A DNA stretch of 64,000 bases. Origin: Artemia franciscana (Eukaryota; Arthropoda; Branchiopoda; Anostraca; Artemiidae). The notes below the pieces were generated by a model. That model made no database searches. It was given only the letters and a program-made list of their open reading frames with translations, and had not been told where the DNA came from. Positions 1 through 64,000 of this stretch are shown piece by piece; position 1 is the stretch's first letter; every line of letters starts with the position of its first letter. A program made the translations under genes and the position numbers. Where the stretch lies: the NCBI RefSeq assembly GCF_032884065.1, contig NW_027062861.1, positions 1 through 64,000 of the forward strand, given 5' to 3'.

Positions 1-560
1 CTATTATTGCAAGGGAAAACAGTTATCTTGATTAGACAGAATAAAACTAGGAGTAAGTAGATTACTTGTTCAGTTCAAACTAATGCTCTGAAATAAGTTG
101 TTACCCCAAGAGGAAATTACACTCGACTCAAAATCGAAAATGTACTAATAGCAGCTGGATGGAAATAAAAATAAAGCAATTTTTAAGAAGAAATCACAAT
201 TCAAAGATTGTTTTCAAAATAAAAAACTCGGATGGTACAGGCACGCTTTATTAAAAAAAAACCTGATCAGTGGATATTGCAGTGATATAGGTTTAAAAGG
301 ATAGAACTACGAACACGCAGTGCTTGAAAAGGCTAAAACTAGCTGTCTGAAATCAGCTGTTAATCCAAGGACAAAATACAGTCGACTGAAAATCGAACAT
401 GTAGAAATAGCAGCTGGATAGAAATAAAATAAAGAAATTTAGAAGGAACACTGCAGATGAGACTGCGGGTTCAAAACAAAATTCGGATCGTGAGGGCATC
501 AGCGGTTATTTACACCCAAAACCTAATCAGTTGATGTTTACAGTGATTCATTGAGAAAAA
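1..560. repeat. Two degenerate ~240-bp direct repeats, left edge
   Basis: A segment at about 40-230 recurs at about 300-540. Both contain a tract like 'atagcagctgga' followed by 'agaaataaa', and both are preceded by 'cgactcaaaatcga' or 'cgactgaaaatcga'. A third, poorer copy lies at 2,340-2,740, so the array has been split by the unrelated repeat block at 960-2,290. No coding similarity is seen. The open frame at 551-763 overlaps the end of the second unit and has no recognisable domain. From 560 to 960 I see nothing except AT-rich sequence. Confidence 0.5.
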
Positions 561-959
561 AATTCAGTAAAAGTGCAGTAAAGTGCAATTTATGTTCTGG
601 TTTTGAGAAAGCATTGAGGTTACCGACTCTAGTTGTGTTAGTATTTGTTCTTTTGCATTTCATTTATTTATTGATAGTGATGTGTGGTAGTTTTCCGCTT
701 AGAGGATTAGATGACTTTATTTCTGCTCATTTTTATCTTAACGGAGATCTTTATTTTTTTTGAAAAACTTATTTTGTGGAAAAAATTTTATATTAATTTC
801 TGTTCGTTTTTATTGACATAGTTTTTTCATGAAAAAAATTTATATATTTTCGGTTTTTCCTATAAGAATCCATAGTTTGGGTAGCTATTTGTGTGTTGGA
901 GAAACTTTTTCAACAATTTTTAATACTGACACAAACAGTGCTTTTTAATGTAATTTTAT

Positions 960-2290
960 AACTCCTGAAGTTGACCAGAAAAATAAAACTTAATATGTTC
1001 CCAAACGATTTTAAACATTATATCCCCCTGGGGCATAACTTACAACCTTTTCTTGAGGGCTGTGGTGTTGTCATCTTCAAATACACAATTACTGGACATT
1101 TCAACTACGCCGAACAAAATGGGTATAAAAAACATTTTATTGGATGTTTTTGGGGTAATGATTTGTGTGCGGGGGTGGGTGGGTAGCTGTTCTCCGATCA
1201 CTTTGACTCTTAAAAAAGGGACTAGAACTTTTGATTACCAGTCCAATAAGCCTTCTTCGAAGCTTATAAAACCACAACCACCATTTCTACTAAAACCTTA
1301 TATGATCCCAGGGTATAACTTACAACCCTTGTCCTGTGAACTGCGGGGAAGGGGGGGGGGGGGGTTTGTCATCCTAAAATAAATAATTTTTGGTTCTTTT
1401 GACTACTTTGAACAAAATGATCATTGAAAAAATTGATTGGATGAGTTTGGGGTAATAATGGGTGTGGGGAGGGGTATCTGCCCTCCAATCATGTTGACTC
1501 TTAACAAGGGCACTAGAACATCAGATCACCAATGTAATAACCCCCCTCCCCCCCGAAGCTTATACGACTACTTTGGACGTGGCCCCGAGGGCATTTCTTA
1601 CAACCCTTGCCTTGAGGGCTGTGGGAGTTGTCATCCTCAAAGACATAATTTCTGGACCTTTCAACTACGCCGACCAACATGGCTAACTCAAAATTTTGAT
1701 TGCAAGTGTTTGGAGAATTGGTGGGCGTGAGAGGGGGATTAGTAGCCCTCTCATCATTTTTGATTATTAAAAGGCACTAGCCCTTTCAATTTCCAATCGA
1801 ATGACACCTTTTCAAAGTTTTCACGACAACTCCTTTGATGTGAAGTGCCCTGGACCTTTTGACTACTTTGAACGAAATGGTCATTGAAAAATTTGATTGG
1901 ATGTGTTTGGGGTAATGATGGGGGTGGGGGTAGCTGCCCTCCGATCACTTTGACTCTTAATAAGGGCACTAGAATATCAGAAATCCCCTCCGAAGCTTGT
2001 ATTACTACCCTGGGAATTACTTACAACCCTTGCCTTGACGGCTGTAGGGGGTTGTCATCCTCAAAGATATAATTTCCGGACCTTTCAACTACGCTGAGCA
2101 ACATGGCTAACTCAAAATTTTGATTGCATGTATTTAGGGAATTGGTGGGCGTGAGAGGGGGTTAGTTGCCTTCTTATCATTTTTGATTATTAAAAAGGCA
2201 CTAGCCCTTTCAATTTCCAATCGAATGATCCCTTTTCAAAGTTTCTACGACAACTCCCTTGATATGAAGTGCCGTGGTATAAGATAAATA
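960..2290 (-). repeat. Tandem repeat block, ~275-bp unit, same family as 17.1-19.0 kb
   Basis: The marker 'acttacaacccttgccttga' and close variants occurs near 1,036, 1,318, 1,595 and 2,018, so the unit is about 275 bp with one longer step. The reverse complement matches the 'caagggctgtaagttatgca' units at 17.1-19.0 kb. Each unit also carries a G-rich or C-rich homopolymer (for example the run of G near 1,350) and a stretch like 'aattttgattgcatgt'. The short open frames here are in different phases in different units and are not genes. Confidence 0.65.
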
Positions 2291-2317
2291 CAAAAAAAAA
2301 AAAAATACATTGTGCCA

Positions 2318-2385
2318 ACATCGCTCTTTACTTAGGCAGTGTCATTGCGCTGCCTATGATCTGGGTTCGACAGCACAAAACTAGG
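2318..2385 (+). mobile_element. Possible tRNA-derived SINE head (fragment)
   Basis: The stretch contains an A-box-like 'ttaggcagtgtcattgcgc' and, about 30 bases on, a B-box-like 'gggttcgacagc', the arrangement of an internal Pol III promoter. No acceptor-stem pairing is visible, so it is not a working tRNA. It sits at the junction between the tandem block and the third copy of the left-edge repeat. This could be chance. Confidence 0.22.
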
Positions 2386-2740
2386 AGCAAGTAACGCAAA
2401 ATTGAGACTAGCTGTCTGAAATCAGCTATTATTTTAAGTTTCATTTATAACCGAATAATTTACAAATAACAATTAGATGGAGATAAAAATGCATTGATTT
2501 TCGAAGAAAATTATTGCTCAAACACCGTTTCGACAATAAAACACAGGGGTTATGATGGCAACAGGACAGGACAAATTGATCACCCAAATCCTGATCGGTT
2601 GATGATGTGTTCTGAGTGTTCTGAGCTTCACCTATCGGAAATCCACTGTTATTCCAAGGGTGAAGACATTCGCAGAATTAACAATCTACAAACAGGTGAT
2701 CAATAGAAATAAAACTATATGCAAGAAAAAAAAACAAAAA
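2340..2740. repeat. Third copy of the left-edge repeat
   Basis: It shares 'acaaaactaggagcaagta' and 'actagctgtctgaaatcagct' with 1-560 in the same order. It is followed by unique sequence to 3,063. That stretch is part of cdk1 intron 6, and I found no match to the expected last exon (a KML-YDP-type motif and the C-terminal lobe). Confidence 0.45.
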
Positions 2741-3063
2741 AAAAACTCTAAGTGGTGTCTCCACAAAGGAAACTTCCGATCATGGATCTGCCCATCAATT
2801 TCTGGGATTTCGAGCCACAGTTAAGGTTGAGGGGCGGGGGGAGGAGAAGGGGCACTGCAAAAAATTTGGCTCCACGTTGTTTTTGCCCCTCTGCCCCTAT
2901 AATTAGTACCTCTTTCGACGACTGGAGGGAAGACATGCCCCTAAAATACCCATTGGATCTACCCCCGAGGGAAGACACAGACATACTTGTTATTTTCGAT
3001 CTATTAAATTAAGATTAAAATGAACTGGATTTCGATCTAAAATATTAGAAATAAACAGTTTAC

Positions 3064-3205
3064 CCTTAAAAGATCTAGTCCACTTTGATCCAACATTTTC
3101 ATGGTTTGCGCAAGACTATCTGTAGTCCAATTTGGAAATGTTTTCTTGTAATCCGGTAGTTCTGTTACCCCTGGCCAAATATCATCTGTTGGTGTTCGTA
3201 ACACT
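3064..3205 (-). CDS. cdk1: cdk1 exon 6 (C-lobe, residues 222-268)
   Basis: 142 bases. The acceptor is TTTTACAG followed by A, which completes the Arg codon split from exon 5 (AG|A). It encodes a C-lobe segment starting [20 protein letters not shown] and ending SGLDLLR. The donor is AAGG|GTAAAC at 3,063-3,062, phase 0. Known Cdk1 proteins continue here with K-M-L and a YDP motif. No such sequence is seen from 3,063 to 1, so the last exon is outside the window. The first ~35 bases of this exon recur as decayed copies upstream (see 3,171-4,130). Confidence 0.94.
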
Positions 3206-6200
3206 CTGTAAAAGAACGAAGGAACATTTTCCATATGCTTTTCTCCAGTTTTCCATTATTTCACCAAATTACTCCCAAACTCTTTTGTATCGCCTGGACT
3301 TGGATTAGTAGTTCTTTAAGTTCTGCTCAACATACTCATAAAGTTTTACGATATATTTACAATATATCGCAAATACTTCAATATATTGTATATATATCGA
3401 TATATTTACAATATATCGTAATGCAAATAATATATTTACAACTGGACAATTCTAATCTGTTTGTATTACATAGAATGAAAAAAAAAACAAAAAAAACACG
3501 TTTCTATATGTTTCCAAGATATTCCTTTAGTTCGAACTGCTCTTATGTTTCTTTTATCAACTGAATTTAAATCAGAACTTCATTAGCTTCTGCTCTATAC
3601 ATTCATAAACTGCGTAAGCATCAATAAATTACACCGATCTCAATCTCATTTTTTCGTTATATTCTGCAGGAGCAAAGAAATATATACAAAAGGCAAAACA
3701 AATTTTTGTTCGTTTATTTTTACTTTAGTTTTTCATTAATTTTTTAACCTATTCCGATAACTCTACTTTATATTGTCAAATGATTTAAAATTAATTCTTA
3801 ATTGACTTCTGCTCCATATGTTCAAACATTTTTACTAACAGAAGACATACTTTCACCTGGCCAAATCTCATCTGTTAGTGTTCGCAATACTTTGCGAAAG
3901 AATAAAGAAATATCTACAAAAGAAACAAAGAAACATATTTCCAAATACTTTTCCGGACTTTCCCCATTAGTTTCCAAACTATACCAATAATTTAATTTTT
4001 TTTTATTCAAGTGAATCTAAATTGATACTTAATTAAGTTTTGCTCTATATCTTTACACACATCTATATACAAAAAATGTCGGATTTTCAGAAACGTATGA
4101 AATATATATTTTTGTAAATATTTTCCGAAAATTAGCAAAATATAGACTAATTTAAAATGTGATACAGGCCTTCACAGCAGGCTCCTTTCAAATTACAAAA
4201 ACAAAGCATATACTTCACAATTAACATGGAAACAATATGTCGGAAACAAAATGACCATAGACGGTACAGTTGTATACTTCCTTTCGTAATGAGGTTGCAA
4301 CCAAACCATTTGGGTTATAATATGGAAAATATTCTGCGATTTAATGAAACGATTTACAAAAACATCTTGTTCAGCTTTCCTTAAATCCTGGTCTCTTACA
4401 CTTTCAATGAGTTCTGCTGCCTTGGCGAACAATGGCTAAACTGACAACAAATCAAAAGATAAATTAACGAAACATTTAAAAATTCGAAATTTTTAAACCA
4501 GATCTAATGCTTTTTTTCTGAATTTTAGAGATGGTAAGTTCAGGTTACTTAACCTTCACTCATCAGCAAGGCCATATCCAGGAAAAGGGAGTGCACTCTT
4601 CCCAAATTTTTGTCCGACTCATAAAACCATAAAAAAACGCATATAAATTTTTTTTAAAACATTTGTTTTTGTACCCACAAGCAAAATCCTGTTTACGGCC
4701 TTACTCATACGGTTTTAAATAAAGGAAAAGTGATTATGCTCGTCTTTGTACTTTTTCAATAAGTTGTAACCCCTCGAAGCATGTACACTTTTGTACATTC
4801 TGCGTTTGATTTGCATCAAAAATATATTCAGGAAGCTCAATATGCAAAGCATCACTGAAATACATAAGACAATAACATAACCTCTTGTTGAATCCTACTC
4901 ATTTGTGTGAAATCCAACTAGAAGACCTAAGCCATAGCTTATTGAAAAAGTGCAAAGACAAGCATCCAAATTTATATTCTATCGGAAACCTTCAACTTTG
5001 GATAATATGATGATAATAGACACATTAATGGATAAATGGAACAATATTACCAGAGATGAGGAGGTTTTAATAATTTATCCTTATTTTCGTTTATATTAGA
5101 AAACTAACATAAAAAATCATAATAGAAAAAAGAGAGAATAGCAAACTACAAACTACAATTTTTTTGGAGCATTTCAAGCCCCCCCCCCCCACCCCCCATA
5201 AAACAACTTTCGGGGCAGTGTGAAAGATTTCCACGACAAGATAGTTTAATTTTACTAAAAAACAAAAAAAAGTTTAATTTTTTTTAATAAAACAATATTT
5301 TACTAAAAAAAAAAAACTACTGAATAGTTTTAAACCCATGTTAAAGCGCCGAAAAACTCTCCCTTATCAATACTGTTTCACACTAGCCTTGCATTTTGTC
5401 CTAAAGTAGTAACGATATTTTCTTTTTTGGTAGGGGCAGGGTAATAAAATAGGCTAATAAACGTGTTTTTTTTTTAAAGAAGGTGTCCTCTCTGCTGTAT
5501 GGTATAAAGTACAGGCAAAGTTGACATATTAGAAACCACTCTTTGACTTTAATTTAGAAGTAAAATAAATATTTCAAACAAAACGATAACATTCTAAATA
5601 GAAATTAGAGCAGGTACCATTTAAGGTTTTAAATCTTGTATTATCTGTTTGAAATATTGAAATGCGAAGCCACTGAGAAGAAAGGATGTTTATTTAAAAA
5701 GAAAGAAAAAAAGGGTTAATATTTGACTAAGGATTGTGGCAGCACATTCAATATTAACGTTTCACTGCTTTTTAAATTATTAAGCTTTAATTGAAATAGT
5801 TATCCTTCATTGACTCTACATACGCTTTTATCATAACTTCAATATAATTACTTAATATTTTGGATTTTATCCATTTATTAAACGCTTTTATTACTTCTGA
5901 CACTGGCCAACGAACTTTCTTTTTGAATATTACTAAGATATCAAATTACATTTTTGAAATTCGGTGGAATGTTTTTTAAATTGAAAATTAGTTTAATAAA
6001 AGGACAATTTCCCTATTTGTTTATCGAGTTAAATCTTTCCCAAGAAAAGGTTAAATAATATCATGATTTTGAATCGGTGACAGGATAGATCTTTGACTAG
6101 CGGATATTAGTATTTTGCTTCTTTTTGTACAAGTTTGAGTTGTAGAATTGTTGTAAAATCAATTGATTCATATTGAGCACACACCTTGGTCTACCATGTA

Positions 6201-9200
6201 GATCTTTTGAATTTGAGATTTATTTTATTTCATTAATCGTTCTGAAGTTAAATTCAAGCTCAACAACGTTCGATAGTGGAATTATTTTGAGAACAAAACC
6301 TTGTCTAATCTTACCTAAATATCCTATAGAGCTGGTCGATTTCTGAATCTCCTTGGAAAAGCGGTCTTTTAGTAACCATTTCTGCCATAATGCAGCCAAT
6401 ACTCCACATATCAACCGGACAAGAGTATCGTTGAGCCCCCAAAAGCACCTCTGGAGCTCTGTACCACAAAGTTACAACCTAAAAGAAATTGCAATTATTC
6501 CTACTTCTTTTGGCAACAAATGAATGCACGAGGCCGGGTTTGAATTGCCTGAACCTCCTTCCCCACCCCAAACTTGAAAAAAACTGGAATATTAAACCCA
6601 AATATGATTTTTATTGTTTCCTGCAAAAATCATATATAAAGTATATTCTAGTTCAAACGTAAAATATGTATCTACTCTCTAAACAGAACCCTGAATACGA
6701 CCCAGAATAGGCCCACCAGAAACTCTATCAAAAGGTCTCTAAAAATAAAATTGGAGAGCGAAAAACCAAAATATTTAAGAAAAAATATTTTAACAATACT
6801 TTCCAAATTTAGCCTGGCTTATTTATGTCGAGCAATCTTAGGTAACCTTGTCTAACCTTTTCCAATGTTATGGTATTTGTCGTTTTAACATTAATATTTC
6901 AAAAATTACTGTCTTTTGATGGCATCACAATGGCACTGCTTAAGTATAGAGTAAAGTGAACCCAATTATTATTTTTTTTTATCAATAGATAAGGATGATA
7001 TTTCTAAGATGCATATGCCGATTGATTGCACCCCCCCTCATATATCACCTTCAGCTTCTTTTTCAAATTTGTATACGTATTTCAAGCGTACCTGAGAGTT
7101 TTCTGTGTGGTACTGCTTTGTCAATTTTAAAAATGGAAAGTCACCGACTGATTGTTCCTGCTATTGACCTATTACTGTTTTTGTAATATTAGCAAGATTT
7201 TGAGTGTATCCTTCTACCTTTTTTGACTAAAAATATTAATGAGGGTGAGAACCAATTCGGTTTTCGGCATGGGGTAGGTCGTCAGCATGCGCATAAGATT
7301 CTGTCTTCTTTACTGGCTGATAATTCTTCCAAGGGAAGTGGTCTTTATATTTGTGCTTTAGATCTTTCGAAAGCGTTTGATCGTGTGGTCCATAGTCAGC
7401 TCCTTTTTTCTCTGTGTAATTCTGGGGTCAATCTCTCTGTTATAATGCTTCTTAGGTTTTGGTATTCAAATTCTTTTCTTCAATTAAGATCTGCACCAGA
7501 TACTATTATAAAGATACGAAGAGGAGTTAGGCAGGGCGGTGTTCTGTCCCCTACGCTTCTTAAGATTTGTATTTCTAGTGTACTGGTTAAGATTTCAGGT
7601 ACATACCTTTCTGGTCTTGCGGATGTTTCTTATCTTGCGTATGCTGACGACTTGCTTTTCATTAGCATTTAAATATGTATATTCCTATACGTATATTTCA
7701 TGGAGGCCTAGCCAGAATTATCTGAATTATTTGAAAAAATAACAGAAATTAAACTAAAAAAAAACTTTTTTTTTACTGAAAGGAAGGAGCAACAGTAAAA
7801 CACAAAACGAACAGAAATTATTCCGTATATGAAGGGTTGCCCCCTCCTCAATACCTTGCCCTTTCCGCTAAAGTTTGACTGTTTATCCCAATTTTTTTAA
7901 GAACGGCTACTAAAACACAGGGGCTGTTTGGAAGGAAGTTTTTTTTTTTTTTTAAGTGCTAACAGCTTTAACGTGAAGAGCAAGGTACTGAGGAGAGGGC
8001 AACCCTTCATATACGGAATAATTTCTGTTCGATTTGAGTTTTGATGTATCTCCTTACTTTTAGTTAAACACAAGTTTTTTTTTCATTTAATAAAGGAAAA
8101 GACTGTAGTGATTCAAGAGCGTCATCAGATAATGATCAAAATGAAGCAATAGTTGAAAATCGTTAACGTATAGTATTTGTTATTGGGAAGTATACAGACA
8201 TTTTTCGGGGGGGGGGGGGGCATTTTGACCTTTGAGTGGATTTCTACTGGGGATTTTCTTCCCCCCGGGGGGGGGGGGGGTTCGTGGGAAAATCTTACAC
8301 TGGGCGATTGGATAGAATTCCTATACGAAATTAAAATGACTAGAATTTAAAATGACCCAAGAATATTTGGTATTCTAGTCTCAAAGAGACAGTCTGCACC
8401 CAATCAAGCATATACTGCCATAGGAGATATAGTACTCTTTGTTTTCATTATGACTTTTTCATTTAATCCCCCATAAGTTTCAATATCTACATACAGTCTC
8501 TAATTAGTCTCAGGATCCACCAGTCACGTGTCCTGACAAAAGTCTTATCCTGACCAATACAAGCAATTGCTGTTTTTAGCATTGGAGAATATCAGGCCGG
8601 CATTAACCTTTGCAGATCCATAATCAATCAGATTTTCGTCATTCGACAAAGAATGGAGGGATATATAAGATATCAATTAAAAATTTACCAGATAATCATC
8701 AATATCTGACAAGCATTAGACCTGATATGGCGCTAAGGACTTTGAAATATCCTTCGTTACTATAAAATTCTTAATAAAGTAGTTCAGATCATCAGGGGCC
8801 TGCATGAACTATTTTAAGGCCAAGTACTAGCCTCTGATGGGTTCAAAAAATCAACCAAATATTCATCGATATCCGACAAGCATTAGACCTGATATGGCGC
8901 AAAGGACAGTGACATATCCTTCGTTTCTTTAGAATCCCTGATAAAATAGTTCAGACCATCAGGGGCCTGCACGGACAATTTCAAGGCCAAGTTTTAGCCT
9001 CTGATGGGTTGTCAGAAGAATCGACAACTTCGTCAGGGATACTCCAGGGTTGTGTTGTGGCAATACATCTTCAAACTCTTTCTGAATGCCGTTCCGTCAC
9101 TGATGTATCCGGCATATGACAATAAATTATGAGGGCTGCTGATAGACAGTCTTGCCTATACTGATGACATAGATGAGCTAACCTATCATTCAAAGGAAAT

Positions 9201-11567
9201 ACTGGCACAAACTGTCAAAGTCTACGACACTAGCAAGCAGTTTGGATGGAGATTAATTCCAGCAAGACTAAAATTATGGTGACTACAAGATATGAACTAG
9301 AAAACCCCAGCTATCGACCAAGGCGGACGACAAATCAAGGCGACAGACCAATTCCTGTACCTAGATGGCTTACTCTTTTCTAACAATTGTCACGTCTATG
9401 AAATGAGACACTTGCATCCATCTAGATGCAACCACTTATGGATGGATAAGCTTACGAGGCGAGATAGATAGTTAAGATTGTATTCCCAGTTCACAATAGT
9501 AAAAATTAATAGCAATTAGCTCACAACTAAAAAAAATCCACTGTATAGCTGCCTAATCAGGAAATAACAGGGACCAAAGGCATGGAACATCCCAACTTGT
9601 GCTCCTAATCCGATGTCCTACAATGGCTTCTCAATACCGACCCTCCCCACCTCTAACGCACCTTTAATATGACTTTTTCGTTTAGCCCCTCATATGTCTC
9701 AATATCATTTTGAAATTCTCCAATTACCATCACGAGCCACCAGTCACGTCAATCTGGCCAGCTTCCATCTTGGCAAATCCACAATTGAGTAGATGTTCTT
9801 CATTTGACATGGGACGATATCCTGAACTCTACCAAGCTCTACCAGCTTTTGTCAATTCCCGACAAGCATTCGACCTAATATGGCGTGAAGGAATGACGTA
9901 TATAGACCCCTGTACACGCCGACATATAGCATATGAACAATATAGCATCGGCTACCTATGGGATGCGGCTGCTGCTGATCGGCAATCTGGTCTACACTGA
10001 CGATATACATGTGCTAGCCATTTCTTGGCAGAAACTACAGGCCCAATCTGATAAACTTAATGATATGAGATCAGCGAGTAGACATCATTCGACACCTCAT
10101 GGGATAGTATATCAGATTCTGTATTTCTTGACCGAATACTTCGACTGCAATACATGAACCGGGTATCTCCTCCCATTGTCACTACAGGCGGACAAGTCAG
10201 TGGACCCAATCTAGTAAATAAGAAGCCTACTCTTCTCGGATAACTGCAATAGCTCTTACGTGAAAGACAATTTGTACTTACTAGCTCTAGCTGCACTTAC
10301 AAAGACTAGCGAACCTCTGTGAGAACAACCACCAATCCAACATTCTTGAAATTTGTCTATTTTACAGCCTATTCATTCCCACAATAATGTACAGGAGCTA
10401 AACATGGACACTCAAAACCAAAGAGGAAAGAAACTTCTAGCATTTAAGATGATATCTCTCTGTTGCATTTCAAAAATCAAATACGTTGACCGCATCCCGA
10501 ATATAGAAGTAATCAAGAAGCAACCACTGCGGTGGTTCGGTCACAAAATCAAGAAGCAACAGATGCGGTAGGTCGGTCACGCCAAATGCAGCCAAGCTGC
10601 ATTCTGAAAATTCGCTTTGAAGGATCTCTCCATGGCCTTCGTCCAAAAGGCAGTCCACGGAACCGATGGACAGGAAAACATAAACAACGTCAATAGAACT
10701 CAGTTATCATGTACCATGTCAGACAGACCGATATACCCAGCCCTTTTGTTCAAGTCGGTTAAAGTTGTGGCTCCAAATCGTCTCAAGAAGATGGCCAGGA
10801 CCTATGTAAGTAAGCATAGTATTTCCCGCAATCTTTTTTTCCAATTCTTAAATTCGTCGCGAAAGCACAATTAAATATGCTGCTACTCTATTAAATCGCT
10901 CCGTCAAGAGGTTTTAGACGACTCTTATCTATTCTTTTGAAGGAATCGACAGAGAAACTTTTATAGATAACATCCCCAAGAAGATTGCTCCGAATCGAAG
11001 TACAACATCGAATGAAGCTGTTATTCAGGTACTCTGTTCTCGGGATCCCAACTTTCTGCTAATTTACCCTAAAATAAACGAAAACTATGCCCTTTCTTCC
11101 ATTTTCAAGAAGAAACTAGGTAAAATATAATTTTAATGGTTTCTTCTTACTTTTATTGTTTTTCTTAAGATGTCAGGGATTTTATTTTTTAGTTGGTAGC
11201 GACCAAAAACCACAATCCAATAAATTCTTTTGCACACTTTCGTCCATCGCGCTGCCAAAGATTATTTAGATTACAGGGAGAAAACCTTGAAAACTTTTAT
11301 TCCTATTAGAAAAATTTAAGTTTTGAATAAGTGCCTGAGTGACAGTTCTGGTTACGATTTTATTAATAGTTATAGTTAACAAAATATGTAAGGTTGTATT
11401 ATTATCAGCTTTTGACAGTTATAATTGTTTGACATAAATCAAATTGGTATTTGAATGCAGAAGAAAAAAAATTGTAAAAGGGAAAAAAGCCCAAATATTC
11501 AGGTATCACATCTGGAAACTATATCAATGAAAAGAGAACAAAAAAAACTAGGATAAACAGCTAAATC

Positions 11568-11615
<48 letters not shown>

Positions 11616-14600
11616 CAAAATCCCCCAAAAAATGCAAGACTAAAATTTCTTGACAATTTGAAGGTCTACTTGAACCCTTAGAAAGAGTGAAACAAAATAA
11701 AAAGAGAAAAAAAAAATACTTCGTGTGTATAGACTCGGACAGGGATGGAAAAGGCTCTTGCTAAGCCAAAGTCTGCTATTTTGATAACTCCTTTATCATC
11801 AATGAGTAAATTTTGGGGCTTCAAATCCCTATGGACAACCCTTCTTCGGTGACAGAATAGAATTGCTTGCAAAATCTGAAAATAAAAACAAAGGTAAAGC
11901 ACAATCAACATTTTCTTTTATTTATAGTGGAGTTAAGGCTTAGGATAATCTAAATGATGAAGCAAAAATTCTACTAATTTGGTTTATTTTAAGAAAAGAT
12001 TACAGATTGATTTTTTTCAACAATGATTACAAAAAAATATGAATAATAAAAGACAAATAAGTCAACATATTCCCCCTGCAAGGCTCTATAGCGAGAAATG
12101 CAGAAAAAAAAAATGAAAATGGCGAATTACCATTCATCATTTATTACCAGCCGATAGCCAAGCCAGAAGGAAGTGCTATGTACAACACACAATGCCAATA
12201 TACAATTCAAGCTTTCCGCAGCGACATCCATCACATGGAAGCATCAGAAAAAAAAAATCAGAATTCAAATTTTCATTTTTACTTCTGAAGATGCCAAACA
12301 AGTGAGATTTTTTTTAGCTGACTCGGGTAAACTATTCTGCGGTGTATGAGAGAAATAATTTGATAATAAAAGAAAAATCTGTCCTGATACTCCCTTTGCA
12401 AGGCTCTGTGGACAGAAATGCAGAAAAAACACCAAAATAATGAAAATGACGAATTACCATCTATCACTTATTACCAGCCGATATCCAAGCCAGAAGGAAG
12501 TGCTAGGCACAACAAATAATACCAATATGCAATTCAAGGTTTCCATCGGAGCATTAAAAAAGGAAGTCAGAATTCAAATTTTCTTTTTTTTTTTTGGAAG
12601 ATATCAAACTAATGACATATTTTAGTCAACTCGGATAAACTATTCTGGGGAGTATTAGAGACAGCCAGGGGATCAAAGCTCATTCCGGCTAATATTATGG
12701 GTTTAGAGAGAATATTAATAACAATATTATACCCAAATTACAAGTTCTAGATATACTGGGTTAGTTTCTAGGCAGTTACGTTTGAAAAACACCCGTTCTT
12801 TTGGTAATTTCATTCGAAAAAAGTCACCCTAGATTTTGGTAAATACATTTCTTGTATTTTCACTAAAAACACTGAAAAAATCCTTGTCACACACCCCCGC
12901 CTCCATTCAATTTTTGTGAATAAGGACAGGGGAATAAAACATAGCTAATGCAGGGGTATATATTTTATTAATACAAAGAAGAATTGCATATAACAAATGG
13001 AAAGTTTATACACGCACTCAACCTGTATACAAAAATCCGCATTCAACATATAAAGACTTGTACGGATTAATACAATAACTATCAAATTGACAAAACTTCT
13101 CATAACATACCTAGATATACTATAAAGAAAACGAATAAAAATGTACTTAGTGTTATCTAAAAGAGTTCCAAGTACACAACTTCGAAGACCACACTGCCTT
13201 TCCATGACGAAAGTAAAACAGTTCAAAATAGGGATGAAACCTTTTTATTGACAGTGACAGATATACTGCTGATGATGTTTTTTGCTGATGAGTTTTACTG
13301 CTGACGATGAACACTGTATATGTGTTCGAAATATCCAGTTAAACAATTTTATATCTATCACTGTTAATAAAAAGGTTTCATCCCTATTTTGAACTGTTTT
13401 AGTTCCAAGTACCGAAGACAGCAAAAATGAAATATCATGAATTGGTTAAGCGGAAACTTACACGATCATACACATTAAAATATTACAGAAACGTCGGCAA
13501 CTCAACCTTTATTAAAAAAATACTTCCATATACAACTATGCAGTTTTGGTAACAGTGGAAGCTCAATATAAAAAAAGCCTGCTTAGCACTAAGCAGGTTA
13601 AGGTGCAGCTTCCCTCCGAAAATGCAGCTGTTTCTGGTAATCTATAGATACTAAATGTCTGAATTTTCATGGATGAAAAGCATTGTCAATTTTAGCTTAT
13701 CAGTTTTTCTTATTTAATATAGCTGTTCAAAGAGGTAATATTGAAGAAAAGGTGATGCTGCTATTTAAACTTCATTATTTTGAAAAAATAGAAAGCAAAA
13801 TCGTTGTAAATTGTGATTTTTAGGTATGAATAGCCCCAAAATTTCATCTTGATGTCCTTGGTACTTAAAAATATGGATTTAAAATTAGAATAAATCGTAT
13901 CATTTAAATAATCTGAATAAGCTTCGTGGACTTTCTCTAGGAAAGAGGTCACACTAAATAGGGACCCCCCCCCCAATTGCTCCTCAACAAAAGCAAAATT
14001 TTACTAGGTGTGGAAGTAAAACCGCTAGCAAAATTAGAAAAAATAAACAATACAAACAATAATAAGATGTTTAAGAAAATAGTAGACAGGATGGAACATC
14101 AGCATCCTATCCGTAAGATAAAATATTCTCAATATTTAGAAAAAAACGCTTTATAAGTACCCGAATGAACACAACTATCAAATGATTATCACTAACAGGC
14201 CAGCTCTAAACCATTTTTTATAATAAAGATTAATTTAATTGGTAAATCCTCTTATCAGGGAAAATTTTCCAAACTTACTGATAAAGACACCCCTCCCTCC
14301 CTTTATAAGATCATTTAGTGTCTTTTGAATGCAAAAGAAAAAATAATATATATTGATAGTACAATATTTTCATTCCATTTGAAGACACGGTTTGATAAAA
14401 AATTTAGGTTGAACTGAATACATAGTTCCCAAAGTTGGTCGCGTGGATCTGAAGATAGACTATCTTATCTCCTCTTTTCCCTGAATCCAAATGCTTACAG
14501 TACCAAAGACATCAAAATGAAAACACATTTTGTCCCCTGGTTTTTCGAAATAAAAAGCAAAAAATAATAATCACTCATAAGAAAAATAATTGTATTTAGA

Positions 14601-17600
14601 TTTAGTTCCGGCATCAAAGTAGTGGTGACCACTTCAATTGATGTTCATAAACAATTTTTATCAGAAAAGTGAAGAAAGCATAGAACACACCAAGCAATAG
14701 CATTATTAAGGCAGATGAATTTTTACCACGGAGATAGGGCAGCAATTCTTACTGAAGCATTGCTGGCAGCATATTTAAATTACTATAGTTACTGACAACT
14801 CCCCCCCATAACAATGCCTCCGCAGTTGCAGACGCTCTTCCTCCTTCTCACTCTGCTTTGAGCTCCACTCTTTACTCTCCCATGGAATTTCTACTTTCTC
14901 TAAATCAGTTCTTATAACCTCTTCCCAATCCCTTGGAGGCTCATCCTCCTTTCGTTTGCCCCCCTGGATTGTCACAAAGAACGACCTATGACAACTTATC
15001 TCAATAAGAGAATGGGAGAAAGCCTAGGTTCCTGTCTTCACTGCATCCTCCATCCTTACTAACAATGCTATGGTTTCAAATCTACACCCTCGGTCAATTT
15101 TCTTGTTGCATAATATGATCTCTTCATCTTCTTTCTTCCTAATCAAACCGACTTTGTTTTTCTATCTTTCATCTTCAAACCAATCCCACAACCCCCTTGA
15201 ATTCACAAAACCATCACCAGTTTTAACATTTTTATCTAAGAACCTCGGATTTCCTACGTAATCTGATTCTAGGAGATATTTCGATGTGGAAGATTATGCA
15301 ATACCAAAAAATAATAAAATATTATGGCATACCCTAGAAGGGCGCGAATTTTCTATTATCCTTCGATTAATCACTTTATTATCTTTGGACTCGTCAAGCA
15401 TTGAGGTAAGAAAAAAGGGAAAAATTTGTCACCTGGTAAGTATATGATTTGACAAGCATTGGATCCATGCTTTCACCAGATGGAATTGTGTCCATATATC
15501 TCTTAAGATCCATTGATAGAAATTCAAATACAAGGAACAGTTTTGACTCCTGTAGAATAACATCTTCAAGGCTGAAAGGGATGAACTACTTTTAGAGAAT
15601 ACCACAGATCAACTTTCTATTATATTATTATAACGAAAAGAGAAATCACCAATGAAACAGCACAAACACATAAAAAAAAAGGAGATAGAAGGAGAAAGGG
15701 AAAACTGTGTTCCTAAATTAGTGATTAATACAGACCAGCACTTGAATAAGGCCTTAACCCTACTCATCCATACAACCACATAGGTCAAACAGCATAGCCA
15801 TACACAATCAACCATAAAGAATAATCCATGGACAGGCAGTCATGTCATCAATAAGTGTAAGTCGTCATTTACCAAACAATAGAAACAATAAAGACAAATA
15901 ATTCAGAGGCGACAACCCAACACAAGGGCTCCTCAGGAGAATACGCACTTGCCTATAGGGTTTCGGCACTTTAAATTCTCTACCCAGTCAAGTGTTGTGC
16001 CTACCACAGAATATCCATGGCATCCCCGTGTCAGGTATCACCCCCAAAATACATGGGTATGAAAAAAAACCAGCAAATGTAGAACAACCAAGCAACACCA
16101 AAACAAACTTATCCTGTTAATATATTCCTCTTTTTAGCAACAATAGGTAAACTAAATGAGATAAATTTTACCAAATCACAAATATTAACACTTTGCAAAA
16201 AAACTGAATGAACTAAACAATTATAGAATTCATCTTTACCATGTGGCTATTTAAAAAAAAAAAATATTCTTAACAATCCAGTTTGATTATTCCTGTTTGA
16301 TTATAAAAGTTTGATTAAATTCCTCTTGGATAAATTATTTTGACATTTTATTACAGAAATCATACCCCTAGATTCAAGTAGCTGGCATAGATCTATAGAA
16401 AGCATATGTAAATCTAATTCATTTTTTCTATTATTTTTCCTATGTCCTCTCGATCGTTTTTTACGTTTAGTAGGACAAGTAAAAGAAGGATGGTCCATAA
16501 AACCATCAATACATTTAACAACAACCTGAGACGTGTCACCATATTTTGCTACACGATGATTTAGCCCAAAAGGATAAGCTGTACCAAGAGTATGGATCCA
16601 GAAATCCTCCTGTTTACGTAGTCTATTATTCTTCTCTTCTTTATTTAATATACTTTGTGTATATTATACTTTTTTTATACTTTTACGGGTAATAGTTCAT
16701 TCATTCATCCATATTGCTTTCGAACTTGTTTTTTTTTTTAGAGTTTTAGTTGCTGTTGACAAGAGTCTCACTTTATTTACCATCAGATCCCATGAATGGT
16801 CTGATGCCGCCTCAGATTTCAACTTGGATTTTATTCAAATGTTATATCAGCAGAGTTGCACAAAAAGTTTGTTTAATCCCAATCTAAAGAACCATCAAAA
16901 TGGCTAGGTAAAGTTATATGAATAATGGATAATGGGAAAACAGAAAAATATCATGCTTTTTGGTAATTCAGGTAGGTCCAAGCGACCACCAGGACGTACT
17001 TAATGGGGTATCGGTCCTAGTATTGTTGATGATGTGAAAAGCTGTCACCTGTACAAACTCATTGGCTTCATTTAGTTTTGGAGTTTTAGATTCTGTTGTG
17101 AAGCAGCACCAACTGAGTAGAGATAAGTATATTATTATTTTTTCTCAGAGGCACTTCATATGGAAGGGGGGTCATCCGATCGAAAACCTGACTTCTAGTG
17201 CACTTTTTAAGAGTCGGAAGTGACGAGAGGGACACTAGCCCCTCTCCCTTTTTTTTCCAAATACACCTGACCAAAATTTAAAGATATGGTAGTCATTTTG
17301 TTGAAAATGGTCTAAAGGTAAAATAATAAAGCCTCCATATTGACGGAATCGAATCCCTCACACCCTCCCCCCCAAGGAAAGGGTTGTAAGTTATGTGAGT
17401 TGTCCATCGTTAACACTTAAGACTTTCAATGAAAAGGTCACATAAACTTTGGGGGAAGGCTCACTCGACTTGAAATCGAAAGTTTTAGTTCTCTTTTTAA
17501 GAATCAAAAGTGATAGGAACACGCCCTTTTTTCTCAAATGCTTCTGATCAAACTTTTGAGATGTTCATTTTGATCAAAATAGTTAAGTCAGATAACTGTG

Positions 17601-20600
17601 GTTCTGGGTTCGATACCTCCCTCAAGTCCTCGGGGCAAGGTTTATAAGTTATGCAAGTTATCCATTGTTAAGATGTAAAATTTTCATGGAAGGGGTGGTC
17701 GTATAAACCTTGGAGGGGCTCTTTCGACTGGAAATCAAAATTTCTAATTCCTTATTTAAGGGTTCATAATGATTGAGGGGCATCCGGCCCCTCCCTCATG
17801 CGCTTTTTCCCCACATGCATCTGTTCAAAATTTTGAGATTCCCTTTTTGTTCAAAATAGTCCAAATGCCAAATAACTACGTGTTCACGGTTGATAAATCT
17901 CCCGCGAACCCGGGGCAAGGGCTGTAAGTTATGCAAGTTGCTTATTTTTAACATATAAGATTTCATTGGAAGGGGCGGTCACATAGATTATGATTGAAAA
18001 TCGAACATTTTGGTGCCCTTTTTAAGAGTCAGAAGTGATCAAGGAGCAACCAGCTCTCTATGCCCTTTTTCCCCCCAAATGCATCAGATCAAAACTTCGA
18101 GAAATTCATTTTGTTCAGATAGTTCAAAGGTCAAATAAATATGGCTCCAGAGTTGACACACCTCCCCATAGCCTCCAGGCCAGGCTGTAAGTTATGTAAA
18201 TTTCCTATTGTTAATATATAATAATTTTTATTGGAAAAGAAGTTCAAGATAGTCTAACGACCAAATAACTACGCGTTAGGGGTAGAGAAATCCCCACGGC
18301 TCTGGGGCAAGGACTGAAGGTTATGCAAGCTGCTTATTTTTAACATATAAAATTTTTATGGAAGGGGTGGTCACATAAACTTTGACAAAAGATCGAAAAT
18401 TTTAGTGCGCTTGTTAAAAGACAAAACTGATCAAAGGGCAACCAGCTCCCCATGTCCTTTTTTCCCCCGAATGCATCAGGTCAAAATTTTGAGAAAGCCA
18501 GTTTGTTTAAAATAGCTTGAAGGTTAGATAACTATGCCTCCACGGTTGGCAAACCTCCCACCAGCCTTCAGACAACGGCTATAAGTTACGTAAATCTCTG
18601 TTAACAATTAAATATTTTTATTTGAAAAGAATTCAGAATAATGCAAAGGCCAAATAACTACGTGTTAGGGGTTGATAAATCCCCACAGTCCTGGGGCAAG
18701 GGCTGTAAGTTATGCAAGCGGCTTATTTCTAACATATAAGATTTTTATGGAAGGGGTGGTCGCATTTAAGTTATGCAAGCGGCTTATTTCTAACATATAA
18801 GATTTTTATGGAAGGGGTGGTCGCATTTAAGTTATGCAAGCGGCTTATTTCTAACATATAAGATTTTTATGGAAGGGGTGGTCGCATTAAATTTGATGGA
18901 AAACAGAAAATTTTAGTGCACTTGTTAAGAGTTAAAAGTGACCAAACAGCAACCAGCTCCCCATTGTCCTTTGTTTCCCCGAAAGCATCAGATCAAAAAT
19001 TTGAAAAAGCCATTTCGTTCAAAATTAGCCATCGCTAATTGTAGAAAAAGCCAAGACAGATGGTCCGATTGAGTGAGACGCAAATCTGGCATTAACCCTC
19101 TTATTAGGATTGTATAAAAATGATGTTAGTTCATTTGTTAACACATAAGTCTATCTATTATCCGTCTACGCGTCATTCCTAGGGCAGAAGAACTAAGGTA
19201 GATAGTTATAGAACTAAGATAGTCATAGAACCTACAGTTTTCCAAGTGTTTAGTTAAATGGCACGGTAAAACGGCGGAAGTAAGTATGCATCTCTTATTG
19301 GACCAATATTTGTTTGTTATCTTTTAGCAAGGCATGCCCGCCTAGAGTCTCAGGCAGATTGACCAAGAATTTAAAATTGACATAGGACCATTAGATTGCC
19401 TGGAATGAGAGGTAAACAAGGAAAGCCTACCTATGGTCTTAGGCAGGTTGAACCGAGCATTTAGAATCGACACAGGACCGTTAAATTGCGTGGAATGACA
19501 AGCAAACAAGCGCCTAAAGTCAAGTTGGGCCCATCTGCAAGGAGTGTCAGGAAAGGCGATTGATTCAATTCATAAACTTAGACATTTGCATAATAAAAAC
19601 TTAATAAAAAATAAAACTTAGAAACTTAATAAAATTAAATAAAATTAAAAACTAAATAAAAATTTAAACTAAATAACTAAAAATAAATTAAATCTAAATA
19701 ATTAAATAAATTAAAAAATAATTAAATAAAAATAATTAAAATAAATAATTAAATTAAAACTAAAAACTAAATAATTAAAAATAAATAAACTAAATAAATT
19801 TTAACTAAATAAAACACTAAATAAAAAAAAACTAAATAAAAATTAAACAAATTAAAATTAAATAAAATTAAACTTAATAAAAATTAAAACTTAATAAAAC
19901 TTAATAAATTTGCATAATAAAAACTTAATTTAATTTTAGTTGACCAACAGGTTGACTGGAATTGCAAAGGGAATAAGCGTCCAAAGCCTAAAATGGCCTG
20001 TCTGCCTAGAGTGTTAGGCAAATGAACCCAATTATAAGCTAAGACAGTTGGGCTAACAAAAAATTGAATTAGATTTGTTCAAAATACTTAACGGTCAAAT
20101 AACCATGCCTCCGGGATTCACACACCTTCGATCAGCCTCCAGGCAAGGGCTATAAGTTATGCAAATTATCTATTGTAAACATATAAAGATTTTATTGGAA
20201 AAGAGGGCATGTTTGACCCTGAGTCTCCAAAAAGGCTTAAAACATTATAAGTCTTAAAACGAGTAAAACTTGCATTGAATATTCAAACCAAACCTAAACA
20301 AGCAAAAATAACCACAAACAAGGGTTTGGCTACTACCACCTTCCCTTGCTGTAAAAGTTTTAGGCCTATTGCGTCATTAGCGCTTTACTGAAAACGAATT
20401 TTATGACAAATATTTTCTTTTGTACTTGTAACATAGAAAATAAAAAAAAAATTACAGCGAAACAGAATCTTGAGCTGCTTAACTATCAGCAATTATTAAT
20501 ATGCAGTTTAATTTTATTTGTTCTTTCCAAGGACTGCTCAAGACTCGTACAGTTTTCAATAAAACGCAAATGACGGAGCAGGATTTAGACTGTTACAGTT

Positions 20601-23600
20601 AGGGAAGGGTGCAGTAGCCAAATTCTTGTTTGTAGTAATTTTGGTTCGTTTTAAGGTTGATTTGAATATTCAATTTAAATTTTACTCGTTTTAAGATTCA
20701 CATTTTCATTTATATTAGTATGTATCTTATTGTATGTTTCTTTGCTATGATTATGTATTAATTTCTGTTCATTTTGGGTTTCACTTACTCTTTAATAGTA
20801 ATTTCTGATCATTTTGAGTTTGAATTATAAGAATTTATTTCTGCTGGTCTTAAGTTTAATATGGCTCATTACTTTGCTTTGAAAAACTTCGTTTTTGGAA
20901 TTTTTTTTTTTAATTAATCGTACGAAAAGATCTTAGAATTGGTAAAAACTATTGTTGTGACCAACTCTGACCCCATAAATTTCTAAGGAAATAGATGACA
21001 AGAAGCCCCCCCCCCATTACCCATATAAGAAAAATTTGTCAATTAGGAATATGCACAAATGTATAGGAATACAAAAATTGGATAAATACTTTTTTTACAA
21101 CTTCAGTTCTAGTCAAAACAAAACATTCAAGATGTTTGGTTCTTCACCTAATACAGAATTCATCTTGTCTCATCTGGTAGTTTCACACGATATTCACAAA
21201 ATCTAAACAAAAAACAAATGACAAATATTCGAATGCATTACAAAATGCACTTGAGTCAATATCACAAAGTCCTAGGTATGCACCACGCTGAGGCTTTCAA
21301 AAAAGCATAGACCTTAGTTTTAACTATTTTTTTAAATCATAGATACCCCTGTTGTTTGCATAGCTTTGCTTGCAGATGGGGTATACATAATAAAAACATA
21401 TATTAGAAAAATGATACCAAACATATCAGGTTCCAAACTATTTGGAATTCAGGTTTTATTAAGATTTCTTTATCTAACTCTTGATTAACAAGTACGATTT
21501 CATGATTCTAATTTCTTTCCCAACAAGTTTATTTTTCGTTCATTTTAATAGAAGTTAAAATGCCAGATAAACTGGTTCTAGAAAACTGTACATAAATGAT
21601 TCAGTTCCAGAGTCGAGAATACTGAATAATCAATACATTTGCTCTGCTACCCCCCCCCCCCTCGTTTCTACAACTCTCTGAACTAAAAACTAAGAAACTG
21701 AAAAAAGCACTTAGTATGGATCTGTCCCCGAGTATAGATGTGGCTCTTTGCAGCCCAGTCGATGGTTCCAAAGGCTTCAACCTAAATAACATAAATGGCA
21801 AACTACCAATAAAAAAGAAAAATACTGCGTAAAAGTTAAGGCAAAGTATGTACCTAACAACATTAGGGTGTTGCAACTCCTTTAACAGTGCAATTTCTCG
21901 AATTGCAGTAGAGGGCACTCCTTCTTCTTCAGATTCAAGACGAATCTTCTTTAAAGCAACCAATTGGTCTGTCTTCTTATTTCTGGCCTTGTATACCACG
22001 CCATAAGTGCCTAAAAGTAAAAAAAATAACAGTACTCACTAGATTTGATGAAGACCGAAGACAAATAAAATAACACTTAACTGTGAAAAAAATTCAGATA
22101 CGGACCTAAAAATACACCTTCTATGAAAGATAGTTTAAAATATAAACTTGCTGAAAAATGGGCTATCACAACCAAGACATATAATATCTCTAATCTGAAC
22201 TTACTATAATTACTTGTTCATGATACAAGAAACACAATATAAATGAAATTGCCATAGAAACTTGGAAAAGGGCTAATTCAAACAAAATTATAAGCTCTAG
22301 TACACTTTACAAAGGTAAAACCAATCAGAAGTTAACAAATCTGTAGCCATCCCTTTTTTGGCTCTGGACAACCCGTAGCATTAGCAAAAATGAGCTAAGT
22401 GCAAAAATGAGATAGGTCATTATGAGACACGAATCAAACAGTTCGTGGTAACGAACTGTAGTAAGGAGCGACCCGGCTCAATAGTAATCAAAACTCTAAA
22501 AAACGGAATTTTGATCCTAAAAGATATATCAAAAGAATCGAATTTTAATGCTGATTTTAAACATGTAAGTTTCATCAAGTTTAGTCTTACCCATCAAAAG
22601 TTACGAGCCTGAGAAAATTTGCGTTTTTTTTAGAAAATAGGGGGAAACACCCTCTAAAAGTAATAGAATCTTAACGAAAATCACACCATCAGATTCAGCG
22701 TATCAGAGAACCCTACTGTAGAAGTTTCAAGCTCCTATCTACAAAAATGTGGAATTTTGTATTTTTTGCCAGAAGGCAGATCACGGATGCGTGTTTATTT
22801 GTTTTTGTTTTTTTTTTCCCAGGGGTGATCGTATCGACCCAGTTGTCCTAAAATGTTGCGAGAGGGCTCATTCTAACGGATATGAAAAGTTCTAGTGCCC
22901 TTTTTAAGTGACCAAAAAAATTGGAGGGCACCTAGGCCCCCTCCCAAGCTAATTATTTTCCAAAAGTCAACGGATCGAAATTCTGCGATAGCCATTTTAT
23001 TCAGCGTAGTCGAAAAACCTTATAACTATGTCTTTGGGAACGACTTACTCCCCCACAGTCCCCGTGGGAGGGGCTACAAGTTACAAACTTTGACCAGTTC
23101 TTACATATAGTAATGCTTATTGGGAAGTGTACAGACGTTTTCAGGGGGATTTTTTGGTTGGGGGGAGGGGTTGACAAGAGGGGGATATGTTGGGGGAAAT
23201 TTCCATCGAGGAATTTGTCATGGGGGATGAAAATTTCCATGAACGGAGCGCAGGATTTTCTAGCATTATTAAAAAAAAAACAATGAAAAAATAAATACGA
23301 AAAGTTTTTTCAACTGGAAGTAAGGAGCAGCATTAAAACTTAAAACGAACAAAAATTTTTACCCATATGAGGGGCTCACCTCCTCCTATTACCTCGCTCT
23401 TTACGCTAAAGTATTTTTAGTAATTTCAACTATTTATTCTACGGATTTTGTGATTCAGGGGGTCATTGTTAATGAATTGGGACAAAATTTAAGCTTTAGT
23501 GTAAAGAGCGAGGTACTGGCGAGGGGGCGAACCCCTCATATATGTAACAAAAACGTGAGAATACAAAAGTTCTTTACGTAAGATAACTTATAAGTTACGT

Positions 23601-26600
23601 AAATCTTTTACTAATAAAAAGATCCGTAAAAAATTAAAAGTTCTAGTTGCCTTCTTAATTAACCAAAAAATAGGAGGGCAACTAGGCTTCTTCTCCTGCT
23701 CTTTTTTTCTCAAAATCATTCGATCAAAATTATGGGAAAGCCATTTAGCAAAAAAAAAAAAAAAAAAAAAAAATGCAAATTTCGTTTTAATTATTCATCT
23801 GTGGAGAGCCAAAATCAAAACATGCATTGATTCAAAAACATTCAGAAATTAAATAAAAAAAAAGTTTTTTTAACCTAAAGTAAGGAGCGACATTAAAACT
23901 TAAAACGAACAGAAATTACTTCGTATAGGAAATGGGTTGTCCCCTCCGCAATCCCTCGCTCTTTACGCTAAAGTTTTTAATTGTTTTAAAAAGTAGAATT
24001 GTGGCAAAGAATCGAACTTTACCGTAAAGAGCAGGGGATTGCGGAGGGGACAACCCATTTCATATACGAAGCAATTTCTGTTCGTTTTAAGTTTTAATGT
24101 CGCTCCTTACTTTCAGTTAAAAAAAACTTGTTTTTTTTTTATTTAATGGTACAAAAAGGCTACGTTCTGATTATGTGTAAAATGACCAGCGTCTGAAATC
24201 ATTGCGGAAACAAGCTAGAGAGACTTGAGTGTCAGCTGCCAGGCTCTTATTTATGTGAACTTGTGTTCCATCTAAATTGGACTTACTGATTCATTTTAAT
24301 TACTGTTCAGTTCTGTTTCATTCATTCAGTCAGAATAAATTCTTTTTGTTATACGTTTGAATTATTCTGTGCCTCTATTTCAGCACCTTCAAGGTTTTAT
24401 TATTGCTGTTTACTTTTCTTTAAAAGAGCTTACCTTAAAAAAAATTAAACATTCAATCAAACAGTTCGTGGTAACGAACTGTAGTAAGGAGCTACCCGGC
24501 TCAATAGTAACCAAAACTCTAAAAAATTGAATTTTGATATCAATAGCTACATCAAAAGAATCGCATTTTAATGATGATTTTAAATTTATAAGTTTCATCA
24601 AGTTTAGTCTTACCCATCAAAAGTTACGAGCCTGAGAAAATTTGCCTTATTTAAGAAAATAGGGGGAAACACCCCCTAAAAGTCACAGAATCTTAACGAA
24701 AATCACACCATCAGATTCAGCGTATCAGAGAATCCTACTGTAGAAGTTTCAAGCTCCTATCTACAAAAATGTGGAATTTTGTATTTTTTGCCAGAAGACA
24801 AATCACGGCTCTTTCAAAGTTTGACTCTTTGCCACAATTCTACTTTTTAAAACAATTAAAAGCTTTAGCGTAAAGAGCGAGGGATTGCGGAGGGGACAAC
24901 CCATTTTATATACGGAGTAATTTCTGTTCGTTTTAAGTTTTAATGTCGCTCCTTACTTTCAGCTAAAAAAATTAATTTTTTTTATTTAATTTTCAAAAAA
25001 GTCGAGAGGTCAAAGACTGGGCCCCCCAACACCAGTTACTGCAAGGGCTTTAAGCTATGACAGTTATCCATTTTTTCATATAGAGCTTGTTGTTGGGAAA
25101 GGGGAGCGTGTTTGATCCGTGGTGTCCAAAAAGATTTAGAGCATAAACGTGAAACTTTCAGGAAATGATGAGTGGGATCTTGAAAAAAAAAATTCAAAAT
25201 TTACACTGTGCGTGCCGCTTATCTGAAGTGCATATCAGTAATGCCGGAGTAACTGCTGCGACTACTAAGTTGAAACTTTTAGGGAATGTTAAACTGACCA
25301 AAAGACACTTAGTGCCTAGTACTACTACTTCTACTTATGACTACTGTTACTATTTGCTAACTACTTCTATTATCTGTGACATTTCTAATACCTACGGCTG
25401 TCACTGCTACTTGCGACTGCTTCTACTAATTGAGATTACCGCTATCACTTGTGACCACTATTATTACCTGCGACTACTGTCACTATTTGCTAGCTACTTC
25501 TATTATTTGCGACACTTCTACTACCTGCGGCTATCACTGCTACTTGTGACTACTTCTACTAATTGGAATACGGCTACCACTTGTGACCACTATTACTACT
25601 TGCGAGTTGCGACTACAACTGCTACTTTTAAATGCTACTACTGCCTGTTACTGCTACTACTACTTCAGTTGAAATTGTCAGGGAATCATTGGGGAGGGGG
25701 GTGTTGAACTAGATGAAAAACATTATGTGTATCAAGGTTGCTATATGGCTTATCTGTAGTATCTTGGGAAGGTAAGGGTCTTGGGTCACCCCCGACAACC
25801 CTTTAGCGCAAGGGCTATAAGACATGACCCCCAACACCCCTTAGCACAAGGGCTTTAAGCTATGAAACTTGTCCATTTTTTCATACAGGGTTTGTTATTG
25901 GGAAAGGGGGTATGTTTGATCCCGGGTGTCCAAACAGCTTCAGAGTATTAACGTGAAACTTTCAGGAAATGATGAGCGGGACCTTGAAAAAAAAATCAAA
26001 ATGGTACACTGTGCGTGCAGCTTATCTAAAAATACCGTCTTTAGATACAGTTTATCTAAAGACGCTTGAAAAAAATAAATAAAATAGCTTCAAATTAGGC
26101 TCTCAGTTTTTATGGCACTTGGTATTAACCAAGTGATACATAGCAATCGCAAATTCTGTCGGTCTGTCTGTCGGTCCCAGTTTTGCTACTTTAGGCACTT
26201 ACAGGTAAGCTAGGACGATGAAATTTGACAGGCGTATCAGGGACCGGGCCAGATTAAATTAGAAATAATTGTTTTCCCGATTTGACCATCTGGGGGGGGA
26301 TTAGGGGGCCCGTTAATTCGGAAAAATAGAAAAATAGAAGTATTTTTAACTTACGAACGGTTGATCAGATCTTGATGAAATTTGATGTTTGGAAGGATAT
26401 CGTATCTCAGAGCTGTTGTTTTAAATCCCGACCGGATCTAGTAACATTGGGGGGGGGGGGGATTGGGGAAAACCTAAAATCTTGGAAAACACTTAGAGTG
26501 GAGGGATCGGAATGAAACTCGGTGGAAAAATAAGCACAAGTCCTAGATACATGATTGACATAACTGGAACGGTCCGCTCTCTTTGAGGTGGTTGGAGGAG

Positions 26601-29600
26601 GGGGTGGTGGTGGTTAATTCTGAAAAATTAGAAAAAATGAGGTATTTTTAACTTACGAACGGGTGATTGGATCGCAATGAATTTGATATTTAGAAGGATA
26701 TCGCGTCTCAGAGCTATTATTTTAAATCTCGACCAGATCTGGCGGGGGGGGGGACCAAAAATCTTGGAAAACACTTAGAGTGGAGGGATCGGGATGAAAC
26801 TTGGTGGGAAAAACAAGCACAAGTCTTAGATACATGATTGATATAACCGGAACGGATCCGCTCTCTTTGGGGTAGTTGGGAGCGGGGGGTTAATTCTAAA
26901 AAATTAGAAAAAATGAGGTATTTTTAACTTACGAACGGGTGATTGGATCTCAATGAAATTTGATATTTAGAAGGATATCGTGTCTCAAAGCTCTTATTTT
27001 AAATCCCGACCGGATCTGGTGACATTGGGGGGAGTTTCGGGTGGAGGAACCTAAAATCATGGAAAACGCTTAGATCGGAGGGATCGGGATGATACATTGT
27101 TTGAAAAATAAGCAGAAGTCTTAGATACGTGATTGACATAATTGGAACGGATCTGATCTATTGGGGGGGGGGGCTGATTCTGAAAAATTAGAAAAAATGA
27201 CGTATTTTTAACTTACGAAGGAGTGATCGGATCTTCATGAAACTTCATATTTAGAAGGACCTCATAACACAGATCTCTTATTTTAAATCTCAACCGGATC
27301 CAGCGTCATTGGGGGGGGGCAGTCGGGGGGGGGGGCGGAAATCCTAGAAAATACTTAAAGCGGAGAGATCAGGATGAAACTGGATGGGAAGAATAAGAAC
27401 CTGTCTAAGATATGTAACTGACATAACCGGACCGGATCTGCTCTCTTTGGTGGAGTTGGGGAAGGGGGTAATTTTGAAAACTGAGGTATCTGTAACTTAT
27501 GAAAGGGTGGCCAGATCTGAATGAAATTGGATATTTAGAAGGATCTTGTGCTTTAAAGCTCCAATTTTAAATTCCAACCAGATCCTGTGACATTGGAGGG
27601 AGTTGGAGGGAGAAACCGGAATTCTTGGAAAACGTGAAAACTGGGGTATTTTTATCTTACGAATAGGTGATCGGATCTTAATGAACTTTGATATTATAGA
27701 AAGTGAGTTCTGTCTTGAACTTGAAGTTTGAAGCCAATGAAGTTCTTTTAAGTGAGTACGATTGAAAAATCTCTTATCGTCCTTGCCCTGCTTCCTGTGA
27801 GCTGAATGAGAGAAGCTGTAGTTAGATGGCGGAATCCAAGGGTTCTGAAGCAATTGGTATCCCTACGATCATCCAGTTTTTCAATTCTATCGATATAGTT
27901 TCCGATATCATTTTCGCAGAGCTAAGTGCCCGATATTTTTCGATGGTATTGAAGCTTCTTGACACTTCCAAATGGAGTAAAAACAAATAAAGGAATTTTT
28001 TGGGGAATCTAAATGTGGCCAAACATTTCAGTTTGGCCACATTTCGGGACTGTACTGCCTCCCTTGAAATCTAAACATTTTAGAAGAATGACCCCATAAC
28101 TATCGAAAATATTAAGATAATTTATCTTTTTTATCCTTTTTATGAACAGAGAAGAGCCTCTTATTTGTAAAAGGAAAATCATACGTGCTGTACACGTATA
28201 GATTGGCTGTTAAAGGCTCCCCTTTAACAGCCAAAAGTGACAGAGCACAACTAGAAGCTTCAGTTTCTACAACTGAAATGATTTTTCAGTAATTATTATT
28301 ATTGGCTATTCTGTAATTATTTTGGATGTTAGCAAATTTTACCTGTCTCTTATGAGTGCTGAAAGGACCATAATCATACTTTTTTAATAAAGCAGCCTTG
28401 CGGTATATGTGAAAAGAATCTTAAACTTTATTTATTACGACTTTTAAGGGGTGTTTTCCCCCTATTTTCTAAAATAAGGCAAATTTTCTCAGGCTCGTAA
28501 CTTTTGATGGGTAAGTCTAAACTTAATGAAACTTATATATTTAAAATCAGCATTAGAATTCTTTTGATGTAACTATTGTTATAAAAATTGACCTTATACA
28601 GACTGATATATACCAAATACTGACCTTATACCTTATACGGGACTTGACCTTATACAGACTGGATAACTGCTGAAACGTTTGACAGCGATTTGAAGCTGCC
28701 TCAAGTATATGCAGCTACAATAAATGACCAAGACACAAAGAAAATCACCTGGACGAAAGGACACAAATTTTGGCTATATCCATTATTCCTCTTGCCGTCG
28801 CCAGTTCAATTTTAATCACAACCCTGAATGATGGAATTCTGGAAACTGATGTTGCAAAGCTAAGAAAATGAGGGAGATGAAGAGGCCCGAGATGTGTTGG
28901 AAGTTTTAGAAGAGGGCTACTGGGTAACTTGGTCATTTTTTATGCTAGATATTACTATGATTTATTTTTCGCTTTTTATAGTTGACCCTATTTCGGTTCA
29001 TTATGGATTTTCAGACCAACAAGATAAACAAATTTTGCTCGTCGTCGCTCAGTATGTATGTATAAAATTTGTGCCAGATAGGTTTATTTCAAAATATGAA
29101 ATAAAAGCCGCCAAGAGAATTTTTTGGTTGTCCAGGTTCGTGATGTATATAGCACAGCCCTTCTCAGTTCCATTGGGATGGTGCTGTACATGCATTTTTG
29201 AAGAATTGCATAAAAGTGACCAAATGCTGATTGTTGAGTAAGGTCTGGAAACACATTCAAGCAGGAGCGGAAACAGTTGAGAGCTTTATTTTTTTGGGAG
29301 TATTTAGCGAAAAATTTTTTATGTCAATATTTTTGTTTACCTTCTCGTAAGAATATGGAACTTCTACTCTTTATATGTGTTTTTAGGTTCAGAGGCCAAA
29401 ATAGCAATGCAGGATACCTTGAACACAAAATTAATATTTCATCGTTGTCTATTCTAAAGAATCTTCTAAGTTCAGATTTTTCACTGGTTTAAGAAAAAAA
29501 ACTTATCCGACGAATGGTCGAAAGATCCCTTGACTATTGAAAAAAAAATCGCTTAAAACGTCAAACCACAGGCTAGTTAAAACGGCTAGGCACAGAAAAA

Positions 29601-32600
29601 TCATTGAGAGCTGTATAACGGCTCATTTTAGAGAAAATTGCTACATCTAGTGCTTTTTATAATTAGAAATCAAATAATTTTTAAAAGAGAATCAATTTTG
29701 ACAAAACAAAATAGATTTTCACGCACAATCTTGATAAATGCTAATATAATCATATAGGTTATAATCATATATGATGTCATAAGTGAATGATCCTATATTT
29801 TCAAAGAAAAAAAATCAATTTTTTTAATTTTAGTTTCTAGTTCAGAAATGCTGAAGTTAATATGCAAACAGCAAAAATATTTATTGTGTTTAACCAATAA
29901 TAATAATTTTTACATTCAATCTAGAACAATACCTGACAATTCTAAAATACATATAAAATACGATTGTTTTTTAGACTCATAATTGTAGATACAGAACAAC
30001 TTTTTAGAAATAATTAACAAAATGAATCTGCAAATGGAAATAAATCTTCTGTTTTGGACGAAAGGCCAAGAATTTTGGCTTTATCCAATAATCATCTTGT
30101 TGCTTTACGGCGTTGTACTTGTCATAACACAATCCTTGCGACACGTGGGATTGAACCTACGAACCTTCACTTAGAAAGGTGAGGTCTTGTCCAGTACGCC
30201 ATCACAAGGTAACTACAATATTTATGTTATATCTACTATGTTATTAACATGGACAAGTAGCAAGCTTGTCACCCAACCTTGCTCCTCCGCGGAATTGAAC
30301 CTGGATACCTTCAATTAAGAACCACAGATATTTCCACTATGTTAACTCTAGCCCATGGCGACTGAAATATTTAAATGAATCGTCATTAGCATACATCATC
30401 ATACTGTAGCCTTAGGACTACCGTTGCAGTAATAGCCACAACATCGTAAATAATTAGAGAATGATATTATGTTTAATTGACGAAAAGCAATAGGTAACTA
30501 GTATGTGTATCGTATTCACTGCAACTACTAAAGAATGAATTCTAGCCAACAGTAACCTAAAATTCAAAGCAAGTTTTAAAAAAATAAATAAAAAAGATCA
30601 AGTTGGGGAAAGTCGCTATTGAGGCTGATTGAAAAATGGAAGCCATCTTTCGATTAATCTAAAGTTTAAATATTTTCTACTATCAGGAATAATATCAAAA
30701 AAAGAAATCACTTGGTTAAATTATAATTTTAAAAATGATAGTGCATTGTTAATTGACAACTACTACCGTAAAGAGGCTTTATGATAGTCTTCTCTGGGGG
30801 AATGTCATATTGAAATCACACTGTAATAGTGATGATACTTATCTATAAATCTCAGATAAAGTTCTTTAAATTCCGGTATAGTGGAAAGTTTTTTTCAATG
30901 GGGTGGGTAATAGAAATAGAGCTATATCGGAAATAGGCGTTTGATCGACTTGAAACATTCAGGCATCTTTTTTTGGTTCAAAACCTTCAAATATATATTC
31001 TTAAAGGAAGAGAATAATCCCTACTATCATTTTAACATCAGTCCCTTAAAAAAATGTCAATAGTGACAAACGATTATGACATCATTCATCGCATTGTATA
31101 CGAAGATGTAGTTTTGTCAAAAAGTATATTTTATATGTTGTATTTTGGAAATTATATGAGGCAATATATGAAGCAATTTCTTTTATACAAAGTAGCTGCG
31201 TAAAACTTGCGAATATACAACATTCTTCGCTGTCCAATTGTCGCTGCATATAAATAGATTGTCAGGTTTACCTACCCTCGAACATGCAACGTACAATTGT
31301 CCATTAGAAAAACAATCAGTATTAAGATCTATGCCACATTTTTCCAAAGATTGACCTTGAGCTTTGTTGATGGTGATTGCAAATTCTAATCGAATTGGGA
31401 ATTGCAATCTTTTAAATTGAAAAGGCAAATCCGTTGGAATCATGGGAATGCGAGGAATAAGAACAGCCTCACCCTCAAAAGGTCATGTCAAGATTGTTGC
31501 CTCTATTATGTTTTCCATTGTTTTTTTACGACAAGTCGCGTGCCATTGTGAAGCTTTGGAGGGTTTATGTTACGTAACAATATTATTGGTCCGCCTATTT
31601 TTAGTTGTAGCACGTGTGGTGGAAACCCTGGAATATCCAGGGAATTTAAAAATTCAGATGGATAATTAACCGCCTCATTTGGTTCCAAAACTGTGTCGAC
31701 TGACTTGTAAAGGACTGCCTGGTCTCGAATCTTGGTCAAAACAATATTGTTGATTTCGTGGACGTCTATATTTTTGGGTGCAAGAATCGCTTTTTCACTT
31801 AGCCATTTATTATTTTTATAATTGTTTAGAATATTCGGAAATACTTTTTCAATCAATTCATTTTTGGACGTCACTAAATTACAGAATTCAGCAGGTAGTT
31901 GTATACGTCCTGAAATTGAGTCTACTGGGAGCTTTCCGTTTCCAATTGCCAGCAATTGATCTGAAAATGTTTGACCAGAGTCATCGTTTTGCAATCGGAC
32001 ACGCATATTTTTTAGTTAATTTTAATGTCTTTACGTGTGCCTATAAATTAGAATTTTTCAGGCAAGCATTTATTTCGTCTGCAGGGGTTGATCTAGGTAT
32101 TATAGGTAATGTTTGCCTGAAATCTCCCACAAGCAATATTAATGTGCTGCCAAAGGGTTTCAAATTCCCTCGCAAATCTTTCAAACATTAATCCAGAGCC
32201 TTGAGCGATTTTGTTTGAACGTTGCGGCTATTCCGGACGAAGCAATTGCCAACGCTATATGATATTTTGATCGAATTGATGCCAGAATCAGTTTTATCAC
32301 AAACGTTTTACCAGTACCTCCAGGCGCATCCAAAAAGAAAATTTCTCCAACGTTGTTATCGACACAATGCATTATCGTATCATAAATGTCTTTTTGTTCC
32401 GACTTTAACTTGGAAATGTTATTTTGTACATACGACAATAGATCACTCGTGCTGTAACTTTGTGCACGATCCAATTCTACACATGTCGAAACAGAAGCGG
32501 TACGATTAGTTAAAGGCATTCCCAAATCCTGAAGAGGTTTGTTTGCCATATTTACGCACAAATCTTCTATAATAACTAAAGTGTAGTTGTAAAATTCTGA

Positions 32601-35600
32601 TGTAAAATCAAAAGTCATATCTGACGTCTCTAACCGTTTTCGATGGAGTATATCTTCGGACATTTTCGATTTATATTTTTCCCATAACTCTGTAGGAGCT
32701 AAAGAAGAGCAAGTTGTTAGTATGATTCCAAACAATGCACGAATTTGACTTGGAGTTGACGTTTCGCACGCGTCATTGATGCAGTTATCCCAGTGTTGGT
32801 CATTCTCCAATAAATTCAGAGCTTGGCATGCACTACGGTAAGTGTCGTGTATAGTACCGTTTACAGTTCTCAAATACTCAAAGGACGTCGGACCGGGTAC
32901 ATCCACCAAAAGCAGGCGTAGAAAGAAGCATTCATGTTGATTGGGGTGAACGGTGTAGTCTTCTTATCGTGGTATCTTTGAATATGGTAGGTTGGCCGTC
33001 GACTGACTTACCTTGTTTTCAACGTTCAAATACTTTAGTTTTAGTATTCCATGTGTAATACGAAGGCACTTAAGTATACAGTAGTTTTTTTGCAAAAGAA
33101 TCATTTTTGCGTAGCGAAAAGAAAGCAGTTAACGTTGTATCCGGTGGATTCAGGGCTCTATGTTGCACGTTGGATTTCGAAAATAAACACGTTGACAATT
33201 CTGTAAATGTACCGCTAAGTGAACAACAGCTGGACTACGTTCATGTATCGGAAATGAAAGAATTCGCCAAACAGCTTCATTACTGCGTATGTATCTTCCA
33301 GCCTGATATTATACGATTTCGTCGATATCACTTATTTCGGACTGCAAGCCAAAAACTGCCATGTCACTGCCTTTGTTGACATATATATATGTATTTGATT
33401 GCCTTTACAAGTTACAGTATTCAACGTTTATGTGTACATTAAATGTTTTTGATAATAAAGGGGAATATGGAACAACCCACTGGTTATCTACGTCGATGGT
33501 GGTACCGTTACGCTTCTTTATTATTGCTGTTTTACCGCCATCTTCAGTAGATCTTCTTCTATATTGTGGATAACCATCATTGCCAGTAATTGTGTTGGGT
33601 ACTAAAAGTCGAGGCTATTGCTTTGTGCACCTTCCTTTGGCCATGCATGGTGATTTTTCGTTCAGTGCACCGCAAGGTCCCTGTATCATATTTTTTACCA
33701 CAATACCATATAAGCCTTTATCGACATTTTCATCAGATATTTCAGCGGAAATCACATCATCAGTTTCATTAGAAGTAATTTTATAATGTAGCCAAATTAG
33801 TATATGTGCGTGTGGCAATCCTCGTTTTTGCCATTCCACTGAGTACATCCAGCATCGCACTGACCCAAACACTTCAAGTTTTACTATGTAGTTTATCAGT
33901 GATTTCAACTTTTGCCGGAAGACATTGGCCGTAATGTCATGTCTATGAACCGCCGATTGTCCTTGAAGTAAAAGCTACTGTATCTCGTCCCAAGATTGAT
34001 TACATGTAAGTGTAACAAATTAAATCTGGACGACCGTAGAGACGAACATACGCAATAGCATCTTGAGTATATTCATGCATATGACGGGGACTGCCAGCAT
34101 ATGACGAAGGTAAAATCGTTAATCTTCCAACGTTTGTGGTATTACCGTCATTTACAACTGTATCTGGCAAATGAATGTATTGTTCAGAGCAGAGCTTGGT
34201 CTGATTCAGACGGATAAATAGCAAACGTTCTGATTCAAATTTTGCATACATATTAACGATGTATTGGTGAAACAATTGACGGCTGTTTAAATATAATTGT
34301 CTTCATCCTGCCGAATCATTAGTCTATAGGAATAATAATACATTGCGCTGCATTTCTTATTCATTTCTTTGTTAGTGGCTGGATTTATCAATTTTATATT
34401 AAAGTGATAGCCGTCGGCTCCATCCCAAAAAATGATAGGATATTGTAGGGCATCGTAGCATCGATGAGTTTCAGCAATTCAAACCAACTGAGCGTTTCGC
34501 TTATGAAGAATAATATCTTGAGGTAAAAACTGATCACCGACCATAACGATTGCCACTTCGTCGATAGTTGGAGCATTGTATCTACGCACATGTTGGCCAG
34601 GAGGCGTTTTGTCAGCGGAAATAACAATTTTATGTGTATCAGTAGGCATCAAATCGATGGCTGTTTTGAACAGACCCACTAAATTATTATTTTCGTGGAA
34701 AAGGTGTTGCAATTGAGAAACGATTGTCCTTTCAACGTCGGGAGAAATTTTGCAGCGTGCATTCAATTCAGAATTTCTATCACTGATGAAGTACATTTGT
34801 AAAAATTTATGATTCTCGCCTGAGAATGGTAGAAGGGACCCTGCTCTATGTTAAATTTGCCCTTTTACTTTGAAAGTAGGCATAAATTGATCTGGATTTT
34901 CGATTTGGGCACCAAACGACGTCATTTGGAAACATGAGTTATATTTTCTGATCTGTGCTAAAAAAAAACTCTTAGATTCTGACGTAGTTCCAGTAAGCAA
35001 AGTCTTCAATGGCTCTGGTGATGCAGCCAGTAGAGGAAGTTTAACTTTTCTTGAGGCGCAACACATTCCCATTGTTTCACCATTGAATTTCAAGGCCTTG
35101 CAATAGGGACAAATTTTAGACATAGTCCCGCTTTGAACACATCTACTCAAGCTATGATCATCGACTGGGCTGTACCTGAATGCCAGGCGATAATTTTTTA
35201 GGTTGCTCTTGTGATTCCTCGGCACGCTTGCTTTTCTTACTTTCTCTATCTGCTGCAAGCCTATTTTCACACTGTTGTTGTGGTTCCTCGGCACGCTTTC
35301 TTTTCTTACTTTCTCTATCAGCCGCAAGCCTGTTTTCTTGCTGTTCTTGTGATTCCTCGGCACGCTTTCTTTTCTTACTTTCTCTATCAGCCGCAAGCCT
35401 GTTTTCTTGCTGTTCTTGTGATTCCTCGGCACGCTTTCTTTTCTTACTTTCTCTATGAGCCGCAAGTTTTTTGGCATAGACTCTTTGAGCAGCTTCCTCG
35501 GCTGTTGCCATTGTAGGTTCTTCAGTCATTTTACAATTAAAAATTTTTCTTCACGATCTTCTTACAATTAGAAATTTGTCTTTGAACGATTTTCTTAAAT

Positions 35601-38600
35601 ACTTATAATGACGTCATATACTAAACATCATCAAAAGAAACATGACGACAACTAACTTCATGACGACATACAGCTCAATCCTTATAATGACGTCACTCGA
35701 CATCTTACAATTAAAAATTTGTCTTTGAACGATTTTCTTAAATACTTATAATGACGTCATATAATAAGCATTGTCATAACAAACATGACGACAAATAACT
35801 TCATGACGATATACAGCTCAATCCTTATAATGACGTCACTCGACAGACAACTTATTTTTATATATATAGAAGATATAATCTGGCGTAACAGACATAAAAA
35901 ACATACAACTTATTTTTATATATATATAGATGTATTGAACAAATGGCAGAACTTTTTTTATTTCATTTTCAATTTTGTCTTCCTAATCATAGAAATATCT
36001 AGTCTTCATACTTTTAATAAAGCATCCCGTGTGGTATGACCCATCCTTAACAATGACTTTATTTGTCGTTTCTTCGTCACCAAGATATCCAGAAATATGT
36101 TTTTTCCACTTGATACAAGCTCACCTGTTTTCAGAATAGAAGCCTTTTGATTTTTAAGACAATTGAACAGCCAACCTTCTTCGGCATTGAACTCAGCCCA
36201 CAAATGGGGCCCGCAAGTCTCACTACATCCAAATACTTCTTGTATGAGAAGACCCAATTCCACTAAGCTATCAAAACATGGTCAGAAATAATGCCCCCAA
36301 TGCAAAACAACCGTAAGCATTTATCCATACCAACTAATTTTCTTAGGCGATATTGTCTTACGGAAGAAAAATTCTCAAAGAATAATCTCGTCGATGTTTT
36401 TGTACCTCGCAATCCGAGCGTCAGAAAATTTTGGCAGTAAAACATAAAATTTTGTTAACTAGTGTTTTGTCTTCTATGAATTGTCATTACATAACAATAC
36501 TAACTGACTACTGTAAGAAAAAACTTTTTCCATTCCCTTAAAAAAATGATTGATGTTTTGTCTTACGTTAATTTTCGTTTAAAAAAACGTAACATGAATT
36601 TGTGAAGAAAAAAACCTTTTAAATTTTCTCAAGAAATGATTGATGATTCGTCTTTCATGAAAATTAATATGTTTTGTCTTACATGAATTTTCATTGAGAA
36701 AACGGTAAGACCAAATTTATTTAAAAAAAAACCACTTCCATTTCACTGAAAAAAGTGACTAATGTTTCAACTTACGTCAATTTTCATTGCAAAAACATTA
36801 CGTAAATACTGTAAAGGTGGAAACAAACCTTTAATTTACCTTGGAAAAGAAAAATGACTTTTTTTTAAGCAAGGTTAGGCTTACTGCTTTTAAGTGGGGT
36901 AAGTTTAGATTAAGTCGGTTCAGCATGCCAATTATGTGCAATAATGCGTAGACACGTTAGTATTCATTGAATAAAATGAAAACTCGGAGTTCATTGATTT
37001 CCAAAGAATAACTTGGGCCCTATAGACATACAAAAAGTAGAAAAATTTCCAAGTTAAAAAAAAAAATTGTCCAGAAAAAAATGTCTCTGCAAAAGTTGTT
37101 CTGCTAAAAAGAAAAATACGACCAATATACGTAACCCTTTTTCATTTCATATTCCAAACAAATTTCGTAGCAAAATTTTTTTTATAAGCATATACGGGGT
37201 TATTCAAATACATGAAAAAAAAGTTGAAAATATTTATGAGTTAAAAAAGGCCACTGCAAAATTTGTTTTTCTAAAAGAAAAAATCACGACCAGGATAAGC
37301 TTGTCATCTTCAGCTTTGTTTATGCACTTCTTACATTTATGTTTAAATATTACTTTATACTTTCCTCTAAAGGTTCGAATTCAAACTAATTCATGGATTG
37401 AATTCAAAATTGATTTGCCGTCATCCCCCGGAAGTTTCATCTCGATAGTTGAAATCATTGCTCCAATATTAATTATTGATTATGCCAAAGTCTATAGCTA
37501 TTTTGATCCTAGGGGATAAAAATATCCATTGTTTGCTTTTTTTAAGGATTCTACTTACACTGCAAATAGAGAGATAGAGAGAGAAAGAAAAAAGAGAGAG
37601 AGAGAGAGAGAGAGTTGGGGAGAAACAACAAAATATGTTGTATGATAGTCAAAACACTATTATAGATGTCATTGTAAAGCGGTAATGAATGTATTAGGGC
37701 CATATTGTACAAATGGGTGATAAAAGGAAGCCTCACGACATGTTGTATTAGAAAGCTTCCGTCATTGCAAATCAAAGAGACCAAAACAATCCTCGGGTTG
37801 CTAGAGAAGGCGGTGAAATTGGTGAGGAATTCGATGAGGGAACTTTGGTCGAAAGTGCAGGACAGGCCGATATGAAGATTGTTGTAAAGTCAGTATCGGC
37901 TCTATTGTTATCCTTGTATCACGGGTGTCACTCATAAGAAACAGTTCAACACGTGCTACAATCATGCCCGTTCGTCCAAGGTATGCGGATCAAGCGTATA
38001 AAGTGGTTAATTCTTTGGCTGAGTATCTGCAGCGTGATAACTTTAAATTCCTCCGGGAATTCTATTTGACAAATGGAACTCAACGGCTCAAGCCAGATTT
38101 AGTAATTTATAAAGAAGGGGTTGCCTACATGGTGGATTTGACTGTGGCCTATAACCACCCTGAAGTCTTTAAACGAGCTGCTGAAGAAAAAGTACGAAGG
38201 TAGAGCGTTCTTACTCCAAGAGACATTCCTGGGTTAGGAGAAATCAAAGCTGTGGATGTAATCCCGATTGTTCTTGGGGCACGAGGTGGCTGGAAAAGGG
38301 CTAATTCAAAACTCGACAAGGTACTCAAATTACCTCGTAGTTTCACATTGATTAACATTATTCGCACGATTAAGGAATCGATCATTATGTTGAGGCTGTA
38401 TAGTAGTCCTAAGAGACAAAACTCCCGATACGGCAACATCAACAACGCTATTTCTAAGTCTAGCATAGCACTTGTGATCTGATAGTATTGTCTGTGTTTG
38501 ACTGAATCTTGATAAATTCTCACTTCATATTCCTCTAACTCTAGATTCCTCTAATTCATTTCTCTGAGATTTTGCTAAAAACCTAATTCATCTATTTCAG

Positions 38601-41600
38601 ACTCTAGTATACCACTTGCAATTTGAGAGTAGTATTTGTGTTTGCCTCAATGTTGATAAATTCCTGCTTCATATGTCTCTAGCTCTAAGAAGAATCCGAT
38701 TCATCTCTCTCAGACTATGGTAAAAACCTAATTCACCTATTTCAGACTCTAGTATAACACTTGTGAGCTGGTAGTAGTGTCTGTATATGACTGAATCTTA
38801 ATAAATTCCCACTTCATATGTCTCTGCTCTAATCAGAATCCGATTCATCAATAGCACTTCATAGTATAAAACTTGTGATTTGCTGGTAGTATCTATGCAT
38901 AATATTACCTCTCTCAGACTCTGTCAGACTAATACTAATCTCTCTCAGACTTTGGCAAAAAACCTAGTTCGACTATTTCGGACTCTAGCATACCAATCGT
39001 GAGCTGATCATAGTGTCTGTGCTTCACTGAATCTTGATAAATTCCCGCTTTGTATGTCTCTAACCCTGAAAACAATGCGATTGATCTTTCTCAGACGATG
39101 GTAAAAAACTAATTCATTTATTTCCGACTCTAGTATGCTACTTAAGATCTGATAGTAGTGTCTGTGTTTGACTGAATCTTGATAAACTCCAATTCATATG
39201 TCTGTAACTCAAAACAGAATCGGATTCATCTCTCTCAGACTTTGGTAAAACCCTAATTCATCTATTTCAGACTGTAGTATATCACTTGTGAGCTGATAGA
39301 AGTGTATGTGTTTCACAAAATCTTGATAAATGTCCACTTCATATGTCTCTAACTCTAAAAACAATGCAATTTTAACACTCAGACTTTCATAAAAACTTGA
39401 TTCCCCTTATTCAGACTCTAGTATACCAATTGTGAGCTGATAATAGTGTCTGTGTTTGACTGAATCTTGCTAAATTCCCACTTCACATGTCTCTAACTCT
39501 AAAAAGAATCCAAAATCATCTTTAACAGATTTTGCTAAAAACCTAAATGATATATTTCAGACTCTAGTATACCACTTGTTAGTTGATAGTAATGTCTGAG
39601 TTTGACTGAATGTTGATAACTTCCCACTTCATATGTGTCTAATTCTAATAAGAATTCGATTTCGTCTCTCTTAGACTTTGGTAAAAACCTAATTCACCTA
39701 TTTCAGACTCTATTATATTACTTGTGAGTTAATAGTAGTGCCTGTATTTGACGGAATCTTGATAAAATCCCAGTTCATATGTCTCTAACTCTAAAAACAA
39801 TGTAATTTCAACGCTCTTATTCTTTCGTAAAAACCTAATTCAGACTCTAGTATATCACTTGGGAGCTGATAATAGTGTCTGTGTTTGACTAAATCTTGCT
39901 GAATTCCCACTTCATATGTCTCTAACTGTAAAAGGAATCCAATTCATATCTAACAGACTTTGCTAAAAACCTAATAGATCTATTTCAGACTCTAGTATAC
40001 CACTTGTTAGTTGTTAGTGTTGTCTCTCTTTTTTAACTGAATCTTGATAACTTCCCACTTCATATGCGTCTAATTCTCATAAGAATTCGATTTCATCTCT
40101 CTTAGACTTTGGTAAAAACCTAATTCACCTGTTTCAGACTCTAGTATACCACTTGTCAGTTGATAGTAGTGTCTCTGTTTGACTGAATCTTGCTAAATTC
40201 CCACTTCACATATCTCTTACTCTAAGAAGAATCTCATTCATGTCTCTAAGACTTTGGTCTAAACCATATTCGTCCATTTCAGACTCTAGTATACCGCTTG
40301 TAAGTTGATAGTAGCGTTTGTGTTTGACTGAATCTTGATAAATTCCCAATTCATGTGTTCCCAACTCAAGAAGGAATCCGAATCATTCCTCTCAGACTCT
40401 AGTAACATCTAATTCATGTTTGACTCTGTGCTTTTGTGTGTGGATTTATCGTATTTCTCTCTCACAGTGCCTGTGTGTTTGGCTGTGTGTTTGCATATCT
40501 CTGTGTCTATCATCGTAGGTTACGTGTATGACTCTGTATTTTTTGTCTCCCTCTCTCCCGTGATTGTGTGTTAAACTGTGTGTTTGCCTGTCTCTGTGTC
40601 TATCTTTGTGCGTTTGCGTTTCTGCCTCTGTGTGTTTGTGTGTTTTTTGGTTCGTAAGCTTCCCTGTGAGTTTGACTGTCTGTGTGTCTATGTTGGAGTG
40701 TTTGTGTGTTTGACTCAGTGTGTTTTTGTTTCTGTTTTGTCTCTCTCTGTCTGTGCCTGTGTGTGTGAGTGTGCGTGTCTGTCTCTGCGTCTGTTCTTGT
40801 GTGTTTTTGACTCTGTATTTGTGTGTGTTTTTTGTCACTCCCTCACCGTGCCTGTGTGTTTGCCTGTCTCTCTGTCTATCTTTGTGTGTTTATGCGTGTT
40901 TTTTTTCTCTCTCTCACCTTGCCTGTGTGTTTGCCTGTCTGTCTATCTTTGTGTGTCTGACACTGTGTTTGTGTTTGTTTTTAACGCTCTCTCTTTCTCC
41001 GTGACTGTGAGTTTGCACGTCTCTGTGTCTATCTTTGAGTGTTTGTGTGTCTGACTCCGTCTATTTGATGTTTTGTCTCTCCCTCACCCTGCCTCTGTGT
41101 TTGAGTCTGTATTTTTCTGTCTCTGTGTCCGGTTTTGTGCGTTTGTGTGTCTGAATCTGGGTGTATTTTGTAGTGAAAAACAACAATTCTAGCCAAAAGA
41201 AGGCTAAATGCTATTGTATGAACATTCTGAGATAGTTAATTGATTTAGAATTTTCGAAACCTATACACATATTGGGCTTTGAGCTTCATAAACATTACTG
41301 TCGCACGGTAGCGCATTCGTTTTTAAAGGTGTGTGTGGTCCTAAAAGATAGTGGTTAACGTATACATTTATTTTAGCCAAAAGACTGTTCCACAGCAATG
41401 CGGATTGTTTAGATTTTTGGGAACCCCAAAGAATCCATAGTATTTAAAAGCCTTAATTTCTTTGATTTTATATGAATTTTTCCCCTGTCGTACTTCTTAA
41501 CCTAGACTATTCGGGTTTGTGTACATACCAATTTCTCACTATAATACTATTCAGAGGTTTCATTTTAATACTTTAACCCCTGCTTTTCCAGATTGCGTTC

Positions 41601-44600
41601 TTAAGCCTAAATTGTTCAGATTCTTGGAGACCCATGTATCAATTTCTCATCTCCATAGTATTCAAAAGCCTTATTTTTTTTTATTTCAGACCATGTTGTA
41701 CTCCTAAAACTAGATTATTCAGATTCGTATGGACCCACTTACCATTTTCTTACCACAACACTATTCACAGGACTTCATTTTAACAATTTAACCCTATTTT
41801 GTGTGTTCATTGTGTTCATAGGCCTAGATTATTGAGATTTTTGGACACCCCAATATCAATTTCTTGCTTCTATAATATCGGAAAGCTTTCCTTTTTTTAA
41901 TTTCAGACCAATTTTTCCATGTCTTTCTGCTAGACCTAGGTTATTCACGTTTTGTGAACCCATATACAAATTCTTTACCAAAGAAGACTCAAAGGAGAGA
42001 GGCTAGTTTCCATGGGATTACTTTTGACTCTTATAAGATATTAAATAAAAAAAACTGGTTTTTTTAACTGAAAGTAAGGAGCGACATTAAAACTTAAAAC
42101 GAACAGAAATTACCCCGTATACGAAAGGGGCTGTTCCCTCCTCAATGACTTGCTCTTTGCGCTAAAGTTTGAATCTTTCTCTCAGCTCTACTTTTTAAAA
42201 GAGTAAAAACTTTAGCGTAAAGAGCGGGGCGTTAAGGAGGGAACAACCCCTTTCATATACTGGGTAATTTCAGTTCGTTTTAAGTTTTAATGTCGCTCCT
42301 CACTTTCAGTTAAAAAAAACTTGTTTTTTAACTTAATCTAAAAAAAAGGAACCATGTTTATCACTACGAGTTAAACTGTCTAGAACAGTTGTTTCCAACC
42401 TAATTTTGCACTTATCCTCCTTAAGGAACCTCAAAAGGCGATTAACTTTGAATTTAATTTAGTCCTTCACTAAACATAATTTATTCTAAAAAAATTATTG
42501 TCTATATATAACAGCTTTTACACCATGCTTGACATCAATGCAAAACTATCATGTATCTTAGTGCTCTTTAAATGCATATGAGTATGACGTTATTCACATA
42601 GAATATGTTTAATTTTCAAAATTAGGGCTATAGTCAGCAAAAAGATGCACATTCTACAAATGACCCACCAAAATATTGCCATGCCCCACTGATGAAGTCT
42701 ATGCCCCATGTTAGGAATCACGGGTCTAGACGCACAAGGAAAACTTTAACTGGCAATCCCAGCCAAATCAAACAGTTCGTGGTAACGAACTGTAGTAAGG
42801 AGAGACCCGGCGCAATAGTAACCCAAAATTAAAAAAATGGAATTTTGATACCAATAGCTACATCAAAAGAATTGCATTTTAATGCTGATTTTAAATATAT
42901 AAGTTTCATCAAGTTTAGTCTTACCCATCAAAAGTTACGAGCCTGAGAAAATTAATTTTTACGGATCTTTTTATTAGTAAAAGATATACATAACTTACAA
43001 ATTAGCTTACGTAACGAACTTCTGTATTCTCATGTTTTTATTACGTATATGAAGGGGTTCATCCCCTCGTCAGCACCTCGCTCTTTACACTAAGCTTCAA
43101 TTTTGTCCCAATTTCTTCAGAATGACCCCTTAATTACAAAACCCGTAGAATAAATAGTTGAAATTACTAAAAATGCTTTAGTGTAAAGAGCGAGGTATTA
43201 GGAGGTGAGCCCATCATATGCGTAATAATTTCTGTTGGTTTTAAGATTTAATGCTTCTCGTTACTTTCAGTTGAAAAAAACTTTTTTCGTATTTATTTTT
43301 TCATTGTTTTTTTTTTTTTAATAATGCTAGAGAATCCTGCGCTCCCTTCATAAAACTTTTCTTCCCCCAAGGAAAGTTCCCCCAACATATCCCCCTCTTC
43401 TCAACCCCCCCTCTCCAACCCAAAATTCCCCCGAAAACGTTTGTACACTTCCAAATAACCATTACTATATGTAAGCACTGGTCAAAGTTTGTAACTTGTG
43501 GCCCTCCCACGGGGACTGTGGGGGAGTAAGTCGGCCTCAAAGACATAGTTATAAGGTTTTTCGACTACGCTGAATAAAATGGCAATCTCAGAATTTTGAT
43601 CCATTGACTTTGGGAAAAATGGGCGTGGGAGGGGGCCTAGGTGCCCTCCAGATTTTTCGTCACTTAAAAAGGGCACTAGAAATTCTCATTTCCGTTAGAA
43701 TGAGCCCTCTCGCAAGATTCTAGGACCACTGGGTCGATAAGATCACCTTGGGAAAGAAAAAAACAAACAAACAAATAAACGCGCATCCGTGATCTGCCTT
43801 CTGGCAAAAAATACATAATTCCACATTTTTGTAGATAGGAGCTTGAAACTTCTACAATAGGGTTCTCTGATACGCTGATTCTGATGGTGTGATTTTCGTT
43901 AAGATTCTATGACTTTTAGGGTTTTATATACAAAAAATATTAGGGGTTTTATATACAAAAAAATAAATATGCAAATTTCGTTTTAATTATTCATCTGCGG
44001 AGAGCCAAAATCAAAACATGCATTGATTCAAAAACGTTCAGAAATTAAAATAAAAAAAATAGTTTTTTTAACGGAAAGTAAGGAGCGACATTAAAACTTA
44101 AAACGAACAAAAATTACTTCGTATATGAAAGGGGTTGCTTCTTCATCAACGCCCCGCTCTTTACGCTAAAGTTTTTTACTGTTTTAAAAAGTAGAGTTAA
44201 AAGAAAGAGTCAAACTTTAGCGTAAAGAGCGGGGCGTTGATAAGGAAGCAGCCCCTTTCATATACGAAGTAATTTTCGTTCGTTTTAAGTTTTAATGTCG
44301 CTCCTTAATTTCCATTAAACAAACTTGTTTTTTTTATTTAATAGCATAGGACACAATAGTCCCTTTTTATAGATGAAATTGCAAAGAAATTTAGCCATAC
44401 TCCTGAAGATATCAGATACAAAAACCCCAAAGAAACCAGGAACCATAACCATTCTTTTAACTAGGATTTGTTGAATGAATCCCACAAATTGGCCAAGTAA
44501 TTAGGCTGATTCATGAGATTTTGAAAACCTCTACCCCTCTCACTCTCCCATGGAGGCCAGGTCATTAAAAAATGAAACTATTGGGCCTAGGTCTTAATTC

Positions 44601-47600
44601 CTAGTATGTTTGGCTGGAATCCAAAATCTAGTCCTAGTAGATATTCTTAAGGTAAGAATAGACGACCCCCTCTTCTACCTTCCCTATTTGCCGAGCTCAA
44701 AAAGGTTGCAGCATCATAGCAGAAGACAATAACAGGAATTTCTTTAAAACACAAATAATACACATCTAGTATTCTTTCTATCTACGATTACTATACATCT
44801 AGAATACATAGAGCTAGGACATAAACTGCTACATAAAGTTTACTGGAGATAAAATATTACTTATGGTAGATACTCCAATATGAAACACTCTAGAGCCCCC
44901 ACCTCCTATAGAGGTTGGATTGGGCTCAGAGCCTGATATGTCACAATATACAAATCAGCTTTATACGTAAAAATTAAGCTATTGTTACTTTCTATCCTAG
45001 CCATGTGGTTAGTGTACTATACTTGAAATCCTGAGGACAGGGGGTTCAAGTTCTGGTGTTGCTGGTTATTTGGTTTATAATGGGGTCTCTGTATGCTCAG
45101 TCAAAGCCGACCCAGCTCAAAATGGGTGCCTGGAAAAATATGGTGAAAAAAAAAAACAGGAAGCATTAGATTATTTGGCCCCAACCATACATTGCACTTC
45201 TAGTCAAAGGCAAAAAAACAGGAGATTGGTCCTCTACACAAAAAACAATGGTCACTAAACAGACAATTGGTCAGCATGCGAAAAAAGGGGTTACTTTCCA
45301 TCAGGTGTTCCATAAACTGACAATATCTTCTGATAGATGGCCTGATGACAAAAATTTAGATATTTCTGCCTTCTACAGGGGTTGGATTGGGTGCAGACAA
45401 AAAAAAGTATATTTATAAGAGACTATTACTTTCCACTAGTTTGGTTAAGTGTACAAATTTCCCCTCTGGTGAATGCTCTGATGGCAAAAATATATGGATC
45501 AACATTCAATGGATCTACAGAAGTCGAAACAGGCCCAGCTCCCATAAGGAACAATTATAACCCTTATCCTTAGAATGGTCCTAGCTGCAATTTAAGGTAA
45601 TAACCACAATTAGGCCATTAGTTTTTACTTTTTGTGGAGTTTGGTTGAAATTTGACAAGAAGTCTTGACAAGAAAAAATTAGAGGTGCCCTTCCTCCTTC
45701 TCTACAGAAGTTAAATGTGTCCTTGGCTTGAAAATAGCTGAGCTAGAATATTAAATGTTACTTTTGACAGGAATTTGGTAAAGATTCAACAAACCTTTCC
45801 ATTAATGTTTTGAAACGTAAATTTTGCAATTGGGACACGTTGAACCAGGCATAGCAACCACAGCAGCAGGAGGGAGGGTATGGGAAGATTTTTAAAGGCA
45901 ATTGTGTTAGTCATTCTATTTCAAAAACTTCTTTTCAGCAGGGAGGTGCCAAACTGAATAACAAATCTTGTGAAGAAGACATTATTTCTGAAGGCAAGGG
46001 GTTAGATTGGTTTAGACTTGCAAAATGACACAAAATCTTACTTCCCACCAACCTTGACTGAGATCCAATGGCCTCCTTTGGGTGGTATGGAAATAGTAAG
46101 ACTTTGGCCCCTCACCTACAAGGGGCCATGGGCATGAGACCCAATACAGTTTCTGCTAAATGTCTTAATGACAATAATTAAATAATAAAAACAAGTTTTT
46201 TAACTGAAAGTAAGGAGCAACATTAAAACTTAAAACGAACAGAAATTACTCTGTGTATGAAAGGGGCTGTTCCCTCCTCAACGTCCCACTCTTTACACTA
46301 AAGTTTGACTCTTTCTCTCAATTCTACTTTATAAAACAGTAAATAACTTTATCGTAAATAGTTTAAAACCATTACTGCGTGTAAACGCTGGTCAAAATTT
46401 GTAACTTGCAGCCCCTCCCCTGGGGACTGTGGGGGAGTAAGTCATCCCCAAAGACATAGTTATTATGTTTTTCGACTATGCTGAACAAAACGGCTATCCC
46501 AAAATTTTGATCCGTTGACTTTGGGAAAAAATGAGCATGGGAGGGGGCCTAGGTGCCCTCCAATTTTTTTGGTCAATTAAAAAATGCGCTAGAACTTTTA
46601 ATTTCCGTCAGATTGAGCCCTCTTGCGACATTCTAGGACCACTTGGTCGATACGATCACCCTTGGAAAAAATAACAACAAACAAACAAACAAATAAACAT
46701 GCACCTGTGATCAGTCTTCTGGCAAAAAATACTAAGTTACACATTTTTGCAGATAGGAGCTTGAAACTTCTACCGTAGGGTTCTCTGATATGCTAAATGT
46801 GATAGTGTGATTTTCGTTAAGATCCTTTGACTTTTAGAGGGTTTTTCCCCTATTTTCCAAACAAGACAAATTTTCTCAGGCTTGTAACTTTTGATGAGTA
46901 AGACTAAATTTGATGAAACTTATATATTTAAAATCAGCATAAAAATCCAATTCTTTTGACGTATCTATTAGTATCAAAATTCTGTTTTTAGAGTTTCGTT
47001 TACTATTGAGCCGGGTTGCTCCTTACTACAGTTTGTTACCACAAACTGTTTGATTTAGGGACTCTTTCTAAAAAAGGTTAGATCAGGCTTAGATTTTCAA
47101 AAAGCATAGCTATGACACTGGCCCCTATTTCTCAATAACATATAACCACCTTTTCCAGCACATATCCTGATGACAAAGAATTAGGATCTCCTTCCCATGT
47201 AGAATGAATTGATTGTATCTGGGTACCCAACAGGTTCAACTATGGCACTTACTGTTACTTTGGTCAAAATCCTACAATCTCTTATGTGTAGATTACCTTA
47301 AATTGCAGCTTGGAGCAATCTAAAGATTTTCCCTTGTGAAACTCCAGAGTTGATGATCAAGATTGTTTAATGACCAGGTATAGGTGGATGATCAGTAGCT
47401 TACAAGCTGTTCAAGGGAGGGGGGTCAGCTACCCTGGGCACTGCAACAGGGGGTATCATCCACTTTGTCCAAATTTTTCCCACTGATTCAGTTTTGATAT
47501 GTTCGAGCTGTGAAGGGATAGCAGTAATTAATCTTTCCCTGGGCACCACCAACCCTAGGAACAGCTCTGAGTAGCTTTCTGAAGGCCAGGGTTTAGATTG

Positions 47601-50600
47601 GTTTGTACTTGAAAAAGGACACATAATCTTACCTCCCACCAAACTTGACTGAGATCCAATGGCCAGCTTTGGCTGATATGGTAGTGAAAAGAATTTGACC
47701 CCTAAACCACAAAGGGCCATGGGTATTAGACCCAATACTGTTTCTGTTGAATGTTGTAATGACAATAAGCTAGGGAGTCTTTTTTAAAAAAGGTTAGACC
47801 AGGCTTGGATTTCCAAAATGCATAGCTATGACACTGGCTCCTATTTCTCACCAGTTTAAATGACATTTAACAACCTTTTCCAGTACATAACCTGATGAAT
47901 AGAAATTAGGATCCCCTTCTCCATTTAGGATGAATTGTATCTGGGTACCCAAACAAGTTCAACTATGACAATTACTATTACTTCCTAATTGCTTTGGTTA
48001 AAATCCTGCAAACTCTTATATGTAGATTAGCTTTTATTGCAGCTTGGAGCAATCAAAGGAATTCCCTTGTGAAACTCCAGAGTTGATGATCAAAGTAGTT
48101 TAGTGACCAGGTGCAGGTGGATGATCAGTAGCTTCCAAGCCGTTTAAAGGGGGGAGGGTAACTAGGTGAGCTGCCCTGGGCACCACAGCTGTGGGAGAGG
48201 GTGCTGGAGTATCACCCAGTTTGTTCAAATTGTGCACTCTGATTCAGCTTTTTTATATTTGAGTTGGGAGGGGATAGCTTTAATTAATGTTTCTCTGGGC
48301 ACCACAAACCATAAGAACAGCTGTTAGTAGCTTTTCAGTTGAGGTTCCATTCACTTGAGAACCAATCAGCATCCAACCCTTGTCTGAAAATGTCAACAGT
48401 TTAACCAATAACTATGTCTTCTAAGAGTTTATTCCAATCATTGATATTTCTAGAGAAAAAGAACAGAGTGTGGGCTTTGGTTAGGAACCATTTGCCTCAG
48501 GTTCTTGAACTAGGACCAAGAATAGGAAATAATACTGAAAGCTTGTTGGCCATCATTAGCTTGTAGGTGAGAATAGTATCACCTCTTCTTCTCCTGAATA
48601 AAAGTTTCAGTTTAGCTAGTCTTGTATGATAAGAAAGTTCCTGCATGCTGAAAAAGAGGCAAAATAAAAGGAGGCTAGACACGTTTTAACTTGAAGCTTG
48701 GGTAAAACTAGTCCTTTATACAGAAGACTAATGACTTTGAAAGCATACATTTGATCAGCCCCAGAGTTGAACAAGCACCATACAATTGACTTATGAGCAT
48801 GGGTACTGAATTTTAGTTCATTGTCATTATTTAATTACTCCAAAATCTCATTCATCATTTACCTCACTCATCTGCCATTCACCTTGAATCACATTTGTTT
48901 GCAATAATGGTGACTCTGCTTGTTGGGCATATCCGAAACTAGGTGCCAAAGCTTTCTACATCAATCTTGATCAACAGCTGAATTGGGCCTTTGATGATAT
49001 GAGATAAAACTGTATTCAGGCTCAGGGAGGTCCATATGCCAACTACACATTTGAAGGACAGTCATTTTGCAACTTTATAGCAGTGCGCCTGGTAGAAATT
49101 TGATGTGTACCCTCTTCTTCTTGAGGCACTATCTATCTAGGAGAGGTTTTGGATGATATCCTGGCTACATACCAATCCGCACATCATCAAGACATTTCCT
49201 TGCTTTTGTTGGTGTGTGTAATATGGCACTTGAAATCTTTGTAGTTAGGTTGGATATGTAAGGTTTTGCAAGCCCCTTGTTACCTTAAAATGCACTTGCA
49301 AACACCAAGGTGAAACTGCACCTGTAGATGTCACCACAGGTGATGATCTTGACACAATAAATACATGAACTAAACACAACATTGACACAAAAAACCTCGA
49401 TGATTATGATTGGCATTGGTTAGACTTTTGTTGAGCTCTGTAATCCAATCCATCATTAGCAGCCACCATTAAGGTTTGTCCCTGGCAAGTCTACACTAGG
49501 CCATGAGATGGAACATGACAAGTCATAGCACACCACAGCTTGTTTAGCTTTGCCCATGGCATCCATAATACTGTAACTATAGATTTGGGAGCTTACTAGT
49601 CCAGTTTTCACAGTTTTCTACACCAATTGGCATCAACATATTTCTTGAATGTGCTGACAGATAAAGAAGTAACATTTTTTTTTCCAAAGTGATACCAATC
49701 TACTTGAAAAGAATGTAGCTCACTAGAGCAGCTTAGGTTGGTTTGTAAAAGCATCATTATAAGGAGGTTTCCACAAAATCAATTTGAATCTTTTCTTTGG
49801 AATCTTGGTTTTCAAATGAATACTTGTGCTGGTCTTTGCCAATGTTTTGACTTTTTATCTTATTTTATGATCTTAGTCAAGTCTGCCTCAATGTATTTAG
49901 TTATTTTCTATGCTCTATATCCATCATTGCTGCATATTTTAACAAATACTTGCATGATTTATTGCATTCATTAGTATCAGTAAAAAAAAAAAAAAAATGC
50001 AATTTTGATATGTTAAACTGCAATTGGAACCAGCTTTACTTTGCTTGGTGCAAGGTAGAAAAGAAAGTTTCCTTTTATGTCTTTTTATTATGTAAGTTTT
50101 TCTTCAATAAGGATATGCAATTAAAGCATCAAAAAGGAAGATTTGGTGTATAGGTTTTTATTAATATAAAATCAGTGCATCTTTCTCTTACAGGTAAGAT
50201 TAAATGATGGGTGAAACCCTGCAGTTTCAAATAAATTGCACAGTTTAGCACATGGATTCAAGCCAGAAAAAAGTCTAGCAATGCACAGAATGTTGTGTTT
50301 TTGGATGCAGGAAGTCAAATCAATGAGCTCTCTAAATTTTCCTACAATTTTTGAAGGATGGTGATTCATTTAACAAAAGACCTGAAGCTGACTTTGTTGG
50401 GACCTTGAACACAAAACTCATTAGCTACATCTTGAAAAGTAGCCAATTTTCCAAATCATTGTACTTTGAGACTGCAAAAGCTGTCAAATAAGCAGCATGT
50501 TGGAGGGTTGTTTTTTCTGCAAAGTTGGTACTTACAAGAATGGCCATAAAAATCTCAATAATTTGTGTTACCACAGTCTCCAGCAACAGACTCTGGTCAG

Positions 50601-53600
50601 ATTATGGACTAGTACAGACCCACATCAAATATGAAACAGCAAACAAAATTCTAATGGTCCATCAGTAACTCTGAAAGGGATGTTCATGCTGCCATCATGT
50701 CTTTCTATCAATAGTTCACTGCCATGTGATAGAGGAGATGGTTTGGTGGATGGTGATCTGCCACAAATAGTATTTGAAAATTCACCAAATGAGGAGGAGG
50801 AGGAGCAGCTCCAGCTTATCTCTTATAAACAATTAGTTGAAGCCTAAAGTCTAACTTCCCCCCCCCCTGTAAAAGAAAGTAGGAAATAAACAAAATGATG
50901 CAAGAACAATATTTTTCTTGTCAATCTGTCAGAGAAGAGATAATATTTTCTTTTAAATTCATGAGTATTCAAAACTTAACACTTATGCAGTAACTTACCA
51001 AAGTTACTGGTAATTTATTCTGTAAGAGTAAGTTTTGAAACTTGCCAGTAAATCTTGCAGAGTAGTCTCTGCACATTTTCAAGAGCTTTTGTCTTTTTTT
51101 AAAATATATGGAGGCAAGAGATATTTCAATTTCAAGCTAAGGAAGCACAAGTCTCTTAATGATTGGAAATAGTTTGCTTTATCAGTCCCAAGGCTGAACT
51201 AGTCCCAGCATATGTAAGCAATCTTATTCTTGATGAGTGAAGGTGCATCACTAACATAGATCTTAAATAAGATTGGGACTTGACAATACACTATATGATA
51301 TCTGCTGATTTTGAGTAGAAAATTGACCAACCCCAAGTACCTTGACCACCATTTCTGACCAGTAACAAATTATCTAAATTGTAATATTATCATAAAAATC
51401 TATTGCATTGATACCAGATTTTAGTCCCAAGGAACACATGTAACAAAAGCTTTAGCTATATCTAGCAATACCATTTGAACCACAGGCCCATTTTCAATAA
51501 GTTATGTGACAAGCTTGTATGCATTAAATAGGTTAATTTCAACTGACCAAATGAAATTAAAAAAAAGGATAAAAAGGATAAAGATCCTCCAGAGCCATTG
51601 CTGGCACATAGGGCGTTGAATCAACGTTTCAGTTGCTGATTGTTTTTACAGGAACAAGTAGCAAACTTGTCGCCCAACCTTGCTGCAGCAGGGATTGAAC
51701 CCCAGGCCCTGTATTGCCAAGCAGAGCACCAATCCACTGTGCTACAACAAGTTAAATGAAATTAAACCTGTACTAAAATGTTCCACAAGGCCTCAATTTA
51801 TTATAACTTCAAAGGACTTCCTAGCTACATCTCTGCTCCCCCTTTTGTGAATAGATTTGTTTGAAGAATTTTACTAATAGTATGAGATGGATTTTGTACT
51901 CGAGAACTTTTTGAAAGATAAGGAACCATATCATGACAAACATCTTGGTAAAATAATGACAGTTGATATAACTGGCTTACCAATAAAGTGAATATACCAC
52001 CCAATGCCTTTTTTATTTTCTTTACACATATAATAATCACTTCTACAATAAAATTCAAATTTAAGCACCTTTTGAGCTTTTACAAATGACAAATTTTCAA
52101 AAACTTGTGACAGTTCATATAACAGGATCACCATTAAAGTGAGCATACTACTCAATACCTTTTTTGTTCTTTACAAATTCAATAATTGCTTCCACTATAA
52201 TTTGAATTTAAACACTTTTTGAGCTTATAAAAATGACAAATTTACAATTAAAGTATGAACTATTACTCATTTTTCATGATAATACTATGTTTTCTCAATG
52301 CCATCTTTCATCATTTTTAAAAAAATAATGCTACATTTTCTCAGTGCTAAAGTTATTTAGAGCCTAATAAGGTTAGCTTATGTTAGGTTAAAAAGCACCT
52401 AAATTTGAATTTATGGTAGAAGCTATTATTATGTTTGTAAAGAACATAAAAAAGCTTCAAGTGGTATGTTCACTTCATTGGTAAATCAGTTATATGAACT
52501 GTCCTAAATTTACCAGCATCTCTTTTGAAAGTTGGCAGGAAGGGAGAGACTAAATCTTCCTACTGATTGTTACCTTTGTCTTGCTGGTTTCTTGTTAAAT
52601 TTATTTAAATATAAGAACCACTCTTTGGAAAATTCATTTGGTAAAATTCTAGTTAATTGACTTCTTGCTATCTCAGAAAGGGTTTAGGTTAGGAAAATGA
52701 AACTTTCATGGATGAATCTACAGACTAAAGTATGTTCCAGGAAGGTATTTGGAAGCAACTACCTCTACTCCTCCCTCTAGAGGGCCCTGACCTTTAACAA
52801 TATGTTTGTTATAAAAGTGAAACCTTGCAAAATAGATCTTCTGCTTAACTGAAGTACAAAAAAATTGTGTTCAGCTTCATAACTTTGCTTAATTCCATTT
52901 TATAAGGCTTTAAAGATATGCAAATACATTTCCTAAATTTTGAAAAAAATATTGATATGGCTCAAAATTCTACTCAAATAACAGAAATTGCATTTTCAGA
53001 ACTAAAGGCAGAGAAAAAGCAACTAGTAACTGAAAATTAAGGTAAAATGTTGTTTTGTCAAAATTTCAATAGGTATAGACCTGTCATGTAGGCAAATTTC
53101 AGGGCCCTCTAGAGGGAGAAGGAGTGGAGGTGGGTACTTTAAAATACCTTCCCGCAAACATACTTTAGCCTGCAGACCCACCCCTGAAAGTTCATTTTCC
53201 AGTCAAATTCTAGTTAATCAACTTCTTGCTATCTCAGAAAGAGTTTAGGTTAGGAAAATGAAACTTTCAGGGATGAATCAGGGATGTTTGTCCTGGGAAG
53301 GTATTTTGAAGCAACTACCTTCACTCCTTCTCCCTCTAGAGGGCCCTGACCTTTGATGACCTTTAAAAATATGTGTGTTATAAAAGTGAAACCTTGCAAA
53401 ATAGATCTTCTCCTTAATTGAAGTACAACAAAATTGTTTTCAGCTTCATAACTTATGCTCAATTCTATTTTATAAGGTTTTAAAGATATGCAAATACATT
53501 TCCTAAATTTTGAAAAAAAAAAACATTGATATGGCTCAAAATTCTACTCAAATAACAGTAATTGCATTTTCAGAACTTAAGGCAGAGAAAAAGCAACTAG

Positions 53601-54992
53601 TAACTGAAAATCAAGGTAAAATGTTGTTTTGTCAAAATTTCAATAGGTATAGACCTGTCATGTTGGCAAATTTCAGGGCCCTTTAGAGGGAGAAGGAGTG
53701 GGTACTTTAAAATACCTTCCCTGGACATACTTTAGCCTGTAGACCCATACCTAAAATTTTCATTTTCCTAACCTAAATCCTTTCCTAAATAGCAAGAAGT
53801 CAATTAAGTAGAATTTTACCCATTTTCCTAACCCAAACCCTTTCCAAGATAGCAAGAAGTCAATTAACTAGAAGGTAAAATTCTAGTTAATTGACTTCTA
53901 GCTATCTCTTTGAAGATATATCTTGTTTTGAAGCAACTACCTCCACTCCTTCTCCCTCCAGAGGGCCCTGACCTTTGATGACCTTTAAAAATATGTGTGT
54001 TATAAAAGTGAAACCTTGCAAAATAGATCTTCTGCTTAATTGAAGTACAACAAAAAAATTTCACCTTCATAGCTTTGCTTAATTCCATTTTATAAGGTTT
54101 TAAATATATGCAAATACATTTCCTAAATTTTGAAAAAAAATCATTGATATAGCTCAAAATTCTACTCAAATAACAGGATTGCAATTTAGAACTAAAGGCA
54201 GAGAAAAGGCAACTAGTAACTGAAAATTAAGGTAAAATGTTGTTTTGTCAAAATTTCAATAGGTTGAATATTTCAGGGCCCTCTTGAGGGAGAAGGATTG
54301 GAGGTAGGTACTTCAAAATACCTTCCCAGGACATACTTTAGCCTGTAGACCCATCCCTGAAAGTTTCATTTTCCTAACCTAAACCCTTTCTGAGATAGCA
54401 AGAAGTCAATTAACTAGAATTTTACCAACTAGAATTTTACAATTCATTTATTTATTAAAAAGTGAATGATAGTACAGGCACCTGGAATTTCTTTGGCCTA
54501 CAATTTCTCTGCAGCCTATGTTTAGAAGTAGCCTAAGAATCGTTTTATTAAAATGTTTCCTTTTACCAAGACCAGCCATCAAAATAACTCCAATCAAACC
54601 ATCAATCAAAAACTTAGTTTACATTCTGATTAACCATGGGTAAACTGGTGTGATGGGCAAGGCTACTTTGCCAAAGTGAAACCACTATGACCCTGACATT
54701 TATTCAAACTTTAGAGCAAAACTGCATATCTAAAGCTTCCAGTCTGTGTTAGCCTTAGCTTACTTGATTCAAGATTAAAAGTTATAATAGAGTTAGCATT
54801 TGTTAGCTTTCTTGAATAAAGATAATCCCACCTATGAACCATGCCTGCAAACAGGTAAAAGCTAGCCAATTATTCTTGGTTAGACCAAGTTTAAGTCAGG
54901 AAGGATATCCAAACTAAATTTCTGGAAATGAAACACAATTTCTTACCTTCACCAACTTTCTCTAATTTCTGATAGTCTTCCAAACTAGTCAT
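3064..54992 (-). CDS. cdk1: Cyclin-dependent kinase 1 (cdc2), six exons; 3' end off the left edge
   Basis: Exons on the minus strand: 54,992-54,947, 22,010-21,854, 15,571-15,433, 11,875-11,720, 6,478-6,315, 3,205-3,064. They join into 268 codons with no stop. Visible landmarks are the glycine loop GEGTYGVV, inhibitory sites Thr17/Tyr18 (human 14/15), catalytic Lys36, the PSTAIRE helix at 48-54, HRD with Asp131, DFG with Asp149, and the activating T-loop Thr164 (human 161). Length tracks human Cdk1 residue for residue, with three extra N-terminal residues. The last ~30 residues are missing and must be in an exon left of base 1. Cdk1 partners cyclins A/B and drives entry into mitosis in the nucleus and cytoplasm. 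PSTAIRE plus CHRRR and the [11 protein letters not shown] segment separate it from Cdk2, Cdk3 and Cdk5. Introns are 32.9, 6.3, 3.6, 5.2 and 3.1 kb and full of transposons. Confidence 0.95.
3171..4130 (-). repeat. Tandem, decayed copies of the exon 6 edge plus flanking intron
   Basis: The plus-strand segment starting 'ctggccaaatatcatctgtt' at 3,171 (exon 6 start plus its acceptor) recurs as 'ctggacaattctaatctgtt' (3,442), 'caccgatctcaatctc' (about 3,631), 'ctggccaaatctcatctgtt' (3,857) and a very worn copy near 4,075. Spacing is 190-270 bp. Between them runs a shared intron segment with 'ttctgctc' plus 'tacattcataaa'-like sequence (about 3,318, 3,588, 3,805, 4,035). The 3,857 copy still reads [12 protein letters not shown] on the minus strand, but its acceptor has changed from CAG to CAA at the aligned position. 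An AT microsatellite is embedded at 3,345-3,440. Confidence 0.75.
4358..4435 (-). other. Exon-like 78-base segment inside cdk1 intron 5
   Basis: On the minus strand an acceptor (GTCAGTTTAG) is followed by 26 open codons, reading [20 protein letters not shown] then AEQDVF, and then a donor (GTAAAT). Both ends are phase 0 and the peptide is amphipathic and charged. It lies between cdk1 exons 5 and 6, which splice to each other in phase without it. It could be an alternative cassette exon, an exon of a nested gene, or chance. I do not recognise the peptide. Confidence 0.22.
4440..6310. other. cdk1 intron 5 interior, no feature seen
   Basis: AT-rich sequence without long open frames or recognisable repeats. 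The only landmarks are a C-rich run near 5,169-5,197 and several A or T homopolymers. No protein similarity was noticed on either strand. Confidence 0.6.
6315..6478 (-). CDS. cdk1: cdk1 exon 5 (residues 167-221, C-lobe core)
   Basis: 164 bases. The acceptor TTCTTTTAG precedes GTT, and the donor is ATTTAG|GTAAGA. It encodes [20 protein letters not shown] and then [20 protein letters not shown], followed by [14 protein letters not shown] and the first two bases of Arg221. The APE motif (here RAPEV), the DxWSxG motif and GDSEIDQL are diagnostic of the CDK C-lobe. The exon begins in phase 0, exactly after the THE of exon 4. Confidence 0.95.
6480..6995. other. cdk1 intron 4, 3' part, no feature seen
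   Basis: Unique AT-rich sequence between the exon 5 acceptor and the reverse-transcriptase remnant starting near 7,000. No open frame or repeat was recognised. Confidence 0.5.
7000..7672 (+). pseudogene. Non-LTR retrotransposon reverse transcriptase fragment
   Basis: The main open part (7,223-7,672) reads, in order, [18 protein letters not shown] (finger region), [17 protein letters not shown] (motif A with its catalytic Asp), [14 protein letters not shown] (motif B) and [12 protein letters not shown] (motif C, YADD). These are the core polymerase motifs of LINE reverse transcriptases. Upstream, in shifted frames at 7,000-7,220, pieces such as GKSPTDC and PITV match the region that normally precedes the finger, so at least two frameshifts have occurred. 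The frame ends right after YADD, so thumb, connection and endonuclease are gone. Opposite in strand to cdk1, within intron 4. A related minus-strand fragment lies at 56,270-56,780. Confidence 0.82.
7752..8300. mobile_element. Foldback (palindromic) element copy, diverged
   Basis: Left arm at 7,752-7,880 (with 'aggagcaacagtaaaac' and 'aaacgaacagaaattattcc') is inverted at 7,975-8,091, separated by about 90 bases. It is the terminal hairpin of the family seen full length at 22,434-24,146. Beyond it, 8,180-8,300 has 'gttattgggaagtatacaga' and long G runs, matching an internal part of the same family. The right end reads CATTTAA followed by T, as in the other copies. Confidence 0.7.
8440..10690 (+). 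pseudogene. Decayed LINE (craft/RTE-like C-terminus), internally repeated
   Basis: Translating across frames gives at least three copies of reverse transcriptase motif A, seen as [11 protein letters not shown] (about 8,870), a worn copy at 8,700 and [11 protein letters not shown] (about 9,850). Motif C appears as LAYTDDI (about 9,150) and LVYTDDI (about 9,990). A C-terminal [10 protein letters not shown] segment lies at about 10,530. RWFGH after the polymerase is typical of craft/RTE-like LINE proteins. Two segments are tandem copies at the DNA level: 8,690-8,855 with 8,860-9,025, and 8,440-9,480 with 9,660-10,300. Stops and frameshifts are dense, so no product is made. Confidence 0.72.
10700..11570. 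other. cdk1 intron 4 interior, one short open frame
   Basis: A plus-strand frame without an ATG runs from about 10,914 to 11,128, containing [17 protein letters not shown] do not recognise it. It could be a remnant of another transposon ORF. The rest is AT-rich without features. Confidence 0.2.
11571..11614. repeat. Uninterrupted A44 tract
   Basis: Forty-four consecutive A residues, directly preceded by 'ctaaatcatt'. It may be the tail of a retrocopy or simple slippage. No retrocopy body was recognised next to it. It lies in cdk1 intron 4 and reads as poly(T) in the cdk1 transcript about 105 bases downstream of the exon 4 donor. Confidence 0.85.
11720..11875 (-). CDS. cdk1: cdk1 exon 4 (catalytic loop to T-loop, residues 115-166)
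   Basis: 156 bases, phase 0 at both ends. The acceptor TTTTCAG precedes ATT; the donor is GAA|GTATTT. It encodes [20 protein letters not shown], then [20 protein letters not shown], then [12 protein letters not shown]. It holds catalytic Asp131 (HRD), Asp149 (DFG) and T-loop Thr164. An oddity is Ser at the place where human Cdk1 has Gly in AFGIP. CHRRR before VVHRD is typical of arthropod Cdk1. Confidence 0.96.
12035..12660. repeat. Tandem duplication, unit about 310 bp
   Basis: The segment at 12,035-12,345 recurs at 12,350-12,660. Shared blocks in order are 'gcaaggctctat/gtgg', 'gaattaccat', 'attaccagccgatagccaag' (or 'tatccaag'), 'ccagaaggaagtgcta', 'cagaattcaaattttc' and 'aactattctg'. Copies differ by many substitutions and small indels, so the duplication is old. 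No coding content is seen in either unit. From 12,660 to 13,210 no feature was recognised. Confidence 0.75.
13213..13402. mobile_element. Small foldback repeat (inverted arms ~48 bp)
   Basis: 'aaaacagttcaaaatagggat' followed by 'gaaacctttttattgacagtg' at 13,213-13,260 is inverted at 13,355-13,402, with only a few mismatches. The ~95-base spacer contains 'tgctgatgatg' and 'tgctgacgatgaacactgta'. This is a MITE-like or SINE-like hairpin. It lies in cdk1 intron 3 territory between exons 3 and 4. Confidence 0.65.
13410..14770. other. cdk1 intron 3, no clear feature
   Basis: AT-rich. A perfect 9-bp inverted repeat (cctgcttag, 2-nt loop, ctaagcagg) sits near 13,576-13,595. Short open frames show no recognisable domain. 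C runs occur at 13,966 and 14,281-14,300. Confidence 0.45.
14800..14975 (-). pseudogene. LINE C-terminal fragment
   Basis: The minus-strand frame reads [20 protein letters not shown] and then a Lys/Glu-rich run. The pattern R-P-P-x-x-W-x-x-x-I-x-x-D-L, followed by a basic tryptophan-containing end, is common at the very C-terminus of craft/RTE-like LINE proteins. It follows the RWFGH segment in intact elements, so this may be another piece of the clade decayed at 8,440-10,690. No other part of the element was found next to it. Confidence 0.4.
15433..15571 (-). CDS. cdk1: cdk1 exon 3 (residues 69-114)
   Basis: 139 bases. The acceptor CCTTTCAG precedes C, which completes Ser68 split from exon 2 (AG|C). 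The donor is ACCAG|GTGACA, phase 0. It encodes [20 protein letters not shown], then [20 protein letters not shown], then KSYTYQ. This is the hinge and alpha-D/E region, with the FEFLSMDLK signature of Cdk1. There is no ATG-started open frame of any length here, so it is easy to miss. It was located because phase and position had to bridge exons 2 and 4. Confidence 0.95.
15600..16075 (-). mobile_element. Probable interspersed repeat (unclassified)
   Basis: The stretch has a compact, higher-GC character unlike its surroundings. It contains a hairpin (ctcctcaggag) near 15,928 and ends toward 16,020-16,060 with 'catccccgtgtcaggtatca' and an A-rich run. I have the impression of having seen this as a dispersed arthropod repeat, but it occurs once here, so membership of a family cannot be shown from the window. 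The minus-strand open frame at 15,609-15,815 is not a recognised protein. Confidence 0.3.
16080..17080. other. cdk1 intron 2, no feature seen
   Basis: AT-rich unique sequence. Short open frames, including the basic one at 16,301-16,498 on the minus strand, carry no recognisable domain or splice context that fits cdk1. Confidence 0.45.
17080..18990 (+). repeat. Tandem array, ~270-290-bp units
   Basis: At least six units. Each has, in order, 'ggaaggggtggtcacataaa', 'ttttagtgcccttttttaag' or a variant, 'gggcaaccagctccc', 'aaatgcatcagatcaaaat', 'gagaaagccattttgttc' and 'ggggcaagggctgtaagtta'. Anchor points fall near 17,388, 17,634, 17,910, 18,180, 18,302, 18,580 and 18,694. The same family occurs inverted at 960-2,290, as single or partial units at 20,040-20,200, and more distantly at 25,018-26,040. 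It lies in cdk1 intron 2. Confidence 0.75.
18711..18894 (+). repeat. Recent 61-bp triplication inside the array
   Basis: The block from 'tatgcaagcggcttatttct' to 'gtggtcgcat' occurs at 18,711, 18,772 and 18,833, period 61. The first two copies are identical. The third is identical until it runs into 'taaatttgatgg'. Neighbouring ~280-bp units are diverged, so this is a much younger expansion, or possibly an assembly artefact. Confidence 0.9.
19330..20025. repeat. Degenerate ~100-bp repeats and a TAAA-rich simple tract
   Basis: 'caggcagattgaccaagaat' (about 19,350) and 'caggcaggttgaaccgagca' (about 19,442) head two ~95-bp units that end 'tggaatgaga' and 'tggaatgaca'. A third partial unit is near 20,000. 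From 19,585 to 19,930 the sequence is built almost wholly of taaaataaa- and ttaaac-type words. No genes. Confidence 0.6.
20218..20700. mobile_element. Foldback repeat, arms ~130 bp
   Basis: The left arm at about 20,225-20,360 ('cttaaaacgagtaaaacttg', 'ttgaatattcaaaccaaacc', 'caagggtttggctactacca') is inverted at 20,565-20,700 ('gtagccaaattcttgtttgt', 'tgatttgaatattcaattta', 'ttttactcgttttaag'). The ~200-base centre is not repeated elsewhere in the window. From 20,700 to 21,850 nothing else was recognised. Confidence 0.6.
21854..22010 (-). CDS. cdk1: cdk1 exon 2 (glycine loop to PSTAIRE, residues 16-68)
   Basis: 157 bases. The acceptor TACTTTTAG precedes GC, which completes Gly16 (G|GC) of the glycine loop. 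The donor is GTTAG|GTACAT. It encodes [20 protein letters not shown], then [20 protein letters not shown], then [11 protein letters not shown]. Thr17 and Tyr18 are the Wee1/Myt1 inhibitory sites, Lys36 binds ATP, and PSTAIRE (48-54) is the cyclin-contact helix that is exact in Cdk1/2/3. The nearby run of G on the minus strand (21,651-21,662) is past the donor, in intron 2. Confidence 0.97.
22434..24146 (+). mobile_element. Full-length foldback-family element (1.71 kb, non-coding)
   Basis: It starts A|TCAAACAGTTCGTGGTAACG, where the first bases form a hairpin (cagttcg, loop, cgaactg), and ends TATTTAA|T. In order it holds a leader (22,434-22,800), a G/C-run-rich middle (22,820-23,270), a first palindrome (about 23,300-23,540), a linker (23,580-23,850) and a terminal palindrome (23,862-24,146) with arms of ~115 bp. 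No reading frame is shared between copies, so it is non-autonomous. Open frames at 22,895-23,240 are not genes. Other copies lie at 7,752, 24,457, 28,436, 42,040, 42,768, 46,178 and 57,319. It sits just inside the 3' end of cdk1 intron 1, sense strand opposite to cdk1. Confidence 0.85.
24457..24989 (+). mobile_element. Deleted copy of the foldback family (533 bp)
   Basis: The leader (A|TCAAACAGTTCG...) runs to about 24,800 and then jumps into the right half of the terminal palindrome, ending TATTTAA|T. The ~1.2-kb middle and first palindrome are missing. The join falls just after 'gccagaagacaaatcacgg', so the copy keeps both termini, as expected of a transposing deletion derivative. Confidence 0.85.
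25018..26040 (+). repeat. Direct repeat pair enclosing a trinucleotide-rich minisatellite
   Basis: The segment at 25,018-25,225 ('caagggctttaagctatga', 'tgaaactttcaggaaatgat', 'acactgtgcgtgc') recurs at 25,795-26,035. Between them, 25,310-25,680 is an imperfect TAC/GAC/TTC triplet array with longer 30-60-bp periodicity. In one frame it gives a Tyr/Leu/Thr-rich open frame (25,165-25,707) that is a composition artefact. The flanks are related to the 17.1-19.0-kb family. Confidence 0.65.
26080..27690 (+). repeat. Tandem array of ~270-290-bp units with a palindromic head
   Basis: Five units recur with the anchors 'tatttttaacttacgaacgg' (about 26,341, 26,642, 26,920, 27,205 and a worn one at 27,640), 'gaaatttgatatttagaagg', 'cttagagtggagggatcgg' and 'cataaccggaacggatc'. 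Each carries a G run of 8-13. The array is headed at 26,118 by a perfect 8-bp inverted repeat (cacttggt...accaagtg) and a 'gtcggtctgtctgtcggtc' stretch. Frames across it are not conserved. It lies in cdk1 intron 1. Confidence 0.75.
27700..28435. other. cdk1 intron 1, no gene recognised
   Basis: A short plus-strand frame (about 27,825-27,990, starting [11 protein letters not shown]) and its minus-strand shadows have no recognisable domain. A 13-base inverted repeat near 28,012-28,045 (aatgtggccaaac / gtttggccacatt) stands out. Confidence 0.3.
28436..28595 (-). mobile_element. Foldback-family fragment (leader part, inverted)
   Basis: 'ggggtgttttccccctattt', 'ctcaggctcgtaacttttga' and 'aaacttatatatttaaaatc' match the leader of the 22,434 element in reverse orientation. 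Both ends are truncated. Confidence 0.8.
28864..29241 (+). other. Unrecognised open frame, 125 codons
   Basis: The frame is open from 28,864 (after a TAA) to the TAG-type stop at 29,241, with hydrophobic stretches such as [12 protein letters not shown] and [21 protein letters not shown] see a faint likeness to the DUF21 part of CNNM/cyclin-M transporters around that last stretch, too weak to name. The upstream part contains a SINE-like segment shared with 30,050-30,110. It may be a decayed retrocopy, an exon of a nested gene, or chance. The region 29,241-30,020 shows nothing further. Confidence 0.2.
30025..30212 (-). mobile_element. tRNA-derived SINE
   Basis: On the minus strand 'ttgtgatggcgtactggaca' (A box) is followed by 'ggttcaatccc' (B box) at the right spacing. 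Then comes a body, 'gcaaggattgtg', and a segment ending 'ggccttttgtcca'-like sequence that also appears (worn) at 28,750-28,830. A short plus-strand frame here ([20 protein letters not shown]) is produced by the SINE body and is not a gene. Confidence 0.6.
30249..30358 (-). mobile_element. tRNA-derived SINE, second family member
   Basis: The minus strand shows a worn A box ('aacatagtgg'), the B box 'aggttcaattcc', and the tail 'gcaaggttgggtgacaagc' followed by 'ttgctacttgtccatg'. The tail is shared almost exactly with the copy at 51,640-51,752, which defines a family within this window. Confidence 0.65.
30370..31180. other. cdk1 intron 1, no feature; expected Helitron 3' side
   Basis: If the Helitron at 31.2-35.9 kb were complete, its 3' end (a GC hairpin and CTRR on the minus strand) should be here. 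I see no convincing hairpin plus CTRR, so the element is probably 3'-truncated or its end is too eroded to read. Confidence 0.4.
31183..32909 (-). pseudogene. Helitron PIF1-like helicase, broken
   Basis: Read from 32,909 downward it has a lead-in region, then motif I (Walker A) [10 protein letters not shown] near 32,310 and ASSGIAAT. Then there is a jump to KDLRGN, the [20 protein letters not shown] segment (motif III area) after a frameshift at 32,180, an in-frame stop near 32,050, [17 protein letters not shown] (32,006 on), [19 protein letters not shown], and after another frameshift [17 protein letters not shown] and [11 protein letters not shown] (motifs V/VI) at 31,380-31,270. The piece between IAAT and KDLRGN that would carry Walker B (a DEC/DEA-type motif) is deleted. 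With the stops, the protein cannot be functional. Confidence 0.85.
33615..34800 (-). pseudogene. Helitron Rep (HUH nuclease) region, broken
   Basis: Pieces in order: [20 protein letters not shown] and [10 protein letters not shown]-like sequence with [10 protein letters not shown] (34,796-34,479), then [20 protein letters not shown] in another frame (about 34,470-34,400), [17 protein letters not shown] with [20 protein letters not shown] (34,275-34,000), and [19 protein letters not shown] with NMIQGPCG (33,908-33,615). The HAH in LPHAHIL is the metal-binding HUH motif of rolling-circle nucleases. At least three frame changes and one in-frame stop separate the pieces. The stretch 32,910-33,580 continues the protein with many stops. 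Confidence 0.8.
34851..35529 (-). pseudogene. Helitron N-terminal region: 23-residue repeats and zinc finger
   Basis: From the ATG at 35,529 the protein starts [15 protein letters not shown] and runs into four tandem copies of a 23-residue Lys/Arg/Glu-rich unit ([17 protein letters not shown] plus EQQEN-type linker). At DNA level these are 69-bp repeats at about 35,205-35,475. A frameshift near 35,165 moves to the frame with [13 protein letters not shown] and GMCC (zinc-binding) and the conserved [10 protein letters not shown], ending near 34,851. Such repeats and this cysteine cluster are usual in arthropod Helitron N-termini. Plus-strand frames over the repeats (35,180-35,516) are shadows. 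Confidence 0.8.
35559..35845. repeat. Two 143-bp direct repeats in the Helitron 5' region
   Basis: The unit starting 'tcttacaattagaaatttgt' at 35,560 recurs at 35,703 ('tcttacaattaaaaatttgt') with ~90% identity by eye. Each unit holds two perfect TGACGTCA palindromes (35,609-35,616, 35,688-35,695, 35,752-35,759, 35,831-35,838), the CREB/ATF consensus. They lie between the Helitron 5' end and its first ATG, where its promoter should be. Confidence 0.85.
36006..36445 (-). other. Unrecognised open frames (two adjoining pieces)
   Basis: Minus strand: 36,445-36,263 contains [20 protein letters not shown] and [11 protein letters not shown]. In another frame 36,263-36,006 contains [20 protein letters not shown] and [20 protein letters not shown]. 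The second piece has coding-like composition. They might be one protein interrupted by a frameshift, possibly a transposon protein, but I recognise no motif. Confidence 0.2.
36450..36860. repeat. Degenerate ~115-130-bp tandem repeats
   Basis: Variants of 'gttttgtcttacgttaattt' followed by 'tcgtttaaaaaaacg', with 'cattccctt' or 'catttcact' between, recur near 36,465, 36,555, 36,670 and 36,765. Each unit has 'aaaaaaatgattgatg' or 'aaaaagtgactaatg'. No genes. The 150-codon frame at 37,067-37,519 further on overlaps a smaller direct duplication (37,060-37,130 with 37,235-37,295) and is unlikely to be coding. Confidence 0.5.
37917..38482 (+). pseudogene. R2/NeSL-type LINE 3' end with restriction-like endonuclease
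   Basis: From 37,917 one frame gives a worn CCHC knuckle ([16 protein letters not shown]). A frameshift near 37,990 leads into [20 protein letters not shown], then [20 protein letters not shown] (the PD...D catalytic core of the endonuclease) and [17 protein letters not shown]. An in-frame TAG at 38,201-38,203 follows, then [25 protein letters not shown] and the C-terminus. CCHC followed by a PD-(D/E)XK nuclease is the C-terminal arrangement of R2-clade site-specific LINEs. The reverse transcriptase is absent, so this is a 5'-truncated insertion. Its last codons are part of the first satellite unit. Confidence 0.8.
38455..40400 (+). repeat. ~145-bp satellite, about 13 units
   Basis: Units carry 'cagactctagtataccactt', 'gtgtctgtgtttgactgaat', 'cttgataaattcccacttca' and 'ggtaaaaacctaattca'. 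The 'gaatcttgataaa' anchor falls near 38,503, 38,650, 38,792, 39,027, 39,170, 39,312, 39,453, 39,602, 39,747, 39,882, 40,035, 40,178 and 40,323, giving steps of 135-153 with one longer gap holding a broken unit. Divergence between units is clear, so it is not recent. The first unit overlaps the last nine codons of the LINE at 37,917-38,482. Confidence 0.9.
40400..41165 (+). repeat. GT/TC-rich degenerate repeat
   Basis: Built of 'tgtgtgtttgcctgtctctg', 'tgtctatctttgtgtgtttg' and 'ttttgtctctctctcac'-like words with a loose 85-140-bp period. It begins where the last satellite unit breaks off ('atctaattcatgtttgactc'), so it may be a sequence-simplified extension of the satellite. The long frames here (Val/Cys/Leu-rich on plus, Thr/His/Gln-rich on minus) are composition artefacts. 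Confidence 0.85.
41380..41995 (+). repeat. ~108-bp tandem repeats arranged as ~215-bp dimers
   Basis: The anchor 'cctagattattcagattt' (variants) recurs near 41,500, 41,609, 41,709, 41,823 and 41,936. Alternate units carry 'atagtattcaaaagcctta' and 'actattcagaggtttcattt', giving a dimeric higher-order pattern. No coding content. Confidence 0.7.
42040..42336. mobile_element. Foldback family, terminal palindrome alone
   Basis: Arms of ~115 bp ('aactgaaagtaaggagcgac', 'aaaacgaacagaaattac', 'gctctttgcgctaaagttt') pair with their reverse complement at 42,195-42,325 around a ~35-base centre. It is flanked on both sides by TTAAAT/ACTTAAT-type ends. It is either a solo hairpin insertion or the remnant of a larger copy. 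Confidence 0.85.
42768..44341 (+). mobile_element. Foldback-family element with an internal inversion
   Basis: The leader starts A|TCAAACAGTTCGTGGTAACG in plus orientation to about 42,955. From there to about 43,925 the middle of the element runs in reverse ('acggatctttttattagtaa' at 42,961, 'cttaaaaagggcactagaa' at 43,665, 'gcttgaaacttctacaatag' at 43,842). From 43,960 the linker and terminal palindrome are again in plus orientation, ending TATTTAA|T. Compared with 22,434-24,146 the central ~1 kb is flipped. Minus-strand frames at 43,301-43,676 mirror those of the other copy and are not genes. Confidence 0.85.
44345..46177. repeat. Low-copy direct repeat region with a SINE
   Basis: Segments headed 'gaggttggattgggctcag' (44,922) and 'ggggttggattgggtgcag' (45,379) and a third near 46,005 introduce loosely similar stretches with 'ttactttcca' and 'ctgatggcaaaaata'. 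The part 46,020-46,177 is a diverged copy of 47,600-47,765. No gene recognised. Confidence 0.45.
44992..45150 (+). mobile_element. tRNA-derived SINE (second type)
   Basis: 'tcctagccatgtggttagtg' (A box) and 'gggttcaagttctgg' (B box) are spaced as in a tRNA, followed by a body 'tcagtcaaagccgacccagc' and 'gggtgcctgg', then an A-rich tail at 45,145-45,162. The head and body differ from the SINEs at 30.0-30.4 and 51.6 kb. The open frame at 45,070-45,258 comes from this body. Confidence 0.6.
46178..47053 (-). mobile_element. Foldback-family deletion copy with a readable empty site
   Basis: Inverted copy: the terminal palindrome's outer half (46,178-46,355), part of the middle (46,360-46,720) and the leader, ending CTGTTTGA at 47,053. 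The flanks are 'gacaataa' on the left and 'tttagggactc' on the right. A diverged second copy of the flanking sequence, without the element, reads 'gacaataagctagggagtc' at 47,761-47,779. The element therefore sits exactly between A and T with no target-site duplication. Confidence 0.88.
47054..48340 (+). repeat. Direct duplication, ~710-bp unit
   Basis: 47,057-47,400 ('aggttagatcaggcttagat', 'catagctatgacactggccc', 'ctccagagttgatgatcaa', 'gtggatgatcagtagctt') recurs at 47,770-48,150. The intervening end of the unit (47,600-47,765) also recurs at 46,020-46,177, so at least two and a half units stood here before the foldback insertion. The minus frame at 47,400-47,765 has no domain. Confidence 0.75.
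48340..48830 (-). pseudogene. LINE C-terminal (post-RT) fragment
   Basis: Minus-strand frames, with stops, give [16 protein letters not shown], then [20 protein letters not shown], then [18 protein letters not shown]. The order (YK-LV-P near the thumb, RRxRGD-I--YK, FFSxRxxNDWNxLPxxIV) is that of the C-terminal part of many jockey/CR1-type LINE ORF2 proteins. Truncated at both ends. Confidence 0.6.
48830..50630. other. cdk1 intron 1, no gene recognised
   Basis: CpG-poor sequence with a mixed-strand scatter of short frames and none with a recognisable motif. An A run of 15 is at 49,982. This part could hold further very old LINE sequence upstream of the fragment at 48,340-48,830, but I could not identify any. 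Confidence 0.4.
50635..50847 (+). other. Small open frame followed by AATAAA
   Basis: Open from a TGA at 50,632 to TAA at 50,845-50,847 (70 codons), containing [19 protein letters not shown] and an acidic run [25 protein letters not shown] follows at about 50,893. The look is that of a terminal coding exon. I see no confident acceptor and do not recognise the protein. It would be a plus-strand gene inside cdk1 intron 1. It may well be chance. Confidence 0.18.
50850..52640. other. cdk1 intron 1, mostly featureless with one SINE
   Basis: Apart from the SINE at 51,640-51,752, the only structure is a weak ~150-170-bp direct repeat at 51,825-52,450 ('agtgaatataccacccaatg', 'agtgagcatactactcaata', both with 'ataattgct/aataatcact'). 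No coding similarity. Confidence 0.4.
51640..51752 (-). mobile_element. tRNA-derived SINE
   Basis: Minus strand: 'gtagcacagtggattggtgc' (A box), 'ggggttcaatccctg' (B box), then the tail 'gcaaggttgggcgacaagtt' and 'tgctacttgttcctgt'. The tail matches 30,249-30,290. It is the best-preserved of the SINEs here. Confidence 0.72.
52641..53203. mobile_element. Long-TIR MITE, copy 1
   Basis: The left end is 'gtaaaattctagttaattga' with 'cttcttgctatctcagaaag'. The inverted right arm ('aataccttcccgcaaacata', 'cccctgaaagttcattttcc') ends abruptly at copy 2. The arms pair for well over 100 bp, out to 'ccctctagagggccctga', itself containing the palindrome ccctctagaggg. The ~300-bp centre has 'aaaaagcaactagtaactga'. 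No frame is conserved between copies, so the element is non-autonomous. Confidence 0.75.
53204..53819. mobile_element. Long-TIR MITE, copy 2
   Basis: Left arm starting 'aattctagttaatcaacttc' (53,205), right arm ending 'caattaagtagaattttac' at 53,819. A solo right-end fragment (53,820-53,875) separates it from copy 3. The body is ~90% identical by eye to copies 1 and 3. Confidence 0.8.
53876..54425. mobile_element. Long-TIR MITE, copy 3
   Basis: Left end 'gtaaaattctagttaattga' at 53,876, right end 'caattaactagaattttac' at 54,425, with part of the left arm deleted after 'agctatctctttgaagatat'. It is followed by a further 'aactagaattttac' stub. It lies about 520 bp from cdk1 exon 1, in intron 1. 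Confidence 0.8.
54430..54940. other. cdk1 intron 1, first 500 bases, no feature
   Basis: Unique CpG-poor sequence directly downstream of the exon 1 donor. No open frame or repeat was recognised. Confidence 0.5.
54947..54992 (-). CDS. cdk1: cdk1 exon 1 (start codon, residues 1-15)
   Basis: 46 coding bases: ATG at 54,992-54,990, reading [15 protein letters not shown] plus the first base of Gly16, and the donor GAAG|GTAAGA (54,946-54,945). EDYxKxEKxGEG is the canonical Cdk1 N-terminus, and the split Gly joins exactly to exon 2 at 22,010. Upstream in the same frame there is a TGA before any other ATG, which supports this start. The -3 base is a purine. The exon is too short for standard ORF calling and lies 33 kb from the next exon. 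Confidence 0.92.
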
Positions 54993-55256
54993 TACCACTG
55001 GTTTCTCAAACAACAGAGATTTTCAAATCAAATTTTAAGCGGTAAATTTGAGATGACTGCGTCATGGAAAACGGAAAATACTGAAAAAGTAAATGAAGAC
55101 CCAGCCTATGAAAGTAACGAAGACGTAACAGCCTATGAACTTCAGTGAAGATAGGCCGTACATAACAAGTTCTTCAATCATCATTTTTATCACTTAAATA
55201 AATGGCCGTTCATTGATTTTCTTATTGATTAGTGAGTCCCATTTGCCGTTTCAAAA
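54993..55256. promoter_or_regulatory. Bidirectional promoter/5'UTR region between cdk1 and an SR-protein gene
   Basis: 264 bp separate the two divergent start codons, so both 5'UTRs and the core promoters must fit here. The stretch has eight CpGs (for example in aagcggtaa, ctgcgtcat, gaagacgtaac, ggccgtaca, ggccgttca, ttgccgttt), while several kb on each side have almost none. Possible sites are TGACTGCGTCA near 55,066 (AP-1/CRE-like), and TTTGAA on the minus strand near 55,015, the CHR core typical of G2/M genes. No TATA box at a convincing distance and no CCAAT box was seen. Confidence 0.65.
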
Positions 55257-55305
55257 ATGAGTAACAAAATGAATCCAGACTGCAAATGTTATGTTGGAGA
55301 TTTGG
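55257..55305 (+). CDS. First coding exon of an SRSF3/SRSF7-type SR splicing factor
   Basis: The ATG at 55,257 (context CAAAAATGA, purine at -3) opens MSNKMNPDCKCYVGDLG, with the last Gly split at the donor G|GTAATA (55,306). CKxYVGDLG is the first strand (RNP2) of the RRM in the Rbp1/x16/SRSF3/SRSF7 group, which begins within ~15 residues of the start and in several members has an intron at this Gly. These proteins bind exonic enhancers and mRNA-export factors in the nucleus. No continuation (an NPPGFAFVEF-like RNP1 exon) is found up to 64,000, so intron 1 exceeds 8.7 kb or the call is wrong. The GTAATA donor is weaker than consensus. Confidence 0.6.
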
Positions 55306-55412
55306 GTAATATTTTATTTCGAACTATATTTTTATTATTATCACTTTTATTTGGATTTAAGAAAATGTTTAGGTCTAGTGACAGATATCCCATAGTCTAC
55401 CACAAGAAGTCA

Positions 55413-55846
55413 GTAAAATTCTAATTAATTGACTTCTTGCTATCTCAGAAAGGGTTTAGGGTAGGAAAATGAAACTTTCAGGGATGGGTCTACAGGCTAA
55501 AGTATCTCCTGGGAAGGCATTTTAAAGTACCCATTTACACTCATTCTCCCTCTAGATGGCCCTGAAATTTGCCTACATGACAGGTCTATGCCTATTGAAA
55601 TTTTGACAAAACAACATTTTACCTGAATTTTTAGTTACTAGTTGCTGTATCTCTGTCTAGTTCTGGAAATGCAATTCCTGTTAATTAAGTAGAATTTTGA
55701 GCCATATCAATGTTTTTTTCCAGAATTTATTAAATGTATTTGCATATCTTTAAAACCTTATAAAATGGAATTGAGTGAAGTTATGAAGCTGAAAACAATT
55801 TTGTTATAAATTGAGATAGCAAGAAGTCAATTAACTAGAATTTTAC
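55413..55846. mobile_element. Long-TIR MITE, copy 4 (internally deleted)
   Basis: Left end 'gtaaaattctaattaattga' at 55,413, full left arm with 'ccctctagatggccctga', then the centre. The right arm is cut to its last ~40 bases ('gagatagcaagaagtcaatt' to 'agaattttac' at 55,846). It begins ~110 bases after the SR-gene exon 1 donor. Confidence 0.8.
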
Positions 55847-56269
55847 CTTTTTTCTTTATACAGACTATAGGATTGTTCACTTTAAGCTTTAAAACAATCT
55901 CAATGCTACTAAAAGAAAGGGGGAAACCAAGTAAAAATTTAAAATAAGAAACTTTAATGGGCAAAAGATCAGAAGGTTTGAAATTATGAAAGAGGAGGGA
56001 CAGGAACAACATGTGAGGCAGAGCAACAGCACTATACATATGACCAAGGATATCTCAACAGTAAAGACTCCAAAACAAATTAAAAAACCAAATGCCTTGT
56101 GTAGTTTCATCTGAACATGCTGAACCAGGACTGGTTTAAAATCTCTTTGAAGCAGCATAAGGTCATCCCAAATAAGTGACTATTGGTGATGACTAGAAAT
56201 TAACACCATTGCCATAATCAAGAGTCACCCTGACATTATCCTCTAAACAATTTACAACAAAAAATCAAC

Positions 56270-56780
56270 ATTTTTCAAAACTGATAGAAAGACCCAAACC
56301 TTTTAAACAATTAATTAAAATATTAAAATGAGAAACAAGACTCAACTTGGACTGTCTTAGAAGGATAATGTCATCAGCATATTCAATGTAAGATTTCAAG
56401 ATAATGAAACAAAAGAGCAGGAAAGAGAATTAAGGGCAGTAGCTTAACATGAATTGAAAATATTAGGAGAAATAATGCCTCCTTGTCTAATTCTTCTACC
56501 CACTTGAATTAATTTGGACTGAGATAAAGACAAACTTGGACAAATACATGTCTTTAATCCAGAATACCAAGAGCAAAGGACTCAAATGACAGCTAAGGGC
56601 AATCCAGCATGGATTAAAGTGAGCAGAAGAGATGCATGAGATATGTTATCCAAGGCCCCTTTGATATCAACCAAGAGGGCATATAGCAGGTGACCAGAGA
56701 TTCTTGCTTCTTCAATAACTTTGCTGAAAGCTGCATAGGCATATTGAATTTTACAATCCTTTTAAATTCCTATTTGGTAA
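56270..56780 (-). pseudogene. Non-LTR reverse transcriptase fragment
   Basis: Minus strand, three readable motifs: LVDIKGALDNISHASLLL (motif A, ~56,670-56,600), GRRIRQGGIISPNIFNS (motif B, ~56,500) and EYADDIILLRQSKLSLVSHF (motif C with YADD at 56,370-56,382). The spacing and the wording ([14 protein letters not shown] versus LPLAVI-VLCSWYS) resemble the 7,000-7,672 fragment, so both probably belong to one clade. One in-frame stop and a stop after motif B. From 55,850 to 56,270 and 56,780 to 57,310 nothing else was recognised, except a C11-run at 56,977. Confidence 0.7.
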
Positions 56781-57318
56781 CAAGATGTGAGGGTTAAAGT
56801 TTTACATAATTTTTCTCAATAGCACACTGTTTATTTACCCTGTGCACTAGTAGATCTAGGGAAAATTCTGAGCCTCCCTCAAGATTTTTTTGGTGCCTTC
56901 TTATCTGTTTTTTTTATATACTTTTTAATAGCCTAAGTTGGCCAATTTGGTCAATTATTAGCACCTTTGACACATTCCCCCCCCCCCCAAAAAAAAAGTT
57001 GCTCATTGGTGCCCTCATCACATTGGGCATCCTTCAAAATTTCATACCTCTATTCTTATACTATTTTTTATATCTTCTCTTTTGAGCTGTAATATAGTTT
57101 GGCCTGAGTAAAGACAATAGAGTTACAAATACAAATATTATTGGAAATATGTTTAAATAATTCACAACAATAGAAAGAAATGGTAGGTCAAATGCCATTG
57201 AATTGGATAAACCCTACAATGATGTTATCATGTACTTTTACCTAATTAGCTGATTTAACTATTCTTCCATATTTTGAATATTTATAAGCAGCACTTGCAA
57301 CAATACTCTTTACTATTA

Positions 57319-59085
57319 TTAAATTAAAAAAACTAGTTTTTTTTTTTTTTTTTTTACAAGTTTTTAACAAGTTTCAAGGGGTGCAAGATTTTTTAGCTTT
57401 TTTTTAAAGAACAGTGAAAAAATAAATATAAAAAAGTTTCTTCAGCTGAAAGTAAGGAGCAACATTAAAACTTAAAACAAACAGAAATTACTCTGTATAT
57501 GAAAGGGGCTGTTCCCTCCTCAACAACCTGCTCCTTATAGTAAAGTTTGACTCTTTCTCTCAATTCTACTTTTTAAAACAGTAAAAAAAACTTTAGTATA
57601 AAGGGAGGTGGTGCTGAGGAGGGAACAGCCCCTTTAATATACAGAGTAGTTTCTGTTTGTTTTAAGTTTTAATGTTGCTCCTTAATTTCAGTTAAAAAAA
57701 CTTGTTTTTTTATTTAATTTCTGAATTTTTTGAATTAATGAATATTTTGATTTTGGCTCTCCACACATGAATAATTAAAATGAAGTCTGCATATTAATTT
57801 ATTTCTTTGGCTAAACGGCTTTCTCATAGTTTTGATTGGACAATTTTGAGAAAAAAGGAGCAGGGGAATAGGCCTAGGCCCTGTTACCCACCAATTTTTT
57901 GGTTACTTAAAAAGGCAACTAGAACCTTTAATTTTATGAACATTTTTATCAGTAAAAATATTCATAACTTACAAATTAACTTATGCAACAAACTTCTAAA
58001 TTTGTATGTTTTTATTATGTATATGACTGGGTTTGCCCCCCTTGTCAATACCCTGCTCTTTATACTAAAGCTTAAATTTTGTCCCAAATCCTTAAGAATG
58101 ACCCCTGAATCAGAAAGGCTGTAAAATAAATATTTGACATTAATAAAATTACTGTAGCATAAAGAGCAAGGTATTAGGAGGAGATTAACCCCTCATATGC
58201 ACAATAATTTCTGTTTGTTTTAAGTTTTAATGCTGCTCCTTACTTTCAGTTGAATAAACTTTTTTATATTTATTTTTTCACTGTTCTTTAAAAAAAGCTA
58301 AAAAATATTGCACCCCTTCATGGGAATTCTCTTCCTCCATGGAAAGTTCCCCCATATAAACCCCTACCCCCTCAACCAAAAAATCCCCCTGAAAGTGTCT
58401 CTACACTTCCCAATAACCATTACTATGTTTAAACACTGGTTAAAGTTTGTAACTTGCAGCCTCTCCCATGGGGACAGTGAGGGAGTAAATTGTCCCCAAA
58501 GACATACTTTTTATGTTTTTTTTTAATGCTGAATAAAATGGCTATCTCAGAATTTTGATCTGGTGATTTTGGGAAAAAATGAGTATGGGAGGGGGCCTAG
58601 GTGCCCTCCAATTTTTTGGTCACTTAAAAAGTGCGCTAGAACTTTTAATTTCTGTTAGAACTAGCCCTCTTGCCATATTCTAGGGCCTCTGGGTTGATAC
58701 AATCACCCCTGGGGAAAAACAAACAAATAAACACACATCCATGATCTGTCTTCTGGCAAAATATACAAAACTCCACATTCTTGCAGATGGGAGCTTGAAA
58801 CTTCTACTGTAGGATTCTTTGATATGCTGAATCTGATGGTATTATTTTTGTTAAGATTCTGTGACTTGAGGAGTGTTTACCCCTATTTTCTAAAATAAGG
58901 CAAATTTTCTCAGGCTTTTACCTTTTGATGGGTAAGACTGAACTTGATGAAACTTACATATTCAAAATCAGCATTAAAATGTAATTCTTTTGATGTAACT
59001 ATTGATATTAAAATTCCTTTTAGAGTTTTGGTTACTATTGAGCTGGGTTGCTCCTTACTACAGTTTGTTACCGTGAACTGTTGTA
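57319..59085 (-). mobile_element. Near full-length foldback-family element, inverted, CpG-decayed
   Basis: Read on the minus strand it ends (5') with CAACAGTTCACGG near 59,085 and begins (3') A|TTAAAT at 57,319. Leader, middle, first palindrome (58,010-58,265), linker and terminal palindrome (57,440-57,715) are all present. A short inverted duplicate of the middle (57,378-57,440 against 58,258-58,318) sits outside the terminal palindrome. Compared with 22,434-24,146, sites such as gagcgacatt and aaaacgaac are gagcaacatt and aaaacaaac, the CpG-to-TpG/CpA pattern. Frames here are not genes. Confidence 0.85.
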
Positions 59086-59159
59086 TAGTGTTTCTAATTT
59101 TTGTGACAACAGAAACTATAGTGTCAAACAAACACTACAAATTTTTTAAACAAATTTTT

Positions 59160-59201
59160 CCAAGACAGTGGAATTCAATGAATTGAATTCCACTGTCTTG
59201 G
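59160..59201. other. Near-perfect 42-base palindrome
   Basis: Two 20-base arms (ccaagacagtggaattcaat and its exact reverse complement) are separated by only two bases. No mismatch is present although the neighbouring transposon copy is strongly mutated. It lies 75 bases beyond the leader end of the foldback copy. Confidence 0.95.
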
Positions 59202-59384
59202 GTAAATTTCTTTATTGTTTCTAAGTTGTGTTTAATATTTAAAGGTAGTGTTGTCCTTGTTGCTATTATTTATGTAGTAAGGCAATATCCCTTTCAGTCA
59301 CAAGTGGATTGTCCCAGGAAGAGTCTCACTAATAAAAAAAGTGCTGTATATTACCAAGTATAACTTAATTCTTTATTTTTTATA

Positions 59385-60000
59385 ATTTTCAAGGGCTATT
59401 ATATTCACTGAGGCCAACTTGACTCTTTACATAGTAATGATAGATGGTAATAAGATTACCAAAACTATGGATGTCAGGTGATCAATTTTTCAAGCAATAA
59501 TTTGACAGGACCTGTGCCTATCATCATCAGGTTAAATTCCATAATTCATGGTTGATAAAGATTAGGCAAGATTTGCATTGAGCAGATCTATAGTTATTAC
59601 TAGATATTTTCACTCTGGGTCTCATAGGGTGTGGAATTAGATCTAGTTTCTTACATTGTTGTAAGAATTAATGGTGGTTAAGAATTCTGGCTTTCCTCCT
59701 AAATAGGAGAGATAGATCTTTGACTTGTCTGGCTATATACCCTCCATAGGTATTTCTAATATATTCTCTGAGGCCAACCTGACTCTTATACATTTTAATG
59801 ATAGATGGTAATAAGTTTACCTAAGCTATGGATGTCAGGTGATTGATATTTTGAAACAATAATTTTGATAGAACCTTTGCCTGTCATCATTGGGTTAAAT
59901 TCAAAATATTTAATTTCAAACAAGATTATTGTTTGAAAAAATCAATCATCTGACATCCATAGCTTAGGTAAGCATATTACCATCTATCAATATCCAAGGG
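59385..60000. repeat. ~370-bp direct repeat with an inverted third copy
   Basis: 'cactgaggccaacttgactc' with 'atgatagatggtaataagat' and 'ctatggatgtcaggtgatca' (59,413-59,540) recurs directly at 59,765-59,900. It recurs partly inverted at 59,925-59,990 ('tgacatccatagcttaggta', 'ttaccatctatcaatat'). No genes. 60,000-60,480 shows nothing more. Confidence 0.65.
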
Positions 60001-60489
60001 CTATATCTAGAACCATCAAGTTAGAGTATATTGTCAGAAAAGTGACAATGATGTCTGGGAAAAGCATAAAATAAGGAATCTAATGCTACTACTTATATTT
60101 GTTTAGTGTGATGTTTTATGTTTTAATTTTTGTTTATTAATTTGTTTTAATTCAATTAATAAAAAAATAAGAAGCAAACCAATATTTGTATACAATTGAT
60201 GCTACTATTATACACCACAGTATTTATATCAGCAATTAAAAGTAACTCATGTACACACAAAAGCTGCTGGATAAAAACTAATAAAATGAATTTGAAATTA
60301 AATATTTTGTTGCAAATTAATCTTTTTGTTGACATCTGATGCTTCAAATCTTGTTGGTTTTGGTGTATTTTTAATATTAATACCATAAATTTTGTCAATA
60401 TTTAAATTCCTAGTGTCTATTTATAGAAAGATTAGCAAAAATATGTGTTTTTCTATTTCAATGGCTCTTCTAGCCTATGTAATAAGCCT

Positions 60490-60720
60490 CTATTGTTAGA
60501 TATGGCTATGGCTTCCAAATTGTATGAAATGATCAGGGTAGTGGAAAATATGCTTGGCCAAAGCTAAAACAAAAGTTTCTGGAGGCTTTTAAAAAAAAAA
60601 TTTAAAGATCCTTATCTATTGAATGGCAATGCTCTATTGAGTGTTTCACAAACTATTGGTGGGTTCAGCCAATGTAAACAATTTCCACAAAAAAAGGAAT
60701 GTTGTAAGTACCATTCTCTA
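60490..60720 (-). pseudogene. Penelope-like element, GIY-YIG endonuclease remnant
   Basis: Minus-strand frames combine to GTYNIPFFCGN, then VYIG-THQ-FVK and EHCHSIDKDL, then after a frameshift ALAKHIFHYPDHFIQF. The layout (GxYxIPCxCGxxYIGxTxQ, R-x-x-EH-x-S-I-x-K, then HxF-x-x-PDHFIQF) is that of the C-terminal GIY-YIG nuclease of Penelope-like retroelements. Two stops and at least two frameshifts. The reverse transcriptase part is not seen. Confidence 0.55.
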
Positions 60721-60862
60721 AATTGCCACAAGTCAATCTAAAGGCTTTGACAGAGCAAATTTTTCACCACTGTCATCATTTCATGCAATTTGAAGAGGTC
60801 ATAGCCATCTCTAATAATAGAGGCTAAACACAGTGGGGCATTGAAATAGAAAACATAGTTTT

Positions 60863-60918
60863 CAAATGTTTCTCTAAACTGAGACGTTTCTCTAAACTGA
60901 GACGTTTCTCTAAACTGA
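60863..60918 (+). repeat. 18-bp tandem repeat, three copies
   Basis: 'gtttctctaaactgagac' is repeated three times without change, the last running into 'tggtatattt'. Confidence 0.9.
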
Positions 60919-61029
60919 TTGGTATATTTAAAAACTATTGTAGCATAGAGCTAAATTCAGTTTTTTCACGAAAATCATACATTTAAACAAAAATCACACA
61001 CTAGAGTTTGCGTATCAATTGGTTTGTAC

Positions 61030-63208
61030 TTAAGGGGGTACAAGTTTATTTTGTAATCGAGTTTGGCTATTAGGAGGGGCTGGTTCGGGTAGTAAAGATT
61101 GGTGGCTCTTATTGGCTAGGATGAATTTTCCAAATTGGTGAATAAGGTGTTCCAGCTGGACTTTAAGTGGAGATAAATTTAATTTAGCAAGGGCTTGATC
61201 ATAGGGTATGCCATGGTCTCGGAGTATAATCCTTGTTGCTCTTTTCTGGATGCACTCTATGTCGCGTAATAGGTATGCTGTGTGGATAGCAGATGGACCC
61301 CACACCGGGCATGCATACTCAAGCAACAGGCAAACATAACACGTGTAGGCATGGAGAAGGCTTTTAGTATCACACCCAAAACGCCTCATTTTGATAAGTG
61401 TCTGAAGGCTTGCATTAGCCTTGTGGACGGTTAAATTAATATGGGCACTGAAACTACAGTCACTAGTGAAAGTTACTCCTAAGATTTTTATTTTGTTAAG
61501 ATTTTTTATCGGGAAAGGGACTAGAGGCATATCTATATTCCGCTTCAGAGGGTTGAAACGAATTATCTTCGACTTGGCTACATTAATGGTAAGATCATGA
61601 CTTGAGCATTTGGTCTTTAGCTGATCAAATAACTGGTCTGAAAACTGCTTTGTTATGATAGTGTTTTCAACCAGGTAAGCGAGCACTATGGACAGATCAT
61701 CTACAAACAGTTGTAATGGTTGTCATGATGGTTAAGCAGGGAATTAATTACAGTCAGGAAAATTATTCCAGCTAATTTTGTGCCTTGTGGGGCCTCACAA
61801 GAAGTATCTGACCATGATGAATCTGAATCGTTTTCGTGGAGTGCAAAGACTTTTTGTTTTCAGCCAGTTAAGAAGTCAAGTACAAGGCCAAGGGTGCATC
61901 GTTTGGCCCCCATTTCCTGGAGATTCATGCCTGCAGTCCAGTGGTGGATTAGGTCAAAGGCCTTTCGGAAATCCACTGCACAAATGTTGACAAAACAGCT
62001 ACCTTTTTCAAGCCATTGGAGGACGCAGTCAAACATCCGTACTAGGTAGATTGTAGTACTACACTTGGGGAGTCCACCGTACTGGAATTTATCAATATGC
62101 CCATGAATTTGTTTAAGAAGAAACTTGAGTATAAAGGCCTCAGTTACTTTTGCCAAACAAGGTGTAAGTGAGATCGGGTGGAGATTGTTGCATGCACTAG
62201 GGGCGCGCTTCTTTGGAATATTCTAATATAGGCCCTTTTCCTCTGTAATGGGAAAAAGCCAGAAGCAAAACACTCGTTAATGATGCTGGACAGTGGTAAT
62301 GCTATAAAGGCTGCATATTCACGTAGCAGTTTGGCAGGTAATTCACCAGGGTATGAAGATGTATTTGGTTTGATCTTCTGTAATTCCGTGTAAACATCAA
62401 ACTCACTGACTATTATGGTGTTCTCAGGCTCACATTTTTCAAGTATGGTGGACTTTTCATGAGCCATAATAGTTGGATAGGTAGTACAGATCCTGGTGAA
62501 GAATTCACTCACTGCTTCTGCACTGATTAAGGACCCGCCATCATTGCTGATCTTTACACTGCTGTCAAAAGCTTGGCCAGCCACCTTTTTCACAGCATTA
62601 TGCCACTTTTTGGGGTCTGAAGTAAGTAATTGGGAGGGCATGGTTTCACGACCATACTGAGCTTTGGCTTCCTTTACCAAAGAGACTATTTGATTTCTCA
62701 ATTTCTTGCCATTGATTATATCACCACGGGAGTAGAGGCGAGATCTCTCTTTTATTAGTGTTTTAATAGCTGGAGATATCCATGGTGTGTCGTATTCACT
62801 AACAACAAATGATTTTGTTGTAAAGATCTTTAGGTATTGACTGTATAACATGGCATTGAAATTGGATACCTTAGTTTCCAAGAGCCCGGTATTGTACACT
62901 TTGGGGAAGTCATATGTCCCAATCCATTGACCGTATTCACAGATGGCCGACTCCATACAAGGACGAACAGTGACACGGGATAGTTTGGGCTTTGGTAAAG
63001 ACTCTCTTGCTTTCCAAAGAATTGCGTTGTTGTCTGACATACCAACAGGACCAAGAGAAAGGGGAGGGGAGTAAAAATCATCACAATTTGTGAGTATAAG
63101 GTCCAATATGCCCCCCAAAGAGTGGGTGGGTATGTGTACTACTTGTTTTAAAGACAAACAATGTAGGATGAATGGCTTTATGAGAAGAATGGGAGCATTG
63201 GATGCCAA
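61030..63208 (-). pseudogene. LINE ORF2 (endonuclease tail + reverse transcriptase), 5' truncated
   Basis: Minus strand. 63,208-62,144: the end of an AP-type endonuclease (PTHSLGGILDLILTN, PVGMSDNNAIL), then the linker and RT start (FTRICTTYPT, ELQKIKPNTSSYPGELPAKL, LPLSSIINECFASGFFP). After a frameshift 62,156-61,860: VTEAFILKFLLKQIHGHIDK, YGGLPKCSTT and motif A VDFRKAFDLI. About 61,800-61,690: motif B APQGTKLAGIIF and motif C LFVDDLS (FVDD at 61,696-61,707). Then 61,686-61,030: the thumb (ILGVTFTSD), CPVWGPSA and IQKRATRIIL to the stop. This order is that of jockey/CR1-group LINEs. It is the best-preserved LINE here, with at least two frameshifts. The catalytic N-terminal half of the endonuclease is absent. 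Confidence 0.88.
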
Positions 63209-63209
63209 T

Positions 63210-64000
63210 AGAAGGATTATTTCACGACAACAAAATTAATTTCAAGTTCATTTTCTTATTTTTTTTATCCACTTGATTTTGTCTGTTAATAAGAGTGACT
63301 CATAGTTCTTGATGTAAATACACTATAATGGATCACAATGATATTAATTGTATATGTAGACATTCCTTTGGTTCTTATTATTTTACTGTGTTTAGTTTTG
63401 GATTTTATATTTTATACTATTTTAGATTTTATCTTTAGTCTTTTAATTAGTTTCTTCTATGTTTAGTGCTGAAGACACTTAGTTTTATACTGGCAAAATA
63501 TATATTATTTAGTTAATCTTTTCCTTTCCTTCTAGTGGCTGTAGACCCATTGTTTTGTTCTTCATTTTGAGGTTTTTCTCTCTGTTTTGTCATGGCTGGA
63601 CTGTTCAGTTCTAAATCTTTTGTTTGTCAACTCTACATGCTAGTAGAGATTTCGTATGTAATTATTTAGTAAATGGAAGCTTTTTTCTTCATTTATTGAT
63701 GCCTCAGGGCTGCCACAAATTCTCTGGAAGTCCCTAAATCTGGCCTTGGTCCTTTTTTGTCCCTAAATCAGTACTCAGGTCCCTTAAGATTTTTTCCTGA
63801 TCAACATTCCTCCATATTAGTTGAATATCTTATCTCTAAATAATGGAAGCCACTATGCAAGGTATGGTATTTTAGTTTTGGTTTCATGTAAGTCATTTTC
63901 AGCATGTGTTCTTGTAACCTGTTTCACAGCTAAGAAGTATTGACACCCTTTGCCTCTGAAGTCAAGTTAGGATATTTTTTTATCCTAGATTTTGGGGGAT
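63210..64000. other. Right edge, no feature seen
   Basis: T-rich sequence beyond the truncated 5' end of the LINE. No continuation of the endonuclease and no SR-protein exon is visible. Confidence 0.5.

Follow-up and report, generated by a model that had tools for sequence, protein, structure and literature searches.

A head-to-head cdk1 and probable SRSF3/7-type gene pair in Artemia franciscana and its putative shared promoter

Divergent gene pairs and the geometry of the locus

Divergently paired genes, which lie on opposite strands with transcript starts less than 1000 bp apart, are reported to account for 31.6% of Drosophila genes (PMC2670823). The fly pairs are described there as being largely TATA-less housekeeping genes, and the pairs of insects in general as more dynamic and less conserved than those of vertebrates (PMC2670823). 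The gene for the splicing factor SRSF3 is stated to have E2F sites upstream in vertebrates, and a TATA box in addition to these in its human promoter (PMC10321290). Its knockdown is reported to cause G2/M arrest in U2OS and HeLa cells, and G1 arrest in HCT116 cells (PMC10321290). In many promoters repressed by DREAM a CDE is described four bases upstream of the CHR, and the p107 promoter is given as having a non-consensus CHR, TTTGAG (PMC4974476). The Artemia franciscana genome is reported to have a GC content of 34% and exceptionally long introns (PMC8406910).

In the window (the whole 64-kb stretch of A. franciscana DNA analysed here), two start codons open divergent reading frames, and the separation of 264 bp given in the earlier note is exact. 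The minus-strand ATG (54992–54990) is that of cdk1, and the plus-strand ATG (55257–55259) that of a probable SRSF3/7-type gene. The features around them are:

54993..55256, both strands: intergenic segment, putative shared (bidirectional) promoter; 264 bp between the ATGs, without TATAWAW
54947..54992, minus strand: cdk1 coding exon 1 (15 residues plus the first base of the next codon), with donor GTAAGAAA; from tblastn and splice borders
55257..55305, plus strand: probable SRSF3/7-type first coding exon, of 16 codons and one further base, with donor GTAATATT at 55306; from strand score, ATG and GT donor
55039..55052, plus strand: loose CDE/CHR-like site GCGG-TAAA-TTTGAG, the sole GCGG-N4-TTYRAR on both strands of the window
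54443..55410, both strands: repeat-free run of 968 bp holding both start exons, flanked by inverted copies of one repeat

Like described divergent pairs, the two genes lie on opposite strands with ATGs well under 1 kb apart, have no TATA box between them and are of housekeeping type. The arrangement is ordinary in kind; in a search of listings of open-licence papers, a head-to-head pairing of cdk1 with an SR-protein gene did not turn up. Judged from the geometry, a shared promoter is plausible, and the case for these particular partners, cdk1 and an SR gene, is suggestive. On balance we think it probable that the two genes form a divergent pair in which the 264 bp act as one two-way promoter firing both. 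Under this arrangement, cdk1 extends to the left for at least 51.9 kb, the SR-protein gene would continue rightward past the end of the window, and the segment between them would be a compact, TATA-less promoter, active in both directions in proliferating cells. The identity of the plus-strand gene would then hold beyond its first RRM strand, the transcript starts would lie inside the 264 bp, and co-regulation would come about through shared factors, for example at an E2F/DREAM-type CDE/CHR site.

The minus-strand gene and its repeat-rich surroundings

The minus-strand gene had been named cdk1 in the earlier note, and this is borne out by a multi-exon gene with consistent splice sites and frame. 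The exons that follow exon 1, all located by tblastn and splice borders, are:

21854..22010, minus strand: cdk1 exon 2 (glycine loop, PSTAIRE helix)
15433..15571, minus strand: cdk1 exon 3
11720..11875, minus strand: cdk1 exon 4
6315..6478, minus strand: cdk1 exon 5
3064..3205, minus strand: cdk1 exon 6

A typed human CDK1 sequence used as tblastn query matched the five internal exons strongly and the start exon weakly (E 0.067), all six hits being collinear on the minus strand. The exon 1 peptide joins the five later exons in frame via donor GTAAGAAA, and all five introns in the window (32936, 6282, 3557, 5241 and 3109 bp, the first being 32.9 kb) have a GT donor and an AG acceptor. Joined together, the six exons amount to 804 bases with the frame kept throughout, giving a product of 268 aa (54992 to 3064) that shares 73.5% identity across 264 aa with the typed human sequence. 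The gene covers at least 51.9 kb of the window. The PSTAIRE helix and the kinase catalytic motifs fall within this one frame-consistent gene, and Pfam recognised the product as Pkinase (1.4e-69). Among the best 60 of 103 matches to solved structures, CDK1 came top with 454.9 bits, compared with 401.4 for a CDK3 fusion, 396.6 for the best CDK2 chain and 331.8 for CDK5. The gene is a genuine cdk1, nearer to CDK1 than to CDK2, CDK3 or CDK5.

The 64-kb window yielded no sequence coding for the rest of the C-terminus, and the last exon probably lies to the left of it. Unlike known CDK1 (cdc2) genes, this one has a 32.9-kb first intron with transposon-like ORFs, and its coding end is outside the window. 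A scan of viral contigs for cdk1 relatives gave nine pattern matches, none of them a relative of the query. Intron 5 holds a decayed partial copy of exon 6 and its pyrimidine tract (3913–3856, minus strand), with 47 of 58 bases identical to 3227–3170; this copy has lost the acceptor AG of the original.

Some 34% of the window has a similar counterpart elsewhere within it. The 968-bp run with the two start exons lies between inverted repeat copies at 54270–54430 and 55408–55568, which are 91% complementary. The window has 21 repeat-free runs of at least 300 bp, 12 of which are longer than this one; the repeat-free setting is consistent with constraint and is no proof of it. The repeat family around the start exons occupies 52640–54440 and 55408–55850, with copies both in tandem (spaced by about 560–620 bp) and inverted. 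Within cdk1 intron 1 is an ORF for a PIF1-like helicase (32963–32181, minus strand; PF05970, 3.2e-17). Together with the neighbouring minus-strand ORFs up to 35525 it is presumably part of a Helitron, to judge by its look; Pfam gave nothing relevant for the ORF at 34851–35525. On the other side, minus-strand ORFs at 63235–61030, in the putative first SRSF intron, are taken by us to be retroelement-like from their appearance. For one of them (61030–61722) Pfam returned an RVT_1 match below the cut-off only (E 0.026), and in another (62144–63235) it found no retroelement-type domain. Neither Rfam (at gathering scores) nor ARAGORN gave a match in the window.

The plus-strand exon

The earlier note had assigned the plus-strand exon to the SRSF3/7 type. 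Of this, the strand resemblance, the ATG and the GT donor stand, while a convincing RRM continuation did not turn up in the 8.7 kb that follow. The peptide DCKCYVGDLG scores 47 (BLOSUM62) against the best of five typed SRSF3/7-type first RRM strands, used with the filter [VIL][GS] at the core. The next best score elsewhere in the window is 26. In dinucleotide-preserving shuffles of the window the best score was 39, and 47 was reached in none of 150, a control that overstates certainty somewhat, the family having been picked post hoc and the last Gly being included in the score. That glycine, the 17th residue of the peptide in the earlier note, is read across the donor and is really set by the next exon.

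An RNP2 strand (KVYVGNLG-like) is present near the N-terminus as KCYVGDLG, with C for V as a departure and the last G across the donor. What is shared with SRSF3 and SRSF7 (fly Rbp1/x16) is the DCK-YVG-LG first RRM strand at the N-terminus. Compared with human SRSF3, C replaces V and D replaces N; fly x16 likewise has D at the latter position. A difference from SRSF3 and SRSF7 is the intron directly after the strand, and the window showed neither the remainder of the RRM nor an RS tail, which would be located outside it.

With SRSF3 as tblastn query, this exon was the best match in the window, yet a weak one (E 0.062, 25.0 bits). A convincing continuation of the RRM (RNP1, GFAFVEF) was not found in 55307–64000, the 8.7 kb to the right of the exon, where the best SRSF-like matches reached 20.8 bits for the minus strand and 20.4 bits for the plus strand, the latter lacking an intact RNP1. 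These weak matches, near 62.4–62.5 kb, lie across the long minus-strand ORF 62144–63235 and were taken for chance. A phmmer search of solved structures with a 25-aa peptide from the window gave no matches. Pfam gave none for the 21-aa plus-strand peptide; this says little, because a typed human SRSF3 start of the same 21 residues in length misses Pfam too.

These results bear on a reading in which the exon is a chance peptide or the relic of an SR gene, and the cdk1 promoter an ordinary one-way promoter. It would account for a resemblance carried by just 10 residues, the last of them across the donor, for the modest tblastn E value, for a second exon not found in the window and for the lack of a family or structure match. 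The shuffles argue against it, as does the fact that the resemblance ends at a usable GT donor and comes after an in-frame ATG. A second exon more than 8.7 kb off, past 64000, is also unsurprising because the cdk1 introns in the same window measure 3.1–32.9 kb. We consider this reading improbable; based on some 10 residues and a donor, the plus-strand piece is probably the first coding exon of an SRSF3/7-type gene.

The 264-bp segment

Eighteen consensus motif patterns were counted in the segment between the ATGs. No E2F, strict CDE/CHR, TATA, CCAAT, CRE, DRE, YY1, Ohler1 or Myb-like motif was found in the 264 bp. TATAWAW does not occur on either strand of the segment, which is weak evidence since 0.49 occurrences are expected; for the human SRSF3 promoter, in contrast, a TATA box is reported (PMC10321290). 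The Initiator TCAKTY occurs once on each strand, at 55181 (plus) and 55096 (minus), where 1.08 are expected in total. An Initiator on both strands was seen in 398 of 2000 segment shuffles, i.e., at chance level; if both were used, transcription would start at sites about 90 bp apart, in what is a model only. DPE is near chance (8 in the segment, 9.1 expected). Somewhat high are TTYRAA (4, with 2.2 expected), TTYGAA (2, with 0.73 expected) and TTTGAG (2, with 0.24 expected), TTYGAA occurring in 1329 of 2000 segment shuffles.

The loose site at 55039 is the single GCGG-N4-TTYRAR in 64 kb and lies inside the segment; the pattern occurs in 6 of 2000 segment shuffles. It is oriented toward the SRSF gene and away from cdk1. 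The strict form SGCGG-N4-TTYRAR does not occur in the window, and the looser SCGS-N4/5-TTYRAR occurs six times there and in 49 of 2000 segment shuffles. The DREAM/MuvB CDE-CHR arrangement, in which the CDE precedes a TTYRAA CHR by four bases, was not found. The site carries little weight because 18 patterns were tried. CpG enrichment was dropped as evidence, the ratio of 0.99 being matched by 12.6% of windows. The segment also holds an inverted repeat, ATGAC-TGC-GTCAT (55053–55065), and a 10-bp direct repeat, AGCCTATGAA (55103–55139), the copies of which start 27 bp apart.

Part of the 264 bp could instead be intron, if at least one of the genes started at a noncoding exon elsewhere and its ATG exon were the second. 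On the cdk1 side there is a strong acceptor-like site, TCATTTACTTTTTCAG, ending at 55081 (minus strand). Its score of 10.7 beats three of the five cdk1 acceptors (7.7, 8.0, 10.3, 12.0 and 12.3), and sites scoring at least 10 are expected about 0.07 times per 264 bp on one strand; an acceptor-like site on the plus strand, ending at 55232, is weaker (7.3). Against this, the matrix was made with these five acceptors and no others, and in many housekeeping genes transcription begins at the ATG exon. For cdk1, a noncoding first exon and a start near the ATG would both fit, and we regard an upstream exon for either gene as rather unlikely. Six ATGs lie upstream of cdk1 within the 264 bp. The nearest, at 55065, opens a uORF of 19 codons (55065–55006, minus strand), which leaves a gap of 13 bases to the cdk1 ATG, and this uORF is a possible translational brake if the transcript begins upstream of it.

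Both genes may also be real and adjacent, and yet be separately controlled. Co-expression is not obligatory for divergently paired genes, and a clear shared motif was not found in the segment among the 18 patterns. Divergent pairs are also frequent, at nearly a third of genes in flies (PMC2670823). A segment of 264 bp, on the other hand, would be cramped for two independent promoters should both starts fall within it, and separate control seems to us somewhat unlikely. A wider proposal is that in some lineage of arthropods the head-to-head linkage of cdk1 with an SRSF3/7-type gene is maintained, a single cell-cycle promoter of CDE/CHR type ensuring that kinase and splicing factor are made together. 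The lower conservation reported for insect pairs tells against expecting the cdk1/SRSF pair to be kept (PMC2670823), and we hold this proposal to be quite doubtful.

A functional link between cdk1 and SRSF3 would be reasonable, the evidence being mixed. If the favoured reading of one promoter for both genes is right, the amounts of the mitotic kinase and of the splicing factor would be tied together in the DNA itself; mammalian SRSF3 is reported to promote G2/M progress (PMC10321290). In genomes with introns of tens of kilobases, tiny first exons set the positions of promoters, and, as the earlier note soundly reasoned, annotation based on length may miss them.
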